Source: Lachnospiraceae bacterium
GTDB taxonomy: Bacteria > Bacillota > Clostridia > Lachnospirales > Lachnospiraceae
Reading direction: 5' to 3'
DNA: 64,000 bases
Assembly: GCA_017517305.1 (NCBI GenBank)
Contig: JAFWZV010000016.1
Location: 18,200-82,199, forward strand
A model generated the notes under the pieces. The model saw only the letters and a program-made list of their open reading frames with translations, did not search any database and was not told the origin of the DNA. The position numbers were made by a program, and so were the translations under genes. Shown here piece by piece: positions 1 through 64,000 of this stretch; the stretch's first letter is position 1, and the number at the start of each line of letters is the position of its first letter.

Positions 1-607
1 CTGGAGTGACAGCCTGGTCAATGTATAGCTTCATAGAACCATATTCAAAATTTGCATGCTTTAGGTTGAAATCATATAGGGCATTCTGCACCGATTTCAG
101 AATATGATGTTCACGCTCAGCCATAGGCATAGAATCTCTAGCTAAAGCATTCTGCAGTCTTCTAAGCTGTGCGCTGGCATATCCACCAAAGGACTTGATA
201 GCTCTCTTGGAAAGGAAAAGTTCAGTATGGTCAATAATCTCCTGACCAAGCTTAGTCTTAATCAGATACTGGTCATCATCAAGCCCTAAAATCTCGCAGG
301 TGTTAGGATTGCACTCAAGGAGAAGCTTGATGATTTTATTAAATGAATATATAACCGTGTCAGTTACTCTGTCTTCAAATTGCTCAAATTCAGTAAGGCC
401 GAGAATGTCGGATGGCTGATTAAGTGCAATACCGCGGAAGTCGATGTCACTGTTTTCGTTGTTAGTGCCATAGGCATGGCTACCGCCTAGGCCTAGAAGA
501 ATAATGCGGTCCCCTAGGTGTGGGTCAGTGCGGAGGAAGTCGTAGGCGGGGGTGGACATGAGGTGGGTGAAGTTTGGGGTGTTGGTTGTGATGTTTGGTT
601 TGGACAT
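1..607 (-). CDS. Nucleotidyltransferase-domain protein (RlaP/YcgL-like), 3' part cut by window edge
   Basis: An open frame reads leftward from an ATG at 607 to the window edge without a stop (202 codons). Near residues 38-58 it shows the polymerase-beta nucleotidyltransferase signature: GLGGSHAYG followed by NSDIDFRG, with the two metal-binding aspartates in DID. This matches stand-alone predicted nucleotidyltransferases of the RlaP/YcgL type, whose substrate is mostly unknown; some sit beside RNA-repair genes. The start is supported by AGGAAGTG a few bases upstream. Family recognised, function inferred only; the C-terminal part is not visible. Confidence 0.75.
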   Translation of the reverse strand, partial: MSKPNITTNTPNFTHLMSTPAYDFLRTDPHLGDRIILLGLGGSHAYGTNNENSDIDFRGIALNQPSDILGLTEFEQFEDRVTDTVIYSFNKIIKLLLECNPNTCEILGLDDDQYLIKTKLGQEIIDHTELFLSKRAIKSFGGYASAQLRRLQNALARDSMPMAEREHHILKSVQNALYDFNLKHANFEYGSMKLYIDQAVTP

Positions 608-801
608 AGGTGTCACTTCCTTTCTGTGGGGTGTTTTGTTCTTAGGGGGATTATAGCATAAGATGGTGGGGAGGAAAAGTAAGTAGGACAAGACGTTGAA
701 TAGTGGGACAATGTAATGAGTGAAATCTAGTAGGTATGGGTGTATAATCAGATTATAAATTGTCGAATAATGTATTTTGTATAGCATAAGAGAGGGGACA
801 A

Positions 802-1332
802 ATGGCAAATATTTCGCAGAAGATAGTATATAATTTATCGATAATAGCGCCACTGTTGATAATGACGTCGATGGTTTGGGTTATTCAAAATAATACTTAT
901 TGTATTCCAATACTATTAATATCAATAAGTATTACAATTATTATAGTATTTAAGGTTTCGTTTAGATATGCTTTGAAACATATGGCTCCAATAAAAATAA
1001 GAACTGAACAAATTTCGCCACATGATGAAAAGGCATTTTCGTATTTGCCTACATATCTTCTACCGTTTGCCAGTATAGTAATTAAAGAATTTAATCTAAT
1101 TATACTTTTTTGTATATCTTTGCTGATTATATGTGGAATGATATTTTGCAATACTGCATTTCCAAATCCTGTATTAATGTTAGGGAAGTATCATTTTTAT
1201 CAAGTGTCTGCAGATAATGGAGTATCAAATTATTTGTTGATATCAAAACAAAAATATAGAAGTAAAAAACAATTAAATACAGTGTATAGAATGATGGAAT
1301 TTTTATTAGTGGATTCAGAGGAGGTAGGATAA
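802..1332 (+). CDS. kwaA: Small polytopic membrane protein, probable Kiwa subunit KwaA
   Basis: 176 residues with hydrophobic segments at about 10-29, 32-51 and 98-118 and possibly a weaker one near 85-95; the last 50 residues are polar and probably cytoplasmic. AGAGGGGAC precedes the ATG. The gene ends one base before the next start, so the two are translated as a pair. On its own it is just a small membrane protein; the KwaA assignment rests on size, topology and its DUF4868-like partner. In Kiwa systems KwaA is the membrane component that senses phage attack and works with KwaB. There is little sequence signature to lean on. Confidence 0.65.
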   Translation: MANISQKIVYNLSIIAPLLIMTSMVWVIQNNTYCIPILLISISITIIIVFKVSFRYALKHMAPIKIRTEQISPHDEKAFSYLPTYLLPFASIVIKEFNLIILFCISLLIICGMIFCNTAFPNPVLMLGKYHFYQVSADNGVSNYLLISKQKYRSKKQLNTVYRMMEFLLVDSEEVG

Positions 1333-1333
1333 T

Positions 1334-2221
1334 ATGTTCGAAAATTGCTCAATTATGATTATAGGAACAAACCACACAGTAGATGAAATATATAGATTGG
1401 ATATGAATTCAGATACACAGAATGAAATAGTGGAAACTTTTGCAAAAGGAATACAAGAATTGACAGGAGAAAAAACTAGAATTTCATTTGACGGTAGTTA
1501 CAAGCCAAATGATGATGAATATCTAGTTATTGAAAATTTTAGATTGTCTGATGAAATTAAGGATGCAATAAGGAATCCAATAGGCGTACAAGGATTTAGA
1601 AAAAAGAATGATGATTATCCAGAAATAAAGGCAATATTTGTGGGTGAAAGAGAAGAAAATTCAAATGGAGAACAGTTTAAAGTGGCTTTTCAGCGCTTTA
1701 AGAAAGATCAGTATATTTCTACGGCATGGTATAACTTGTTTTTTGATAGAGATACTTTTTTACAGGAAAAAAGATTTGGAATTAGTATCTCAGATGTAGT
1801 AGATTGTTTCGTTGTTGATAATGAATTATGTTTTTCGTCATTCCATTTTACAAGGCAGATTTTTGACTTAAATGATTATTATCGTTCTGCAACAGATAAA
1901 GAGGTACATACATTCACCCAGAATTCAAAATTGATGTTAGAGGATGCGGATGCTTTTGAAGGAATGGCTAATACCATTATAAGAAGAAAAATTGCATTAA
2001 TTAATGATTCAAAAGTATTAGATAAATTTTCGGCTAATGAAATAAAAAGAGAGGCAAAAGCAATTGATATAGATATTGATGTAAAGGACAAAAAAATAGT
2101 GATTCCAAATGATAAGGAGAAGGTGAAAATTATCTTGGGATTTTTGGATGAAGAAGCATTTAAAGGTCCGTTTTCAAAACACACATATTTGGCAAATTCG
2201 AAGAGAAAGCTTAATAGATAA
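1334..2221 (+). CDS. kwaB: DUF4868-family protein, probable Kiwa effector KwaB
   Basis: 295 residues. The C-terminal two thirds show the features I associate with DUF4868: a LFFDRDTF segment near 140, a VVDCFVVDNELCF strand pair near 160, a long helical middle, and a final FKGPFSKHTYLANSKRK segment. KwaB is the cytoplasmic DNA-binding effector of Kiwa. The length fits the family, and it follows the membrane gene with no gap (AGGAGGTAGGATA precedes the ATG). Base composition is as AT-rich as the rest of the island. If the family call is wrong, it is still clearly the partner of the upstream membrane protein. Confidence 0.68.
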   Translation: MFENCSIMIIGTNHTVDEIYRLDMNSDTQNEIVETFAKGIQELTGEKTRISFDGSYKPNDDEYLVIENFRLSDEIKDAIRNPIGVQGFRKKNDDYPEIKAIFVGEREENSNGEQFKVAFQRFKKDQYISTAWYNLFFDRDTFLQEKRFGISISDVVDCFVVDNELCFSSFHFTRQIFDLNDYYRSATDKEVHTFTQNSKLMLEDADAFEGMANTIIRRKIALINDSKVLDKFSANEIKREAKAIDIDIDVKDKKIVIPNDKEKVKIILGFLDEEAFKGPFSKHTYLANSKRKLNR

Positions 2222-2291
2222 CAACAAATAATATATGTTGTGGAATGATATCTTTGAGGAGAAACACGTTAAAAAGTAATATTAGGAGAAA

Positions 2292-2678
2292 ATGAATGAT
2301 AGAATCAGTGTATAAATATATAGTTCAAATAAAAATCCTCATGGAGATTGGGGAGAATTCAGAAATCCTACAAATAGAAATCTAATAAAGGGTAAAACTT
2401 ACGTTCCAATACCAGTAAAATATGCTAGGAAGTATAATATCCAACGAGGAGATGTTTTTGTTGCTCATTTTTTTGATGGATATCCTTCGATTCAAATTAA
2501 GGCATCAGGAAATGGTCCGTATGAAGGGGGGATTCAATATGCTAAGCAATTTGTAGGCATAGGAAAAGGTGCATGCAAAGCATTCACACCATGGTATGAA
2601 TCTTGTGGCATAGAAGTAGGCGATTACGTTGAAGTGGAGTTTCTTTCGAGTAATGAGGTAATGTTTTCAAAATTATAG
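2292..2678 (+). pseudogene. Small unknown gene interrupted by an in-frame stop at codon 8
   Basis: An ATG at 2292 behind a good ribosome site (TTAGGAG) opens a frame that stops at TAA 2313-2315 after MNDRISV, then stays open for another 120 codons to TAG 2676-2678. The continuation looks like a real compact protein (NPHGDWGEF, YARKYNIQRGDVF, FVGIGKGACKAF, CGIEVGDYVEVEF) and no other ATG, GTG or TTG starts it in frame. The simplest reading is one nonsense mutation in a gene of about 128 codons. The fold is not recognised; the double 'GDVF/GDYVEVEF' pattern suggests a small beta-barrel. A sequencing error is possible. Confidence 0.6.
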
Positions 2679-2683
2679 TGATG

Positions 2684-2724
2684 AAGCGTTGTCTGTTTTA
2701 TAATAGTACAATGCTTTTATTTTA
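2684..2724 (+). terminator. Probable Rho-independent terminator
   Basis: AAGCGTTGT pairs with ACAATGCTT (one G-U pair) around a 15-nt loop and is followed by TTATTTT. It separates the Kiwa-side transcripts from the restriction-modification genes. Confidence 0.45.
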
Positions 2725-2755
2725 TAACTAAACGAACATATGTGCGAAGAAGGTA

Positions 2756-2783
2756 TTGACGAAAGTATAATATATGGTAGAAT
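2756..2783 (+). promoter_or_regulatory. Promoter of the restriction endonuclease gene
   Basis: TTGACG at 2756-2761 and TAGAAT at 2778-2783 are separated by 16 bp and lie about 45 bp upstream of the endonuclease start, where no other gene intervenes. Confidence 0.5.
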
Positions 2784-2830
2784 TAATATGTGGTATAAAG
2801 AAGGGGATCAAATGATTAAGGAGGAATGAG

Positions 2831-4060
2831 ATGTTTTATAAAAAACAACCAGAATCAAACAGACAAAACTATAAAAAGATGCTAACCATAATAGGTCAAT
2901 TATCACACTTATTCTCTGAAAACGATGCCCCTTACTTGGCGTACAGAGTTCATGAAAATGTATTCTGTAAATACTTTCATGCTGAAAATCTAGCTAGAAC
3001 GGATTGTTCTGCTGATGCGAAGAAAGACACTATTGGTATTGGCTTAAAAACATGGGTTGGAAATGACGATCAAAAAGTTGCAGAATTCGGAAAGTTAAAG
3101 AAATTTTATACAGATTTAACTGGACTTGAGTTAGTGAAAAAAATTTCGGAGTATAGAAATGAGAGAATTCGAGTCACAAAAAATCTTCATGGAATTACAG
3201 ATATGATATACCATGTTGTAAAAAGAATTCCTGGTGCTATGCAGATAATGGAGTGTACTTTTGATTATATTAATATCGATAATATAAAATTGATTCCTGA
3301 CAGGGGGAATGAAAACAATACATATTTCACAGATGGTAAACATACTTATCATTTTAGTGTATCAAAGAATACTTTGTATATGATTTTTGATGACTTAGAG
3401 TTGATGGATACTATAAATGTAAATATTCTTGATGATCCATACACTTTGTTAGAGAATGCTACAAAAGAACATGTAAATACAATGTTGGGATTTAATAAAA
3501 TAGATGCTGATGGTGGAGAAACATATTTCGAAGGGGATATTTTTACAGATAATATTACAATTGATCAAGTTATTCAAAACGAGAAAAAGGAACAACTTTG
3601 TTTGCCGCTTTATTCAGTTAAGAAGGGTGTGAAATTTGTTGGAGAAAAAAGTGGCTTGAATCAATGGAATGCAGGTGGTCGTAAGAGGAATATTAATGAA
3701 ATTTACATACCATATCAAAAGGTAGATAGAGATAGAAAATCAGATTTCTTCCCTCCTAGAGATACAGCTTTTACTTTGCATATGCCAGATGGTTCAGAGA
3801 TATCAGCTAAAGTTTGCCAAGAAGCTGACAAGAATAATCCTGTAATTGGAAAGTCAATTATGAGTAACCCAAATAAAGTGTTAGGTAAGTGGCTACTTAG
3901 AGATGTGTTTGAGTTAGAAGAAGGAACTGTATTAACCTATGAAATGCTTGAAAAGTTTGGTATAGATAGTGTTGTTTTTACTAAGAATTCAGATTTGGAT
4001 TACTCCATTGATTTTGCAGAAATAGGCACTTACGAGAAATTTTATAGTATAGAAGAATAG
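2831..4060 (+). CDS. Type II restriction endonuclease with NgoFVII-type C-terminal DNA-binding domain
   Basis: 409 residues. Residues about 275-405 match the B3-like C-terminal domain of NgoFVII-type enzymes: GLNQWNAGGRKRN, then FFPPRDTAFTLHMPDG, then SNPNKVLGKWLLRDVF and a final GIDSVVF. The N-terminal half lacks the HxK motif of phospholipase-D-type nucleases such as BfiI; instead it has a conserved-looking AENLARTDCSADAKKD...GIGLKTW stretch near residues 51-75 that could supply a PD-(D/E)xK-type metal site (inference). It lies about 100 bp upstream of a C5-methyltransferase, as in a type II system. NgoFVII itself is reported to recognise GCSGC. AAGGAGGAATGAG precedes the ATG. Confidence 0.75.
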   Translation: MFYKKQPESNRQNYKKMLTIIGQLSHLFSENDAPYLAYRVHENVFCKYFHAENLARTDCSADAKKDTIGIGLKTWVGNDDQKVAEFGKLKKFYTDLTGLELVKKISEYRNERIRVTKNLHGITDMIYHVVKRIPGAMQIMECTFDYINIDNIKLIPDRGNENNTYFTDGKHTYHFSVSKNTLYMIFDDLELMDTINVNILDDPYTLLENATKEHVNTMLGFNKIDADGGETYFEGDIFTDNITIDQVIQNEKKEQLCLPLYSVKKGVKFVGEKSGLNQWNAGGRKRNINEIYIPYQKVDRDRKSDFFPPRDTAFTLHMPDGSEISAKVCQEADKNNPVIGKSIMSNPNKVLGKWLLRDVFELEEGTVLTYEMLEKFGIDSVVFTKNSDLDYSIDFAEIGTYEKFYSIEE

Positions 4061-4093
4061 TTTTAATAGGCTGATAATATCAGCCTATTAAAA
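4061..4093. repeat. Perfect 33-bp inverted repeat after the endonuclease gene
   Basis: TTTTAATAGGCTGATA pairs perfectly with TATCAGCCTATTAAAA around one central base, directly after the endonuclease stop codon. It could work as a bidirectional terminator (A-run before, T-run after the GC part) or as an operator between the restriction and methylation genes. Confidence 0.7.
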
Positions 4094-4106
4094 TTGAAAA
4101 TAATAA

Positions 4107-4135
4107 TTGCGGCGCGCCGCGATTTTTGGTACAAT
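4107..4135 (+). promoter_or_regulatory. Methyltransferase promoter overlapped by two GCSGC sites
   Basis: A -35 TTGCGG (4107-4112) and a -10 TACAAT (4130-4135) are spaced by 17 bp. A 12-bp perfect GC palindrome, GCGGCGCGCCGC (4109-4120), overlaps the -35 and the spacer and contains GCGGC and GCCGC, both matching GCSGC, the reported NgoFVII target. A second inverted repeat, TGGTA-N6-TACCA at 4127-4142, overlaps the -10. Promoter function is inferred from spacing only. Confidence 0.5.
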
Positions 4136-4163
4136 TTTACCATAGTATTTTAGGAGGATTTTT

Positions 4164-5135
4164 ATGTTAAAGTGTGCATCTTTTTTTGCTGGTGTTGGAG
4201 GAATAGATAAGGGATTTGAACATAATGAGTTGTTTAAAGTAGTATATGCTAATGAGTTTGACCCGTATCCAGTGAAAACATACGAATTAAATTCAAAGTT
4301 GAAAGTGGATTGTAGAGATATTAAAGAAGTACAGCCAGATGAAATTCCTGATTTTGATGTGATGTTGGCAGGTTTTCCGTGTCAGGCTTTTAGCGTCGCT
4401 GGATACCGAAAAGGTTTTGAGGATGAAAAGGGAAGGGGTACTTTGTTTTTCGAGTTGGTTAGAATTATAGAAGCGAAAGAACCGGAAATTGTATTCCTTG
4501 AAAATGTAAAGAATTTAGTAGGACATGATAATGGAAATACATTTAGGGTAATAAATGAATGTTTAGAGCAGAACGGTTATAAGGTATATCCTATGGTTCT
4601 TAATGCTATGGAATACGGAAACATACCCCAGAATAGAGAAAGAATATATTTGGTGTGTTTTAAGGATGAAAGAGTATATCAAAATTTCCGCCCACTTATG
4701 CCAATACCACTCAAGAAGAAACTGTCGGATATTATAGATTTTAAAACAAAAGTAGATGATAAGTATTATTATACAGAGGGAAAGTATAAAGGGGATATAT
4801 ATGAGCAATTAGTAGCTGCGATGGATGATGAGAATGCGGTGTATCAGTGGCGAAGAAAATATGTAAGAAAAAATAAGAGTGGAGTAGTTCCAACCTTAAC
4901 AGCTAACCAAGGTGAGGGCGGTCATAATGTATGTTTGATTAAAACAAAACATGGAATCAGAAAAATGACTCCTCATGAATGTTTCAATACGCAAGGATTT
5001 TCTAAGAAATTTAAATTGCCTAAAGATATGAGTGATGCGCGTCTTTACAAGCAGGCTGGTAATTCTGTTTGTGTGTCTGTTATTGAGAGATTGGCTGATA
5101 AGATAGCTGAAGCGTATAAAGCGGTAAATGCATAG
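4164..5135 (+). CDS. DNA (cytosine-5-)-methyltransferase
   Basis: 323 residues with all the main C5-methyltransferase motifs in order: FFAGVGGIDKG (motif I, residues 7-17), GFPCQAFSVAG with catalytic Cys73 (IV), ENV at 113-115 (VI), QNRERIYLV at about 156-164 (VIII), a target-recognition region at about 170-285, and GNSVCVSVI at about 299 (X). It transfers methyl groups from SAM to cytosine and should protect host DNA from the neighbouring endonuclease. It has its own promoter and ribosome site (TAGGAGG). There is no N-terminal helix-turn-helix extension, so any autoregulation would have to use the catalytic domain or methylation itself. Confidence 0.93.
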   Translation: MLKCASFFAGVGGIDKGFEHNELFKVVYANEFDPYPVKTYELNSKLKVDCRDIKEVQPDEIPDFDVMLAGFPCQAFSVAGYRKGFEDEKGRGTLFFELVRIIEAKEPEIVFLENVKNLVGHDNGNTFRVINECLEQNGYKVYPMVLNAMEYGNIPQNRERIYLVCFKDERVYQNFRPLMPIPLKKKLSDIIDFKTKVDDKYYYTEGKYKGDIYEQLVAAMDDENAVYQWRRKYVRKNKSGVVPTLTANQGEGGHNVCLIKTKHGIRKMTPHECFNTQGFSKKFKLPKDMSDARLYKQAGNSVCVSVIERLADKIAEAYKAVNA

Positions 5136-5173
5136 AAATATATAGCACATATTTGTATTTTAGAGGATGAAAA

Positions 5174-5770
5174 ATGAGCAAAGGCAGAAAGAAAAATAAG
5201 AATAAGAAAAAGATTTCAAATAGACAAGTAGAGGAAAAAAGTGTATTAAGTGTTTCGATAGAGGAGTTCGCTTCAATTCAAGAAGAAGCGTATTATAATG
5301 CGTTGAAAAAACTGGAGTTGGATAGAAAAAACGAAAAAACGCAAGAAGTTAAAAAAGAATCCGAGCTAGAAAAACAGACTTTAAAAGATAAAATAAGATT
5401 TATATTTTATATGCTTGTGTTGCCTGGTAAAGCGCAAGAGAATCTTGGGTTAGATGTTAGAGTATATGATATATTACTAAGTATATTTGTGTCTGGTGTA
5501 TTTAAGCTGATTGGACATGTTATTAGAATTATTTCTATCGTTCTTACAATTGCCCTTTCGATAGATGCATTTAATAAAGATGTTAATTTGTTTGTAATAA
5601 TAAATGTTATTCTTGTAGGAATTGTATTAATGCTTATGGGGAGTTTGTTTATACTTGCAGGTGATGAATTTGAAAAACAAGATGACAAAAATTGTTTATA
5701 TGCCTATTCTGCTAGCTTTATTGCATTAATCACTTTGATAGTTAGTGTTATTGGTATGACTTGTGATTGA
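5174..5770 (+). CDS. Unknown membrane protein with lysine-rich N-terminus
   Basis: 198 residues. The first 20 are almost all Lys, Asn and Arg, followed by a charged helical stretch (about 25-75) that may form a coiled coil, then four hydrophobic segments at about 78-92, 98-130, 138-160 and 173-195. The gene follows the methyltransferase by 38 bp with AGAGGATG before the ATG, so it may be co-transcribed with it. No family is recognised. Its place between a restriction-modification pair and a GmrSD-like nuclease makes a defence-linked role possible but unproven. Confidence 0.6.
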   Translation: MSKGRKKNKNKKKISNRQVEEKSVLSVSIEEFASIQEEAYYNALKKLELDRKNEKTQEVKKESELEKQTLKDKIRFIFYMLVLPGKAQENLGLDVRVYDILLSIFVSGVFKLIGHVIRIISIVLTIALSIDAFNKDVNLFVIINVILVGIVLMLMGSLFILAGDEFEKQDDKNCLYAYSASFIALITLIVSVIGMTCD

Positions 5771-5843
5771 TACTATTCTATTACGCATATAGAGTGTTTT
5801 TGTTAGATGGATAACTAAATTGTTCGAGTGAGGAGGAAAACAA

Positions 5844-7925
5844 ATGATAGGTAGCGCAAAACCTTTAGTTAAATTTTTGGATGGTTCAAGCACTAGATTT
5901 ATAATACCTGTTTATCAAAGAAACTATGACTGGAAGATTGTGAATTGTACACAACTGTTTGATGATTTGATAAAGGTTGTAAAGACACCGAATAGAGATT
6001 CGCATTTCTTTGGCAGTGTGGTGTCTGTAGCTAATATACAGGGTGCTTCAAGTGAAATGTTGATTATAGATGGTCAACAAAGAATAACAACAATATCCTT
6101 ATTATTTTTGGCACTGGTTAATTTGTTGAAAGATGGAAGGGTTGAATCTGAAAAAACATATTTAGCAGATCAAATTCAGAATACATATCTTATTGATCCT
6201 TATGAACCAGAAGAGAAAAAAGTTAAGTTAAAGCCAATCAAAGATGATCAGGATGCTTTCTTGAAATTATTTGGGGACAAGGAAGAATATAATATGACTT
6301 CTAATGTTACTCAAAATTATATGTATTTTTATAACAGAATTCAGAAAGGTGAATTGACTCCAGAAGAAATTTTTAATGCCATATGTTCTCTTGTTATTAT
6401 AGATATTTCTCTTGACCCGACTAAGGATGATGCTCAATTGATATTTGAAAGCTTAAATTCAACTGGATTGGACTTGAGTGAAGGTGATAAAATAAGAAAT
6501 TTCATACTAATGGGTTTGGATTCTGATAAACAGGAAAGGTATTATAATAAATATTGGAATAAGATTGAAAAAGATACGGATTACCAGGTTAGTGATTATG
6601 TAAGGCATTATCTGACTATTTCTTTGGGTAGAACACCAGCGATTAAAGAGGTATATAGTTGCTTTAAAAGTTATGTAGAGAAAAATAAGTTTGAAACTGA
6701 AGAATTACTTCTTAATATGGTTAAATATGCCAAGTATTATAAAGAGATTAAGAATTCAAGTACTAATGTGTACAAAGCAAATATTGTGTTATCTAGACTA
6801 AACGTATTAGACATGAGTGTTTCTATTCCGTACTTGATGGGATTATGGGAATATAGAGAGAACGTTGGCATGATAGATACAGAATTTGTAGAAGTATTAA
6901 CAGTCATAGAAACTTATATATTTAGAAGAATGATATGTGGTGTTCCTACCAATGCGTTAAATAAGATTTTTGCAATGTTGCATAAAGACTGTATTAGATA
7001 CAAAAAAGATAATGATCAATATGTAGAAGTATTAAAGTATCTTTTGAATAGCAAAGTTGTTTCTGGACGTATGCCAAAAGATAGTGAGTTCTTAAGGAGT
7101 ATAGAGGAAAAGAATATATACTCTATGCAAGCTAAGAATAAAATGTATTTATTTGATCGTCTTGAAAATGAAGATTCAGTTGAACATACAAATGTAATTC
7201 AAATGATGCAAGATGGTGTGTACACTATAGAGCATATTATGCCACAAACATTATCTAATGCTTGGAAAAAAGATTTGGGAACAAACTATTTGGAAATACA
7301 TGACAAGTGGATAAATAGATTAGCAAATCTAACTTTAACAGGATATAATTCTCAATATAGTAATAGATCGTTTTTGGAAAAAAGAGATACCGAGAAAGGA
7401 TTCAAAGATAGCCATTTACATATAAATGCAGAAATTGCAAAATGTGAAAAATGGACAGAGGATGAAATAATCCAGAGAAATAATATGTTAAAAGGTAAGT
7501 TCCTTGTATTGTGGTCGTACCCAACGAGTTCTTATGAACCAGAGAAGGTATTAAATGAGATGCATACCTTGGATGAGGATTATGACTTTAAAGGAAAGTA
7601 TTTTGTCTCATATTCTTTTTTAGATACACCATATTCAGCCAATAGTTGGTCTGATATGTATCAGCAAGTTGTAAAATTCTTGTTTGAGTTGGATGCAACT
7701 ATTATTTATAAACTAGTAACTGATAATACTGGTTTAGGAATACATTTTTCTGATAAAGAGGAGAAAGGTTTTGTTGAAATCGAAGACAAGGTATTCTTGT
7801 ATGTTGCAACATCTACCATGTCAAAAATTAGTGCGTTGAAAAAATTGTTTTCAATGTATGAGTTAGATGGAAGTGAACTTGTATTAGAAATCCAGAGTGA
7901 AGAAACAAATGAAGAAAATGACTAG
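5844..7925 (+). CDS. GmrSD-like DUF262/DUF1524 nuclease
   Basis: 693 residues. The N-terminal DUF262 domain carries IPVYQRNYDW near residue 20 and the nucleotide-binding DGQQR at 76-80. The DUF1524 domain carries an HNH-like site, IEHIMPQ (His464), followed by NRLANLTLT and YSNRSFLEKR. This is the layout of fused GmrS/GmrD type IV restriction enzymes, which use NTP hydrolysis to cut modified phage DNA. About 130 residues after DUF1524 form a further domain (NSWSDMYQQVVKFLFELD...) that I do not recognise. GAGGAGG precedes the ATG and a strong terminator follows. Confidence 0.85.
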   Translation: MIGSAKPLVKFLDGSSTRFIIPVYQRNYDWKIVNCTQLFDDLIKVVKTPNRDSHFFGSVVSVANIQGASSEMLIIDGQQRITTISLLFLALVNLLKDGRVESEKTYLADQIQNTYLIDPYEPEEKKVKLKPIKDDQDAFLKLFGDKEEYNMTSNVTQNYMYFYNRIQKGELTPEEIFNAICSLVIIDISLDPTKDDAQLIFESLNSTGLDLSEGDKIRNFILMGLDSDKQERYYNKYWNKIEKDTDYQVSDYVRHYLTISLGRTPAIKEVYSCFKSYVEKNKFETEELLLNMVKYAKYYKEIKNSSTNVYKANIVLSRLNVLDMSVSIPYLMGLWEYRENVGMIDTEFVEVLTVIETYIFRRMICGVPTNALNKIFAMLHKDCIRYKKDNDQYVEVLKYLLNSKVVSGRMPKDSEFLRSIEEKNIYSMQAKNKMYLFDRLENEDSVEHTNVIQMMQDGVYTIEHIMPQTLSNAWKKDLGTNYLEIHDKWINRLANLTLTGYNSQYSNRSFLEKRDTEKGFKDSHLHINAEIAKCEKWTEDEIIQRNNMLKGKFLVLWSYPTSSYEPEKVLNEMHTLDEDYDFKGKYFVSYSFLDTPYSANSWSDMYQQVVKFLFELDATIIYKLVTDNTGLGIHFSDKEEKGFVEIEDKVFLYVATSTMSKISALKKLFSMYELDGSELVLEIQSEETNEEND

Positions 7926-7931
7926 TATTAG

Positions 7932-7964
7932 AAAGGTGACTTGGCCCCCAAGCCACCTTTTTTT
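7932..7964 (+). terminator. Rho-independent terminator after the GmrSD-like gene
   Basis: AAGGTGACTTGG pairs with CCAAGCCACCTT (one mismatch) around a short C-rich loop and is followed by seven T residues. Confidence 0.85.
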
Positions 7965-7968
7965 GGTG

Positions 7969-8034
7969 CACTTACGTAAATACAACTATCACTTATGCAA
8001 ACCCTATTTACAATTGTAGCCAAAAAGATATTAT
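7969..8034 (+). promoter_or_regulatory. LytTR-type repeat pair and promoter of the two-component system
   Basis: CACTTACG at 7969 and CACTTATG at 7990 are direct repeats 21 bp apart, the two-helical-turn spacing used by LytTR regulators. TTTACA (8007-8012) and TATTAT (8029-8034) with a 16-bp spacer follow. The second repeat starts 17 bp before the -35, exactly as in the copy at 10272. A likely autoregulated promoter. Confidence 0.6.
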
Positions 8035-8038
8035 GAAC

Positions 8039-8050
8039 TTGTCCGGACAA
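8039..8050. repeat. 12-bp palindrome TTGTCCGGACAA
   Basis: A perfect palindrome lies just downstream of the -10 at 8029-8034, at about the expected transcription start. It may be a repressor site; nothing else in the window repeats it. Confidence 0.35.
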
Positions 8051-8151
8051 TACATATAGTATATACGGAAAGGACAAGATTGTGTGTGGTTTATGGTTTG
8101 ACCTCTTTGTTTATTTATTAGGATATTAAGAGGTATAGAACAAATTATTCT

Positions 8152-8208
8152 TCCGTAATTAGTTTATATTTGATATATTTAAGTAAAGTATAATGCTAAT
8201 TACGGAGG
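8152..8208 (+). promoter_or_regulatory. Inverted repeat that could hide the kinase ribosome binding site
   Basis: TCCGTAATTAG (8152-8162) is perfectly complementary to CTAATTACGGA (8196-8206). The right arm includes the first three bases of the GGAGG Shine-Dalgarno (8204-8208) of the sensor kinase. The 33-nt loop is AT-rich. Confidence 0.45.
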
Positions 8209-8214
8209 ATGAAA

Positions 8215-9543
8215 ATGACAGTTCTATTTTATATTATAACTGATATATTCCATATTATATCCATATTTTTATTATGTACGGTATTGTTCAAATTTAAGTT
8301 ACAGAATAGAGTGAAAAATAGGATATATAAACTTATTATCACAACAGTTATACTGATATTGTCTATAAGTATATATTTGATGAATAACTTAATAGCAAAA
8401 ACAATATTATCTACATTAGTAATTGTTGTCATACTATGTTTTAGTTATGATGAAAAGAAATTAAATATTGTTGTATCTGGTTTGTGGATAATGACAATAA
8501 TAGCAATGCTTGAAACTATGTCTATCATTCTTCTTGAATTGATAGGGAAATTGGTGGGATATAACAATGATGTTTTATTGAGATTATGTGTATCTGTGTT
8601 TGATTTCTTTTTAATTGTAATTTTTGGGAAGATATATAACAAGCAATACAGACGAAGCATAAGTTCGATTGGTATATGTAACATATTAGCATTTACTGCA
8701 TTGACGTGTATTGATACAATTATAGTGATGTTTTTAGCAGTTATTACACGTGTGGAAAAGCAAGTAACCAACCAGATGGTATTTTTCATCGCATTCATCC
8801 TAGTCATACTTGGCCTATTCCTCCAGCTAGGCGCTGTAATTCTAATTCTAGTTCAACGAAACGTCTACAAAGAGGGTCAACAAATCACCGAAAAGTACCT
8901 AGAAGAACAAAAGGGTCACTATCAATACCTGGAACAGCGTGAAATCGAAACCAAGAAGTTTAGACATGACCTAAGAAGCCATATGGGGTTGTTATCAGTA
9001 TTGGTCAAAGAACACAAATATGACGAATTCGATAAGTATGTTGATAAAATTAATATTAAGATTGATAGCTTTGGTAATAATGTCACAGTTCAAAATGGTA
9101 TAGTTGATGCCGTCATTAATAAGTATTATTCAGAGGCCACTGCTAATAATGTTAATATGGAGGTAAAAGGCCGTTTCCCTAGCGATTGTGAGATTGATGC
9201 ATACGATTTATGTACAATATTTTCAAACGTTTTGAGCAATGCAATAGAAGCGACCGTAGAGTCAACGAATAAATGGATGAGTGTTGATTGCAGATACACT
9301 GATGATAACATAATAGTTGTGGTGAAGAATTCATTTGATAACACAAATCAAGTAAGAAATGGTAAGGCGAATACCCATAAGAAGGATATCAATAATCACG
9401 GGTTTGGTCTTGAGAATGTGAAGGAAAGCATCAAAAAATATAACGGTATATGGGACATTGATATACAAGAGGATGTATATTCTATAACAATATCATTTAA
9501 TTATGATAGACTGGAAGGAAATTATGAAGATAGCGATAATTGA
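8215..9543 (+). CDS. AgrC-like sensor histidine kinase (GHKL family)
   Basis: 442 residues from ATG 8215, preferred over the ATG at 8209 because GGAGG (8204-8208) abuts the earlier one but sits 6 nt before this one. The first 215 residues are mostly membrane segments (about six), then a linker helix, the phospho-acceptor box KKFRHDLRSHMG (His251), the N-box IFSNVLSNAIEA and a G-box NHGFGLENVKES. AgrC-type kinases sense exported peptides at the membrane and phosphorylate a LytTR regulator; that regulator gene overlaps this one by 20 bp. No agrB/agrD lies near, so the signal comes from elsewhere or is not a peptide. Confidence 0.88.
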   Translation: MTVLFYIITDIFHIISIFLLCTVLFKFKLQNRVKNRIYKLIITTVILILSISIYLMNNLIAKTILSTLVIVVILCFSYDEKKLNIVVSGLWIMTIIAMLETMSIILLELIGKLVGYNNDVLLRLCVSVFDFFLIVIFGKIYNKQYRRSISSIGICNILAFTALTCIDTIIVMFLAVITRVEKQVTNQMVFFIAFILVILGLFLQLGAVILILVQRNVYKEGQQITEKYLEEQKGHYQYLEQREIETKKFRHDLRSHMGLLSVLVKEHKYDEFDKYVDKINIKIDSFGNNVTVQNGIVDAVINKYYSEATANNVNMEVKGRFPSDCEIDAYDLCTIFSNVLSNAIEATVESTNKWMSVDCRYTDDNIIVVVKNSFDNTNQVRNGKANTHKKDINNHGFGLENVKESIKKYNGIWDIDIQEDVYSITISFNYDRLEGNYEDSDN

Positions 9544-10225
9544 TGATGAACAACATTGGAGATATTCGGCAGAACAGATTGTAAGCAAATATTACGCTAA
9601 TGTTGAGGTAAATATAGACATCTATGAAGATGGAGAGCAATACTTAAAGAGCAAGGTAAAATATGACATATCATTTGTGGATATAGAGATGCCTGGTGTG
9701 GATGGGTTTACCACCATAGAGAGGGCGAGAGAATATAATCCGGAAGGGATATTTATTATATTAACCACTCACACTGAGATGAGTCGTAAAGGTTATCTGG
9801 TTAATGCATTTAGATACATTGACAAGCTCAAGCTGGTGGATGAAATGATTGAAGCCATGAGGTCCGCAGAGATACTGTTGGGACGTAACAGAAAGATTGA
9901 AGTAAACATCACAGATGTTGGAATACGTAAATTAGTATTGAAAGATATAATTTATATCGAAACAGAAAAGCATCATATTCTGGTGCACACAAATGAAAAA
10001 ATTATACAATGTAATAATACTATGAAAGAAATGGAAGCAATACTTGACGCAAGTTGGTTCTTCAGATGCCACAATTCATACATTGTTAATCTGGATGAAA
10101 TATCCAGGGTTGATAAGAAAATTATTTATTTAAAAAATGGAGATAACATCGACATAGCACAGAGAAAGGCTGCAGAATTTAATAGAGCTTACTTAAAGAG
10201 ACAATATGAATGTGGGAATGCATAG
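9524..10225 (+). CDS. LytTR-family response regulator (AgrA-like)
   Basis: 233 residues from ATG 9524 (GGAAGGAAA just upstream), overlapping the kinase. Receiver domain at 1-120 with acidic pair D7/D8, phospho-acceptor Asp53 in FVDIEMPG and a Lys in FRYIDKLKL; LytTR DNA-binding domain at about 130-230 (LKDIIYIETEKHHILVHT, FFRCHNSYIVNLDEI). It should bind paired 9-bp direct repeats about 21 bp apart, and two such pairs flank the operon (7969 and 10272). Expected job: activate its own operon and the XRE-helicase transcript. Confidence 0.9.
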   Translation: MKIAIIDDEQHWRYSAEQIVSKYYANVEVNIDIYEDGEQYLKSKVKYDISFVDIEMPGVDGFTTIERAREYNPEGIFIILTTHTEMSRKGYLVNAFRYIDKLKLVDEMIEAMRSAEILLGRNRKIEVNITDVGIRKLVLKDIIYIETEKHHILVHTNEKIIQCNNTMKEMEAILDASWFFRCHNSYIVNLDEISRVDKKIIYLKNGDNIDIAQRKAAEFNRAYLKRQYECGNA

Positions 10226-10227
10226 AA

Positions 10228-10257
10228 AGTCACCGGGAATGAACGGTGGCTTTTTTG
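10228..10257 (+). terminator. Terminator after the response regulator
   Basis: AGTCACCG pairs with CGGTGGCT around a short loop and is followed by TTTTTTG. It separates the two-component operon from the next LytTR-type promoter. Confidence 0.8.
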
Positions 10258-10271
10258 TTGTCAAAATACAT

Positions 10272-10338
10272 CACTTACGCAAAACGAACTATCACTTATG
10301 CAAGGGTAGTTGAGTGAAACCCTAGAAGTAGATAGAAT
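10272..10338 (+). promoter_or_regulatory. Second LytTR-type repeat pair and promoter, upstream of the XRE gene
   Basis: CACTTACG at 10272 and CACTTATG at 10293, 21 bp apart, match the pair at 7969/7990 base for base including the flanking AACTAT and GCAA. TTGAGT (10310-10315), a 17-bp spacer and TAGAAT (10333-10338) form the promoter, with the same 17-bp offset from the second repeat to the -35. Confidence 0.65.
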
Positions 10339-10387
10339 GAATAATAAGTCGAAATGGGTAGTTTTATGTATTGTGGGAGAAGAGTAT

Positions 10388-10699
10388 ATGTTTGATAAAA
10401 AGGCGTGCGGACGCAGGTTAAAGCAGCTTAGAATGGATAAAAATATGCATCAGGATGAAGTTGCTACTGAAATGGGCATTTCTGCAGATACAGTTAGCAA
10501 ATTGGAGCAAGGGAAAAGATCTCCATCAGCTACTATGGTATGTATTTTAGCAAATTACTATAAGACAACAGCTGATTATATTTTATTTGGCGTTGCAAGG
10601 GATGGTTGCGCAGGGAATGAGTGGATAAGTGAGTTATCGGTAGATAAGAGGAGAAGGGTTGAGAGGATGATTGAGGAGTTGAAGGGGTTGGTGGAGTAG
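10388..10699 (+). CDS. XRE-family helix-turn-helix regulator
   Basis: 103 residues from ATG 10388, chosen because GGGAGAAGAG lies 3 nt upstream and the HTH fold starts right after it; upstream in-frame TTG/ATG codons lack a ribosome site. The domain (RLKQLRMDKNMHQDEVATEMG, then ISADTVSKLEQGKRSPS) is a classical Cro/C1-type DNA-binding motif at about residues 8-65. It lies directly downstream of a LytTR-type promoter and upstream of the helicase gene, so it probably tunes the helicase-ATPase module. A 15-bp palindrome just after its stop codon is a possible operator. Confidence 0.85.
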   Translation: MFDKKACGRRLKQLRMDKNMHQDEVATEMGISADTVSKLEQGKRSPSATMVCILANYYKTTADYILFGVARDGCAGNEWISELSVDKRRRVERMIEELKGLVE

Positions 10700-10708
10700 G
10701 GGGGTGTA

Positions 10709-10723
10709 GTATTTATTAAATAC
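10709..10723. promoter_or_regulatory. 15-bp palindrome between XRE and helicase genes
   Basis: GTATTTATTAAATAC is a perfect palindrome around a central T, 48 bp upstream of the helicase start codon. It could be the operator of the XRE regulator or of the S24 domain. It does not resemble the GAAC-N4-GTTC SOS box of Gram-positive LexA. Confidence 0.4.
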
Positions 10724-10770
10724 AAATAATTATTTTAGGCATATTAATAAATCTATAGGTGGTGAATTAT

Positions 10771-13149
10771 ATGGAACAAGCTTTGAGAATAAATTTAAGC
10801 GTTGAGCAGTTAAGGATAGTAAATAGCAAGTCTGTTGGCAGTAGTTTAATAAAAGGTGTGGCGGGAAGTGGAAAAACAACTGTAGCGCTTTTTAAGTTAG
10901 CTAATTTGTTGAGAAATGGATTGGATGGAGAAAAAGTATTAGTGGTGACCTATAATAAAACACTAGTAAGATACATGGAGTTTTTATGTGAAGAGTATGG
11001 AATATCACTTGATTCAAATAATGTTAATATAAGTACCATAGATAGTGTTATTGCAAAACTGTATAATTCCTGTAATGGTAACACTCCAAATGTAGATACG
11101 AAACAACAAAGGGAGATGATGAACTATGCTATTTGGAAAACTGCAGAAAAATTTCCTAATTGTCAAATTATTAATAGTAAAAATTTAAATTTTTTGATAG
11201 AAGAAATACTTTGGATAAAGTGCTGTAGATATATTGATAAAAATGAATATATGAATATTGATAGATTAGGCAGAAATAGTATAGGTGAAAATACATTAAG
11301 ACTTGCTAAGAATTCAGAAAGTCGTGAAGCGATTTTTGAATTGTTTTTACAATATGAAAATTTGCTAAAGAGAAATGGATTAACTGACTATTATTCAAAA
11401 GCATTAAAAACATTGGAACAAATAAAAAGTGATTACATAACACCACAACGATATAGGTATATTATTGTTGATGAAAGTCAAGACTTATCAAGAGTTCAAT
11501 TAGAAATAGTTAAGGAATTATATGATGAAGCACCAGACAGTAATATAATTTTTATAACAGATGTAGCACAGAGTATATATTACCAGTCGTGGTTGTCAAA
11601 ACAAAGTTTTAAAAGTATCGGGTTTGATATGTCAGGTAGGTCAAATATATTATCCAAGAACTATCGAACTACTAAACAAATTGCAAAAGCCTCATATTCA
11701 TTGATAAATAATGATAGTGAGCTAAAATCCAGTAATGACTTTGTAGAACCAGAATTGATTAATAGAGATGGGTTTAAACCTCGATATAGACATTTTTGCA
11801 ACCAAATTGAGGAATTTGATTATGTTTTTCATGAAATAAAAAAGTGTACTAATACACATAATTTAAGAGATATTGTTATTGTTGCAAGAAATAAAGGCTA
11901 TCTAAATAATATGAAACAATATCTTTTAAAAAATAAAGTAGATGCAGAGGTTTTTACTGATAGAAAAAACGATAACGAGGATTTCTTTACATCTGATAGA
12001 GTAAAATTAATAACTATGCATTCTATCAAAGGTCTTGAGGCAAAAGTTGTATTTATTGTTGGTTTGAATAAAGACATAATTCCTTTGGAGTGTGACAGAG
12101 TAGATGCAGAGAGGAAACTGCTCTATGTAGGAATGACTAGAGCAAAGGATATTCTATATTTAACTAGCAATGGAGAAGAATCACAATTTATACATGAGAT
12201 TGATAGTAATATGCTTCAACTGTCAGATGATGAAAAGGAACAATTTCATTGTATATCGATAGATGATTTTTTGTTCTTGGACAAGGTGAAAGATGTTAAT
12301 CAAGTTGAAGAGCAGGTTCGTCAATGGTACCTAAAAGTGTTACAAAACAATTATGGATATTCCGTTGAGCAAATCAGAATTGAGGATGTTATAAAAGATG
12401 GAAGTAAAACCTATTATGTAGATATTGCTGTATATGATGATAATACTTGTGAAAATCCATTTATTTATGTTGAAACAAAATCACCAGGTGAAAATTTACA
12501 ACATGCGTTGAAGCAATTACAAAGTTACAATGAGAAAGGTATCTCTGCCAAGTATTTAGTTGTTACTGATGGAAATATAATATTGGTCAGACGATTTGTT
12601 GATGGAAGGTATATTGCTTGTAATGATATACCTTTAGAAAGATATAAGTTTTGTACTAGCTATAAATATCGTGATATAAAAAATAACGAAGAGTATGAGT
12701 ATGTGGTGGACTCTGACGGGAAAATATATATAAAAAACAGAACACAAAAAATAAATAGTACATTTAATCTATTTATTATTGGTGTGGTAACAGCGGGTAG
12801 GTTACAGTACGCATATAATAATTATTTGGGGACGGAAATTGTTCCAGTAAGAAATGTAGCTGGCTATGAAAAATTCTTTTTGCTTCAAGTTTCTGGAGAT
12901 AGTATGCTAGAGTTCGGAATTGATGATGGTGACACGCTAGTAGTTGATGGTAACCAGTCTGCTCAATATGGAGATATAATTGTAGCCGGTAGCAAAATGT
13001 TAAACGAGGCCACTGTAAAGCAATGTTTGCCATATAGTGATGAATATATAATGCTTCATCCGGGAAATAAAAAATATGAAGATACGTATATTAATGTTAA
13101 TGACTTTTTTGTTAATGGTGTTGTTGTGGGTGTGATAAAAAAGTATTAA
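10771..13149 (+). CDS. SF1 helicase - HsdR_N-like nuclease - LexA/S24 autoprotease fusion
   Basis: 792 residues from ATG 10771 (GGTGGTG 7 nt upstream). Residues 1-480 are a UvrD/Rep-like helicase: Walker A GVAGSGKTT (29-37), DESQD (Asp234), FITDVAQSIY, SIKGLEAKVVFIVG and YVGMTRAKD (452-460). Residues about 530-640 resemble HsdR_N: VDIAVYD with Asp551, then YVETK with Glu568 and Lys570, then a QL..Y helix, a PD-(D/E)xK site. Residues about 660-792 are a complete S24 peptidase: TAG scissile pair Ala675-Gly676, GDSM with Ser711, ATVK with Lys750. The A-G to Ser to Lys spacing is nearly that of LexA. Self-cleavage would free the helicase-nuclease. The next gene follows within 30 bp. Confidence 0.85.
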   Translation: MEQALRINLSVEQLRIVNSKSVGSSLIKGVAGSGKTTVALFKLANLLRNGLDGEKVLVVTYNKTLVRYMEFLCEEYGISLDSNNVNISTIDSVIAKLYNSCNGNTPNVDTKQQREMMNYAIWKTAEKFPNCQIINSKNLNFLIEEILWIKCCRYIDKNEYMNIDRLGRNSIGENTLRLAKNSESREAIFELFLQYENLLKRNGLTDYYSKALKTLEQIKSDYITPQRYRYIIVDESQDLSRVQLEIVKELYDEAPDSNIIFITDVAQSIYYQSWLSKQSFKSIGFDMSGRSNILSKNYRTTKQIAKASYSLINNDSELKSSNDFVEPELINRDGFKPRYRHFCNQIEEFDYVFHEIKKCTNTHNLRDIVIVARNKGYLNNMKQYLLKNKVDAEVFTDRKNDNEDFFTSDRVKLITMHSIKGLEAKVVFIVGLNKDIIPLECDRVDAERKLLYVGMTRAKDILYLTSNGEESQFIHEIDSNMLQLSDDEKEQFHCISIDDFLFLDKVKDVNQVEEQVRQWYLKVLQNNYGYSVEQIRIEDVIKDGSKTYYVDIAVYDDNTCENPFIYVETKSPGENLQHALKQLQSYNEKGISAKYLVVTDGNIILVRRFVDGRYIACNDIPLERYKFCTSYKYRDIKNNEEYEYVVDSDGKIYIKNRTQKINSTFNLFIIGVVTAGRLQYAYNNYLGTEIVPVRNVAGYEKFFLLQVSGDSMLEFGIDDGDTLVVDGNQSAQYGDIIVAGSKMLNEATVKQCLPYSDEYIMLHPGNKKYEDTYINVNDFFVNGVVVGVIKKY

Positions 13150-13178
13150 TTAAGTAATTTAATTATTAGGAGGAACGT

Positions 13179-15527
13179 ATGATAGCAAGTGTAAAAAAAA
13201 TTAAAGATATAGGCGTCTTTAAAGATTACGAACAAAGAAAGACTGGTTTGGTGAGGGATTTTAGAAAGAAAAACTATATATATGGGTTGAATACATATGG
13301 TAAATCTACATTGTGTGATATCTTAAAAGATATTTCAGATGATTCGGTTGAGCGAATAAAAAAAAGACTCACAATACCTAATGGAGTCAATCAAGATGTT
13401 GTTTTGAGTTTGACAGATGGTGTAGGCGTTGTGAAATTAAGTGGAGAAACTTGGTTGAATAACAAATTAAAAGATAAAATAATGGTATTTGATACAGAGT
13501 TTGTGATAAATAATGTTTCTGATGGGACTAAATTAATTGAGGATAGAGCAACCAAGGAAAACTTTACTGAATTTATATTGGGTGATAAAGGTGTTGCCTT
13601 GGCGCAGAAAATAGAAGAACTTAAAAGAGAGGTCAAGGAGGAAAAAGGAAAACTTCAATCGATGACACCCTATTCAAAAAGAGGGGAGAGTGATGCGACA
13701 ATTAAGAAATATGTTAAGTTACAAGTTCAAGAAGAACTTGAGGATTTAGAAGGTTTAAAGGAAGAAATATTAAAGCAAATTAATACTAATAATCAGAGAG
13801 AAAAAAATAGAGCAGATATTAAAGGATATAAAGCTATTACTGTACCTAGTTGTGCTAAGCTAATATCACTAATCAAAGAAATAGAGGGAGTTAAATGTAT
13901 TTTGGAGACAAATTATTCTATGTCTGCCAATACGCTTGTTACTTTTGAGAAACATATAAGAAATGTATGTCATGGAATAAAAGGGGTACAAGAGTGGATT
14001 AGCCAGGGGATCCATTTAATGGATGGTGATACAATATGCCCATTTTGTGGACAGGAAATTGAAGATAAATCCTTGATTAATGCATTTTCAGAGTATATGA
14101 GTGAAGAGTATCAGTTGTTTAAAAAGAATTTGAAGCAAAAAATTCTTGCGGTGAATATTAATTGGGATGTTTTATCTGTAGCTAATGATGTTATGGAAAT
14201 AAAAAAGCAAATTCAAAATGCGGAGAAAATATTCGGGGAAGGTGTTTCATTATGGAATAATGATATAGATAAACTTTATCAAGAAATGATTTTGAAGGAA
14301 AAGAAGTATTGTACTGAGGTTAATGAGTTTAGAGAAAAGGTTAATTTAGCTTTAAAAAATAAAGTCGTATTATGCAATGTGGAAATTGCTCTTGATACAT
14401 CGATTTTAGAGGACATTAAAAGATATTATGATGAAAAATTAGAGTCTATATGTGAGATTGTAAATAGAATTAACGAAGTGATTTATGGCATACAGGCGGA
14501 TATTGATAGTAGCTCTTTTGAGAACAAAAATGCTGAGTTGTTAAAGAAATTGCAAGTCTATGAGCTGAAAATAGAAAGATTAAATGAAAGTAATGATTGT
14601 GAAAAATGGAAAAATCAGTATGCGTTAGTCGAGGACAAGAATAGACAAGTGAAAGAAATGTCAGAAATGCTAGAATTGGATCAAAAAGAATACTTGGATA
14701 TTTATTTTAATACAATTGATGAAATTTTTAGACGATTTGGAGCGCATAAATTCAAAATTGAGAGAGGGGATTTTAGTAATAAAGGGTATAAAAAGATATT
14801 TGGTGTTAAAATCTCATTTAAGAATGTGATATTATCTGAAACAGGTATGACGGAAAGGATTTTTAGTGAATCGGACAAAAGAGCTCTTGCCCTTGCTGTT
14901 TTTATGGCAAAACTTGAATGTATGCCTGAGGATGAAAAGAAAAACATTATTTTAGTGCTCGATGATCCAATTACAAGTTTTGATGATAATAGGATGAGAA
15001 ATGTTGTGAATAATTTGATTAATGTTTCAGATGCAGTAGAACAAACATTTATTTTTTCACATCATTTTATGTTTTCTAAAATGTTCAGTGATAGGTATTC
15101 TGATCAGATTAATTTTTACAAGATAGATCGTATGACGGGGGAGTCTAATGGATTATTTGAAATGAATTCTAGAGAAGAGTTTATGACAGGATTTGATAAA
15201 GCTTATTTACGAGTTGCAAAATTTAACAGTTCAGAAACAAAAGATATGTCAGAAAATGAGTTGAGAATTTTTTTAGAGGAATATTTGAAAACAGTTTTTG
15301 CTAAACAGTATGCTGAACTTAATTTGGAAAAGGAAAAATTAGGAGTTCGAATTGATGAATTAGCAAATCTTGGTTTGATAACGCCTGATGTAAAAACAAA
15401 ATTGCATTATTTCCGAAACGAATTGAATTCGGGCTCTCATACCTTTCAAGATAATACTATTGAAGATGATAGGAACTTTTCTATTGATTTTGTCACATAT
15501 TTATTTGATAATGTTCATATGGGATAG
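13179..15527 (+). CDS. AAA_13 zinc-hook ATPase, RloC/PrrC-like candidate effector
   Basis: 782 residues. Walker A GLNTYGKST (36-44), a long coiled coil interrupted by a zinc-hook CPFCGQ (Cys287, Cys290), ABC signature FSESDKRALAL (about 562-572), Walker B LVLDDPITSFD (Asp595/Asp596) and a switch His in FSHHFMF. The C-terminal ~100 residues carry R696-x3-E700 (LRIFLEEYL) and, 54 residues on, His754 in RNELNSGSH; this resembles the Arg-x3-Glu...His arrangement of the tRNA anticodon nucleases PrrC/RloC (inference; the spacing differs). RloC is known to couple zinc-hook ATPase sensing of DNA damage to tRNA cleavage. It is the evident partner of the helicase fusion, 29 bp upstream, with TTAGGAGG before the ATG. 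Confidence 0.8.
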   Translation: MIASVKKIKDIGVFKDYEQRKTGLVRDFRKKNYIYGLNTYGKSTLCDILKDISDDSVERIKKRLTIPNGVNQDVVLSLTDGVGVVKLSGETWLNNKLKDKIMVFDTEFVINNVSDGTKLIEDRATKENFTEFILGDKGVALAQKIEELKREVKEEKGKLQSMTPYSKRGESDATIKKYVKLQVQEELEDLEGLKEEILKQINTNNQREKNRADIKGYKAITVPSCAKLISLIKEIEGVKCILETNYSMSANTLVTFEKHIRNVCHGIKGVQEWISQGIHLMDGDTICPFCGQEIEDKSLINAFSEYMSEEYQLFKKNLKQKILAVNINWDVLSVANDVMEIKKQIQNAEKIFGEGVSLWNNDIDKLYQEMILKEKKYCTEVNEFREKVNLALKNKVVLCNVEIALDTSILEDIKRYYDEKLESICEIVNRINEVIYGIQADIDSSSFENKNAELLKKLQVYELKIERLNESNDCEKWKNQYALVEDKNRQVKEMSEMLELDQKEYLDIYFNTIDEIFRRFGAHKFKIERGDFSNKGYKKIFGVKISFKNVILSETGMTERIFSESDKRALALAVFMAKLECMPEDEKKNIILVLDDPITSFDDNRMRNVVNNLINVSDAVEQTFIFSHHFMFSKMFSDRYSDQINFYKIDRMTGESNGLFEMNSREEFMTGFDKAYLRVAKFNSSETKDMSENELRIFLEEYLKTVFAKQYAELNLEKEKLGVRIDELANLGLITPDVKTKLHYFRNELNSGSHTFQDNTIEDDRNFSIDFVTYLFDNVHMG

Positions 15528-15708
15528 AAAAATACAAGAAAGATATATATTATTCTGAAACGAGAAAGGACATTAGAATAAATTAGTACATCGTATCCAA
15601 AAGAATTCAAGTTTATGGATTGAAGGTGAGAATTATTATTTGTGGTGAAATGAGATTTGATTTTTCATAGCATATAAGGGCGTAATAAGTATGATTTGTT
15701 GGGATTTT

Positions 15709-15737
15709 TTTAAACAGCATAGCTATAATGCTATAAT
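15709..15737 (+). promoter_or_regulatory. Promoter of the ASCH leader transcript
   Basis: TTTAAA (15709-15714), a 17-bp spacer and a consensus TATAAT (15732-15737). The expected start lies at about 15744, right at the foot of a long hairpin. Confidence 0.55.
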
Positions 15738-15747
15738 AGAGAATAAA

Positions 15748-15861
15748 AAGATACAGTAAGTAAGCTTTGGCTACCCTGGTAGTTAAGTCCTTACTTATGT
15801 ATCTTAATCTTAAGAAAGTATACCTTGTTGTTTTTATTGTGTCAAGAATAAAAACAACAAG
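15748..15861 (+). ncRNA. Structured leader RNA (two strong hairpins) upstream of the ASCH gene
   Basis: Hairpin 1: AAGATACAGTAAGTAAG (15748-15764) pairs with CTTACTTATGTATCTT (15790-15805) with one bulged base; inside it CTAC/GTAG can form a small apical stem. Hairpin 2: CTTGTTGTTTTTATT (15824-15838) pairs perfectly with AATAAAAACAACAAG (15847-15861). A good promoter sits just upstream, and the ASCH start is about 80 nt downstream. It could be a cis-regulatory leader or an independent small RNA; no known riboswitch class is recognised. Together with the spacer from 15528, this accounts for the 412-bp gene-free stretch. Confidence 0.5.
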
Positions 15862-15939
15862 ATAGATAATACAAATTGGTAAGACCACCATATTTGTTTT
15901 TGGAGTAACAGCAAAAAAATATTCACAAGGAGCATTTCC

Positions 15940-16320
15940 ATGTCCACAATCCTACTATCCATCAACCCAGTCCACGTTAACAACATACTAACTGGGAAAA
16001 AACAATATGAATTCAGAAAAAAAGCCTGCAAGCGAAAAGTAGATAAAATTATTATCTATTCCACAACACCTGTTATGAAGGTTGTTGGTGAAGCTGAAGT
16101 GGAGCAGGTGCTGATTGACAAGCCTAGCAAGGTTTGGAATATTACCAAGAGTAAATCAGGCATAGACAAAAACTTCTTTGATGCATACTACAAGGATCGT
16201 GATGAAGCTGTTGCATATAAGCTTATCAATGTTATAAAATACAGAGAACCAAGAGAATTAAAGGACTACGGCATAAAGTGTGCTCCACAGTCATATCAGT
16301 ATATTGAAGAGACTATATAA
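15940..16320 (+). CDS. ASCH (PUA-like) domain protein
   Basis: 126 residues. The start LLSINPVHVNNILTGKKQYEFRKK and the strand IIIYSTTPVMKVVGEAEVEQVL are typical of ASCH domains, a PUA-like beta barrel of about 110 residues that binds RNA or nucleotides; the domain fills the whole protein. ACAAGGAG precedes the ATG. It has its own promoter and a structured leader. The last codons form the left arm of its terminator. Its position next to the helicase/ATPase module suggests an RNA-related accessory role, but there is no direct evidence. Confidence 0.8.
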   Translation: MSTILLSINPVHVNNILTGKKQYEFRKKACKRKVDKIIIYSTTPVMKVVGEAEVEQVLIDKPSKVWNITKSKSGIDKNFFDAYYKDRDEAVAYKLINVIKYREPRELKDYGIKCAPQSYQYIEETI

Positions 16321-16341
16321 CCCATAGCCTCTTCATTTTTT
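16306..16341 (+). terminator. Terminator of the ASCH gene, copy 1 of a duplicated element
   Basis: GAAGAGACTAT pairs with ATAGCCTCTTC around ATAACCC and is followed by ATTTTTT. The stop codon lies in the loop. The same sequence recurs at 16883. Confidence 0.8.
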
Positions 16342-16387
16342 AACCACAGGTATAGTGAATTATGAAACAATTAAAGTTATAATATTA

Positions 16388-16414
16388 CCAGATGTTGTAA
16401 TATACAACATCTGG
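16388..16414. repeat. 27-bp perfect palindrome in the 5' region of the following gene
   Basis: CCAGATGTTGTA and TACAACATCTGG are separated by ATA. It lies about 70 bp upstream of the chosen start at 16484, so it is either an operator or a stable 5' hairpin. Its presence argues against translation from the GTG at 16355. Confidence 0.6.
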
Positions 16415-16483
16415 CAATTTCTATACAAACCTGCACATTATATTATAAACAAACTTCAACCTAGAGAAGAAAGGAACACATTC

Positions 16484-16834
16484 ATGAAAGAAAAAAGCGA
16501 AATGGAAATATTATATGAACAATACCTAGAAAGCGAAAATCTCACATACGAGAAGGATGGAATACTTTTTTACAAACTAGTAAAAAAGGAAAAGGTAAAA
16601 CTAAAAGGTGGAATGGTATTGATAACTGTACCCAATAAAGTAGTTAGATATATCAAGGATTCTTATTGTGATGAAAATGGAAATAAAATATTGATTGATT
16701 CACCTGTGCACTACAGCTTTGGAGCGAATGATATCCCTAAATGGTATATTGAAACAGTAACCCTGCCGGTTAAAGAAATATCGGATATTGCTGAAATCGG
16801 TGATTATTTAGGAAGAGACTGTGCTGTAGAATAA
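16484..16834 (+). CDS. Unknown small protein
   Basis: 116 residues from ATG 16484, preceded by AGAAAGGA at 9 nt; a longer reading from GTG 16355 would run through a palindrome and lacks a ribosome site. The protein has a charged helical start, a beta-rich middle (GGMVLITVPNKVVRYIKD) and a proline-aromatic segment (SPVHYSFGANDIPKWYIE). No family is recognised. It sits alone between two copies of the same terminator, as if inserted or duplicated there together with that terminator. Confidence 0.6.
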   Translation: MKEKSEMEILYEQYLESENLTYEKDGILFYKLVKKEKVKLKGGMVLITVPNKVVRYIKDSYCDENGNKILIDSPVHYSFGANDIPKWYIETVTLPVKEISDIAEIGDYLGRDCAVE

Positions 16835-16882
16835 ATACAAGCAAATTCAAGAAGGTATATAATATGAACTAGTATATACATC

Positions 16883-16916
16883 AAAGAGACTATATAACCC
16901 ATAGTCTCTTTTTTTA
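16883..16916 (+). terminator. Terminator, copy 2 of the duplicated element
   Basis: AAAGAGACTAT pairs perfectly with ATAGTCTCTTT around ATAACCC, followed by TTTTTT. The core and the following TTAACCACA match the copy at 16306. Confidence 0.85.
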
Positions 16917-16996
16917 ACCACAAGTTTAATGCACTCCCCACCAATTACATTTATAATTATATATAGACACCTTTATAACAAATAGGAGATGATATT

Positions 16997-17323
16997 ATGA
17001 TAACTGTTGAGATAGATGGAGTTTACTGCAAGAGATGCAATGACATGCATCCTACATTATGTTGGCATGAAAAATACGATGAATTATTAGACTTCAAGTC
17101 TCATATTGAAACATATAAAAGAGCAGGTGAACGCTTTAAGATTTCATTTACTGATGCAAAATTAGAGGAGTTATATAAGGACAAGCTGAGACGACGAGGT
17201 GTCAAGGTTGGAGAAAAGCCAGGGTGTTGCTCTGTATGTTCATGTGAGACAAAGCTTATCAATATTGAATCAAATGCTTACGTTTGCTCAGACGAATGCA
17301 AGTACAAAGGAGGAATAGTATGA
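16997..17323 (+). CDS. Small zinc-ribbon protein
   Basis: 108 residues. CKRC at 11-14, then CCSVCSC (about 77-83) and VCSDECK near the end give pairs of cysteines able to hold one or two zinc ions; the middle is a charged helix. ATAGGAGATG precedes the start. Its stop overlaps the next start (ATGA), so it is translationally coupled to the P-loop protein. The C-terminal ribbon resembles those in small nucleic-acid-binding or adaptor proteins; function unknown. Confidence 0.65.
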   Translation: MITVEIDGVYCKRCNDMHPTLCWHEKYDELLDFKSHIETYKRAGERFKISFTDAKLEELYKDKLRRRGVKVGEKPGCCSVCSCETKLINIESNAYVCSDECKYKGGIV

Positions 17324-18165
17324 TAATAGCAGCATATGCAGGTGTCGGTAAGTCGGAATTTGCCAAGAAGGTAAGTAACTCAAAAGATATAGTTAGTATG
17401 CCACGCAGATGGATATTACCAGCAAAACACGGCATTGATGAGGAGTCAGAAAGCCTTAAGGCGGCGGACTATCTTGTGTCTAACCCACTATACACCAGTC
17501 AGTATGTTTTGGATATTCTAAAGGCGGAGAAGGAATATGATTTTGTCATAATTCCAACGGCGAAAGATATCATTTACAGTTTGGTTAAGAATTATGGGCG
17601 AAATGTTGTTGTATGTTATCCAGATGAATCCTTAAAGGAGGAGTATAAAAATCGATATTTGGCTAGAGGTAACTCGGATGCATTTTTAGAAGTTTTTTAT
17701 GATAATTGGGATGGCATCATTGGGAGTATCAAGCGAATGGGCGCAGCTTGGAATAGTGATAAAATTGTAAATTTGGTTATGGAAGCAGGCCAATATCTAT
17801 CGGATTTAGAGCCTCAGCTTAGACAGCTTAAGTCGCAATTTGGAACTGTGGAACCTGTAGCTGATGAAAAAATTAAAAACCTAGAAGAAGCTATTCGGGA
17901 AATAAAGACAGAGTTTTGTGTGTTTGTTGATTTATATGTACAGGCAGTTATATATCCTTTGAAAAGCTTAGATGATGATGATGATAGACAGATGATATTT
18001 GAATTAGGTCGAAATTTGTATGAAAAGAGGTATCCTAGACCAAGACTTGGGTTTAAGAAGGATATTCTGGAATTGTATGATCCGGAGGTTTTTCAAATTG
18101 TAGAGACTAGGGAAGAAGTGATTGAAAAGGTGAAGGAGATAATATCATGCAACCACTACATATAA
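17320..18165 (+). CDS. P-loop nucleotide-kinase-like protein
   Basis: 281 residues from ATG 17320, which has AAAGGAGGAA in front and overlaps the previous stop. A Walker A AAYAGVGKSEFA opens the protein at residues 3-14. VIIPTAKDIIYSLV (about 80) and VVVCYPDESLKEEYKNRYLARG (about 97-118) resemble the Walker B strand and lid of small kinases that act on nucleotides or polynucleotides. The second half is helical without a recognised domain. Some phage-type (deoxy)nucleotide kinases look like this; substrate unknown. It and the zinc-ribbon protein form a two-gene operon. Confidence 0.65.
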   Translation: MIIAAYAGVGKSEFAKKVSNSKDIVSMPRRWILPAKHGIDEESESLKAADYLVSNPLYTSQYVLDILKAEKEYDFVIIPTAKDIIYSLVKNYGRNVVVCYPDESLKEEYKNRYLARGNSDAFLEVFYDNWDGIIGSIKRMGAAWNSDKIVNLVMEAGQYLSDLEPQLRQLKSQFGTVEPVADEKIKNLEEAIREIKTEFCVFVDLYVQAVIYPLKSLDDDDDRQMIFELGRNLYEKRYPRPRLGFKKDILELYDPEVFQIVETREEVIEKVKEIISCNHYI

Positions 18166-18187
18166 AGTAGTGGTTGCCGTTTTTTTG
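18149..18187 (+). terminator. Terminator overlapping the stop codon of the P-loop gene
   Basis: GCAACCACTAC pairs perfectly with GTAGTGGTTGC around ATATAAA and is followed by CGTTTTTTT. The TAA stop lies in the loop. Confidence 0.88.
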
Positions 18188-18281
18188 TTTTATATTTATT
18201 ACAATGCTACAACTTTCTACTTGTTGAAACCATAGCTATACTGTAAAATTATATCTAGAATTTTAACACTAAGGAGGACAT

Positions 18282-19259
18282 ATGTATCTAGTCTTTGATG
18301 TTGGAGCAACCACAATAAAATATGCCCTTATGACTGGTGAAGAAGATATCCTGGAGAAGGGAAAAACTTCTACACCAGTGGGAGAGGGTAAGAACACTAA
18401 GGATTTCGTGGAAACCATAGGAACCATATATGACAAGTACGCAATCCAAGAGGACATCCAAGGTATCGCCATGGGACTCCCAGGTCAAATCGATGTGAAG
18501 CGTGGTATCGTATACAATGGTGGAGGCATTAGATATCTCCATGAGGCTCATCTTCAGGAGCTGATTCAGGCGCGCTGCAACAACACACCTGTCTCCATGG
18601 AGAATGACGGCAAATGTGCTGCCTTAGCTGAAATCTGGAAGGGGAATGCTAAGGATGTTAAGGATGCCTGTGTGCTGGTATTTGGAACAGGAATCGGCGG
18701 TGGAATTATTCGTGGCAGAAAGGTAATTCATGGAAAGCATTTACTAGCCGGTGAGATGTCATTTATAATAAGCAATATGGACCGTGCAGATTTGGACAAG
18801 CTTCCAGAGGGGAATAATCTTATGGAGTCCATGAATGTACCTACTTTGGTGGAAACTCTTCCGTATACCTGGACCACTCAGTGCTCCGCGGTAAACATGT
18901 GCCAAAATATTGCCAAGGCAAAGGGGTTACCGTATGGGTCGGTTACTGGTGAGATGGTTTATCAGTGGGTACGAGAAGGCGATGGGCTTGTAACAAATAT
19001 GCTTGAGGACGTATATTTTAACATAGCGAAAATGTGTCTAAGTTTGTTCGTTATTCTGGATCCTGAGATTATACTTATTGGTGGTGGAATCAGTGCCGAG
19101 CCAGACTTTATAAAGGGTATACAAAAATATGTGGATCACCTAAAACGCTTGTCAAATGTATTTACTAACATTAAACTGAACACTTGCAAGTTCTTAAATG
19201 ATTCCAACCTACTTGGAGCCTTATATAATTTCAAACAGAAGTACAACTTGGATTTGTAA
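18282..19259 (+). CDS. bglK: ROK-family sugar kinase, probable beta-glucoside kinase
   Basis: 325 residues. FDVGATTIKYALM (phosphate 1) at the N-terminus, ENDGKCAALAE at about 106, VFGTGIGGGII at about 128, and EIILIGGGIS (adenosine motif) at about 263. It lacks the Cys-rich zinc motif found in most ROK glucokinases. The gene lies about 90 bp upstream of a 6-phospho-beta-glucosidase, so the expected reaction is ATP-dependent phosphorylation of cellobiose or other beta-glucosides imported without a PTS. AAGGAGGAC precedes the start. The family is certain, the substrate inferred from context. Confidence 0.82.
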   Translation: MYLVFDVGATTIKYALMTGEEDILEKGKTSTPVGEGKNTKDFVETIGTIYDKYAIQEDIQGIAMGLPGQIDVKRGIVYNGGGIRYLHEAHLQELIQARCNNTPVSMENDGKCAALAEIWKGNAKDVKDACVLVFGTGIGGGIIRGRKVIHGKHLLAGEMSFIISNMDRADLDKLPEGNNLMESMNVPTLVETLPYTWTTQCSAVNMCQNIAKAKGLPYGSVTGEMVYQWVREGDGLVTNMLEDVYFNIAKMCLSLFVILDPEIILIGGGISAEPDFIKGIQKYVDHLKRLSNVFTNIKLNTCKFLNDSNLLGALYNFKQKYNLDL

Positions 19260-19277
19260 AGGTATTAGACAGAATAA

Positions 19278-20786
<1,509 letters not shown>

Positions 20787-20824
20787 AATTGGACCATTTC
20801 TTCAATAATAAAGTATAATAAAGT

Positions 20825-20882
20825 AAAAAAGTAACCCAAAACATAAATAGAAGATTCTATCTTATGTTTTGGGTTACTTTTT
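20825..20882. terminator. Bidirectional terminator between bglA and the AlaX-type gene
   Basis: AAAGTAACCCAAAACATAA pairs with TTATGTTTTGGGTTACTTT, flanked by A-runs and T-runs, so it can serve both converging transcripts. Confidence 0.85.
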
Positions 20883-20890
20883 ATTTGATA

Positions 20891-22042
20891 CTATTCAATT
20901 AATTTACGAATTTGTTCAGGGCTACAATCAACACTACCCTGAATCATAACCTTATTTCCACCGCATTTAGCTCCAATTTCACCACGAAGCTTTCCTGCCA
21001 ATTGGGCGCAATCCATTTCCTTGCTTCCTATGATGAAGCGATAAGAATCATTGGAACCTCCAAACACAGCGCAATAGCCACTATATTTTTCCATAAGCTC
21101 ATTAACTGCATTCCTAATAGCCATATTGTCTGTGATTTCAGTAAAAAGTATTGCATTAGCAGATTCCTCTGGGGATGGGAGAGCTGCTAAGCTCATATTA
21201 AGAAGCATACTCTGAAGCTCGTTAACCTTAGTTTTAAAGGTCTGACATTCAGACTTCAATCGCTCATATCCTTCTATCACTTGTTCTTGCTTGATGGACA
21301 TATCCTGTGCCATAGCGCTAACGCTGTGGTACTTTTCACTATAATCCTTAAGTGCTCGCTGGCCACACAATATGTTAAGTCTCACGCCACCTTTGTAGCT
21401 TTGCAAACCTACTACCTTAAGTATTCCAATTTGTCCAGTGTAAGCTACATGTGGAGCGCAGCAGGCACATACATCCACACCTGGGATGGTGATGATTCTC
21501 ACCTGTTCTTCGATTTCAATCTTACTGCGATATTCCATATTTGCCAATTCATCTTGGGATGGATAGGTGATTTCAATTGGAAGGTTTTTATATATTACCT
21601 TGTTTGCCTCAAGCTCAAGTACGCGAATTTGCTCCCAGCTAAGAGTTCCATTAAAGTCCATAGTAACTTCGTTGTTACTAAGGTGAAAGCCTACATTGTT
21701 GTAGCCATATTTGTTATGAATCAGACCGGATAATATATGCTCACCGGAATGCTGCTGCATATAATCAAAGCGTTGCTCCCAGCTAACTTGACCTACAACC
21801 TTACTACCTACCTCTATTGCATTATCTACATAGTGATATATTAGATCATCCTTAATCTGAACATCCTTAACTTCTTGGCCATCCAGAGTACCTACATCTG
21901 CAGATTGTCCTCCTTCTTTAGGGAAAAATGCAGTTGCATCAAGTAAAATTTTGTATAGCTTTCTTGATTCATCGAAATCACAGGATACAACCTGAGCTTC
22001 GAATTCAGTTATATTTACATCCTCGTAGAATATTTTACGCAT
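20891..22042 (-). CDS. AlaX-like alanyl-tRNA editing protein with DHHA1 domain
   Basis: 383 residues. The editing domain has the zinc motif QQHSGEHILS (HxxxH, about 96-105) and CACCAPH (about 193-199); the N-terminal FPKEGGQSADVG is the usual beta-barrel start. The remaining residues match a DHHA1-type nucleic-acid-binding domain (GGNKVMIQGS near the end). AlaX proteins act in trans to hydrolyse Ser or Gly mischarged on tRNA-Ala. The length corresponds to the long AlaX form. It is transcribed alone, divergent from the alcohol dehydrogenase. Confidence 0.88.
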   Translation of the reverse strand: MRKIFYEDVNITEFEAQVVSCDFDESRKLYKILLDATAFFPKEGGQSADVGTLDGQEVKDVQIKDDLIYHYVDNAIEVGSKVVGQVSWEQRFDYMQQHSGEHILSGLIHNKYGYNNVGFHLSNNEVTMDFNGTLSWEQIRVLELEANKVIYKNLPIEITYPSQDELANMEYRSKIEIEEQVRIITIPGVDVCACCAPHVAYTGQIGILKVVGLQSYKGGVRLNILCGQRALKDYSEKYHSVSAMAQDMSIKQEQVIEGYERLKSECQTFKTKVNELQSMLLNMSLAALPSPEESANAILFTEITDNMAIRNAVNELMEKYSGYCAVFGGSNDSYRFIIGSKEMDCAQLAGKLRGEIGAKCGGNKVMIQGSVDCSPEQIRKLIE

Positions 22043-22299
22043 AATAAAACCTCGCTTTATGTTATATGTCTGTGTATTGTAATAATTAATTGGACTATAT
22101 CACATTTTATACTGTGTGGCAGGAATCAGCAAGTATAAATGAAGTATAATATCATGAAATGTTATATTCAGGTCAGTGGTGGCAAGATCATCAATAAGTA
22201 CTCATGAAAACAAATCAAAATACAAAAACTGGTATAAAATAAAACTTTTTATTTCCTACTATATTGTGTATAATCAAATTAGTGAATTGGGTGTAAAAA

Positions 22300-22324
22300 A
22301 TGCACCAGCTCTTAGGCTGGGTGT
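22300..22324 (+). repeat. Hairpin upstream of the alcohol dehydrogenase
   Basis: GCACCAGC pairs with GCTGGGTG(T) around TCTTAG, 30 bp before the dehydrogenase start. The rest of the 310-bp intergenic stretch 22043-22353 is AT-rich and holds the divergent promoters; nothing further is recognised. Confidence 0.4.
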
Positions 22325-22353
22325 GAATATTATATTTTTGAAAGGAGAACAAG

Positions 22354-23538
22354 ATGGAAAACTTTAACTTTTACAGTCCTACTGAGTTTATATTCGGTAA
22401 AGACAGAGAGCTTGAAGTAGCAACCTATGTAGCTAAGCATGGAGGAACAAAGGTGCTTATTCATTATGGCTCAGGCTCAGTAGTTCGCTCAGGACTTTTG
22501 GACAGAGTCAAAAAATCCTTGGATGATGCTAATATTCCTTATGTTGAGTTAGGCGGTGTTAAGCCAAATCCTAGAGATACTAAGGTATATGAGGGAATAG
22601 AGCTTTGTCGTAAGGAGGGCGTAGATTTTATTCTTTCTGTGGGCGGTGGCTCATGTATTGATAGCTCAAAGGCAATAGCTATCGGTGTTCCATATGATGG
22701 AGATTTCTGGGATTTTTATACTAGAAAGGCAGAGATAACTACAGCCCTTCCTGTTGGTACAGTTCTTACTATTGCAGCTGCTGGAAGTGAGGGTTCAACA
22801 GGCTCAGTTATAACTAAGGAAGAGGGAATGCTTAAGAGAGACGCAGGCTCTGATTTGATTAGACCTAAGTTCTCAATTTTGAATCCTGCTCTTACCTGTA
22901 CACTTCCTGCTTATCAGACAGCCTGCGGTGCCACAGATATTATGGCTCACGTATTTGAGAGATATTTCACCAATACAACTGAGGTTGAGATAACTGATAG
23001 ACTTTGTGAGGCAGTGCTTCTTACTATGGTAAAGGAGACACCACGAGTTATAGCAGATCCAAATAATTATGATGCAAGAGCTAATATTATGTGGGCTGGT
23101 ATGGTAGCACACAATGATATTGTTGGAGTAGGTCGTTCACAGGATTGGAACAGCCATAATATAGAGCACGAGCTTTCTGGACTTTATGATTGTGCTCATG
23201 GAGCAGGTCTTGCAGTGGTTATGCCATCTTGGATGGAGTACGTTATGAATCACAATGTAATGAGATTTGCTCAGATGGCAGTGCGTGTATGGGGATGTGA
23301 GATGAATTTCGAGAATCCTGAAAGCACAGCCAAGGAGGGAATTAACTGCTTCCGTAAGTTCCTTAAATCTATAGGAATGCCTATTAACTTTGCAGAGCTT
23401 GGGGCTAAGGAAGAGGATATCCCATATTTGGTTGATATGCTTGGGGTAGGAGACGGTGTTCGTGGCGGCTTCATGGAGCTTAGAGCGGAAGATGTAACTA
23501 ACATTCTAAAAATTGCTGTTGATGCTAAAATATATTAG
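22354..23538 (+). CDS. Iron-containing alcohol dehydrogenase (butanol dehydrogenase type)
   Basis: 394 residues with the usual layout of NAD(P)H-dependent butanol dehydrogenases: start FNFYSPTEFIFGKD, GGVKPNPRDTKVYEGI (about 68-83), nucleotide-binding SVGGGSCIDSSKAIA (about 95-109), metal ligands in ATDIMAHVFERYF (Asp/His, about 194-206), HNIEHELSGLYDCAHGAGLAVVMP (about 269-292). It reduces aldehydes to alcohols in fermentation. AAAGGAG precedes the ATG and a terminator follows, so it is monocistronic. The exact substrate cannot be told from sequence. Confidence 0.92.
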   Translation: MENFNFYSPTEFIFGKDRELEVATYVAKHGGTKVLIHYGSGSVVRSGLLDRVKKSLDDANIPYVELGGVKPNPRDTKVYEGIELCRKEGVDFILSVGGGSCIDSSKAIAIGVPYDGDFWDFYTRKAEITTALPVGTVLTIAAAGSEGSTGSVITKEEGMLKRDAGSDLIRPKFSILNPALTCTLPAYQTACGATDIMAHVFERYFTNTTEVEITDRLCEAVLLTMVKETPRVIADPNNYDARANIMWAGMVAHNDIVGVGRSQDWNSHNIEHELSGLYDCAHGAGLAVVMPSWMEYVMNHNVMRFAQMAVRVWGCEMNFENPESTAKEGINCFRKFLKSIGMPINFAELGAKEEDIPYLVDMLGVGDGVRGGFMELRAEDVTNILKIAVDAKIY

Positions 23539-23566
23539 ACACTATAAAAATTTAGAATAATATTGT

Positions 23567-23616
23567 AAAAAAGCTTTGAAGGGTTACAAGAAAAATGTAC
23601 CAGTCAAAGCTTTTTT
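23567..23616 (+). terminator. Terminator of the alcohol dehydrogenase gene
   Basis: AAAAAAGCTTTGA pairs perfectly with TCAAAGCTTTTTT around a 24-nt loop. Confidence 0.8.
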
Positions 23617-23694
23617 GTATATGAAATTATGTATTTGCAGAAAATAATCCTAACACATAATTTAAGATAAAGGATAATTAGAAAGGCAAATATT

Positions 23695-23952
23695 ATGATG
23701 ACATTTGATTATAAAATAAAAGACCATTTTGGTGTAAATGTAAAGCCTGCACTAGCATTTGCTAAAATAGCCGAAGGCTTTAACTCTAAGATAGAAATTC
23801 AGGGGAATCATAGCTGCTTAGAAGCCACAAGACTTACTGAGCTTATTGCTCTTGGTATAAAGCAGGGAGATACAATATCTGTATCTGTGTCAGGGGAAGA
23901 CGAGGAAGCTGCGGTTCAGGCTATGATGAACTGTTGTGAAGAAAATCTATAA
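23695..23952 (+). CDS. HPr-like protein lacking both phosphorylation sites
   Basis: 85 residues that align over their whole length with HPr of the phosphotransferase system (YKIKDHFGVNVKPALAF for the usual ...GIHARPA..., then LIALGIKQGDTISVSVSGEDEEAAVQAM). The active-site His15 position is Asn (GVNVKPA), and the regulatory Ser46 position is Arg or Thr (EATRLTELIALG). It therefore cannot carry phosphate in the normal way. It may be a regulatory paralogue that binds partners without phosphotransfer. It is a single gene with an AGAAAGG ribosome site and a terminator. Confidence 0.78.
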   Translation: MMTFDYKIKDHFGVNVKPALAFAKIAEGFNSKIEIQGNHSCLEATRLTELIALGIKQGDTISVSVSGEDEEAAVQAMMNCCEENL

Positions 23953-23964
23953 GTGAGAGCACAT

Positions 23965-23996
23965 AGAAAAAAGTGGCTGTAAAAAAGCCACTTTTA
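23965..23996. terminator. Bidirectional terminator between the HPr-like gene and the AraC gene
   Basis: AAAAAGTGGCT pairs with AGCCACTTTT; both flanks suit termination of converging transcripts. The end overlaps the last codon of the AraC gene. Confidence 0.8.
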
Positions 23997-24866
23997 TTTG
24001 CTTCCCCCCTTGGTTCTGAATTGCTTAGGGGTGATTCCTCTATATTTTTTGAATTGTTTAATCATATGGCTACAATCAGCATAGCCTGTTTCCTGACTGA
24101 TGTAATTCAAATCAAAATCAGTAAATAATAGATAATCCTCAACCTTGAATATCTTGAATCTCTCAATGTATTCCTTGCATGAAAATCCATACATTCGCTT
24201 AAACTTTTTGGCAAAGCAGGAATAACTGATACCACAAAGCTGGGCAATATCAGCAACCTCTAAATGTTGGTTAATATGCTGATCGATATACTCAGTAATA
24301 TTATCGATATCATAGGAGGTGTCCTTCTTGTAGATATCATTTTCAAATGAAAATCCATTATCCTGCCATTTTCTAATTATAATCATCATTAGATTATATA
24401 GATTTGCCTGGATTATTAGGTCATAACCATAGTTCTTTTGTTCTAGCTCCTCCACTGAATCAAGAAATAGCTTTCTACAATTTGTTTTAGTGGTAAATTC
24501 TGGTGGGAAATATATCTGCATCTGGTTGTCGGCACCGCTTTTGATTATATTTGTTAGCTTAGGTGAGTAAGCAGGAGTAGCTGACAAACGATTAATATCT
24601 AGCTTAATTACAGCATACTTAAGTGGTTTATTATCCACCCCATAGATTGAATGGATGGTCTTGGGATGTAAGAAGATAAAACCATCCTGTGGTACAGTAT
24701 AGCTGATATGATTGTCAAATATTTCGGCTGTACCTTCAAGTACATATATCATTTCAGAGAAATAATGCCAGTGGGGACGTATAGGAAAGCTTTCCTTGGC
24801 AGTATCAAATATAAAGCACTCAAAGGGCATATTTAGCGTATCGCTTACTTCGAATAATGTATACAT
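23994..24866 (-). CDS. AraC-family regulator with cupin sensor domain
   Basis: 290 residues. A cupin-type N-terminal half (PIRPHWHYFSEMIYVLEGTAEI, GFIFLHPKTIHSI) for ligand sensing, then two helix-turn-helix units at about 190-285: VADIAQLCGISYSCFAKKFKRMYG and INYISQETGYADCSHMIKQFKKYRG followed by TPKQFR. Divergent from the MATE transporter (143 bp between starts), so it probably controls that gene; many such regulators respond to sugars or plant compounds. AGGAGGAATT precedes its ATG. Confidence 0.9.
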   Translation of the reverse strand: MYTLFEVSDTLNMPFECFIFDTAKESFPIRPHWHYFSEMIYVLEGTAEIFDNHISYTVPQDGFIFLHPKTIHSIYGVDNKPLKYAVIKLDINRLSATPAYSPKLTNIIKSGADNQMQIYFPPEFTTKTNCRKLFLDSVEELEQKNYGYDLIIQANLYNLMMIIIRKWQDNGFSFENDIYKKDTSYDIDNITEYIDQHINQHLEVADIAQLCGISYSCFAKKFKRMYGFSCKEYIERFKIFKVEDYLLFTDFDLNYISQETGYADCSHMIKQFKKYRGITPKQFRTKGGSK

Positions 24867-25008
24867 AATAATTCCTCCTAAAACATTAGTGAAGAGATTT
24901 GTACAATTTTTATATAGGTCTATTATATCATATATTTTTCAAAAGTGATTAAATAAGTGACGGTAAATGAATATTTACCACCAATTCACACTTAAGGGAG
25001 GAAAAGCT

Positions 25009-26376
25009 ATGGCTAAGACATCAGTGGTTAGAGATATGACCACAGGAAATGAAACTAAGCTTCTGATTAATTTTATGCTACCTATGCTGGTGGGCAATAT
25101 TTTTCAGCAGCTCTATAACATTGCAGACAGTATAATAGTAGGGCAGCATGTGGGGTCAGACTCACTGGGAGCCATAGGCTGTACCGCCCCAATCACATTC
25201 CTGTTTTTCTCCATATGCCAGGGTCTGGGTATGGGAGCAGGAATCATGGTTGCACAGTATTTTGGTGCAGGTAACAAAGAGCAGGTTCAAAAGACCCTTA
25301 CCAATTCATTCTATATAGTTGCTTTGTCAGGTATACTCCTTAGCGTTTTAGGAGTAGTATTTACCAGACCAGCCTTAGAACTTTTGGGTACACCAACTAA
25401 CCAAATAGAGGATGCTGTAAAATATATGCACATTACCTGTGCAGGAACAATTGCAGTTGCCATATATAATTATGCCTCACAGGTTATGAGAGCTTTGGGA
25501 GATGCCAAGACTCCTTTGTACTTTATCTTCCTGGCAACAATTTTGAATATTGCCCTGGATTTATATTTTATTATAGAGCTTAATATGGGTGTTGAAGGTG
25601 CGGCTTACGCAACTATTATTGCCCAGGGAGTTTCAGCTATAGGAAGCCTTATTACAGCAACCATTATTAATCCGTATTTTAAACTTAAGAGAGAGCATTT
25701 TGCTTTTGATATAAAGCTAACTAAGCTTTGCTTTAGGGTGGGACTTCCTCTGGGAATGCAAGGCTTTGCAATAGCCATATCCTGTGTGATTTTACAGGCA
25801 TTTGTAAATAGCTTTGATGAAAATGTAGTTACTGCATTTACTGTAACTAGCAGAGTAGAGCAGTTTGTACAGCAGCCTTATTCTTCACTGGCTATGGCAG
25901 TATCTACATTTACAGGGCAGAATATGGGTGCTGGTCATGAGCAACGTGTGAGAAGAGCATTACATCGTTCTATAGCTATAGTGGGTGTTATAAGCATAGT
26001 AATGCTGTTGGCTTGCTTCGGAGCAGGAGAGTTAATTATTCGTTGCTTCGTGGATGATTTGGCAGTGGTAAAGATTGGAACTACGGGTCTTATGATTATA
26101 AGCACAATGTTCTTCCCACTAGGAATTATATATGTAACCAGAGGCCTTCTAAATGGTGCAAATGACTCCACCTATGCATTTATTAATGGTGGAATTGAGG
26201 TTACAGGAAGAATACTTTTCTCAGTGCTTATGGTGTTTGTGGCAGGAGCAGGACAGTGGTCTGTATGGTTAGCTACAGGACTTACATGGCTGTTAGCTGG
26301 CACTGTGGGAGTCATTCGATACAAGCAAAATATTTGGGTTGAAAAGAGTATAACCAAAGGTCAGCTAAGCGCATAA
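25009..26376 (+). CDS. MATE-family multidrug efflux transporter
   Basis: 455 residues from ATG 25009 (AAGGGAGG upstream); a start at 24967 lacks a ribosome site. Twelve hydrophobic segments in two MATE repeats, beginning NFMLPMLVGNIFQQLYNIADSIIVGQHVG. MATE proteins export drugs and metabolites using Na+ or H+ gradients. Its promoter faces that of the AraC regulator, which is the likely controller. Substrate unknown. Confidence 0.93.
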   Translation: MAKTSVVRDMTTGNETKLLINFMLPMLVGNIFQQLYNIADSIIVGQHVGSDSLGAIGCTAPITFLFFSICQGLGMGAGIMVAQYFGAGNKEQVQKTLTNSFYIVALSGILLSVLGVVFTRPALELLGTPTNQIEDAVKYMHITCAGTIAVAIYNYASQVMRALGDAKTPLYFIFLATILNIALDLYFIIELNMGVEGAAYATIIAQGVSAIGSLITATIINPYFKLKREHFAFDIKLTKLCFRVGLPLGMQGFAIAISCVILQAFVNSFDENVVTAFTVTSRVEQFVQQPYSSLAMAVSTFTGQNMGAGHEQRVRRALHRSIAIVGVISIVMLLACFGAGELIIRCFVDDLAVVKIGTTGLMIISTMFFPLGIIYVTRGLLNGANDSTYAFINGGIEVTGRILFSVLMVFVAGAGQWSVWLATGLTWLLAGTVGVIRYKQNIWVEKSITKGQLSA

Positions 26377-26399
26377 AATCTCATAAATTCAACTTCCCC

Positions 26400-26481
26400 A
26401 GCCTGCTAAAAATGGGTGCGGATATGACAGTAAATGCCTTTACTTTTTACTGGATTTTTCGTACAATATTTTTAGCAGGCT
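26400..26481 (+). repeat. Nested inverted repeats between the MATE gene and deoD
   Basis: AGCCTGCTAAAAAT (26400-26413) is perfectly complementary to ATTTTTAGCAGGCT (26468-26481), enclosing a second hairpin (CAGTAAA with TTTACTG). A weaker AGCAAG/CTTGCT pair follows at about 26500-26535. It may terminate the MATE transcript or form the leader of the deo operon. Confidence 0.5.
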
Positions 26482-26564
26482 TTACTATTGGCAAACGGTG
26501 AGCAAGCTTGTCTTGCGAACTTGTTAGCCTTGCTGAGTGAAAGTAAAAATTGGAGGTACAAACT

Positions 26565-27287
26565 ATGAGCAATATTCCAACACCACATATAAAAGCTGAA
26601 CTTAATCAGGTGGCAAAGACAGTTCTTATGCCTGGTGACCCACTTAGAGCAAAGTTTATAGCAGAGACATTTTTAGAGAATTATGAATGTGTAAATACAG
26701 TTAGAAATATGCTTGGTTTTACAGGCGAATATAAGGGCAAGAAGGTTTCCGTATTCGGAAGTGGAATGGGTATGCCTTCTATCGGAATATATTCCTATGA
26801 GCTTTTTAACTTCTATGGAGTGGAAAATATTATAAGAATCGGAACAGCAGGAACTATCAGTGATAAGGTTAATTTAAGAGATGTGGCAATTGGTATCGGA
26901 GCATGTACAGACTCTAATTTTGCGCATCAGTATAACCTTCCGGGTACATTTGCACCAACTGCAGATTTTGGTCTTGCAAGAGCTGCAGTTGAGGCAGCAG
27001 AGAAGATGGGAATTCCAACAGTGTGTGGTAACATTCTTTCATCTGATGTGTTCTATGACGATGACACAGAAGCATTTGATAAGTGGAGGAAGATGGGAGT
27101 TCTTGCAGTTGAGATGGAGGCAGCAGCTCTTTATATGAATGCAGCTAGAGCAGGTAAGAAGGCCCTTTGTATGCTTACTATTTCAGATGATATCTACGGT
27201 GGCAAGAAGCTTTCTGTAGAGGATAGACAGACAGGCTTTACAGACATGATGAAGATTGCACTTGAGGTGGCAGCGCAGAATTCATAG
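26565..27287 (+). CDS. deoD: Purine-nucleoside phosphorylase, DeoD type
   Basis: 240 residues from ATG 26565 (TTGGAGG upstream). Family features in order: PTPHIKAE, VLMPGDPLRAKFIAETFLEN (phosphate binding), GMGMPSIGIYSYELF, IRIGTAGTI, VCGNILSSDVFYDD, GVLAVEMEAAALYMNA (nucleoside binding). It phosphorolyses (deoxy)nucleosides to a base and (deoxy)ribose 1-phosphate. First gene of a deoD-deoB-deoC operon, 18 bp before deoB. Confidence 0.96.
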   Translation: MSNIPTPHIKAELNQVAKTVLMPGDPLRAKFIAETFLENYECVNTVRNMLGFTGEYKGKKVSVFGSGMGMPSIGIYSYELFNFYGVENIIRIGTAGTISDKVNLRDVAIGIGACTDSNFAHQYNLPGTFAPTADFGLARAAVEAAEKMGIPTVCGNILSSDVFYDDDTEAFDKWRKMGVLAVEMEAAALYMNAARAGKKALCMLTISDDIYGGKKLSVEDRQTGFTDMMKIALEVAAQNS

Positions 27288-27305
27288 AAGAATAGGAGAA
27301 CGCTT

Positions 27306-28493
27306 ATGGGAAAATATAAAAGAATCTTCCTGGTAGTCATTGACTCTCTAGGAATTGGTGCTGCGGAGGATGCAGCAAAGTATGGAGATGAGGGTACTAA
27401 TACCTTAGGCCACATTTCCGAAAGAATGGATGACTTTAATATGCCAAACCTGCAGAAGCTTGGAATGGCGAACTTATGTAAACTAAAGCAGGTGCCACCA
27501 GTGGACAATCCATTGGGAAGATGTATGGTGCTCAAGGAGAAGAGCTTAGGCAAGGATACTATGACAGGACATTGGGAGATGATGGGACTTCATATTACTA
27601 AGCCATTTAAGACATTTACAGATACCGGTTTTCCACCTGAGTTAATCAAGGAGTTAGAGGAGAGAACAGGTCACAAGGTTATAGGTAATAAGAGTGCCAG
27701 TGGCACAGCTATCTTAGATGAGCTAGGAGAGGAACAGCTTGCTACAGATTCTATGATTGTGTACACTTCATCAGATTCAGTGCTACAGATATGTGGACAT
27801 GAAGAGGTATTTGGTTTAGAGGAGCTTTACCGTTGCTGCGAAATCGCTCGTGACATAACCATGAAGGACGAGTGGAAGGTTGGTCGAGTTATTGCCAGAC
27901 CATATCTTGGAGATAAGGCAGGTAATTTTACCAGAACCAGCAACCGACATGACTATGCCATAAAACCATTCGGTGTTACTGCGCTAAATGCTTTAAAGGA
28001 CGCAGGTCTAGACGTTATATCTGTTGGCAAGATAAGTGATATATTTGTAGAAGAGGGAATTACTGAGAGCCATCGTTCTAAGACTAGTGTTCACGGTATG
28101 GAGCAGACTATTGAGATAGCAGACAAGAACTTTACAGGACTTTGCTTTGTTAATCTGGTTGACTTCGATACTAACTGGGGACATAGAAGAAATCCAATCG
28201 GTTACGGTGAAGAGATAGAGCGTTTTGATGTGAAGCTGGGAGAACTTATGGCAAAGCTGGGTGGTGATGATTTGCTTATCCTTACAGCAGACCATGGCAA
28301 TGACCCAACTCACGTAGGCACAGACCATACTAGGGAAAATGTATTCCTTATCGCATACTCACCATCTATGGAGGGTGGAATGATGGGTGATGCAGATACA
28401 TTTGCAGTGTTAGGAGCAAGTATTACAGATAACTTTGGCGTGAAGATGCCAGAGGGTACTATTGGATATTCTGTGCTAGATAAGCTGGTGTAA
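27306..28493 (+). CDS. deoB: Phosphopentomutase
   Basis: 395 residues, the normal length. [16 protein letters not shown] at the N-terminus holds the first metal-binding Asp, GTNTLGHI follows, and the C-terminal [21 protein letters not shown] holds the alkaline-phosphatase-type metal ligands. It converts (deoxy)ribose 1-phosphate from DeoD into the 5-phosphate used by DeoC. AATAGGAG precedes the start. Confidence 0.97.
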
Positions 28494-28521
28494 TAATACA
28501 AATTAGGTGGGAGATAAGACC

Positions 28522-29169
28522 ATGAATAAGAATGAAATATTAAATATAGTTGACCATACACTTTTAGCCCAGACAGCAACCTGGGATGAGATAAAGGTAA
28601 TACTAGATGATGCAATAAAATATGAGACAGCTTCAGCCTGTATTCCTGCATCATATGTAAAGCAGGCAGCAGATTATGTAGCAGGAAAGCTACCTATCTG
28701 TACAGTAATAGGGTTTCCAAATGGCTACTCCACAACAGCTGTAAAAGTAGCAGAAACTGCCGATGCAGTGGCTAACGGTGCTGAGGAAATCGATATGGTA
28801 ATCAACATAGGTTGGGTAAAGGATGGATGCTTCGACGACGTGCTCGCAGAGATAAAAGCTATCAAGGAAGCCTGCCAGGGGAAGCTACTTAAGGTGATAA
28901 TAGAAACCTGTCTTCTCACAGAGGAAGAGAAGATTAAAATGTGTGAGATAGTGACAGAGTCTGGAGCAGAGTACATTAAGACTTCAACCGGGTTCTCAAC
29001 CTCAGGAGCAACCTTCGAGGATGTAGCTCTTGTGAAAAAGTACGTAGGTCCACAGGTAAAGATTAAGGCCGCAGGAGGAATAACTTCATTTGATGATGCA
29101 GAGAAGTTCATAGAGCTAGGAGCTGACAGACTGGGGACTAGTAGGTTGGTAAAGATAGCTAAAGATTAG
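28522..29169 (+). CDS. deoC: Deoxyribose-phosphate aldolase
   Basis: 215 residues from ATG 28522 (AGGTGGGAG upstream). [15 protein letters not shown] at the start, [14 protein letters not shown], and the Schiff-base lysine in [18 protein letters not shown], followed by VKIKAAGGI. It splits deoxyribose 5-phosphate into glyceraldehyde 3-phosphate and acetaldehyde. Third gene of the deo operon. Confidence 0.96.
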
Positions 29170-29209
29170 TGATATTATGTAATAAATTTATATTGTATAT
29201 GGAGAATTT

Positions 29210-29935
29210 ATGATAGAAATTGCAATATGTGATGATGATTTAATGTTTCTTGAATCAATAGATAATAAAATACAAAAAATATTTGATGATAAAAAAGAAA
29301 AATGTAGGTTACACAAGTTTCCATCAGGAAAACAGTTGATTGAAGCTATAGATGAAATCAAATTTGATATCGTCTTTCTGGATATAGATATGCCGGAATT
29401 GTCAGGTTTGGGAGTTGCGGATTACTTAGGGAGGATAAGTTCCCGAATTAATATTGTTTTTGTTACGAATCGTGATGATATGGTTTTTGAAGCAATTCAT
29501 TCAAATCCTATCAGATTTATAAGAAAAAGTCATTTAAATAAAGAATTAGAGGAAGCTATATTGTATCTAATTAATAAAATAGCAAAGGAGACATATATTA
29601 TTACATTTTCTAATTCAAAGGAAACTTGTTGTTTTCCTATATATGACATTTGGTTTCTAGAAAGTAAAAAACATTATGTGTACTTTTATGTAAATGACGA
29701 GGTATATAAACTAAGAATCAAATTATCATCATGTGATGAAAGGTTAAAGGATTTCGGGTTTATAAAAACACATGGGAGCTATATGGTTAATATAAGACGA
29801 ATAAAAACGATTGGTACAAAAAAAGTGATTTTGAAAAATGGCGTGGAGTTACCAGTGAGTCGTAGTAATGCGGAAAAAATAAAACTGTTGTATGCTGTAG
29901 AGATGGAGAAATATGTAAATGGAATTGTTATTTAG
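29210..29935 (+). CDS. LytTR-family response regulator (AgrA-like), second system
   Basis: 241 residues. Receiver domain with CDDD at 7-10 and phospho-acceptor Asp58 in FLDIDMPELSG; LytTR domain at about 135-235 (YDIWFLESKKHYVYFY, FIKTHGSYMVNIRRI). It overlaps the kinase gene downstream by 17 bp and precedes a broken agrB. The likely target is the promoter at 31255, which has a TTTTGCC direct repeat. Sequence identity to the regulator at 9524 is low, so the two systems are not recent duplicates. Confidence 0.9.
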   Translation: MIEIAICDDDLMFLESIDNKIQKIFDDKKEKCRLHKFPSGKQLIEAIDEIKFDIVFLDIDMPELSGLGVADYLGRISSRINIVFVTNRDDMVFEAIHSNPIRFIRKSHLNKELEEAILYLINKIAKETYIITFSNSKETCCFPIYDIWFLESKKHYVYFYVNDEVYKLRIKLSSCDERLKDFGFIKTHGSYMVNIRRIKTIGTKKVILKNGVELPVSRSNAEKIKLLYAVEMEKYVNGIVI

Positions 29936-31214
29936 GGTGAGTGAGTTAATGGCAACTCTTTTGGACGGTTTTGGAGCGATTGTTTTTTTGTCTTTAATAT
30001 GTGGTAGAAGAAAAAATATAAATACAATAATATATGTTATAGGAACAGTGAGTTTCTCAGTCGCTGTTAGCTTTTTTCCAGTACAAATTAGAAATATTTT
30101 AGGTCAAGTTATTATTGTTTTTTTATTATCGTTACTCTACGAAGTTTTTTTTCTAGAGCAAGGAATAGGTAAAAAAATATATTTTAATATAATTTGGAAC
30201 GTAATATTAATGCTGAGTAATATGATAGCGGTGTACGGAATTGCATTTATATTAAAATTGAGTAATAACATAATTCTTGAGTCGGGAAGTATAGAGAGAG
30301 TTTTAGTGCTTATAGTAAATAAGATTATATTATTATTTTTGGCATCTCTTTTCATATATTATAATGATAAGCATAAATTGGACTATAAACATTGCGCAGT
30401 AACTGTTATTTTGTTTATAGGAACTATAACTATAGGAATAATGCTTGTGAAATTATATGTACAAGATGTTTTTGCTTATGAAAGCGAGAAGTATTTAGTA
30501 TTAATTTCGATAGCCTTGTTTGCAATGAGCTTTGGCATATGTGTTTGTCAACATATAATTAACATACAAGATTATTATAAAATAGAGAATGAAAAGATGA
30601 AAATGCATCTTGAAGAGGAAGAAAAATATATACAAAAAATTCAAGAAATATATGAAAATACGAATATAATAAAGCATGATATAAAACATTATATTGTAGT
30701 GATTGGTGACTTACTAAAACAAAAAAAATATGATGATATTGATAAAATATTGGATGGTATAACCAAGGATTGGTTGTCAAAGGATAACGTATTTCTTACA
30801 TCTAATAGACAATTAAATTCTGTGTTGAATCATAAGATAATTACATGTAGAGAAAATAACATAGATTTGGAGATTAATATGACATGTGTAATACCGGAAA
30901 AAATAACAATAAATGTATGCGTTATACTGTCCAATTTGCTTGATAATGCAATTGAGGCTGAGAAAAAAGAAGAGGATAAACAAATAAAACTTAACATAAG
31001 TAATAGTGGTCAAATGATAAATATAAAGCTACAAAATAAAATATCAGAATCAATTTTGGCGAAAAACGCAACATTAGAATCCACAAAAACTGATAAGCAT
31101 CAGCATGGATTTGGATTAAAGAGTGTTGAAAAAAGAGTAAAGCAGATGGATGGTATATATTACGTTAAGGAAGAGTGTAAATACTTTCAAACTATAATTT
31201 ACATTCCTGTATAA
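29919..31214 (+). CDS. AgrC-like GHKL sensor histidine kinase, second system
   Basis: 431 residues, or 421 if the ATG at 29949 is used; neither has a clearly better ribosome site. About six membrane segments in the first 210 residues, then a coiled linker, NIIKHDIKHYIV with His253, N-box VILSNLLDNAIEAEK and G-box HGFGLKSVEKRVKQ. It is expected to sense a cyclic or linear peptide and phosphorylate the LytTR regulator before it. The agrB next door is truncated, so its natural ligand is probably no longer made here. Confidence 0.88.
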   Translation: MELLFRVSELMATLLDGFGAIVFLSLICGRRKNINTIIYVIGTVSFSVAVSFFPVQIRNILGQVIIVFLLSLLYEVFFLEQGIGKKIYFNIIWNVILMLSNMIAVYGIAFILKLSNNIILESGSIERVLVLIVNKIILLFLASLFIYYNDKHKLDYKHCAVTVILFIGTITIGIMLVKLYVQDVFAYESEKYLVLISIALFAMSFGICVCQHIINIQDYYKIENEKMKMHLEEEEKYIQKIQEIYENTNIIKHDIKHYIVVIGDLLKQKKYDDIDKILDGITKDWLSKDNVFLTSNRQLNSVLNHKIITCRENNIDLEINMTCVIPEKITINVCVILSNLLDNAIEAEKKEEDKQIKLNISNSGQMINIKLQNKISESILAKNATLESTKTDKHQHGFGLKSVEKRVKQMDGIYYVKEECKYFQTIIYIPV

Positions 31215-31254
31215 AGGAATCAGGAATGCTATTTTTGCCTAAAACCTGCTGATT

Positions 31255-31284
31255 TTGCCGCTTTGTTGAAAGAATAAATATAAT
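31255..31284 (+). promoter_or_regulatory. Promoter of the agrB remnant with a direct repeat at the -35
   Basis: TTGCCG (31255-31260), an 18-bp spacer and a consensus TATAAT (31279-31284). TTTTGCC occurs at 31233-31239 and again at 31253-31259, 20 bp apart, the second overlapping the -35. A possible binding site for the LytTR regulator encoded upstream. Confidence 0.5.
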
Positions 31285-31312
31285 TAGCTATGATGTCGAA
31301 AAGGAGAGGAAA

Positions 31313-31794
31313 ATGCTTTCGAACATCATAGCTTTTTATTTGTATAAGAATAACTATATAAAAGAGGATGAGATAAAAATATATCGATATGGATTTGCAA
31401 TACTTTTAAACAGCTTAAATCAAATAATTGTTTTGATTATATTTGGTTTCATTTTTGAACAGTTGCTAGAAACCGTCGTTTTTTTGTTTGTCTTCATCAT
31501 TACGAGGAGATATGTGGGTGGTTATCATGCAAGTAAAAAAATAACGTGTATAGCACTAGATATTATTCTTTTGAAACATATAACAACAATTCAAGTTATT
31601 ATTTGTGGTATAGAATGCGATCAGGAACTAATGATGATGCGGCTTCTGATGTGGCAGCCTTATCTGGAACTGGATTAAAATGTCCTACATATTACTCGGG
31701 ATATGGGCAATATAATTATCCATATTATTTTAGAATTCAAACTGATACTAGTTCTGGTTATGCAGCTTCAGTTTCAGGCACATGGAAACCATAG
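31313..31794 (+). pseudogene. Truncated agrB joined out of frame to the 3' end of a small secreted-protein gene
   Basis: From ATG 31313 (AAGGAGAGG upstream) the frame encodes an AgrB N-terminus: two hydrophobic segments and the protease site RRYVGGYHASKKITC with His72 and Cys79 seven residues apart, as in AgrB. Homology then ends and the frame stops at 31678. From about 31560 another frame takes over (SSYYLWYRMRSG..., CPTYYSGYG..., ending AASVSGTWKP, stop 31792-31794), which looks like the tail of a small secreted protein. The rest of agrB, any agrD and the start of the secreted gene are missing, as after an internal deletion. Confidence 0.7.
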
Positions 31795-31797
31795 ATG

Positions 31798-31828
31798 GGC
31801 AGGCATAGTTTTTACTATGCCTGTTTTA
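31798..31828 (+). terminator. Terminator after the broken agrB/secreted gene
   Basis: CAGGCATAG pairs perfectly with CTATGCCTG around TTTTTA and is followed by TTTTAAG. Confidence 0.75.
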
Positions 31829-31838
31829 AGGAGAAAAG

Positions 31839-32669
31839 ATGAAGAAGATTTTTGTCATACTGTATGGTGTGTGTTTGCTTTTTCTGTTTGGATGTGTAGA
31901 TCATACTGCTAAGAAGAGTCAAAGCGATATAGAAATACGACAGAGGCAATGCAACATTCTCGCAGTAGAAAATAAAAAAATAGATTATAACAAGTTTATA
32001 AAAGAAATATGTGGATGTGATTGGGACGGAACTAGAAGAGGAGAAATTGCTGTAGATGGTGTAACACATTACTGGGACATTTATGATACGAGCTTTATAT
32101 ATTATAACGATAAAATATTAATGGATATTGACGATAAGACTGCAAGAAAAATATCCGAAGATATTTTGTCGGCTCTTGATATAGATGAGTGGAGTGGAAT
32201 ATTAAAAACTAAAGAAAGTACAAATGGAAGTTTTGTTTTTGAATACAATTTTGAATATGGTGGAAAAATGCTTTTGGGTAATAAGGTTATATCCGTTTCT
32301 GGTTCTGATAAAACTTTATCTGGGTCATATATTGAAATTTGTATTGATGAAAAGTATGGTGTGTATTGCTTTGTTTCGAATTTATTAGATATAAAAGGAA
32401 TAGATGAAGAATTGTATGAAGAAGATTTTTTGACAACAGATGACGTATGTGAAAAAATATTATTGTACTATAATGAGATACAAAAAGATACAAGTAAGGA
32501 AATGGATACTGATTTTATTGTGAAAGAATCAGAAATAATATATATGCCATATTTACGAAATAATCAATATGTTCTTATGCCAGTATATGATATCTTAATT
32601 GAGATAGACGGCATAGAATTAAGAACGTTAGTTGACGTAAAGTCTGGATATATATATGCTTTAAATTAG
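31839..32669 (+). CDS. Lipoprotein of unknown function
   Basis: 276 residues. A signal peptide with lipobox FLFGC puts the lipid-modified Cys at 19, so it should be anchored on the outer face of the membrane. The mature part is acidic and beta-rich (YDTSFIYYNDKILMDIDD, DKTLSGSYIEICIDEKYG), ending in GIELRTLVDVKSGYIYALN, which resembles PepSY-like or YycI-type extracellular domains, but not clearly enough to name. It lies 11 bp before the ABC exporter genes, AAGGAG precedes the ATG, and it may be an immunity or sensor component. Confidence 0.7.
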   Translation: MKKIFVILYGVCLLFLFGCVDHTAKKSQSDIEIRQRQCNILAVENKKIDYNKFIKEICGCDWDGTRRGEIAVDGVTHYWDIYDTSFIYYNDKILMDIDDKTARKISEDILSALDIDEWSGILKTKESTNGSFVFEYNFEYGGKMLLGNKVISVSGSDKTLSGSYIEICIDEKYGVYCFVSNLLDIKGIDEELYEEDFLTTDDVCEKILLYYNEIQKDTSKEMDTDFIVKESEIIYMPYLRNNQYVLMPVYDILIEIDGIELRTLVDVKSGYIYALN

Positions 32670-32680
32670 GAGAAACAATT

Positions 32681-33460
32681 ATGTGGATTTTGAAAAGAAT
32701 AATAAAGTGTCCTGTGATTTATGTTTGTATAATAGTATTAACATTATTGATGATCATTGGATGCTGCGAAGATTTATCATATGCAAAGAATAACAACATA
32801 GGGGTTTTGTATTGCTTTGTTTTAACTAACTCGTTGGGGGTCTCCCACGTTGTTGCGCCATTGCTTGTTTCAATACCATTCCTTTACTATTATGTTGACG
32901 AGATTGACCACAAATATACCTATTATCAAATTATCAGAGCTAATGACAAAGTAAAATATTATGGGGCACAGATTTTGTCAGCAATTATTACGGTGTTAAT
33001 TGTAACTATAGTTTCCATACTATGTTTTACAATACTATGCTTGTTGCTTGGAGCAACTTGGGAACCAGGTCAAACTATGGCATATTATTATGAGGGGACA
33101 TTTTGGGAGAAGTATATCGTTAATGGAAATAGCTTATTTGTATATATGGTATATTGTGTATGCTTTGTATTATATGCATTACCTTGGCCATTAGTAGGGA
33201 TTATGGCTTCGTATATTTTAAGAAACCGATATGTTATTGTTGCGTCGCCATTTATAGCATTTGTTTTTATTTCATACATAACTCAGTTGTTATCACTTGA
33301 GAGATTGGATCCGGGTTTGACTTTATTAAAGGGTTCGGTTATGTATATGGAGTATGGTGGAGTTATTCATAGTGTTTTGTATAATATTTTGCTGACAACA
33401 CTATTTATAGTAATAATATTTGTTGAAATTAAAATGAGGTATAAGAAACGTGGAATATAA
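32681..33460 (+). CDS. ABC-2-like exporter membrane subunit 1
   Basis: 259 residues with about six hydrophobic segments (near 9-27, 38-62, 85-112, 145-170, 175-200 and 232-252) and a conserved-looking YYVDEIDHKYTYYQI turn after segment 2. It follows the lipoprotein by 11 bp with TTAGGAG and overlaps the next gene by 11 bp. Topology and the ATPase gene at the end of the cluster point to an ABC-2-type permease; no substrate can be inferred. Confidence 0.7.
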   Translation: MWILKRIIKCPVIYVCIIVLTLLMIIGCCEDLSYAKNNNIGVLYCFVLTNSLGVSHVVAPLLVSIPFLYYYVDEIDHKYTYYQIIRANDKVKYYGAQILSAIITVLIVTIVSILCFTILCLLLGATWEPGQTMAYYYEGTFWEKYIVNGNSLFVYMVYCVCFVLYALPWPLVGIMASYILRNRYVIVASPFIAFVFISYITQLLSLERLDPGLTLLKGSVMYMEYGGVIHSVLYNILLTTLFIVIIFVEIKMRYKKRGI

Positions 33461-34295
33461 AAAAGTAATTAGATATGTGAAGGCTATAATAAAACTTGAA
33501 GTACATAATGTAAGCGTATACTTGTTGCTATTAAGCATATTTTTGATAATTCAGTATTGTTTTTCCAATGTATCTGATTATTTAATAGAAAACTCCCAAA
33601 GTATGAATTTTTTTGAATTGTATGTTGCGTTTATGTCTACAAGACAATCTCAATTGATTTATATTGTTGCAATTATATTGTTGATTAAAGGGGGATGTTT
33701 TTCTGATAGTAGTATGACATTCTATTTGGTTAGAATGAACAAAAAAATATGGTTAAATACTCAATGGATATATGTGTTTCTTGAGATAACCCTTTTGAAT
33801 TTGTTTATTATGGTTTGTATTTTGGTTGCGAGTAATGGTTTATGTGATTTAAAACCAGAATGGAGTGATGCTTTTTTGACAGCAAGTCAATTTTCTCCGG
33901 AAAAGATTGGAATAAGAAGCATAGTTTCTTTTTCATACAATTTGACAAAATATAATCCTAATTTTATTGGAATTATAACCTTCGTTTTAAGTATGATGAT
34001 AGGAATGGTAAGTGGTATAACTATAATATATTTTGACATAATGAAGAAGACAATTGTAGGTGCAATAACTGTACTCTTATTATGGTTTCTGGATGTGATA
34101 GTTGAGTTTGTGCCAGTATTTAGTGTTTTTGAATACATTTCATATTATGGACTATCGAGAATTTATAGATTATCAGTTAATAATTATCGTCCAACGATTG
34201 TTTATTCAATATGTTTTTTTTCTTGTAGTATTATCATTTTATATAATATTGGTATCTACATTGTAAAAAAGATAGATGTGTTGAAAATGGAGTGA
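33450..34295 (+). CDS. ABC-2-like exporter membrane subunit 2
   Basis: 281 residues, about six hydrophobic segments, with a large polar loop at about 125-170. The start overlaps the end of the previous gene and the stop adjoins the next start. It has no strong similarity to subunit 1, so the cluster encodes distinct membrane proteins rather than tandem copies. Likely part of the same exporter or immunity complex. Confidence 0.65.
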   Translation: MEYKKVIRYVKAIIKLEVHNVSVYLLLLSIFLIIQYCFSNVSDYLIENSQSMNFFELYVAFMSTRQSQLIYIVAIILLIKGGCFSDSSMTFYLVRMNKKIWLNTQWIYVFLEITLLNLFIMVCILVASNGLCDLKPEWSDAFLTASQFSPEKIGIRSIVSFSYNLTKYNPNFIGIITFVLSMMIGMVSGITIIYFDIMKKTIVGAITVLLLWFLDVIVEFVPVFSVFEYISYYGLSRIYRLSVNNYRPTIVYSICFFSCSIIILYNIGIYIVKKIDVLKME

Positions 34296-34297
34296 AT

Positions 34298-34885
34298 ATG
34301 GAAGACGTAATATTTGGATTGAATTATGATATATCAGACTATAATGTGTTTAAAATTGTAACATATACCTTGTTTGTAGTATTGTTTTTCGCGTTGATTA
34401 GCAAAATAATACATAAACAAGATACAGAATATCAATATTTAATCTTGATAAGATACAGAGAAATAAGCAAGTGGTGGAGGAAAAAATGTAGAGAACTCGC
34501 ATTTTTTGTTGCTATGTTGGTGTCTATCTGTTTCTTTATATATTATCTTATGCAATATGGAATGTATGGGAAAGTAAATTTAAGTTTTATATATGCATTT
34601 TTGCTGTGGATAATGGTGCTAACATGTATAACTTATATTTTCAAATTATTAAGTTTTTATTTGAATCCTCAATTGAGTTTTAATATATTAATACTACTAG
34701 AAATTATATCCATTTTTTATGGAAAACTCAATAATCGATGTATTGTCTTTTATGGGAATTTTTTGATGTTGAGGCGTTCAAATGTTATGAATTTATATGG
34801 ATTTGATTATGAAGGAACCTTGGTTATATCGTTTTTTTTAATTATCTTTATATATTTTTTTGGAAATCGCTTATGGAGGAAATGA
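34298..34885 (+). CDS. ABC-2-like exporter membrane subunit 3
   Basis: 195 residues from ATG 34298 (GGAG 5 nt upstream); a GTG at 34292 overlapping the previous stop is the alternative. Five or six hydrophobic segments; RYREISKWWRKKCRELAF is a cytoplasmic amphipathic stretch. It ends 3 bp before the ATPase gene. No recognised family. Confidence 0.6.
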   Translation: MEDVIFGLNYDISDYNVFKIVTYTLFVVLFFALISKIIHKQDTEYQYLILIRYREISKWWRKKCRELAFFVAMLVSICFFIYYLMQYGMYGKVNLSFIYAFLLWIMVLTCITYIFKLLSFYLNPQLSFNILILLEIISIFYGKLNNRCIVFYGNFLMLRRSNVMNLYGFDYEGTLVISFFLIIFIYFFGNRLWRK

Positions 34886-34888
34886 ATT

Positions 34889-35527
34889 ATGCAAGATGAG
34901 ATTACTGTTAAAAATGTAAGTAAATCTTATAAGAATACTATGGTTTTAAAAAATGTAAATCTGAACATAAAAAAAGGTATGTCTTGTGGATTGATTGGTG
35001 AAAATGGTTCTGGAAAAACAATTTTAATGAAAACTATATGTGGTTTTGTTAATCCTGATTGTGGAGAAATAAAAGTGAAAGGTAAGATAGTGGGAAAAGA
35101 TTTTGATTTTCCTCCTGATGTAGGAATTATAATTGAAAATCCAGGTTTTTCTAATTATTTGTCAGGAATACGAAATTTAGAAAATTTGGCATCTATAAGA
35201 AAGTGTATTGATAAAGGAAAAGTTAAGGAGATTATGAAATTAGTTGGCCTTAATCCTTATGACAAAAAATGGGTGTGTAATTATTCGCTAGGAATGCGAC
35301 AAAGGTTGGGAATAGCGCAAGCTATAATGGAGAATCAAGACATATTAATATTAGATGAACCTTTAAATGGATTGGATAAAAAAGGAGTGATAGATGTGAG
35401 AAATATATTGACTTCCTTGAAAGATAAAGGTGTTACAATGCTTATTTCGAGTCACAATACAGAAGATATAGATATACTATGTGATGAAGTATATGAGATG
35501 GAGAATGGTAAAATAAAAAGATTATAG
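34889..35527 (+). CDS. ABC transporter ATP-binding protein
   Basis: 212 residues. Walker A GENGSGKTIL (about 37-46), Q-loop replaced by IIENPGFSNYLSGIRNLE (Glu in place of the usual Gln), signature YSLGMRQRLGIAQ (about 133-145), Walker B ILILDEPLNGLD (about 152-163), switch His in ISSHNTEDI. It energises the exporter formed by the three membrane proteins before it. AGGAAATG precedes the start. The whole set sits behind an agr-type regulator and kinase, as in peptide export or immunity loci. Confidence 0.9.
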   Translation: MQDEITVKNVSKSYKNTMVLKNVNLNIKKGMSCGLIGENGSGKTILMKTICGFVNPDCGEIKVKGKIVGKDFDFPPDVGIIIENPGFSNYLSGIRNLENLASIRKCIDKGKVKEIMKLVGLNPYDKKWVCNYSLGMRQRLGIAQAIMENQDILILDEPLNGLDKKGVIDVRNILTSLKDKGVTMLISSHNTEDIDILCDEVYEMENGKIKRL

Positions 35528-35703
35528 AACTTGAGTTGCTTAGAGGAGTATTGCCAGATGATAGGGTAAAGTTTTTTCTATAATAATATAATATTTTAAG
35601 TATGAAGAGTTTACAAAAATTAAGTAAAATAACATCTGGGAATTCACATATAAGTATGGTAAAATGTAATTTAATAATTATGTGTTGGAAGGAGGCGAAG
35701 CTA

Positions 35704-35808
35704 ATGGAACCAAATAAAATGAGTAACCTGAATAGAAATTTCATTCGCAATATGCTTCGCCACTTTAGAATGCATAAAAAGATTTTGTGTAGTAATGCTT
35801 TGGGATAG
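35704..35808 (+). CDS. 34-residue basic peptide ORF
   Basis: ATG 35704 is preceded by GGAAGGAGG at a good distance, one of the strongest ribosome sites in the window. The product is 34 residues, Asn/Arg/His-rich (NFIRNMLRHFRMHKKILCSNALG), with one Cys near the end. It could be an independent small peptide linked to the agr-exporter locus, or the 5' remnant of a lost gene. No leader-peptide or agrD signature is clear. Confidence 0.4.
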   Translation: MEPNKMSNLNRNFIRNMLRHFRMHKKILCSNALG

Positions 35809-35893
35809 ATTTTGTAATTTTCGCATTATTTAATCCAAAATACAAGATGATATAAGGCTAAAATATATCGAAAATATAAAGCGGAGAACTATT

Positions 35894-36475
35894 ATGAACA
35901 ATAACATATTAACAACAGAAAGGTTCAATGACAAAATATATAACCAAGCAAAATCCGCAACCCAAGAGGTTATTATGAAGAGTAAACTTCAGGCAGGAGA
36001 TGTCTTGGTGGTAGGCTGCTCCTCCAGCGAGATAATCGGAGAAACCATAGGACAGGCATCTAGTATAGATGTGGCACAGGCTACATTTGCAGGAATATAT
36101 GATGCGTTAAACGCAAATGGAATATACCTTGCAGCTCAGTGCTGTGAGCATCTAAATCGTGCCATTATCATAGAGAAGGAACTGGCAGTTAGAGACCGTA
36201 TACAGCTAGTAAATGTTGTACCTCAGCCTAAAGCAGGAGGTTCATTTGCAACCACTGCATACAAAACATTTGCAAATCCTGTGGCAGTAGAGCATATAAA
36301 GGCTGATGCGGGAATGGATATAGGAGACACCTTGATCGGAATGCATCTTAAGGATGTGGCTGTTCCACTCAGAATCAGCACTGATAAGATTGGAGAGGCA
36401 CATCTTGTATGTGCTAGAACAAGGGCCAAGTTTATTGGTGGTGAGCGTGCAGTTTATGACGAGAGGTTAATATAA
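35894..36475 (+). CDS. YwlG/TIGR01440 (DUF436) family protein
   Basis: 193 residues matching the whole length of the family: LQAGDVLVVGCSSSEIIGE, AAQCCEHLNRAIIIEKELA, VPQPKAGGSFATTAYKTF, GMHLKDVAVPLR, then RTRAKFIGGERAVYDE. The biochemical role is not established; the family is widespread in Firmicutes. GCGGAGAA precedes the ATG. Monocistronic, converging on purC across a shared terminator. Confidence 0.88.
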   Translation: MNNNILTTERFNDKIYNQAKSATQEVIMKSKLQAGDVLVVGCSSSEIIGETIGQASSIDVAQATFAGIYDALNANGIYLAAQCCEHLNRAIIIEKELAVRDRIQLVNVVPQPKAGGSFATTAYKTFANPVAVEHIKADAGMDIGDTLIGMHLKDVAVPLRISTDKIGEAHLVCARTRAKFIGGERAVYDERLI

Positions 36476-36506
36476 AAAGGGGCTGCGTAGCCCAGAGTAA
36501 TAACAG

Positions 36507-36540
36507 AAAAATGGAGAGTGCCTCGGCACTCTCCATTTTT
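36507..36540. terminator. Bidirectional terminator between the ywlG-like gene and purC
   Basis: AAAAATGGAGAGTGCC pairs perfectly with GGCACTCTCCATTTTT around two bases. Confidence 0.92.
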
Positions 36541-36551
36541 CGTAAATATAA

Positions 36552-37235
36552 TTAACGATTATTAATAATCTTAGTAAGCTCTACAGGATCTACAATCTTG
36601 CCATCCTTGTAAACTCTCATGTTACCTGATGCGATCTCATCGATAAGAATAACCTCATCATTGTTGTAACCGAACTCGAACTTAATATCCCAAAGATCAA
36701 GACCAAGAGTCTTTAAGTCGTCAGCAACAATCTTAGTAATCTTAAGAGTCTGCTCCTTCATGCTCTTGAACATATCCTCAGTCATAACACCAAGAGCTGC
36801 AAGACCCTCGCTTGTTACAAGTGGATCACCTAAAGCGTCGTTCTTGAATGTACACTCTACATAACCACCCTCTAAAACAGTACCGTCCTGGATATACTCG
36901 CCGTATCTACGGATGAAGCTTCCTGTAGCAACAAGACGGCAGATAACCTCAAGACCGTGACCAAATACGGTAGCTGGAAGAACCTCCATAGTTGCCTCGT
37001 CAAGATTAGCACTTACGTAATGAGTCTTAATACCAGCAGCCTTAAGTAACTCGAAGTAGTGGATTGAAGTCTGAAGGTTCGCCTTACCGATACCCTCGAT
37101 AGTAAGTCCTACTGAATTCTCGCCTGGATCAAAAACGCCGTCCTTACCAGTACAGTCATCCTTGAACTTTAACATTACGTTGCCATTGTCAAGACTAAAA
37201 ACGTCTTTTGTCTTTCCTTCATAAACTTTCTTCAT
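36552..37235 (-). CDS. purC: Phosphoribosylaminoimidazole-succinocarboxamide synthase
   Basis: 227 residues, a normal length for the short bacterial form. [26 protein letters not shown] at the start (ATP binding), [25 protein letters not shown] (signature), then [32 protein letters not shown] (metal and phosphate binding). It joins aspartate to CAIR in purine synthesis. GGGAG precedes its ATG. No other pur genes are in the window. Confidence 0.96.
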
Positions 37236-37432
37236 TATTTTATTCTCCCTTTTATAAAAATAATAAGTTTGGTGAAAATGCTACCAAAGATAATTTAACA
37301 CAAAATCTTTATGTTGACAATTTACTTTTTACTGAAAATATGTAAAAATTTTGTAGATTTTTTGTTTATATTTTAGTATATCTTTTCCAAATGTGTTTTC
37401 TTACATTTGAAACCAGTGACTATATTGAAATT

Positions 37433-40375
37433 CTATTGTTTTTCAAGGGTATAAGGTACACTTTTCTCAGCAATCATTTCAAGCATAATAGCTACAAAAT
37501 CCGGATCCAGCTGAGTGCCTGCTGCCTTCTCTAATTCAGAGATAATAATCTCTGTAGACAGAGCCTTTCTATAGCAACGGTCACTGGACATAGCATCATA
37601 TGTGTCAGCAACAGCAATAATACGAGCAACCACTGGAATATCTGTACCTTTCTTACCTTCGCAGTATCCAGTTCCATCGAAACGCTCATGGTGGTATCTG
37701 GCACCATCTGATATACCGGGAATTGCATTGAAATCAGCCAGTATATCACCACCGATAGCAGGATGAGTTTTAATTTTATTCATCTCAGCATCAGTAAGTT
37801 TTTCTTCCTTGGTAAGAATGTCGTCTGGTACACCAATTTTACCTATATCATGGAGAAGTCCCATATAGTAGATTCTTTCCTGTTCGTAATCAGACATACC
37901 ATAACGTCTTGCAATTTCTCTGGCATACATAGCCACTCTGGTGGAGTGACCATTTGTGTAAGAATCTTTGGCATCGATGGTCTTAGCAAATGTAAGCAGT
38001 GATTGTTCTACGATACCCTGATATTCCTTTCGTCTAGCCTCAATCTTCTTAATTTTGTTTCTTGAAATCAAATATAGTATTAAGGTAGTAATAAGAACTA
38101 GCATAGCTCCTAGGAATATCCAAAATGCAGGAACCTCCCACAATGTTTTCTCCTTATGAATGGTAACTGTATAACGCTCCTTCATATTCGGATTATGAGA
38201 GTCGTATATATCCAGGATAAATGTGTAATCACCACCAGGCAAATTAGTGTAGCTTAAGCTTTCAGTCTGGGTTGAATCAAGTATTGTCTTATGGGTGTCA
38301 AAGCCCTTCAGCATATAGGACATCTTAAGGGTAGATGTACCAGAGAAGGTTAATGTGGAAAATGTTATAGTGATACGATTAGCATCGCTGGAAATGTTTA
38401 TTTTACTTGGGTTGTCGTATACCACATCATCTACTACTACATTGTTAATAATACCCTTAGGCTCAGAATTCTTGATTTCTGTAAAGTAGAATACACAGAC
38501 ACCATTTCTGGTAACCATATATAAATCTTCATTGTTATCTAAGTAATTCCATGTATTGGCATTAAGGGAACCAGTAAGTCCATGGTGGAAGCTATAGGTT
38601 ATGGTTTCAGCAGGAATATCGTGGATAAGCTGCTCCTTGTTAACCGCCAGAATTCCGTTGTTTTGTAATAGCCAAAGGTATCCCTGTTTGTCATATATAT
38701 CAAATATACTTCCGGCGCCCTTCGACCAATTAGTAAGCTTTTTAAAGCCTATATCATCCCAATAATAGAGACTGCTTCCTGCACTTACGAAGAAGCCAGG
38801 GTCATCGGTGTTTTCAATTATTCGAAGAACAACACCCTCCTCAAGTCCCTGTTCAAAACCGTAATTGGTAACGCTATTTTCCTTGATGGCATATATTCCA
38901 CCACCATCACTACCTGCGTAGAGAGTTCCGTCTTCACTCTGTAAGAAGCACAGGATAGAAGGGGTTGTAAGTCCCTCATCATGTCCGTAGGTGGCTAGTA
39001 TTTTATCATTTCCAATAAAGCAGATACCTGACTGTGTACCAGCTGCAATACTTCCATCAGCGCACTCAAACACCACTCGAACCTTATCGCTTAGAAGCCC
39101 ATTTTCAGTGTTATAAACCTTGATTTCCTCGGTTTTGGTGTTGTAGAAATAAACACCAGCATAGGAGGCAATCCAGATATTGTTATCCTTGTCAGTGATA
39201 ATCTGCCTGATTCTCACACCATCAAGAGTTTTGGTTAAGTTGTTGTCAATTTGATTCCAGTTTAAATCGCAGATATAAAGCTTCTCGTCAGAGCCTATGT
39301 AATATTTATCATCTGTTTTAGTAATTGTGTTAAGGGAAATATTCTCAAGACCTGATATTTTGTTTTGGTTGTAGAAATATCCCTTGGCGTATTTTGTGAC
39401 ACCTGTACTTGATGAAGCAAGCCACAGGTCCCCCTCATAGTCTTTAATAGCCCAGTTAACGGAAGATGCAGAATCACTTTCGTCAAATTCAAGAACAGTT
39501 CCGTCTGCGTATCTTATATAAAATCCAGTAAGACCACTGATTAACAAATCACCAGCTTGGGAAATATTAATCTTGTTGTGAGTGGAAACCTTCTCGGTGG
39601 TGTGGTAAGTGATGGCAAATGCATCCTTATTAAGCTCTCTAGATAAAAGCTTTACCTCAGCATACATATTTTCGCTAGAACCCATGAACACAGTATCATC
39701 TAAGCATGCAACACTATATATATCATAGGAATTAAAAAATGTATCTGAGTAGAAAAATGCTGATACCTTATCATTATCAAGAACTCCACAGCCTGCATCC
39801 ATGGAAAACCATACTCTGTCATAACAGTCCACTCCTAGAGTGTAAACAGTTTGCTCTGTAATAGTTTCATCTATTATAGGTGTTAGAACCTGGTCACTAA
39901 GCTTAGCAATTCCTGAGCTAGAAGCTGCGTAGATAGTTCCATCTGAGGTCTCTACAAAGTCTCTTATACAGAGGAAAGAGTGATTATCAGGACCTGATAT
40001 AGGGATAAAGTCATTATCGATCTTTAAAATAGCACCCTTATCATTGGTACCAATCCAAAGTCTACCCTGACTATCCTCATATAAGGAACGTATGGAAGAG
40101 GAATCAATGACACCATCTAAGCTGTAATTACGAAATGTAGTTCCATCATATTTGATTAATCCACCGTAGCTTCCTATCCAAATATAACCATCTTTTGTCT
40201 GCAGAATGGTGTTGGCCTCTCCAGTAGGAAGACCATTTTGGTCATTATATACAGTTGTAACAAAGGAAGTTTCCTTCTCCTCCCAGAAAGCATAGGAAGA
40301 AGGCGTGTTAATTGAAGTAAGTAACAGAATAAATACCAATACTATGGCCCAATAATTTTTCTTAATATAACGCAT
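37433..40375 (-). CDS. Membrane receptor: beta-propeller, Y_Y_Y and HD-GYP phosphodiesterase domains
   Basis: 980 residues. A hydrophobic segment at about 12-30, then periplasmic-type two-component-regulator propeller repeats (DGYIWIGSYGGLIKYDG, QGRLWIGTNDKGAI, DNNIWIASYAGVYFYN and others) to about 650, a Y_Y_Y domain (YMLKGFDTHK, YTNLPGGDYTFIL), a membrane segment at about 745-768, and an HD-GYP domain at about 790-970 with GLLHDIGKIGVP and HHERFDGTGYCEGKKG. The GYP triplet reads GYC here. Such receptors sense extracellular carbohydrates; the HD-GYP output should degrade cyclic-di-GMP. It replaces the usual kinase output of hybrid systems. Confidence 0.9.
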   Translation of the reverse strand: MRYIKKNYWAIVLVFILLLTSINTPSSYAFWEEKETSFVTTVYNDQNGLPTGEANTILQTKDGYIWIGSYGGLIKYDGTTFRNYSLDGVIDSSSIRSLYEDSQGRLWIGTNDKGAILKIDNDFIPISGPDNHSFLCIRDFVETSDGTIYAASSSGIAKLSDQVLTPIIDETITEQTVYTLGVDCYDRVWFSMDAGCGVLDNDKVSAFFYSDTFFNSYDIYSVACLDDTVFMGSSENMYAEVKLLSRELNKDAFAITYHTTEKVSTHNKINISQAGDLLISGLTGFYIRYADGTVLEFDESDSASSVNWAIKDYEGDLWLASSSTGVTKYAKGYFYNQNKISGLENISLNTITKTDDKYYIGSDEKLYICDLNWNQIDNNLTKTLDGVRIRQIITDKDNNIWIASYAGVYFYNTKTEEIKVYNTENGLLSDKVRVVFECADGSIAAGTQSGICFIGNDKILATYGHDEGLTTPSILCFLQSEDGTLYAGSDGGGIYAIKENSVTNYGFEQGLEEGVVLRIIENTDDPGFFVSAGSSLYYWDDIGFKKLTNWSKGAGSIFDIYDKQGYLWLLQNNGILAVNKEQLIHDIPAETITYSFHHGLTGSLNANTWNYLDNNEDLYMVTRNGVCVFYFTEIKNSEPKGIINNVVVDDVVYDNPSKINISSDANRITITFSTLTFSGTSTLKMSYMLKGFDTHKTILDSTQTESLSYTNLPGGDYTFILDIYDSHNPNMKERYTVTIHKEKTLWEVPAFWIFLGAMLVLITTLILYLISRNKIKKIEARRKEYQGIVEQSLLTFAKTIDAKDSYTNGHSTRVAMYAREIARRYGMSDYEQERIYYMGLLHDIGKIGVPDDILTKEEKLTDAEMNKIKTHPAIGGDILADFNAIPGISDGARYHHERFDGTGYCEGKKGTDIPVVARIIAVADTYDAMSSDRCYRKALSTEIIISELEKAAGTQLDPDFVAIMLEMIAEKSVPYTLEKQ

Positions 40376-40639
40376 ATATAACCTCTTATGTGAATACTAA
40401 AAAACAACGAGTAACAAATCCCCTTAAATCCCCAATATGTGTCATATCAATTTAGATTATTGACAGAATTTGACACATTAATATTTTAGCATATTAATGT
40501 GCTGATGACAATTTAAAAGTGAGACGCATTTCCTTTTAATTGCTATGGTTTTATGATAGAATTACCCTTAGGTTATAGACAGGATGAAACATTTAATCAC
40601 TTGTTATAAGGACAATATAAAGAGAAAGGAAAACAAAAT

Positions 40640-41965
40640 ATGTACGAATCATCAATTAACTCACCGAAGCCAAGAGCAATTGCCTTGCTTCCAATATTAG
40701 TATTCCTAGTAATATTCATAGGTTCAGGAATTGTAACAGGAGACTTTTATGCTATGCCGGCAATAGTGGCATTTCTTATTGCTCTTTGTGTAGCATTTGT
40801 ACAGAATAGAGAGCTTAAGTTTGATGACAAGATTAAGGTTATCGCCAGAGGAGTGGGAGATGACAATATTATTACCATGTGTCTTATCTTCCTTTTGGCA
40901 GGTGGATTCTCAGGAGCAGTAAGAGCAGCAGGGGGAGTGGAAAGCACTGTTAATTTGGGACTTTCAATTTTACCACCATCTGTTGCGGTTGTAGGTTTAT
41001 TTGTTATAGGCTGTTTTATATCGGTTTCTATGGGAACCTCTATGGGAACTATAGCAGCACTTGCACCAATTGCTGTAGGTATTAGTGATAAGACCGGCTT
41101 TTCCATGGCTATATGCATTGGTGCCGTAGCCTGTGGTGCTATGTTTGGTGATAATCTTTCTATGATTTCTGACACAACTATTGCTGCAGTTAAGACTCAA
41201 GGGTGTGAGATGAAGGACAAGTTTAAGGAGAATTTCTTTATCGTTCTTCCAGCAGCTATTATTACAATTATAATCTTTTTCTTCATCACTAAGGATGGAG
41301 GTAATGTGGATACTGGGGAGCTGGAATATAGCATAGTAAGAGTTATTCCATATCTGTTGGTTTTAGTTGGCGCGCTTATAGGTATTAATGTATTTGTAGT
41401 TCTTATCGGAGGAATTGTGGTATCTCTTATTGTAGGTGTTGCAACAGATGCTATTGCACCGGCTGATATGTTTAACGCAGTTGGTGGTGGAGTTACAGGC
41501 ATGTATGATATTACAGTAATATCTATTGTTGTAGCATGTATCGTATCTCTTATGAAGGAGTATGGTGGCATAGAGTTTATTCTTAAAATATTCAAGAAAT
41601 TTATTAAGGGACCTAAGGGTGCAGAGGTTGGTATAGCAGGACTTGCATTGGCAGTAGATTGCTGTACTGCTAACAACACAGTAGCAATTGTTATGGCTGG
41701 TCCTATAGCCAAGGAAATAAGCACAGAGTTTGGCGTAAATCCTAAGCGTTCTGCATCACTGCTTGATATATTTGCTTCGGTTGGACAGGGGCTTATACCT
41801 TATGGCGCCCAGCTTCTTTCAGCAGCAACTCTTACAGGACTTACACCATTTGATATAATTCCTTATATGTTCTACCCTATGCTTATGGTTGTAAGTGCAC
41901 TTTGCTTCATAGCGTTCAGAAAGAGAAATGCTGAGGGAGAAGCAGTGGCACAGCTCTTGTTTTGA
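40640..41965 (+). CDS. NhaC-family Na+/H+ antiporter
   Basis: 441 residues with eleven or twelve hydrophobic segments. Family features: GGFSGAVRAAGGVESTVNLGLS (about 94-115), SMGTSMGTIAALAPIA (about 134-149), GAMFGDNLSMISDTTIAA (about 166-183) and DCCTANNTVAIVMAGPIAKEI (about 341-361). It exchanges sodium for protons or a related ion/amino-acid pair. AAAGGAAAAC precedes the ATG. The 265 bp upstream hold the divergent promoters with the HD-GYP gene; no further site is clear. Confidence 0.88.
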   Translation: MYESSINSPKPRAIALLPILVFLVIFIGSGIVTGDFYAMPAIVAFLIALCVAFVQNRELKFDDKIKVIARGVGDDNIITMCLIFLLAGGFSGAVRAAGGVESTVNLGLSILPPSVAVVGLFVIGCFISVSMGTSMGTIAALAPIAVGISDKTGFSMAICIGAVACGAMFGDNLSMISDTTIAAVKTQGCEMKDKFKENFFIVLPAAIITIIIFFFITKDGGNVDTGELEYSIVRVIPYLLVLVGALIGINVFVVLIGGIVVSLIVGVATDAIAPADMFNAVGGGVTGMYDITVISIVVACIVSLMKEYGGIEFILKIFKKFIKGPKGAEVGIAGLALAVDCCTANNTVAIVMAGPIAKEISTEFGVNPKRSASLLDIFASVGQGLIPYGAQLLSAATLTGLTPFDIIPYMFYPMLMVVSALCFIAFRKRNAEGEAVAQLLF

Positions 41966-41996
41966 TATGGGTATAATAGTTTTTGTTGTAGAATTT

Positions 41997-42027
41997 AACC
42001 TGGCGCAAAATTGCGCCAGGTTTTTTG
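41997..42027 (+). terminator. Terminator of the antiporter gene
   Basis: AACCTGGCGCAA pairs perfectly with TTGCGCCAGGTT around AA and is followed by TTTTTG. Confidence 0.92.
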
Positions 42028-42037
42028 TGAGTTACTT

Positions 42038-42332
42038 GGGTATGCAAATGACGATATTAAGCTACATACCCACGAAACAAAGAAAAATCAGCTGGCGTGG
42101 GTATGAGGCATAGGAAGCTAAGCTGTATACCCACGCAAAGAAGAAATGTCAGCTGGAGAGGGTATGAGACATAGGAAGCTAAGCTGTATACCCGCGCAAA
42201 GAAAAAATGTCAGCTGGCGTGGGTATGAGGCATAGGAAGCTAAGCTGTATACCCGCGCAAAGAAGAAAAGTAAGTTGGAGAGGGTATGAGACATAGGAAG
42301 CTAAACGGTATACCCATTAAAAGAAATTGGAA
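42038..42332. repeat. 61-bp tandem repeat of hairpins, about five units, alternating in type
   Basis: Units begin at 42089, 42150, 42211 and 42272 with exactly 61 bp between them, preceded by a diverged half unit at 42038. Each holds GGGTATGAG...GTATACCC, a hairpin with an 18-20 nt loop containing CATAGGAAGCTAA. Two variants alternate: CAGCTGGCGTGGG with GAGG, and (C)AGCTGGAGAGGG with GAGA, so the array looks like duplicated 122-bp pairs. No ORF spans it. It fills the gap between the antiporter terminator and the second MATE gene. Confidence 0.92.
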
Positions 42333-42437
42333 ATAAAGAAATACAAAAACCCCCTTCATTTCGCCTACATTTTTGGTAATTATTGAGATTGAATTTTCCT
42401 GCAAAAAAGAGTAAAACATTTTAAAGAGGTGATTAGT

Positions 42438-43814
42438 ATGTTTAGTTTAAGAAAGAAGAAAACTAAATATGAGATGGATATGTGCTCTGGCTCTATTATG
42501 AAGAAGATGCTTCTGTTTACAGTGCCACTTATGTTCTCAAGTATATTACAGTTGCTTTTCAATGCGGCGGATGTAGTTGTGGTTGGGCGGTTTGCAGGAG
42601 ACAATTCTTTGGCAGCAGTTGGCTCTACATCATCACTTATTAACCTTCTAGTAAACCTTTTCGTGGGACTATCAGTAGGTGCCAATGTATTGGTGGCCCA
42701 TTACTATGGTGCTAAGGAATTTAATGATCTTAAAAAAGCAGTCCATACAGTAATAACCATAAGTATAATCAGTGGAATAATAATGACAGTAATAGGAGTT
42801 GTCGGTGCCAGACAGTTCCTTGTTTGGATGGATACTCCTGACAAGGTTTTAGACCTTGCTACCACCTATCTCAGAATATACTTCGCTGGAATGGTGGCAA
42901 ATATGGTTTATAACTTCGGCGCAGCCATACTTCGTGCAGTGGGCGATACCAAGCGACCGCTATACTACCTGATGTTTTCTGGAGTTGTAAATGTAGTTTT
43001 AAATCTTATCTTTGTAATAAAGCTAGACATGGATGTGGCTGGTGTAGCGTTAGCAACTGTTATATCACAGTGCATCTCCGCCGTACTTGTAATCAGATGT
43101 CTGATAAAGGAAACTGGAGGAATTCACCTAGACCTAAGATGTCTTGGAATAGATAAAGGAAACTTTATCAAGATACTTCAGGTGGGACTTCCGGCAGGAT
43201 TTCAGGGAATGTTATTTTCATTGTCAAATGTAGTTATTCAGTCTTCTGTAAATGGTTTCGGAGAAACTATTGTAGCAGGAAACTCTGCAGCGGCAAATAT
43301 AGAAGGCTTTGTGTACGTGGCTATGAATGCATTTCATCAAGCTGCCATATCCTTTACAAGTCAAAATGTGGGGGCAGGAAGATACGACAGAATTAATAAG
43401 ATTTTATACACTGCCCAAACCTATGTGTTCCTAGTAGGGCTAGGACTTAGCATGATAGTTATTGCTTTAGGAGAACCACTTCTTGGACTTTATACTAACA
43501 GTCCAGCAGTTGTGGACGCAGGCTTAGTCAGATTAAAATACATAGTAAGCTTATATTTTCTCTGTGGTATGATGGATACCATGGTTGGATCTCTTAGGGG
43601 ACTTGGCTATGCCATAATGCCTATGATAGTGTCCCTAATCGGGGCTTGTGGACTTAGACTTGTATGGATTGCAACAGTATTTCAGATGCCAGAATTTCAC
43701 TCTATAGAGATGATATATATAACCTATCCAGTGTCCTGGTTCCTTACTCTGATGGCTCATGTAATATGCTTTATAATTGTGAGAAGGAAGCTACCTAAGG
43801 AAAGAACTTTGTAG
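42438..43814 (+). CDS. MATE-family efflux transporter, second copy
   Basis: 458 residues from ATG 42438 (AAAGAGGTG 7 nt upstream). Twelve hydrophobic segments; start SGSIMKKMLLFTVPLMFSSILQLLFNAADVVVVGRFAG is typical of the DinF/MepA-like branch. About as distant from the MATE protein at 25009 as family members generally are, so not a recent duplicate. It is likely to export a drug or metabolite. The region before it is the 61-bp repeat array. Confidence 0.93.
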   Translation: MFSLRKKKTKYEMDMCSGSIMKKMLLFTVPLMFSSILQLLFNAADVVVVGRFAGDNSLAAVGSTSSLINLLVNLFVGLSVGANVLVAHYYGAKEFNDLKKAVHTVITISIISGIIMTVIGVVGARQFLVWMDTPDKVLDLATTYLRIYFAGMVANMVYNFGAAILRAVGDTKRPLYYLMFSGVVNVVLNLIFVIKLDMDVAGVALATVISQCISAVLVIRCLIKETGGIHLDLRCLGIDKGNFIKILQVGLPAGFQGMLFSLSNVVIQSSVNGFGETIVAGNSAAANIEGFVYVAMNAFHQAAISFTSQNVGAGRYDRINKILYTAQTYVFLVGLGLSMIVIALGEPLLGLYTNSPAVVDAGLVRLKYIVSLYFLCGMMDTMVGSLRGLGYAIMPMIVSLIGACGLRLVWIATVFQMPEFHSIEMIYITYPVSWFLTLMAHVICFIIVRRKLPKERTL

Positions 43815-43896
43815 GTGTGGCTCAGGTTGTAATGATAGTTATTGTGTGATAAAGTATGTAGGGTATGATATTTACTAGATTATAGGAGGAAGCATT

Positions 43897-44481
43897 GTGG
43901 ACCAAAAGCAATCAATTACAAAAAGAAGTATAGCACATATAATATGTTCTATATTAGCAACTGCATTTTGCCTTGGAACATTTTGCATGAAAGAATTTGT
44001 TTATATTAAGGTACTATATTATGAGGTTTCAGATAACTTTGTAGAATTTTGTGGACGTTATGGTGATCTTTCCTATTGCCACTCTTTAGGTGAAAAGTTA
44101 GCCGCTATTGTGGTTTCTCTTGTGCCAATGCTTGTGATTGGAATGTGCATGGCTTTAGTAGCAGGTCTTTTTGTATCTTTATATAAAATTAAACGTATTT
44201 TAGTAACCTCCAGTATAATAGCAACCTTCATAATGTTCTTTTTTGCCATAGGGGAAAGTGGAAACTTATCCTTTAAAAGTGCATTTTATGTATTGCTTAT
44301 AGGTCTTGCTTTATCCGTAGTTACTTGCTTATTAGACAAGCCAGTATCACATTCAATAATGGTTTTAGAAAAAGGAAATGTGGAGTGGAGATGTCCAAAA
44401 TGTGATATGAGAAATCCGATAAATATTAAGTTTTGTAAACGCTGTAGTACCAGCAGACCACAGATAAAGGGTATCAAATAA
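43897..44481 (+). CDS. Membrane protein with C-terminal zinc ribbon
   Basis: 194 residues from a GTG with TAGGAGGAAGC 3-8 nt upstream. Four hydrophobic segments (about 13-33, 68-93, 102-123, 127-145) are followed by a cytoplasmic zinc ribbon WRCPKCDMRNPINIKFCKRCSTSRP (two CxxC pairs, about 168-192). No function is recognised; such ribbons are common in small regulatory or scaffold membrane proteins of Firmicutes. Confidence 0.7.
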   Translation: MDQKQSITKRSIAHIICSILATAFCLGTFCMKEFVYIKVLYYEVSDNFVEFCGRYGDLSYCHSLGEKLAAIVVSLVPMLVIGMCMALVAGLFVSLYKIKRILVTSSIIATFIMFFFAIGESGNLSFKSAFYVLLIGLALSVVTCLLDKPVSHSIMVLEKGNVEWRCPKCDMRNPINIKFCKRCSTSRPQIKGIK

Positions 44482-44504
44482 ATTGAATAAAATATAAGTA
44501 GAGC

Positions 44505-44550
44505 TAGGTGGAATAGAATTCAAATGGAATTGTATTCCACTTATTTTTTT
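44505..44550 (+). terminator. Terminator after the zinc-ribbon membrane protein
   Basis: AGGTGGAATA pairs with TATTCCACTT, with an inner AATT/AATT contact, followed by ATTTTTTT. Confidence 0.75.
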
Positions 44551-44647
44551 GAGTGACTTTCGTTTAAAATAAAGGTTTTTGGCGAATTTTGTAGAATAAT
44601 ATATATTGTGGGATAAAATGCATTTCATATAATGGAGGTGTTGCTAT

Positions 44648-45129
44648 ATGACTTACTGTATGTCAGATATTCATGGGAACTATGAGGGATATATGGAAAT
44701 GTTAGAGAGAATCAACCTTAGAGATGATGACACATTGTTTGTGCTGGGTGACGTTATTGATAGGGGCAGAGGTGGCATCAAAATACTTCAGGACATGATG
44801 ATGCGTTTTAATGTGATACCTATACTCGGAAATCATGAATATCTGTCGAAATTTACTAAGAATTGTACTGGAGGAACCGATATGGAAAGGAAATCCTGAT
44901 GTATATTGGTGAAGTGGGTAAGGCAGGACGAGGTTTCCGTGACCGCTTGGTGGAGCATGCCAAGTACTGGATAGATAGCTCTGAGCACTTCACAGGAGTT
45001 AAGGCTTCTGAATTAGAGGCTGGCTACAGATATGGGGATTACATCCAAGATAGGCTGTAGATATTCCTATCTTGTAAAGCTTGTTGCCGCAGCCCTAGAG
45101 ACTACATACAAGTCTGAATATGAGTTGTA
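44648..45129 (+). pseudogene. Truncated phosphoesterase copy fused to debris of another gene
   Basis: From ATG 44648 the first 65 codons nearly duplicate the phosphoesterase at 46095 (DIHG, GDVIDRG, GNHEY), then the frame diverges and stops at 44897-44899. The sequence continues with coding-like pieces in other frames: MYIGEVGKAGRGFRDRLVEH...YGDYIQDRL (to 45060), weakly like a GIY-YIG-type segment, and then ...YSYLVKLVAAALETTYKSEYEL (stop 45127-45129). It reads as a partial duplication joined to a frameshifted remnant. The upstream 70 bp are also duplicated. Confidence 0.65.
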
Positions 45130-45140
45130 ATATTTAAGGT

Positions 45141-45170
45141 AAGTGGGAGTGTTATATGGAACTCCCACTT
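45141..45170 (+). terminator. Hairpin in the gene-debris region
   Basis: AAGTGGGAGT pairs perfectly with ACTCCCACTT around ten bases; a shorter GAC/GTC hairpin with CTTTTTT follows at about 45180-45203. Probably a terminator of a gene now lost. Confidence 0.5.
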
Positions 45171-45252
45171 ATACGTTAAGACAGACTTTAGTCTCTTTTT
45201 TAAAAAAACTCATTTGATAAAAAGAAGTTAAAGAATAAGGAGGAAATATGTG

Positions 45253-45283
45253 AAAAAAGCGGAATGTGGTTCCGCTTTTTTTT
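45253..45283 (+). terminator. Rho-independent terminator
   Basis: AAAAAGCGGAA pairs with TTCCGCTTTTT around TGTGG. Just before it, AAGGAGGAAATATGTGA is a good ribosome site and ATG followed at once by a stop, again suggesting a deleted gene. The rest of 45060-45411 holds nothing recognisable. Confidence 0.8.
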
Positions 45284-45411
45284 GTTACAAAAGGAAGAAG
45301 GTGGAAAAAATCACCCCAACACTTATTATAATAACAATATAAAGAGTACATTGATAATTAAATATTACCCTATAACAAGCAAATTGATGTTTTAAAGAGA
45401 GGAGCATGCAT

Positions 45412-45978
45412 ATGAATTATGTGACTATGATGATTAACAAGAAGATTTTAGACAAGAAAGAATTTGAGACAGAAAGTGAGGCTATAGATTATTTTGACAG
45501 TAGGTTTGGAGATATGATTCGTAAAACCTTAGAGAGACAGATAAAGCTTTTGGAGGATAAAATTCCTAAGGATTCGGACTCATTTTCAGATTCTGATTAT
45601 ATAATAAAAAGGCGAAGAAGATTAAAGGAATTAAAGGATAGCCTACAGGAAAAGCAGGTTCGTTATGAGAAGAAATACGAGCCCTGGTTTGATAAACAGA
45701 TGGTAGGTAAGCCTGGACTGATTTTTCGTGTTGGCAGTATATACAGAAGAGGCACCAAATATAGAGTTGTGGAGGAAGAACATTATGCCAGAGTAGATAA
45801 TGTATCCTTTGATGGTGATGCAGATGATTTATATAAATCTTTGTCTGAAGAGCAAAAGTCAGGTAGATTTCTATACATATTTTCAGGCTTTCAGGCATAT
45901 GAACGTGCCGAAAAAAAGGTTAAGAAGCTTCGTGTTCAGATTATCAGGGAATATAAAAAAGACTCCTCAAGACTTTAA
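45412..45978 (+). CDS. Unknown charged protein
   Basis: 188 residues from ATG 45412 (AGAGAGGAG 6 nt upstream; the ATG at 45406 is too close to it). A short N-terminal strand (NYVTMMINKKILDKKEFE), a long charged helix pair (about 45-90, probable coiled coil) and a C-terminal basic segment. No family is recognised. It sits between the truncated and intact phosphoesterase copies. A perfect palindrome overlaps its stop codon. Confidence 0.6.
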   Translation: MNYVTMMINKKILDKKEFETESEAIDYFDSRFGDMIRKTLERQIKLLEDKIPKDSDSFSDSDYIIKRRRRLKELKDSLQEKQVRYEKKYEPWFDKQMVGKPGLIFRVGSIYRRGTKYRVVEEEHYARVDNVSFDGDADDLYKSLSEEQKSGRFLYIFSGFQAYERAEKKVKKLRVQIIREYKKDSSRL

Positions 45979-45987
45979 GTCTTGAGG
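45962..45987 (+). terminator. Palindrome over the stop codon of the unknown gene
   Basis: TCCTCAAGACT pairs with AGTCTTGAGGA around TTA; there is no strong T-run, so termination may be weak. Confidence 0.5.
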
Positions 45988-46094
45988 AAGGGATATTTGA
46001 TTTATTTTGATGAAATAAAAGGTTTTTGTGTTTTTTTGTTGAATAATATCTATTGTAATAGTAGATTCATTTCATATTATGGAGGTGTTGCTAT

Positions 46095-46817
46095 ATGACT
46101 TATTGCATGTCAGACATTCATGGATACTATGAGGGCTATATGGAGATGTTGGAGCAAATCAATCTTAGAGATGATGACACCTTGTTTGTGCTAGGTGATG
46201 TTATCGACAGGGGCAGAGGTGGTATCAAAATACTTCAGGATATGATGATGCGTTTTAATGTAATACCGATTTTGGGTAATCATGAGTACATGGCTATTAA
46301 TTGCATGAAATTTCTTAATCAGGAAATAACTGAGGACAGTATAAAGACTCTAGATGAGGGTATAGTTAGAGGTCTTATGGAATGGCAGAACGTAGGTGGA
46401 CAGGTTACCATAGATGAATTCCATAAGCTAAATGCTGAGGAGAAGCAGGACATTATAGATTACATAGAGGAGTTTAGCCTTTACGAGGAAGTAAATGTTA
46501 AGGGTAAGGATTACGTTATGGTACATGCAGGATTAATAAATTTTGCACCTGATAGACCGCTGGATGATTATCACTACTACGAGCTTCTGTTCAAGGTGCC
46601 GAATTACAACAGAGTTTATTATACTGATAAGTACCTTGTAACAGGTCATCTACCAACCAGATGCATACAGGGTAATAATCATCAGGATAAGATATTTAAG
46701 GGTAATAATCATATAGCTATAGATTGTGGCAGTGCCTGTAAGGGTGAAGGTGGAAGGCTAGGATGCATATGCCTTGATACAGGGGAAGAGTTTTATGTGG
46801 ATAATAAGGAGTGGTGA
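46095..46817 (+). CDS. Calcineurin-like metallophosphoesterase 1
   Basis: 240 residues with the PP1/PP2A-like bacterial set: MSDIHG (residues 5-10), VLGDVIDRG (about 32-40), ILGNHEY (about 59-65), MVHAGLINFAP (about 139), TGHLPT (about 190) and IAIDCGSACKGEGGRLGCICLDTG. Such enzymes cleave phosphoserine/threonine, diadenosine tetraphosphate or nucleic-acid end phosphates. ATGGAGGTG precedes the ATG. It overlaps the spacing of the next gene, suggesting one transcript. The first 200 bp are duplicated at 44648. Confidence 0.85.
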   Translation: MTYCMSDIHGYYEGYMEMLEQINLRDDDTLFVLGDVIDRGRGGIKILQDMMMRFNVIPILGNHEYMAINCMKFLNQEITEDSIKTLDEGIVRGLMEWQNVGGQVTIDEFHKLNAEEKQDIIDYIEEFSLYEEVNVKGKDYVMVHAGLINFAPDRPLDDYHYYELLFKVPNYNRVYYTDKYLVTGHLPTRCIQGNNHQDKIFKGNNHIAIDCGSACKGEGGRLGCICLDTGEEFYVDNKEW

Positions 46818-46818
46818 T

Positions 46819-47733
46819 ATGAGTGATATTAAAAGCTATTGTGGAAGTGATTTTGGTGCATATGTTAGGTATATAGAAGAAGTAAGAGAAATGAGTACTA
46901 AAATTAAAGCGCCATACATTGACCCAGATAAGACATATGGTGACGCTCAGTCAAAGTATTATATAGAATTAACAAAATTTTTAAATAAACAAGAAGAAAA
47001 GTATATTGATGAAGAAAAGAGATGGAAATATATATTCGAAAATAATAAAGATGAACCAGATGGGATTAAAGTAAAGAAAAATGGAGAAACCCGAATGGTT
47101 TTAAAATCTGATCAGTTGGGTTTTAGCGCAATTCATGAAGGCACGGTTGGTAAAATGGGGTATTTATATTATAGATACCTTTGCATTGCTAAAGATGTAG
47201 ATGTGAATTGGCTGGCTAAGTGTATTTGGAGTACCAGAACTATAGGAGGAGGTTTTATTTGGCCGATTAATAAGATGGGGCAAGAACGAACAAAATATAA
47301 CACAACTAGAGGCATAGGAAGCTATATTGAAGATAGAGTTGATTTGACTCTTTTGGAAATAAAACATTACTATGATTGGATTAAAAATGATAAAATCAAA
47401 GGTCATTGTTTTGAATGCGATTTGTTACATACAGCAGTATGTGATGTGAATACTGGGATGAATGAATGGCTGGAGCACTTTAAGACATTTGAAAATTATA
47501 TTAAATTCTTTGGATTTGGTCCCATTGTAAATAAATGCGATAATAATTACATTCCTATCAATATTGTGAAATCTAATATTTCAAAAGGTGAATACGTGTT
47601 ATTGGATCAAGGAAAACGGAAACGAGTAATTAGAGAAATTGATGATTCAGAAGCATTGAGAATAATAATAGATAATGTGAGTAGATTAATCATAAAAAGA
47701 AGTGAAAACATACAGAAAGTATTGGATATGTAA
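46819..47733 (+). CDS. Unknown protein (possibly DUF6994-like)
   Basis: 304 residues from ATG 46819 (AAGGAGTGGTG upstream), directly after the phosphoesterase stop. Features: GGGFIWPINKMGQERTKYNTTRGIGSYIEDRVDLTLLEIKHYYDWI, a C-rich HCFECDLLHTAVCD, and a C-terminal basic helix. The block 'IxDRxDLTLLxIxxYY' resembles 'INDYWDLTLLSIYNWF' in the protein at 49156, so both may belong to one uncharacterised family. Lower GC than the flanking genes suggests separate acquisition. Confidence 0.55.
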   Translation: MSDIKSYCGSDFGAYVRYIEEVREMSTKIKAPYIDPDKTYGDAQSKYYIELTKFLNKQEEKYIDEEKRWKYIFENNKDEPDGIKVKKNGETRMVLKSDQLGFSAIHEGTVGKMGYLYYRYLCIAKDVDVNWLAKCIWSTRTIGGGFIWPINKMGQERTKYNTTRGIGSYIEDRVDLTLLEIKHYYDWIKNDKIKGHCFECDLLHTAVCDVNTGMNEWLEHFKTFENYIKFFGFGPIVNKCDNNYIPINIVKSNISKGEYVLLDQGKRKRVIREIDDSEALRIIIDNVSRLIIKRSENIQKVLDM

Positions 47734-47736
47734 CTT

Positions 47737-47763
47737 AAAAAAGTGGCCCCTCCACTTTTTTTA
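47737..47763 (+). terminator. Rho-independent terminator
   Basis: AAAAAAGTGG pairs with CCACTTTTTT around CCCCT. Confidence 0.85.
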
Positions 47764-47839
47764 TCCCCTAATACAATAAGGTGGAAAAATACGACTTATT
47801 TACATTATATTAACATAAATGAAACCAGGAGGTACACAT

Positions 47840-49045
47840 ATGGCACTTAGAAAAATTGATAAAACTTCAAGAGTAGAAAAGTTTGCAAGAATATTAGACT
47901 ACCTAAGGTGGAACACCGACAAGGACCACCCTACAACCCAGGAGAAGATGAGATGGGATGAGAGATATCCTGAGATGGATGAATATATGGGTGACAAGCA
48001 GACCTTTAACCGTTTAATAAAGGACATGGCTAAGTACTACAATACTGAGGATGATGACTTTAAGGCTGAGAAGGACTGGAGGATACATTTTAAGGATTGG
48101 AAGAAAATGTACGATGAGGGAGAAGGCCTTCAGTATGCAGATGAAGATAGCAGAGAGCTTATATCTATGCGTATTAATGATTTGTATTATAGTGGTCCAT
48201 TTTCCTATGAAGAGCTTGATCTTCTGATAGAGGGGATCTGGGCTAACGGCAGCTTGGACGAGACTACGGCTGAGGAGCTATCAAGAAAGGTTTATGAAAA
48301 CCTGGGAACTAGATTCTATAAGTATAAGCCTGGAAAACTTCGCAAGATTAAGGAGCCAGTGCTGTGTGATAAAAAGCTGCTTAAGAATAATTTGGATATT
48401 ATCCACAAGGCCATAGAGAAAAATGTTCAGATCGAGTTTAGATTTAATGGCTATACCTATAACAAAAAGCTGGAACCTACCAGAAGATTTAAATATAAGC
48501 TTAGCCCATATTATCTGGTTGCAAATCATGGAAAATACTATCTGCTAGGCTGTATGCCGTATAATAAAGATGGTGAGGAAATAAAAACCATGAGCATATG
48601 GCGTGTGGACCTAATGACGGAGGTAGATATCTACGGTATGAATGAAAAACTGGGAATTGCCGGTGAAGCAAGAATTCCTATGAGGCAGGTTGCAAATCTA
48701 CCTGACAAGTGGACGGAGGAGTTTCATCTGTCACATATTAATATGTCCTTTGATGAGCCGGAGTGGATAACCTTAAGGGTTTTAAGTAAGAAGACAAAGG
48801 ATGACAAAGCTAAAAGAATAGTGCCTGGATATACATTTTTTCATGATTGGTTTGGGGATAATTTTAGATTTATAAAAACTGATGAGGATAATCCGGATTA
48901 CGATATTGTAAATGTATTATGCTCTCCTTATGGTATGGCAAACTGGGCGCTTCAGTACTCTGAGCTGGTGGAGGTGCTTGAGCCGGAAGCTGTGCGTGAT
49001 GAGGTAAAGAGAAAAATTAAAGAGCTAAATAAAAAATATATATAA
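47840..49045 (+). CDS. WYL-domain transcriptional regulator
   Basis: 401 residues from ATG 47840 (CCAGGAGG upstream). The N-terminal 90 residues are helical (KFARILDYLRWNTDKDHPTTQEKM..., winged-helix type), residues about 175-265 are the WYL-like domain (LDIIHKAIEKNVQIEFRFNGY, KLSPYYLVANHGKYYLLGCM, SIWRVDLMTEV), and a C-terminal extension ends the protein. WYL domains bind nucleic acid or nucleotides and commonly control defence or DNA-repair genes. It is the only regulator in this cluster and probably governs it. Confidence 0.82.
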   Translation: MALRKIDKTSRVEKFARILDYLRWNTDKDHPTTQEKMRWDERYPEMDEYMGDKQTFNRLIKDMAKYYNTEDDDFKAEKDWRIHFKDWKKMYDEGEGLQYADEDSRELISMRINDLYYSGPFSYEELDLLIEGIWANGSLDETTAEELSRKVYENLGTRFYKYKPGKLRKIKEPVLCDKKLLKNNLDIIHKAIEKNVQIEFRFNGYTYNKKLEPTRRFKYKLSPYYLVANHGKYYLLGCMPYNKDGEEIKTMSIWRVDLMTEVDIYGMNEKLGIAGEARIPMRQVANLPDKWTEEFHLSHINMSFDEPEWITLRVLSKKTKDDKAKRIVPGYTFFHDWFGDNFRFIKTDEDNPDYDIVNVLCSPYGMANWALQYSELVEVLEPEAVRDEVKRKIKELNKKYI

Positions 49046-49155
49046 AATGTCAAAGAAAACATATAAGGTGGAAAAAGCCCCCCAACCCGCCATTATAATA
49101 AAAAATGTAAACAGTGATATTGAATATTATAGAAATGAATGGGAGGACTTTTACT

Positions 49156-50208
49156 ATGGAAAATGTGACAGTTAATGAAAAGAGTGTAGCATTGGAATTA
49201 AGCAAGGAAGAAAGTGATAAGTATATCGAGGAAAATATCATACGAACCTATGAGAAGCTTAAAAATCATACTGCAGTGGAGCTTGCACTATACGACAGTA
49301 AGCTGGATGTTAAGGCGGTCGAAACAGGAAAGAGTATCTATGATATTGAGAATCCTTACGAAAGATTCCTCGCTTATAGAAATGATAATTCTCTCCTTGG
49401 AATAAGCTTCGAGGGGGACGTATCAATCAGAACTATGTACATATTCACCCAGATATTTCCCTATGTAAGAAATGAAGGTAGAGAGATCGAGCTATACAAA
49501 TCCTTGAGTAGCGAGAATCCATTGGATCATAACAAGCTGAAGCTTAAGTTTGAAATAGGAGATGCATATAGTCATGACTTTGTATATCGAGGTGATACTA
49601 TGAACTCCTGTGCAGGTACAGTTAATGCTTACATTAGACGCTACGGAAAAAAGCTACCTGATGTAGCACTGGAGTTTGCAGCACTTACCCACACCATTGG
49701 TAACTATACACCTGTTCCATATAAGAAGAGGGGAGTGGAATTCAATTCTCCCAGGGGCTTTAATAACCTTAAGATAAATGATTATTGGGATCTAACGCTA
49801 CTTTCTATATATAACTGGTTTCTAGAAAAGAACGGGAAGATACCAAAATATAACCTTAGGCTTATAGATGTTGTAAAGAACACAGAGTCAGCCCAGATGG
49901 TGGAGAAATGGTTAGAGAACTTTAAGGATGAGAAGGGAAAGTATTCCTGGGACAAGTTCGTTAGAGATAATTTTATGGAGGAATTTGTAGTGCTTGTGGA
50001 GCTCGTGGAAGGTTCAAAGAATGCGGAGAATGAAGAAATCTTTGGTATGCCAAAGGAACTTTGGGATGGACATTTTGATGGCTTTCAGGATTATAACCGT
50101 CCATCTACTGAGGAGGAATTTACACAGTTCTTTATCCGTGTTAACGAGGCTATAAAGACTAGAGGAATAAGAATGTGTGAGAGGCTGCTGGCTGAAATTA
50201 ATAATTAG
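49156..50208 (+). CDS. Unknown protein (possibly DUF6994-like)
   Basis: 350 residues from ATG 49156 (GGGAGGAC 8 nt upstream). Conserved-looking blocks: FVYRGDTMNSCAGTVNAYIRRYG (about 145-168), FAALTHTIGNYTPVPYKKRGVEFNSPRGFNN and INDYWDLTLLSIYNWF. This is typical of a widespread uncharacterised Firmicutes family often beside toxin or phosphoesterase genes. It shares one block with the protein at 46819. No catalytic residues can be named. Confidence 0.6.
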   Translation: MENVTVNEKSVALELSKEESDKYIEENIIRTYEKLKNHTAVELALYDSKLDVKAVETGKSIYDIENPYERFLAYRNDNSLLGISFEGDVSIRTMYIFTQIFPYVRNEGREIELYKSLSSENPLDHNKLKLKFEIGDAYSHDFVYRGDTMNSCAGTVNAYIRRYGKKLPDVALEFAALTHTIGNYTPVPYKKRGVEFNSPRGFNNLKINDYWDLTLLSIYNWFLEKNGKIPKYNLRLIDVVKNTESAQMVEKWLENFKDEKGKYSWDKFVRDNFMEEFVVLVELVEGSKNAENEEIFGMPKELWDGHFDGFQDYNRPSTEEEFTQFFIRVNEAIKTRGIRMCERLLAEINN

Positions 50209-50344
50209 CATAAATAGAAGAATAAGTATGTAAGAACTGGTGTAGAAGAGTTGGTATATAAGAATTGAAATATAAGAATATTATTGGAAATGTTTTTTGA
50301 AATTATGGTCATGTAAAAAGAGTTAGCGAAAAGGAGTGATTTGT

Positions 50345-51064
50345 ATGTTTTATATTACAGGAGATACTCACGGAGAATTTGATAGAATCGAAGAATTTTG
50401 TAATGACTATTGCACTTCTCAGGATGATGTAATGATTATCTTAGGCGATGCGGGAATTAACTATTATCTGGATGAGAGAGACGAGAGGTTGAAGGATGAT
50501 CTGGTACAGCTACCGATAACCTTATTCTGTATACATGGGAATCATGAGGAAAGACCATCAGAGATAGATACCTATGAGGAAATAGAGTGGAATGGTGGCA
50601 TAGTTTATATGGAGCCTGAGTATCCTAACATTCTATTTGCAAAGGATGGGGAAATATATAACTTTGGAGAGAGAACAGCCATAGTAATAGGTGGAGCTTA
50701 CTCGGTGGATAAATACTATAGGTTAGCTAAAGGGCTTCCATGGTTTGACACAGAGCAACCTACAGAGGAAACAAAGGAATATGTGAGGAAGCAGCTGGAT
50801 AAGGTTGGCTGGGGAGTGGATTATGTGCTGACTCATACGGTGCCAGAATTCATTGAGCCAACCTGGGCATATCTTCCTACCATAGACCAGTCTACAGTTG
50901 ATAAGTCTACAGAAAAGTGGTTGGATGAGCTGGAAAAGAAGATGAATTATGAGTATTGGTACGCAGGTCATTGGCACGTGGAGCACCAGGAGGCAAGTGT
51001 CAGAATTATGTACGAGGAGATAGAGGAGCTGGCGGATTATGAGGATGGAGATGGTATGTACTAG
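50345..51064 (+). CDS. Calcineurin-like metallophosphoesterase 2
   Basis: 239 residues from ATG 50345 (AAAGGAGTG upstream). GDTHG at 5-9, ILGDAGINYYLDERDERL (about 33), CIHGNHEERP (about 62), THTVPEF (about 164) and YAGHWHVEHQ (about 213) supply the metal ligands. It is closer to the phage/YfcE-like branch than to the other two phosphoesterases here, so the three are not simple copies. Substrate unknown. Confidence 0.83.
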   Translation: MFYITGDTHGEFDRIEEFCNDYCTSQDDVMIILGDAGINYYLDERDERLKDDLVQLPITLFCIHGNHEERPSEIDTYEEIEWNGGIVYMEPEYPNILFAKDGEIYNFGERTAIVIGGAYSVDKYYRLAKGLPWFDTEQPTEETKEYVRKQLDKVGWGVDYVLTHTVPEFIEPTWAYLPTIDQSTVDKSTEKWLDELEKKMNYEYWYAGHWHVEHQEASVRIMYEEIEELADYEDGDGMY

Positions 51065-51144
51065 ATTATATTGAACTACGGGTTGATTGAGGGCTGATAA
51101 GCTAGCACCTATAATGGGTATAGAGTAATTATGCGGAGGTAGAC

Positions 51145-51729
51145 ATGGCAGAAATACATAGAATTGAGACAAGTAGGTTAATAATAGAGCCGGCATCTGT
51201 AGTTGATAAAAGCGGAGAGCTGGCAAATGCAATTCATGAGGCAGATGAATTTGAGTGGTACTATGGGATAGAAGAAACAGAAGAACGTTTAAAGCAGATA
51301 AACATCAATTTCAAGGGATTTTACAACATCTTTGACCTTGAAAATATTTTTATAGGTTATGTGGGCTTTAGTCGGGAAGATGAAGACTATGAAATTGAAA
51401 TTTACATATTAAAGGAATTTCGTGGTCTAGGTTATGGAAAAGAGTGCTTGATGACTATGTTGAAGGAGGCCTTTGAAGGTAATATTGAAGACACAGTTAA
51501 GGAGGATTTTTCAAGAATTATTTCTTCAGTTAAAGTAGAAAATGTGCCATCGCGATCTTTGATGGAAAGCTGTGGTTTTCTGGAGAATAAGGAGAAGGGA
51601 GATTTGTGTATTTTGTTTCGTATACCAGATGATGATGAGGATGTTGCTTTGGGAAAGCCCATATATTTAGCACATTATTACATAACTCGTGAGAGGTTTT
51701 TATCCTTGCAAAACCACAATTACGAATAA
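51145..51729 (+). CDS. GNAT-family acetyltransferase
   Basis: 194 residues. IETSRLIIEPAS at the start, IGYVGFSREDEDYEIEIYILKEFRGLGYGKECLMTML (strands beta4-beta5 and the acetyl-CoA pyrophosphate loop R-G-L-G-Y-G), and VENVPSRSLMESCGF are typical of RimJ/RimL-like N-acetyltransferases acting on protein N-termini or small amines. GCGGAGGT precedes the ATG. Target unknown. Confidence 0.82.
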   Translation: MAEIHRIETSRLIIEPASVVDKSGELANAIHEADEFEWYYGIEETEERLKQININFKGFYNIFDLENIFIGYVGFSREDEDYEIEIYILKEFRGLGYGKECLMTMLKEAFEGNIEDTVKEDFSRIISSVKVENVPSRSLMESCGFLENKEKGDLCILFRIPDDDEDVALGKPIYLAHYYITRERFLSLQNHNYE

Positions 51730-51760
51730 AATTTCACTGTGAAGAAATGGAGGAATTGGC

Positions 51761-52747
51761 ATGGCAAAACTAATTATTGTAATGGGAACTGCTGCATCTG
51801 GCAAAACACATTTTATAGAGGAAAACTTCTCTTTTATGGATTACAAGCATATATCCATAGGTCAAATCCAGCGTGAATCAAAAACCGATGAAGAGGTGGA
51901 TGCTATGGGATTTCATGAGTATTTTGATTACCTTGCAGAATGTAATGAAAAGGCTAAGGAAGATATGTTGGAGGCACTTCAGGCTGGTGAAAATGTTATT
52001 TTAGAACATACTCTGTACAAAGCAAAACGTCGTATAGTATATGTTGAAGCAGCCAGACAGGCTACAACGGAGCCTATAGATATCTATGTTATGATGCCAA
52101 GCAGGGACAGACTTAGGGAAAATTTGAAGCTATATAAACCAGGAGGGGAAACATTTTTAGATAGATTTTTAGATGAAATGTCTCAGATAGAGTACCCTAA
52201 TCCTGCGGAAGGCTTTGATAAGATATACAGTGTCACAGATGGTGAAATCAGAGAAAGTATAGTGTCAGAGGATGTAGTGCTGGTGGATAGGGCCAAGGAG
52301 GAATTGGCTAAGGAAGCAGAGGAGATAAAGCAAAGGCAGGAAAAAGGAGAAGAGCTAAGCGAGAGGCAAAAGCTTATAAAAGAGCTTCAATATAAACCCT
52401 TCTGGCATATCTGTGAGGTCTGTGGCAAGAAAGAATATATGACTGCTGAGGCTGCCTTTATAAAGGGCTGGGATTATCCACCTAAGATGGGCAAATTTGG
52501 GGTTATAGGCCCACGAACCTGTGGTGATTGTGGCATAGAGCAGACTGTGTGGTGGAACATTGTGAAATCAGGTAAGGATATGAAGCCTGCTGAGGATAAG
52601 GATAGCGCAGACGATGTAACTATAAAAATGCAAAAATTGGATAGTTCTCATACAGAAATGGACACGATGACCGAGGAACATAAGAGAGAAGTGATTATGC
52701 GAATAGCCAAAGAGCCATTTTCCTTGTTGGAGGGTGAGAAAAATTGA
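51761..52747 (+). CDS. Polynucleotide-kinase-like P-loop protein with zinc-finger C-terminus
   Basis: 328 residues. Walker A IIVMGTAASGKTHFIEENF (about 4-22), ISIGQIQRES, VILEHTLYKAKRR (about 84-96) and VMMPSRDRLRENLKL match small kinases of the polynucleotide kinase/zeta-toxin type. Residues about 225-275 add two CxxC pairs (ICEVCGKKEYM, TCGDCG), a likely zinc finger. A charged helix joins the halves. With phosphoesterases on both sides it could be the kinase half of an end-processing pair (inference). GGAGG lies before the ATG. Confidence 0.7.
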   Translation: MAKLIIVMGTAASGKTHFIEENFSFMDYKHISIGQIQRESKTDEEVDAMGFHEYFDYLAECNEKAKEDMLEALQAGENVILEHTLYKAKRRIVYVEAARQATTEPIDIYVMMPSRDRLRENLKLYKPGGETFLDRFLDEMSQIEYPNPAEGFDKIYSVTDGEIRESIVSEDVVLVDRAKEELAKEAEEIKQRQEKGEELSERQKLIKELQYKPFWHICEVCGKKEYMTAEAAFIKGWDYPPKMGKFGVIGPRTCGDCGIEQTVWWNIVKSGKDMKPAEDKDSADDVTIKMQKLDSSHTEMDTMTEEHKREVIMRIAKEPFSLLEGEKN

Positions 52748-52848
52748 TTGAACCACCAGTTGATTGATTGAATTTATATTGGATTGTACAATTATACTAG
52801 AAATACAAAATTATACAATTTGAGAATTTCAACTAGGGAGGGATTATT

Positions 52849-53643
52849 ATGAGTACATACGTTATGGCAGACTTACATGGCAGATTTACAGAACTGCAGA
52901 AGTTACTTAAGAAGATAAACTTTGGTGAAGATGACAAGCTTATTATAGCAGGAGATATCTGTGACAGAGGCGAGGAAAATTATGCCATGCTTAAGTGGAT
53001 GGAAAGTAAGCCAGCTAATGTGGAATTTGTTAAGGGAAACCATGACGAGGATTTTATATCAAACGTTGATTTGCTAACCATTATACATAAAAAGAATCCT
53101 AACTTTAGTTTGCTGGAGTGTTATGATGATCTAAAGGAGATGGATGCGTATTTTGACTTTTATGGTACCATGATAGAGCTTATTGACGGATATAGCACTA
53201 CCTTAGAACAGCTATCCAAGTGGGCAGATATAATGCAGGATTTTCCTTACCTGAAGGAGCTTAACATTAATAACAAAAATTATCTTATAGTCCACGCAGG
53301 CTATATGGATGAGGATAGCTTGGCTAACTCTCCGTTGGCTAATAACTCAACACCAAGTGAGCTTAAGACCATGGCACTTTCTAAGGAGGTATTTTATACA
53401 ACTGCCAGAGATGAGGCTTTGATAGTTGGTGGTAAGAGGGATACAACTATTATAGCTGGACATACACCAACTATTTCTACCTCGGTGTTCTTTAATTTAG
53501 GAAAGGTATTCAGAGGAGAGCGTCCAGAGATTAATTCTGTAATCTATAACATAGATTGTGGGGCAGGTTTTTTGGATGAGACAAAGTCAGCTAATATGGC
53601 CTGTATAAGGTTAGAGGATGAAGAAATATTTTATCTTAGATAG
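52849..53643 (+). CDS. Calcineurin-like metallophosphoesterase 3
   Basis: 264 residues. MADLHG (5-10), IAGDICDRG (about 33-41), VKGNHDEDF (about 59), IVHAGYMDED (about 145), AGHTPTIS (about 203) and YNIDCGAGF (about 237) are the metal and phosphate sites. It resembles phosphoesterase 1 in layout, with an insertion at about 70-130. AGGGAGGG precedes the ATG, and the next gene follows at once, so the two are co-transcribed. Confidence 0.85.
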   Translation: MSTYVMADLHGRFTELQKLLKKINFGEDDKLIIAGDICDRGEENYAMLKWMESKPANVEFVKGNHDEDFISNVDLLTIIHKKNPNFSLLECYDDLKEMDAYFDFYGTMIELIDGYSTTLEQLSKWADIMQDFPYLKELNINNKNYLIVHAGYMDEDSLANSPLANNSTPSELKTMALSKEVFYTTARDEALIVGGKRDTTIIAGHTPTISTSVFFNLGKVFRGERPEINSVIYNIDCGAGFLDETKSANMACIRLEDEEIFYLR

Positions 53644-53655
53644 GAGAGTGATAAT

Positions 53656-54648
53656 TTGATTAATTTAGTACCATCTAAGCAAGTGAGCGAATATTTAGAT
53701 GATATAGGATATAAATTTACAGATTTCCAGAGAGCAACACTTATATGGAATGCAGCAGAATGTAGCCGTGCTGAGAAGCTAAGTGCTTTGGAAGATTTAT
53801 CTTTAACTACAGAGGATCCTTTGTTGAAGCAACAGATAAAAGAGCGTTTGAGATATGAGCTTATGATGTTGGCTGATTTTAAGGAGAATGCGAATGGAGA
53901 GTTTGTATATGTTGTTGAAGATAAAGATGGTATTCATATAGGATATTTTGAGAAAGCTAGTATGGCTATGAGCTTTGCTTCAGATAGAAAGGAAAATTGT
54001 AGTATACTTAAGTATCTGCTGGTTAAAGATAATAAGCTTCCTCCTTTATCTGAATATAAGGATTTGTATCATAAGTTTATTAATAGCGAGACTGAGGAAC
54101 AGGATGTTGGAAAGTATCTAGATCTAGCTGTGGCTGGTGTAGAAATTGATGAAAAGGGAAACGTGGAAAGTCTATGGTGTGATAATAAGATGGATTATGC
54201 CATACCTGAATTATCAACAGAGCGTTTTGAGAATCAATTTATTAATATTCCCTTTCCAGAAACCTTTACGCGAGGAATTCCTGTAAAGCTTGTAACAACT
54301 GGAGAGTATGGAATAATAGCACAGGGCAGTGAAATGTGGGATAAGTTTATAGAAAAGTTTGGAGATGGCAAGGAGCTTGATTACATTGACATGTCACTTA
54401 CTGTAGTATTCATAACAGAGGATGGTATGTGGAGTCATGAGCACATTAATCCAATCTATCTAGAAGTGGAAATGCCTAAAACTAAGGATAACCCTGAGCT
54501 AGCTTACGCTTTGGAAGCATTAAGCGACTACTGGAGTGGTTCGGGCAGTGAGGAGATTGTACTTAAGTATTCTCGTCAGTATGCTGATTCTAAGAAGAAA
54601 CCAAGAAAAGTTGACTTAGCTACTACAGTGCAGGATATTATTATTTAA
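53656..54648 (+). CDS. Unknown protein, TTG start
   Basis: 330 residues from TTG 53656 with GGAGAG 7 nt upstream, 12 bp after the phosphoesterase stop. It starts NLVPSKQVSEYLDDIGYKFTDFQRATLIWNA; the middle is beta-rich (FVYVVEDKDGIHIGYF), and residues about 190-235 hold FINIPFPETFTRGIPVKLVTTG. The N-terminal 60 residues occur, to my recollection, in other uncharacterised Firmicutes proteins, but no function is known. Last gene of the cluster. Confidence 0.65.
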   Translation: MINLVPSKQVSEYLDDIGYKFTDFQRATLIWNAAECSRAEKLSALEDLSLTTEDPLLKQQIKERLRYELMMLADFKENANGEFVYVVEDKDGIHIGYFEKASMAMSFASDRKENCSILKYLLVKDNKLPPLSEYKDLYHKFINSETEEQDVGKYLDLAVAGVEIDEKGNVESLWCDNKMDYAIPELSTERFENQFINIPFPETFTRGIPVKLVTTGEYGIIAQGSEMWDKFIEKFGDGKELDYIDMSLTVVFITEDGMWSHEHINPIYLEVEMPKTKDNPELAYALEALSDYWSGSGSEEIVLKYSRQYADSKKKPRKVDLATTVQDIII

Positions 54649-54654
54649 CTAAAT

Positions 54655-54780
54655 GGGGATGTGCGCCAATAAATTACATTCCGGCCGCGCCAGGGATGGG
54701 GTCTTAGCAGACCGTTTTAAGGTCTGCGGGTGCCCCTCCCTAGGCAGGCCGGCCAGTACAGTACGCTTGCGCACATCCCC
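54655..54780. ncRNA. GC-rich, highly structured 126-nt element of unknown class
   Basis: Outer arms GGGGATGTGCGC (54655-54666) and GCGCACATCCCC (54769-54780) pair perfectly. Inside, TTCCGGCC pairs with GGCCGG(CC), and AGGGATGGGG...GCAGACC pairs with GGTCTGC...CCCCTCCCT around a GTTTTAA loop, leaving an asymmetric internal loop. The element is far richer in G+C than everything around it and has no ORF. It could be a non-coding RNA on either strand or a non-autonomous repeat with 12-bp terminal inverted repeats. It does not fit SRP, 6S, tmRNA or RNase P RNA. Confidence 0.6.
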
Positions 54781-54792
54781 TTCTTAAACACA

Positions 54793-54830
54793 ACAGGCTG
54801 GATGCTTTAGCATCCAGCCTGTATCATTTT
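54793..54830. terminator. Terminator of carB
   Basis: ACAGGCTGGATGC pairs perfectly with GCATCCAGCCTGT around TTTA. The tails are only moderately T-rich in both directions. Confidence 0.75.
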
Positions 54831-54844
54831 ATATCTAAAAAATT

Positions 54845-57800
54845 CTACTTATCAGTAATCTCCGCATGAAGCTCCTGAAGACTCTTAACCTCTCCAGCCT
54901 CATGTGTCTTAACATACTTGATACCCTCAGCAGTTGCCTTAGCAGCAGCGATAGTAGTCATATAAGGAACCTTAGCCTTAATAGCTGCCTTTCTTAAATA
55001 ACTATCATCACTTACACTGTCCTTACCAACTGGGGAGTTGATAATAAGATCAATCTTACCGTTGGTGATAACATCAAGTGTATTTGGACGACCCTCTGAA
55101 AGCTTCTTAATCTTCTCTGCTGGAATACCAGCTCCACTAATTAACTCATAAGTGTTGCCTGTTGCAATAATCTTGAATCCAATCTCATGGAACATAGCAG
55201 CAACATCTACAATTTCTTCCTTATCCTTACGGTTAACTGAGATAAGAACTGTTCCATCAAGAGGAAGCTTAGAACCGATACCTTCCTGAGCCTTGAAGAA
55301 CGCCTCACCATATGATGATGAAAGTCCTAATACCTCACCTGTTGAACGCATCTCAGGTCCAAGTACAGGGTCAACCTCCTGGAACATATTGAATGGGAAT
55401 GCAGCCTCCTTAACACCATAGTTAGGAATGTTCTGCTCCTTAAGTGCAGGAACTGGTGAAGGCTTACCAGTAAGCTCTGAAGTAATAATCTCAGTAGCAA
55501 GTGGTACCATTCTAATGTTACATACCTTAGATACAAGAGGTACTGTACGTGATGCTCTTGGGTTAGCCTCAAGCACGTATACCTTACCATTTTCGATTGC
55601 GTACTGCATATTCATAAGACCCTTAACATGCATCTCCTCAGCAATCTTTCTAGTGTATTCTTTTATAGTCTTAACATTCTCCTCAGTAATGTGTACTGAA
55701 GGGATGATACAAGCTGAGTCACCTGAGTGAACACCTGCAAGCTCGATGTGCTCCATAACAGCAGGAACAAATGCATGTGTACCATCGCTGATTGCATCAG
55801 CCTCACACTCTAAAGCGTGGTTAAGGAATCTGTCTATAAGGATAGGTCTGTCTGGTGTAACACCAACTGCAGCTGCCATATATCCCTTAAGAGCTTCCTC
55901 ATCATACACAACCTCCATACCACGTCCGCCGAGAACGTATGAAGGACGAACCATAACAGGATAACCAATGCTATTTGCAATATCTCTAGCTTCCTCGAAG
56001 TTAACTGCCATACCTGACTCAGGCATAGGAATCTCAAGCTTCTCCATCATCTCACGGAATAAGTCTCTATCCTCTGCAAGGTCGATAACAGAAGGTGAAG
56101 TTCCAAGAATCTTAACACCATTTTTCTCAAGGTCTGCTGCAAGATTAAGTGGAGTCTGACCACCAAACTGTGCGATAACACCAAGTGGCTTCTCCTTATT
56201 GTAAATACTAAGAACATCCTCAAGTGTAAGAGGCTCAAAGTATAACTTGTCTGAAGTATCATAGTCAGTTGAAACTGTCTCTGGGTTACAGTTTACAATG
56301 ATTGTCTCGAAGCCAAGCTTCTTTAAAGCAAGTGCTGCATGTACACAGCAGTAATCGAACTCGATACCCTGACCGATACGGTTTGGACCACCACCAAGAA
56401 TCATAATCTTCTTATTCTCTGATACTGGGTTCTTATCCTCTCCGTTGTAAGTAGAGTAGTAGTAAGCACTGTTCTCAGTACCACTTACATGAACACCCTC
56501 CCAGGTCTCTTCAACACCAAGAGCAAGACGCTTATTTCTAATGTCATCCTCTGAAATCTCAAGAATCTGGCTTAAATACTTATCTGAGAAACCATCCTTC
56601 TTAGCCTGAATGAGAAGCTCATCTGCTGGTAAGCTACCCTTAGACTTAAGGATTTCCTCCTCTAACATAACAAGCTCTCTCATCTGGTCGATAAAGTAAT
56701 TCTTAACCTTAGTGAGCTCGTGAATCTCCTCGTTAGTTGCACCCTTTCTAAGAGCCTCGTACATTACGAAATGTCTCTCGCTAGAAGGAGTGATAAGAAG
56801 CTTTAATAACTCATCCTTTGAAAGTGAATCGAAGTTCTTAGCATGACCAAGACCATAACGACCAATCTCAAGACTTCTGATAGCCTTCTGGAAAGCTTCC
56901 TTATAGTTCTTACCGATACTCATAACCTCACCAACGGCACGCATCTGAGTACCAAGCTTATCCTGAACGCCCTTGAACTTCTCGAATGCCCAACGAGCGA
57001 ACTTAATTACTACATAATCTCCATCTGGAACATACTTATCAAGAGTACCGTACTTACCACAAGGAATATCCTTAAGTGTAAGTCCAGCTGCAAGCATAGC
57101 TGATACTAAAGCGATAGGGAAACCAGTTGCCTTAGATGCAAGTGCAGAGGAACGTGAAGTACGAGGGTTAATCTCGATAACAATTATTCTGTCTGATACT
57201 GGGTCATGAGCGAACTGTACGTTAGTACCACCAATAACCTCTACAGACTCTACTATCTTATATGCCTGCTCCTGAAGTCTCTTCTGACAATCCTCAGAAA
57301 TAGTAAGCATAGGAGCTGAACAGAATGAATCTCCTGTATGAACGCCAAGTGGGTCAATGTTCTCGATAAAGCAAACAGTAATCATATTACCCTCTGCATC
57401 ACGAACAATCTCAAGCTCAAGCTCTTCCCAACCAAGGATAGACTCCTCAACGAGAACCTGTCCAACAAGTGAAGCCTGAAGACCTCTAGCACATACAGTC
57501 TTTAACTCTTCCTTATTATATACCAGACCACCGCCGGCACCACCCATAGTGTATGCTGGACGAAGAACTACAGGGTAGTTAAGTCTGTCTGCAATAGCAA
57601 GTGCCTCTTCAACAGTGTAGGCAACTTCACTTCTAGCCATCTCAATTCCAAGAGCATCCATAGCCTTCTTAAACTCGACTCTGTCCTCTCCACGCTCGAT
57701 GGCGTCAACCTGTACACCGATAACCTGTACATTGTATTTATCTAAAATTCCTGCCTTGTTTAACTCTTCACAAAGATTTAAACCTGACTGTCCTCCTAAG

Positions 57801-58066
57801 TTAGGAAGAAGTGCATCTGGGCGCTCCTTCGCGATAATCTGCTCAAGTCTATCTACATTAAGTGGCTCAATGTAAGTAACATCAGCAGTTTCTGGATCAG
57901 TCATAATAGTTGCAGGATTTGAATTAACTAAAACAATTTCGTAACCAAGCTTACGAAGTGCCTTACAAGCCTGAGTACCTGAATAGTCAAATTCACATGC
58001 CTGTCCAATTATGATAGGACCGGAACCAATAATGAGTATCTTATTAATATCTGTTCTTTTTGGCAT
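54845..58066 (-). CDS. carB: Carbamoyl-phosphate synthase large subunit
   Basis: 1073 residues, the normal length. Two homologous ATP-grasp halves: KILIIGSGPIIIGQACEFDYSGTQ at the N-terminus and KIMILGGGPNRIGQGIEFDYCCVH at about 557, each with VRPAYTMGGAGGG or VRPSYVLGGRGM. The C-terminal MGS-like allosteric domain holds IATGNTYELISGAGIPAEKI. It makes carbamoyl phosphate for pyrimidines and arginine with CarA, which is not in this window. AAGGAGGAC precedes its ATG. The small ORFs on the other strand here are shadows. Confidence 0.97.
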   Translation of the reverse strand: MPKRTDINKILIIGSGPIIIGQACEFDYSGTQACKALRKLGYEIVLVNSNPATIMTDPETADVTYIEPLNVDRLEQIIAKERPDALLPNLGGQSGLNLCEELNKAGILDKYNVQVIGVQVDAIERGEDRVEFKKAMDALGIEMARSEVAYTVEEALAIADRLNYPVVLRPAYTMGGAGGGLVYNKEELKTVCARGLQASLVGQVLVEESILGWEELELEIVRDAEGNMITVCFIENIDPLGVHTGDSFCSAPMLTISEDCQKRLQEQAYKIVESVEVIGGTNVQFAHDPVSDRIIVIEINPRTSRSSALASKATGFPIALVSAMLAAGLTLKDIPCGKYGTLDKYVPDGDYVVIKFARWAFEKFKGVQDKLGTQMRAVGEVMSIGKNYKEAFQKAIRSLEIGRYGLGHAKNFDSLSKDELLKLLITPSSERHFVMYEALRKGATNEEIHELTKVKNYFIDQMRELVMLEEEILKSKGSLPADELLIQAKKDGFSDKYLSQILEISEDDIRNKRLALGVEETWEGVHVSGTENSAYYYSTYNGEDKNPVSENKKIMILGGGPNRIGQGIEFDYCCVHAALALKKLGFETIIVNCNPETVSTDYDTSDKLYFEPLTLEDVLSIYNKEKPLGVIAQFGGQTPLNLAADLEKNGVKILGTSPSVIDLAEDRDLFREMMEKLEIPMPESGMAVNFEEARDIANSIGYPVMVRPSYVLGGRGMEVVYDEEALKGYMAAAVGVTPDRPILIDRFLNHALECEADAISDGTHAFVPAVMEHIELAGVHSGDSACIIPSVHITEENVKTIKEYTRKIAEEMHVKGLMNMQYAIENGKVYVLEANPRASRTVPLVSKVCNIRMVPLATEIITSELTGKPSPVPALKEQNIPNYGVKEAAFPFNMFQEVDPVLGPEMRSTGEVLGLSSSYGEAFFKAQEGIGSKLPLDGTVLISVNRKDKEEIVDVAAMFHEIGFKIIATGNTYELISGAGIPAEKIKKLSEGRPNTLDVITNGKIDLIINSPVGKDSVSDDSYLRKAAIKAKVPYMTTIAAAKATAEGIKYVKTHEAGEVKSLQELHAEITDK

Positions 58067-58457
58067 AGTAATGTCCTCCTTATATTCTCATAATATTATA
58101 TAGAAAATGAGGAAAATAACAAGAGATTTTTTAAGGTTTTTTGCAAAAAATATAACCAAAAAGAAAGAAGTTTTTTCTATATTAATGTAGCAATTTGTAG
58201 GTAAGAGTGGAAAAATGTAGAAAAATAGTATATAATTCAAGCTGCATAGCAGGGTGCATATGATAAAATTTCTCAAATTATGTATAAACTGATATAGTAA
58301 TTCAAAAGTACAAAGAAAATAACGTGTAATATTTGAACTAAAATGTATCGTATAATTATTTAATGTGGAATTTTTAAAATATCAAAATTCAATCAGCTAT
58401 GTTAATATCATTTTAAATTGAGGATTGCATATTTTTGCTTTTATCCGGGGAGGTTCT

Positions 58458-58754
58458 ATGATTAAACATATTATTTTGTGGCAGTTAAAGGATGAGTTAT
58501 CAGAGGAAGAAAAAACTCAGATTAGACAGGGAATTAAGGAAGGACTAGAAGGTCTTCAGGGCAAAATTCCAGGACTTACAGAGATTCATGTACAGACAGA
58601 TTTTCTTCCATCTTCAAATGCAGATGTAATGCTTGATTCTACATTTGAAAGTGTAGAAGCCCTTAAAGCTTATGCAGTTCATCCAGAACACGTAAAGGTG
58701 GCAGATGAGAAGGTAAGACCATATACTAAGAACAGAGTATGTATGGACTTTTAA
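58458..58754 (+). CDS. Dabb (stress-responsive A/B barrel) protein
   Basis: 98 residues from ATG 58458 (GGGGAGG upstream). MIKHIILWQLKDELSEEEKTQI, VQTDFLPSSNADVMLDSTFESVEALKAYAVHPEHVKVADEKVRPYT is the complete Dabb dimeric alpha/beta barrel, including the conserved HP-H (HPEHV) near the C-terminus. Usually of unknown function or oligomeric. The 390 bp between it and carB are very AT-rich and hold the divergent promoters; nothing else is recognised there. Confidence 0.88.
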   Translation: MIKHIILWQLKDELSEEEKTQIRQGIKEGLEGLQGKIPGLTEIHVQTDFLPSSNADVMLDSTFESVEALKAYAVHPEHVKVADEKVRPYTKNRVCMDF

Positions 58755-58769
58755 TAGGGGGAGAGTACA

Positions 58770-59822
58770 ATGAATACACTTGATGTAATGAGGGACTTGG
58801 AACGGCGAAGGAAAAGTATACAGATAAAATCTATTCTACCAATGGTAGTATTCTTCGTACTTTTTTTCGGAATGCAAACTTTTATGATGAACGCAACCAT
58901 GGTTACCCTTTTTCCGTTGCTTATGTTTGGCTCCATGGGTCTTATAGTATTCTTTTCATTTCAAACAGCAAAGGAGAGAAAGGAATTCAAGCAAATTTAC
59001 AAGGATACCTTTGTAGTTGGTGCCATAAGAGAAATATTGGGCAATGTAACATATAACCCAATGTTTGGATTCTCTGAATATGATGTTGCCAAAACTGGTA
59101 TAGTCCAGATGGGTAATAGATTTTCATCAGAGGATTACATAGAAGGCTACTGGGATGGAGTACATTTTAGGCAGTCAGATGTAGTGGTTAAAAGAGTAAC
59201 TGGAAGTGGAAAAAACAAGCATACATATGTACATTTTAGTGGCAGATTATTCGAATTCGATTGCCCACTAGATGAAAATGTATCTACCCTTTTATTCTCT
59301 AAGAATTATCAATATCCGGGGCATGGTTTAGGTCTTAGATATGAGAAGATAAAGATGGAGAATGAAGCCTTTAACAAAAGGTTTAAGATTAAGGCGGCTA
59401 GAGACATAGATGCTTTCTATGTATTGACACCACAGATGATGGAGTGTATAGATAATATACTTATGAAAGCAAAAAGCGTGGGACTTCATTTTGCTAATAA
59501 CAAGCTTTATCTGGGAATTAATTCCGGTGGTAAGGGAGCCTTTGATGCAAGAATGAATAGACCACTTGTGTATGCTGATGAGATTGCAAAAATCAAGGCA
59601 GATACTCAGGTTATTATTGATATAGTAAGAACCTTAAAGCTTGATCAGAATGCTAGACAAGAGCAGATTCGAAACTTTGGAGGAGTTATGGATCCTATAG
59701 CACAGCTTAACCAGAGAACCAATCAGCAGACTGGGCAGATAAATGGTGAAGCACAAGAGGAGAATACATATTTTAATCAACAGCCAATAGAAAGTAATTT
59801 TGGCTTTACCTTAAAGCAATAA
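58770..59822 (+). CDS. DUF3137-family membrane protein
   Basis: 350 residues. Two adjacent hydrophobic segments at about 24-42 and 44-62, then a long cytoplasmic domain with FNKRFKIKAARDIDAFYVLTPQMMECIDNI and LYLGINSGGKGAFDARM, typical of DUF3137, and a Gln/Asn-rich tail (about 310-350). It precedes lemA, a pairing seen in many Firmicutes. Its role is unknown. AGGGGGAGAG precedes the ATG. Confidence 0.82.
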   Translation: MNTLDVMRDLERRRKSIQIKSILPMVVFFVLFFGMQTFMMNATMVTLFPLLMFGSMGLIVFFSFQTAKERKEFKQIYKDTFVVGAIREILGNVTYNPMFGFSEYDVAKTGIVQMGNRFSSEDYIEGYWDGVHFRQSDVVVKRVTGSGKNKHTYVHFSGRLFEFDCPLDENVSTLLFSKNYQYPGHGLGLRYEKIKMENEAFNKRFKIKAARDIDAFYVLTPQMMECIDNILMKAKSVGLHFANNKLYLGINSGGKGAFDARMNRPLVYADEIAKIKADTQVIIDIVRTLKLDQNARQEQIRNFGGVMDPIAQLNQRTNQQTGQINGEAQEENTYFNQQPIESNFGFTLKQ

Positions 59823-59876
59823 GAGTCTTACAAGACATTTATATATGATTAAACAGATAAAAAGGAGGAATTTAAA

Positions 59877-60416
59877 ATGACAGGTGTATATGTAATTATA
59901 GGAATTGTGGTGGTATTATTTTTGTGGTACGTGGGAACCAGTAACAGCATTAAGAGAGCAGAGCTTAAAGTTCAGGAGGGTAACTCAAGTATAGAGGTTG
60001 CTCTTGAGAAGAGATATGATGTTCTCACAAAGATGCTTGATGTAGTTAAGGGCTATCAGAAGCATGAGAGAGAGGTTCTCTCTGAGGTAATCGCTCTTCG
60101 TAGAGGAATGTCTATGAATGAGATGAATCAGGCAAATAGAACAATGGACGCAGCATTCGGTAAGATTAGTCTTCTTGCAGAGAGCTATCCTGAGCTTAAG
60201 TCAAGCAACAATTTCTTACAGCTTCAGGCTACTATTACAGATGTTGAGGAGCATCTTCAGGCAGCAAGACGTCTTTACAATGCAAACGTCAATGCATACA
60301 ATGCTAAGATAGTTGTATTCCCTAACAGCATCGTGGCAGGTGCAATGGGTGCAGTTCAGAAGCCATTCTTCGAGGCATCAGAGGGCAAGAGAGCAGACGT
60401 TAAGATGAACTTCTAA
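59877..60416 (+). CDS. lemA: LemA-family protein
   Basis: 179 residues. A single N-terminal membrane segment (about 3-20), then the helical LemA domain (NSIKRAELKVQEGNSSIEVALEKRYDVLTKMLDVVKGYQKHEREVL, NNFLQLQATITDVEEHLQAARRLYNANVNAYNAKIVVFPNSIVA). LemA proteins are membrane-anchored with the bulk of the protein in four long helices; exact function is not established. AAAGGAGG precedes the start. It is in an operon with DUF3137. Confidence 0.93.
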   Translation: MTGVYVIIGIVVVLFLWYVGTSNSIKRAELKVQEGNSSIEVALEKRYDVLTKMLDVVKGYQKHEREVLSEVIALRRGMSMNEMNQANRTMDAAFGKISLLAESYPELKSSNNFLQLQATITDVEEHLQAARRLYNANVNAYNAKIVVFPNSIVAGAMGAVQKPFFEASEGKRADVKMNF

Positions 60417-60453
60417 TTAAAGTGGGTAGTGATTTAATATTAACATACAAGAC

Positions 60454-60498
60454 AAAGCTTCAGAGGTTAGTGCCATACCTTTGGGGCTTTTCTTTTTT
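60454..60498 (+). terminator. Terminator after lemA
   Basis: AAAGC...GAGGT pairs with ACCT...GGCTTT with small mismatches and is followed by TCTTTTTT. Confidence 0.65.
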
Positions 60499-60591
60499 GT
60501 GTAAAAATGTACCCTAGGAGAATAGTGATTTTCTTGAAGAAGAAAGGCTTGTATGATAAAATATATAATAGTTTTTTGCTTGGAGGTAACT

Positions 60592-61134
60592 ATGAAATTA
60601 GTGTGTGGACGACCTTCTGATTTGGAGGGAAGGTTAGATAAGGAAATAAGAGTATACGATTTCTTAGATAAGCTAGGAATTGAATATATGAGGGTGGATC
60701 ATGAAGCAGCAGATAATATGGAGATATGTAAGGCTATAGACCAGGTTTTAGAGGCAACCATTTGCAAGAATTTGTTCCTGTGTAATAGACAGCAGACAGC
60801 TTTTTATCTACTGATGATGCCAGGTGATAAGCCCTTTAAAACTAAGGAGATATCAAGCCAGATAAATAGTGCAAGACTTTCTTTTGCAGGCCCTGAACAT
60901 ATGGAAGAATATCTGGACATTACCCCTGGGGCAGTAAGTGTTATGGGGCTTATGAATGATAAGAATAATGTGGTTAAGCTTCTTGTGGATGAGGATATAT
61001 TAAAGGGTGAATATGTAGGCTGTCACCCTTGTGTTAATACATCAAGTCTTAAGATAAAGACAGAGGATTTGTTTGGTAAGATACTTGAAGCGATGAAACA
61101 TGATATGACAGTAGTTCATCTCGTGGGAGAATAA
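60592..61134 (+). CDS. YbaK/ProX-type aminoacyl-tRNA deacylase
   Basis: 180 residues from ATG 60592 (TTGGAGG upstream). VYDFLDKLGIEYMRVDHEAADNMEICKAIDQVLEATICKNLFLCN matches the start of ProXp-ala (PrdX)-like deacylases, and GAVSVMGLMNDKNNVVKLLVDEDILKGEYVGCHPCVNTSSLKI holds the conserved GxxxxHP and NT-S motif. It should clear Ala mischarged on tRNA-Pro or related errors. Complementary in role to the AlaX protein at 20891. It stops just before the cellulase gene. Confidence 0.88.
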   Translation: MKLVCGRPSDLEGRLDKEIRVYDFLDKLGIEYMRVDHEAADNMEICKAIDQVLEATICKNLFLCNRQQTAFYLLMMPGDKPFKTKEISSQINSARLSFAGPEHMEEYLDITPGAVSVMGLMNDKNNVVKLLVDEDILKGEYVGCHPCVNTSSLKIKTEDLFGKILEAMKHDMTVVHLVGE

Positions 61135-61144
61135 GGAGGTAAAA

Positions 61145-64000
61145 ATGAAAGGAAAAAGATTTATTAAAAAACTGGTAGCAATAATGTGTGCTGCAATTAT
61201 GGTTATTGTTAGTTTGAATGTTGGTGGCATGTCCACGAAGGCAGCAACTTCAATTGATTTAATGCCATATATGACAACTAGTGGTAGCGCTACAGCTACA
61301 GTTTTAGCAAATGGAGAAAAGCCGGCAGTACAGCTTAATATCAATCTGCCGGAGGCGTTAAATGAGAAGTCGGAATTTCAAAGTGCAGGGGTGAAAAGCC
61401 TATCTGTAACCTTCACAGTATCTAATTATTCGGCTTATTCTGGGGAAACTGCCGGTGTTATGGCATATTTTATGGATAATTCAAGCTGGACTTGGAACGG
61501 TGGAGGATGGCAGAATCTTTCATCAGGAAGTGTAACAGCGACCTTAGATATGAGTAATCTTAATTGGGGTAGTGGTACTAAGGTTGGAAAGATAGGAATT
61601 CAGCTTTGTAATTTGGCTGAGAACTCAACAGTTACATATAATATTACATCAGCATACTTAGTTGCAGATTCTAATCCATTGAGTGGAGATTCAACGGGAG
61701 GAACAACAGGAGGAACAGCAGTAGCTCCGGATAACAACTATGCCAAGCTACTTCAGTATTCACTGTATTTTTATGATGCAAATATGTGTGGAGATGAGGT
61801 TGGAGAACACACTCTTCTTAGCTGGAGAAACGACTGCCATACATATGATAAGTATAGCTATAGAAGAAGTGATGGTTCTTCTGTTACCGTTGATTTGACA
61901 GGTGGATTCCATGATGCAGGAGACCATGTTAAATTTGGTTTGCCTGAGGCGTATGCAGCATTTACACTTGGGATGAGCTACGACACTGACAAAAATGCCT
62001 ATGTAAAGGCGGCACAGGTGGAGCATCTTCAAACTATTACAACACATTTTGCAGACTATCTGGTGGATTGTACAGTGCTTAATTCAGCAGGTAATTCTGT
62101 TGAAGCGTTTTGTGTTCAGGTAGGACAGGGTGGCGGTAGCTACGACCATGGCTATTGGGGAGCTCCTGAGGCTCAGCCACAGAATAATAGAACTGCATAT
62201 TTTTCAAGTTCATCTGCTCCTCATACAGATATAGTATCTCTTTCAGCAGCAGCCCTTGCGATGCAGTATAAGAATTTTGGAGGAGATGAGTATCTTAAGA
62301 CAGCAAAGCTTTTATTTGAATATGCTAAGAATAATAGCAAGTCGGTTGGTACAACATCATCTACATTTTATGTGTCATCAAACTGGGAGGATGATTACTG
62401 TCTTGCGGCTCTTCTTTTGTATCAAATCACTGGAGATTCAAGCTATAAGACAGAGTTTGACAAATATAAATCAGCTTCAGCAGCTATGAAGCCATATTGG
62501 CCACTAGGATGGGACAACGTAGGCCCTGCAGTGGCATATTATGCAGGTGATTCAGGAAAGCTATACACTCTTATGAACATTGGCAATGGAACAACCTTTG
62601 CTGATGGATATAGATGTATAGATAACTGGGGTTCAGCCAGATATAACACATCTATGCAGTACACAGGACTTTTATATGATGAGATGACTGGAACAAACTC
62701 ATATAGGTCATGGGCTGAAGGTCAGATGGGATATATTTTGGGAGATAACTCCTATAATAAGTGCTTTGTTGTAGGTTATAACAGTAATAGTGCAACCTAT
62801 CCACACCACAGAGCAGCTTCAGGCTATACAGGTGGGGATAAGGGAACAACAGCACAGAAATATGTACTTATGGGAGCTCTTGTTGGTGGTCCTAAGAGTG
62901 ATGGAAGCTATGTAGATTCAGCCAGCGATTATGTATGTAATGAGGTTGCTATAGACTATAATGCTACCTTAGTAGCGGCAGCAGCTGCATTATATGACGA
63001 ATACACTGGGGACACAACAACTCAGCGTGTGGATGGAAATTATCATATTGATTCATCCTCATCCTACGGTGATGGTACAGGCACAGGTGGTAACACAGGC
63101 AACACAGGAAGCACAGGTGGAAACACCGGCAACACTGGAAATACTAACCCAGGCACCCAGGTTCCGGAGGAACCTGTGGATCCAGAAGTAGTTAAGGTAA
63201 TGCCAGAGGTTAGCGTTTCTTATCGTACTCATATTGAAAGAGTAGGCTGGGAAAGCTGGAGAGCAAATGGTGTTATGGGCGGAACTTCTGGTCGCTCACT
63301 TCGTTTAGAGGGAATCAATGTAACAGTTGCACCTACATCTAGCTATGATAATTTTGATTTGGGAATTCAGTATACAACTCACTGTGAATCCTACGGTTGG
63401 TTGCCATGGTCAGCAGATGGAGATATGAGTGGTACAGAGGGTGAATCTAAGAGATTGGAGTCTATTAAGATTCAGTTAACTGGTGAACACGCAAAGTATT
63501 ATGATGTGTACTACCGAGTACATGCTGAATCCTATGGCTGGCTTGGATGGGCTAAGGATGGTGCACCGGCAGGAACAGCAGGTTACTCTAAGAGATTAGA
63601 GGGTATTCAGATAGTTGTGGTTAAGAAGGATGCAAGCTTTAATCAGAATATGGAGAATATCACTTCTAAGAGAGCGGAAGCCTTTGTTGCAAAGCCAGGC
63701 AACTCACCTATAGTAAACTATCCATCAACTAGCAACACTAACCCAGTGGTGCCAGGTGCAGATACTCCTAATGTAGCTTATAGAACTCATGTGGAGAAAT
63801 ACGGCTGGCAGGCATGGAAGTATAACGCTCAGATGAGTGGAACTAGCGGTGAGTCAAAAAGACTTGAAGGAATAGAGATAAAGCTTACAAACAAGGACTA
63901 TGAGGGTGGAATAGCATACACCACTCACGTGGAAAAATACGCTTGGCAGGGAACAGACCTAAGTAACCCTGCAACCTGGAGACAAAATGGTGCTATGGCA
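61145..64000 (+). CDS. Secreted GH9 endoglucanase with N-terminal CBM-like domain and ChW repeats, cut by window edge
   Basis: 952 codons to the window end, with no stop. AAGGAGGT precedes the ATG. Signal peptide at 1-34 (KRFIKKLVAIMCAAIMVIVSL, cleavage near KAA). Residues about 35-185 are a beta-sandwich, CBM-like. The GH9 catalytic domain runs from about 195 to 630: TGGFHDAGDHVKFGLP (Asp257/Asp260, catalytic base), YPHHRAASGYTGG, and NEVAIDYNATLVAA with acid Glu600. A Gly/Thr/Asn linker (63080-63160) leads to at least five ChW repeats (YRTHIERVGWESW, YTTHCESYGWLPW, YRVHAESYGWLGW, YRTHVEKYGWQAW, YTTHVEKYAWQG), each about 48 residues. It degrades cellulose outside the cell. Confidence 0.93.
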   Translation, partial: MKGKRFIKKLVAIMCAAIMVIVSLNVGGMSTKAATSIDLMPYMTTSGSATATVLANGEKPAVQLNINLPEALNEKSEFQSAGVKSLSVTFTVSNYSAYSGETAGVMAYFMDNSSWTWNGGGWQNLSSGSVTATLDMSNLNWGSGTKVGKIGIQLCNLAENSTVTYNITSAYLVADSNPLSGDSTGGTTGGTAVAPDNNYAKLLQYSLYFYDANMCGDEVGEHTLLSWRNDCHTYDKYSYRRSDGSSVTVDLTGGFHDAGDHVKFGLPEAYAAFTLGMSYDTDKNAYVKAAQVEHLQTITTHFADYLVDCTVLNSAGNSVEAFCVQVGQGGGSYDHGYWGAPEAQPQNNRTAYFSSSSAPHTDIVSLSAAALAMQYKNFGGDEYLKTAKLLFEYAKNNSKSVGTTSSTFYVSSNWEDDYCLAALLLYQITGDSSYKTEFDKYKSASAAMKPYWPLGWDNVGPAVAYYAGDSGKLYTLMNIGNGTTFADGYRCIDNWGSARYNTSMQYTGLLYDEMTGTNSYRSWAEGQMGYILGDNSYNKCFVVGYNSNSATYPHHRAASGYTGGDKGTTAQKYVLMGALVGGPKSDGSYVDSASDYVCNEVAIDYNATLVAAAAALYDEYTGDTTTQRVDGNYHIDSSSSYGDGTGTGGNTGNTGSTGGNTGNTGNTNPGTQVPEEPVDPEVVKVMPEVSVSYRTHIERVGWESWRANGVMGGTSGRSLRLEGINVTVAPTSSYDNFDLGIQYTTHCESYGWLPWSADGDMSGTEGESKRLESIKIQLTGEHAKYYDVYYRVHAESYGWLGWAKDGAPAGTAGYSKRLEGIQIVVVKKDASFNQNMENITSKRAEAFVAKPGNSPIVNYPSTSNTNPVVPGADTPNVAYRTHVEKYGWQAWKYNAQMSGTSGESKRLEGIEIKLTNKDYEGGIAYTTHVEKYAWQGTDLSNPATWRQNGAMA

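Follow-up and report, generated by a model that had tools for sequence, protein, structure and literature searches.

To our knowledge, the characterised targets controlled by S24 self-cleavage are repressors and UmuD, a subunit of Pol V. In LexA and CI, the S24 domain is the dimerising part and both proteins lose their function on cleavage; in LexA itself, the Ala-Gly bond, the serine and the lysine follow one another at spacings near 36 and 39 residues. A RecA-independent LexA-like protein is also described, namely IrvR, in the available part of PMC7101444. Proteolysis acts on restriction and defence nucleases too. Thus, according to the accessible portion of PMC12707154, ClpXP breaks down HsdR, a nuclease, while damage is being repaired, a proteolytic brake called restriction alleviation, and in Hachiman, AVAST and Canu a defence nuclease is kept as a proenzyme until it is cut by a protease (PMC12799240, in the part available). 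AbpAB and Nhi are defence systems in which a nuclease is combined with a helicase, AbpAB being reportedly triggered by ssDNA-binding protein or by DNA damage (available part of PMC10732053).

The window, i.e. the whole stretch of 64,000 nucleotides of a Lachnospiraceae genome that was analysed, includes a gene (10771..13149) encoding a helicase, an HSDR_N nuclease and an S24 peptidase in a single open reading frame of 792 aa; the gene and all its parts lie on the plus strand. The frame starts at an ATG with a plausible ribosome-binding site, an alternative GTG four codons upstream giving 796 aa. An earlier note, made from the sequence alone, had proposed this three-part order, which is borne out by Pfam with each domain above its curated cut-off, and the residues it had named (D551, E568, K570, A675-G676, S711 and K750) are all exact on the translation.

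The N-terminal part (aa 7-480, 10789..12210) is an SF1A helicase of the UvrD/PcrA type, matching UvrD_C at 5.3e-26 and UvrD-helicase at 2.3e-22. Motifs I to VI are present, among them motif I or Walker A, GVAGSGKTT (aa 29-37, 10855..10881), motif II, VDESQDL (aa 233-239, 11467..11487), and motif VI, YVGMTRA (aa 452-458, 12124..12144), so that all signature motifs are shared with UvrD, PcrA and Rep. The fusion differs from these helicases in the addition of a nuclease and an S24 domain and in having no counterpart of PcrA 381-544, the alignment jumping from residue 394 to 397 of the query where PcrA spans 380 to 545; the missing stretch is presumably the 2B subdomain. The helicase is followed by an HSDR_N_2 nuclease domain of the PD-(D/E)XK type (aa 513-621, 12307..12633; Pfam 6.9e-21), with the D and E-x-K residues of HsdR nucleases (D551, E568, K570) and Q582-xxx-Y586 as predicted active-site residues (12421..12528). 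We take this QxxxY to be the RecB/HsdR motif. As in HsdR of type I restriction, an HSDR_N-type nuclease is joined to an ATP-driven motor, whereas the fusion has its motor, which is of the UvrD-like SF1 type, ahead of the nuclease, the protease is built in, and no HsdM or HsdS gene is present among the window neighbours scanned.

The C-terminal domain (aa 669-786, 12775..13128) matches Peptidase_S24 at 7.3e-19, with 68 bits for a cut-off of 23.3. Searched separately, the last 127 residues find UmuD and LexA as their solved relatives among PDB sequence matches, in line with the assignment made in the earlier note. Besides the curated match, the domain carries the other marks of an S24 peptidase, a Ser/Lys dyad made of the predicted nucleophile Ser711 (12901..12903) and the predicted general base Lys750 (13018..13020), and an Ala-Gly (or Cys-Gly) bond, here the predicted scissile bond Ala675-Gly676 (12793..12798), with 117 residues C-terminal to A675. 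This catalytic set is complete, at nearly LexA spacing as had been claimed (36 residues from Ala-Gly to Ser, 39 from Ser to Lys). The NCBIfam LexA model aligns fusion residues 655-791 with LexA positions 69-201 at 1.7e-20, below the cut-off of the model, and this span includes the cleavage-site region; the fused S24 domains of some homologues exceed that cut-off. The fusion thus shares with LexA, UmuD and CI an S24 domain with Ala-Gly, Ser and Lys. It differs from them in its N-terminal partner, a helicase-nuclease in place of a DNA-binding repressor (the winged helix in a LexA repressor) or a Pol V subunit, and in genes that have no LexA box above chance upstream. The S24 features strongly imply that the fusion would cleave itself at Ala675-Gly676.

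The best PADLOC matches of the helicase part are GajB of Gabija and C3a187, a NERD+UvrD family. Unlike in Gabija, no GajA-type partner (OLD-family nuclease ATPase) lies beside the fusion, the best GajA match being at 0.0024 in another ORF, and unlike in C3a187, the HSDR_N_2 nuclease comes after the helicase and no NERD match is found before it. AbpAB consists of two proteins, and no S24 domain is mentioned for it in the available part of PMC10732053. In Hachiman, AVAST and Canu, the MBL nuclease is encoded by a separate gene and is cleaved by a protease of the trypsin-like or caspase kind rather than by S24, as far as the accessible part of PMC12799240 tells, and the terms LexA and S24 are absent from that text. 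LexA, S24 and UvrD were likewise not found within PMC10853773 and PMC12839542. The novelty claimed in the earlier note is in keeping with this, as no named system with the helicase-nuclease-S24 architecture was found among the papers listed by the full-text literature searches, a scope outside which most subscription papers fall.

Conservation was assessed on 30 distinct sequences, a set without L023 (near-copy), L026 (contig end), L027 (frame break) and L028 (internal stop), in which the duplicates L030 (identical to L008) and L036 (identical to L020) are not counted. K35, D234, E235, R299 and R457 of the helicase, D551, E568, K570, Q582 and Y586 of the nuclease, and S711 and K750 are invariant (30/30). 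A675 and G676 are each found in 29/30, the exception being Ilyobacter, which has Gly-Asp there and yet keeps helicase, nuclease, Ser and Lys. Loss of Ser711, Lys750 or Ala-Gly among homologues, named in advance as an observation that would speak against an S24 module, is thus not what the alignment displays. Mean pairwise identity amounts to 48% for the helicase, 44% for the nuclease, 43% for S24 and 22% for the linker, and the Ala and Gly of the cut site take ranks 12 and 13 among 133 positions ordered by conservation. The dN/dS ratio lies at 0.02-0.14 wherever computable in 8 pairs and three domains, 4/24 values (helicase and S24 domains in two of the pairs) not being computable. Each of the three domains is therefore under purifying selection, and for the complete S24 module this selection is strong. 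Between domains, the pairwise distance matrices have correlations of 0.86-0.89, higher than in any of 2000 permutations. A chance or mis-joined ORF is ruled out by full-length homologues, invariant residues and dN/dS; the 792-aa fusion is a real protein family. As read from the sequences, the motor, the nuclease and the S24 dyad with its cut site are each complete, and all are inherited as one unit. In a tree of S24 domains, the fused domains are parted from nine host LexA proteins by one branch with support 99/96, a bootstrap not fully settled and with P0001 and L008 on long branches; these nine come from 15 fetched LexA loci, six having been dropped for want of a literal GDSM motif. Repeated capture of host LexA finds no support in this tree, which places the two sets on opposite sides of the branch.

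Full-length matches occur in 5/298 other sampled genomes of Lachnospiraceae, from five different genera. In a phylum-wide sample, 17/397 other genomes match at 1e-60, with 14 complete copies, one cut by a contig end, one with a frame break within the nuclease and one with an internal stop. The spread is patchy in both samples. Named carriers include Lachnospiraceae, Clostridium uliginosum, C. zeae, C. tagluense, Planococcus, Planomicrobium, a Pelotomaculum MAG, Desulfosarcina alkanivorans and Ilyobacter polytropus, the copy of the last being annotated merely as 'S24 family peptidase'. The fusion is conserved in at least three phyla, Desulfosarcina presumably representing the third. In every complete copy that was tested, the order is again helicase, nuclease, S24, and five inspected helicase relatives that rank next and match over a long stretch (L040, L042, L043, L044, L048) have neither a nuclease nor an S24 match. 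Such recurrence in distant bacteria, with the catalytic residues and nearly always the cut site, suggests an enzyme that may be switched by cutting itself. First scans of genome contigs and viral contigs with a single-protein query gave no match; phage records hold no match covering 80% of the fusion, viral contigs hold nothing beyond helicase pieces, and the sole plasmid match covering 80% lies on a 0.96-Mb Ilyobacter replicon. A phage or plasmid gene is rejected on the strength of these searches.

A shorter relative is much more common. The genome G654 encodes, besides a full-length copy, a 495-aa protein elsewhere on the same contig. In it, the first half of the helicase runs straight into a complete S24 domain; as we read it, motifs IV-VI are absent and so is the nuclease. 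Within the family of this genome, 124/194 genomes match at 1e-30. A match that spans nearly all of the short protein in one frame is found in at least 99/194, in open frames of 460-543 aa, and at least 26 genomes have open frames of 811-855 aa, whose domains were read in G654 alone. At the 30 best-scoring loci, which are no random draw and fill 31 alignment rows as L211 is the own locus of P0004, no departure from Ala-Gly, Ser or Lys is seen and the Walker A lysine is retained, while the Walker B glutamate is present in 11/30 and missing in 19/30. Mean identity is 69% in the S24 part vs 45% in the N-terminal half. Neighbours of 20 short-form loci, mostly on megabase contigs, are common only within small groups. 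The short paralogues thus keep the cut site where helicase activity has probably been lost.

The reading favoured here, to which we give a probability of about 0.5, is that the fusion would be a defence helicase-nuclease carrying its own LexA-type self-cleaving switch in one gene, directed against phages or plasmids. From the domains and their precedents, we infer its catalytic activities, cleavage, RecA trigger, S24 dimerisation, switch direction and defence role as follows. The SF1 motor would load on single-stranded DNA or DNA ends and feed the HSDR_N nuclease, and the C-terminal domain would serve both as dimeriser of the protein and as self-cleaving switch. The trigger would most likely be the RecA-ssDNA filament, although, as IrvR illustrates, it need not be RecA. 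Ser711 and Lys750 would then cut Ala675-Gly676 in cis, parting a 675-residue helicase-nuclease from a 117-residue C-terminal piece and altering activity.

Transcriptional control by LexA seems not to be involved. The window gene has no canonical LexA box upstream, and one-mismatch boxes number 2 in 31 fusion loci vs 1.9 expected, in a scan for GAACN4GTTC (an assumed pattern, not a derived one) over the 250 bases before the start codon and the first 20 of the gene. The same scan of 15 lexA genes from carrier genomes gives 27 boxes vs 0.83 expected, in 12/15 genes, and it says nothing where the host lexA is itself boxless, as in the remaining three (two from the genus of L154, L155 and L157, one from the genome of L146). 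With controls positive and the count at chance level, membership of the SOS regulon is not supported as far as the canonical box goes, and the fusion genes probably lie outside the canonical regulon; 30 short-paralogue loci similarly have no one-mismatch box vs 1.09 expected. Any link to DNA damage would hence be post-translational, and the protein would probably be made before the signal. A separate LexA matching nearly the whole LexA model is encoded in 15/17 carrier genomes, whereas in G348 and G594 the best match to that model is the fused domain itself.

As to the direction of the switch, loss of the dimerising S24 domain would, tentatively and by analogy, silence the nuclease upon damage to the DNA of the host itself, as a built-in form of the ClpXP-on-HsdR restriction alleviation. 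The converse is nearly as likely: S24 would hold the helicase-nuclease inactive until RecA filaments formed on infection set off self-cleavage, which would free an active enzyme that destroys DNA, in a single-chain version of protease-activated pro-nucleases. The proenzymes of Hachiman and AVAST offer a precedent for such activation (available part of PMC12799240), the window gene lies within a defence island, and a pre-made zymogen fits the lack of transcriptional SOS control. However, those systems use a separate nuclease gene and a protease other than S24, the Ilyobacter enzyme would stay locked if cutting of Ala-Gly were needed, the short paralogues keep the cut site though the nuclease is gone, and the precedents of LexA and CI run in the opposite direction. 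Shutting by cleavage is thus slightly more likely than activation, this slight lean resting on LexA and CI and on an Ilyobacter enzyme kept without its cut site. For the earlier note, which had read cleavage as release of the enzyme after DNA damage or infection, the outcome is mixed: architecture, S24 module and novelty stand, while the Gly-Asp of Ilyobacter, the short forms and LexA/CI count against simple release as activation.

One line of evidence on a defence role comes from the neighbours. In the window, the gene lies within an AT-rich defence island (GC 30-35%) with a Kiwa KwaB-like gene (1334-2221), type II restriction-modification genes (2831-5135), a GmrSD-type gene (5844-7925) and an ASCH gene matching PDC-M11B. 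Just upstream of the fusion lies an Xre-type HTH gene (10388..10699, plus strand; HTH_3 7.5e-14; ATG at 10388, alternative TTG at 10310), and 30 bp after its stop an AAA_13 ATPase gene (13179..15527, plus strand; PADLOC candidate PDC-S06, 2.3e-137). Both belong to the local context, the HTH gene falling in no neighbour cluster common to another locus and thus outside the family. A multi-gene system with these two is dismissed, since neighbour clustering over 31 loci reveals no constant partner, the commonest clusters (AAA_13-containing, NERD-HRDC, ResIII-helicase-containing and one without annotation) reaching four loci each.

For 30 other loci, proteins of 150 aa or more encoded no farther than three genes from the fusion were compared with PADLOC at E<=1e-25; these 102 neighbours hit 109 families, vs two families for 100 control proteins from 20 regions of 12 genomes (mad3 in five proteins, C3a186 in one), a contrast inflated by single proteins that match more than 30 models (33 for one reverse transcriptase). 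Counted per protein on one neighbour in three (the 3rd, the 6th and so on up to the 90th), 5/30 match at 1e-25 vs 5 or 6/100 controls, with a one-sided Fisher p of 0.050 or 0.077, respectively, or 0.002 if only the non-mad3 control is counted. The five are a GmrSD/Orf5 protein, a retron-type reverse transcriptase, a JetD piece and two type IV-like helicases. A strong defence-island enrichment at other loci is thus rejected, and the defence link there is modest. Neighbours vary between loci, being housekeeping genes in Ilyobacter. The 20 neighbours scanned with Pfam were chosen by hand and serve solely as illustrations. Among them are NERD-HRDC, GmrSD, ResIII helicases with nuclease domains, RecQ, DprA, AAA_13 and reverse transcriptase genes as well as SIMPL, zinc-transporter, EAL, dehydrogenase and flavodoxin-type genes.

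This modest enrichment, the repair-type genes among the hand-picked neighbours (RecQ, DprA, NERD-HRDC) and a short form present in at least 99 genomes of one family in varied settings would also suit a host factor for DNA repair or DNA damage, of which the short pseudo-helicase paralogue would be the general form. Among the genomes listed with a match, five of one genus have it at 11-34 kb on contig 1, intact in four, a pattern that vertical inheritance together with a role in the host could explain. A host factor nevertheless appears unlikely, as the full-length form is patchy and the window copy stands among defence genes. Less probable still is a tether, with S24 mainly binding RecA filaments or another partner to bring the helicase-nuclease to ssDNA and cleavage only limiting its lifetime: Ilyobacter keeps Ser/Lys without Ala-Gly, and the PDB matches include the LexA and UmuD entries 8gms and 8gmt, which presumably hold RecA filaments, but an Ala-Gly conserved at nearly every locus and ranked so high suggests that cutting itself is selected.

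Under the favoured reading, a defence enzyme with its own switch, self-cleavage would sit on a predicted DNA-degrading motor, unlike in the repressor and UmuD precedents, and the SOS signal would be tied directly to a nuclease without transcription. How cells keep restriction-type nucleases off their own damaged DNA would then be testable in one protein. A bolder proposal, advanced with some doubt, is a new class of S24 proteins in which LexA-type self-cleavage would control not a repressor but an enzyme, a restriction-like helicase-nuclease, as built-in, RecA-triggered restriction alleviation, accompanied by widespread pseudo-helicase-LexA paralogues that would sense the same signal after losing their enzyme parts. 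The short pseudo-helicase form by itself suggests that LexA-type switches are used more widely than has been described.

Two minor observations concern NERD-UvrD genes. At locus L108, such a gene is followed by a 137-aa S24 ORF in what resembles a split analogue of the fusion, a weak lead as this ORF looks incomplete. NERD-UvrD matches are also present on plasmids.

The S24 module is also found fused to half a helicase. This short paralogue, exemplified by the 495-residue protein P0004 (L210:334-1818, with further loci at L211-L240, L211 being the same locus as L210), joins the first half of the helicase to a complete S24 module and is widespread, being present in at least 99 of the 194 genomes of one family. 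In the 30 best-scoring loci, the Ala-Gly pair, the serine and the lysine of the S24 module are unchanged without exception (30/30), and the Walker B glutamate is often missing from the half helicase.

Some copies of the full-length fusion depart from the common pattern. The homologue of Ilyobacter polytropus (L006:10004-12433) displays Gly-Asp where the scissile Ala-Gly is expected, and all the catalytic residues checked are retained. Of the two loci L156 and L157, one has a frame break in the nuclease, with the S24 domain carried on a separate overlapping ORF, and the other holds a decayed copy, whose genus has four intact copies among the matches listed. As for the host LexA, that of the window's own genome (L190, the same gene as L004) reads VSCGAP, with Cys-Gly instead of Ala-Gly at the expected scissile place. 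In the carrier genomes G348 and G594 (loci L195 and L196), the fused S24 domain is itself the top match to the LexA model, and no separate LexA above the model's cut-off stands among the matches listed for them.

The fusion gene adjoins a NERD-HRDC nuclease-type gene at four loci (L032:6855-7964, L037:6915-7994, L038:6918-7988 and L150:10947-12374), assigned by Pfam except for L038, which was assigned by similarity. In the window, an AT-rich defence island (802-16320) includes one Kiwa KwaB-like and one GmrSD-type gene, together with a type II restriction-modification pair and the candidates PDC-S06 and PDC-M11B. At another locus (L108:7305-9533), an ORF for a NERD-UvrD helicase is closely followed by an apparently incomplete S24 ORF of 137 residues, a pair whose sequences may represent a two-gene analogue of the fusion or a chance arrangement. 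Among the closest relatives of the fusion protein that lack both nuclease and S24 domain are UvrD-like helicases of about 495 residues from Bacteroidales, Marinicella and Cloacimonadota. Each is encoded in an operon-like set of three genes (L040:7992-11719, L042:7992-11685 and L048:836-4392), whose other members are a DarT gene (PF14487) and a gene for an ADP-ribosylglycohydrolase (PF03747).
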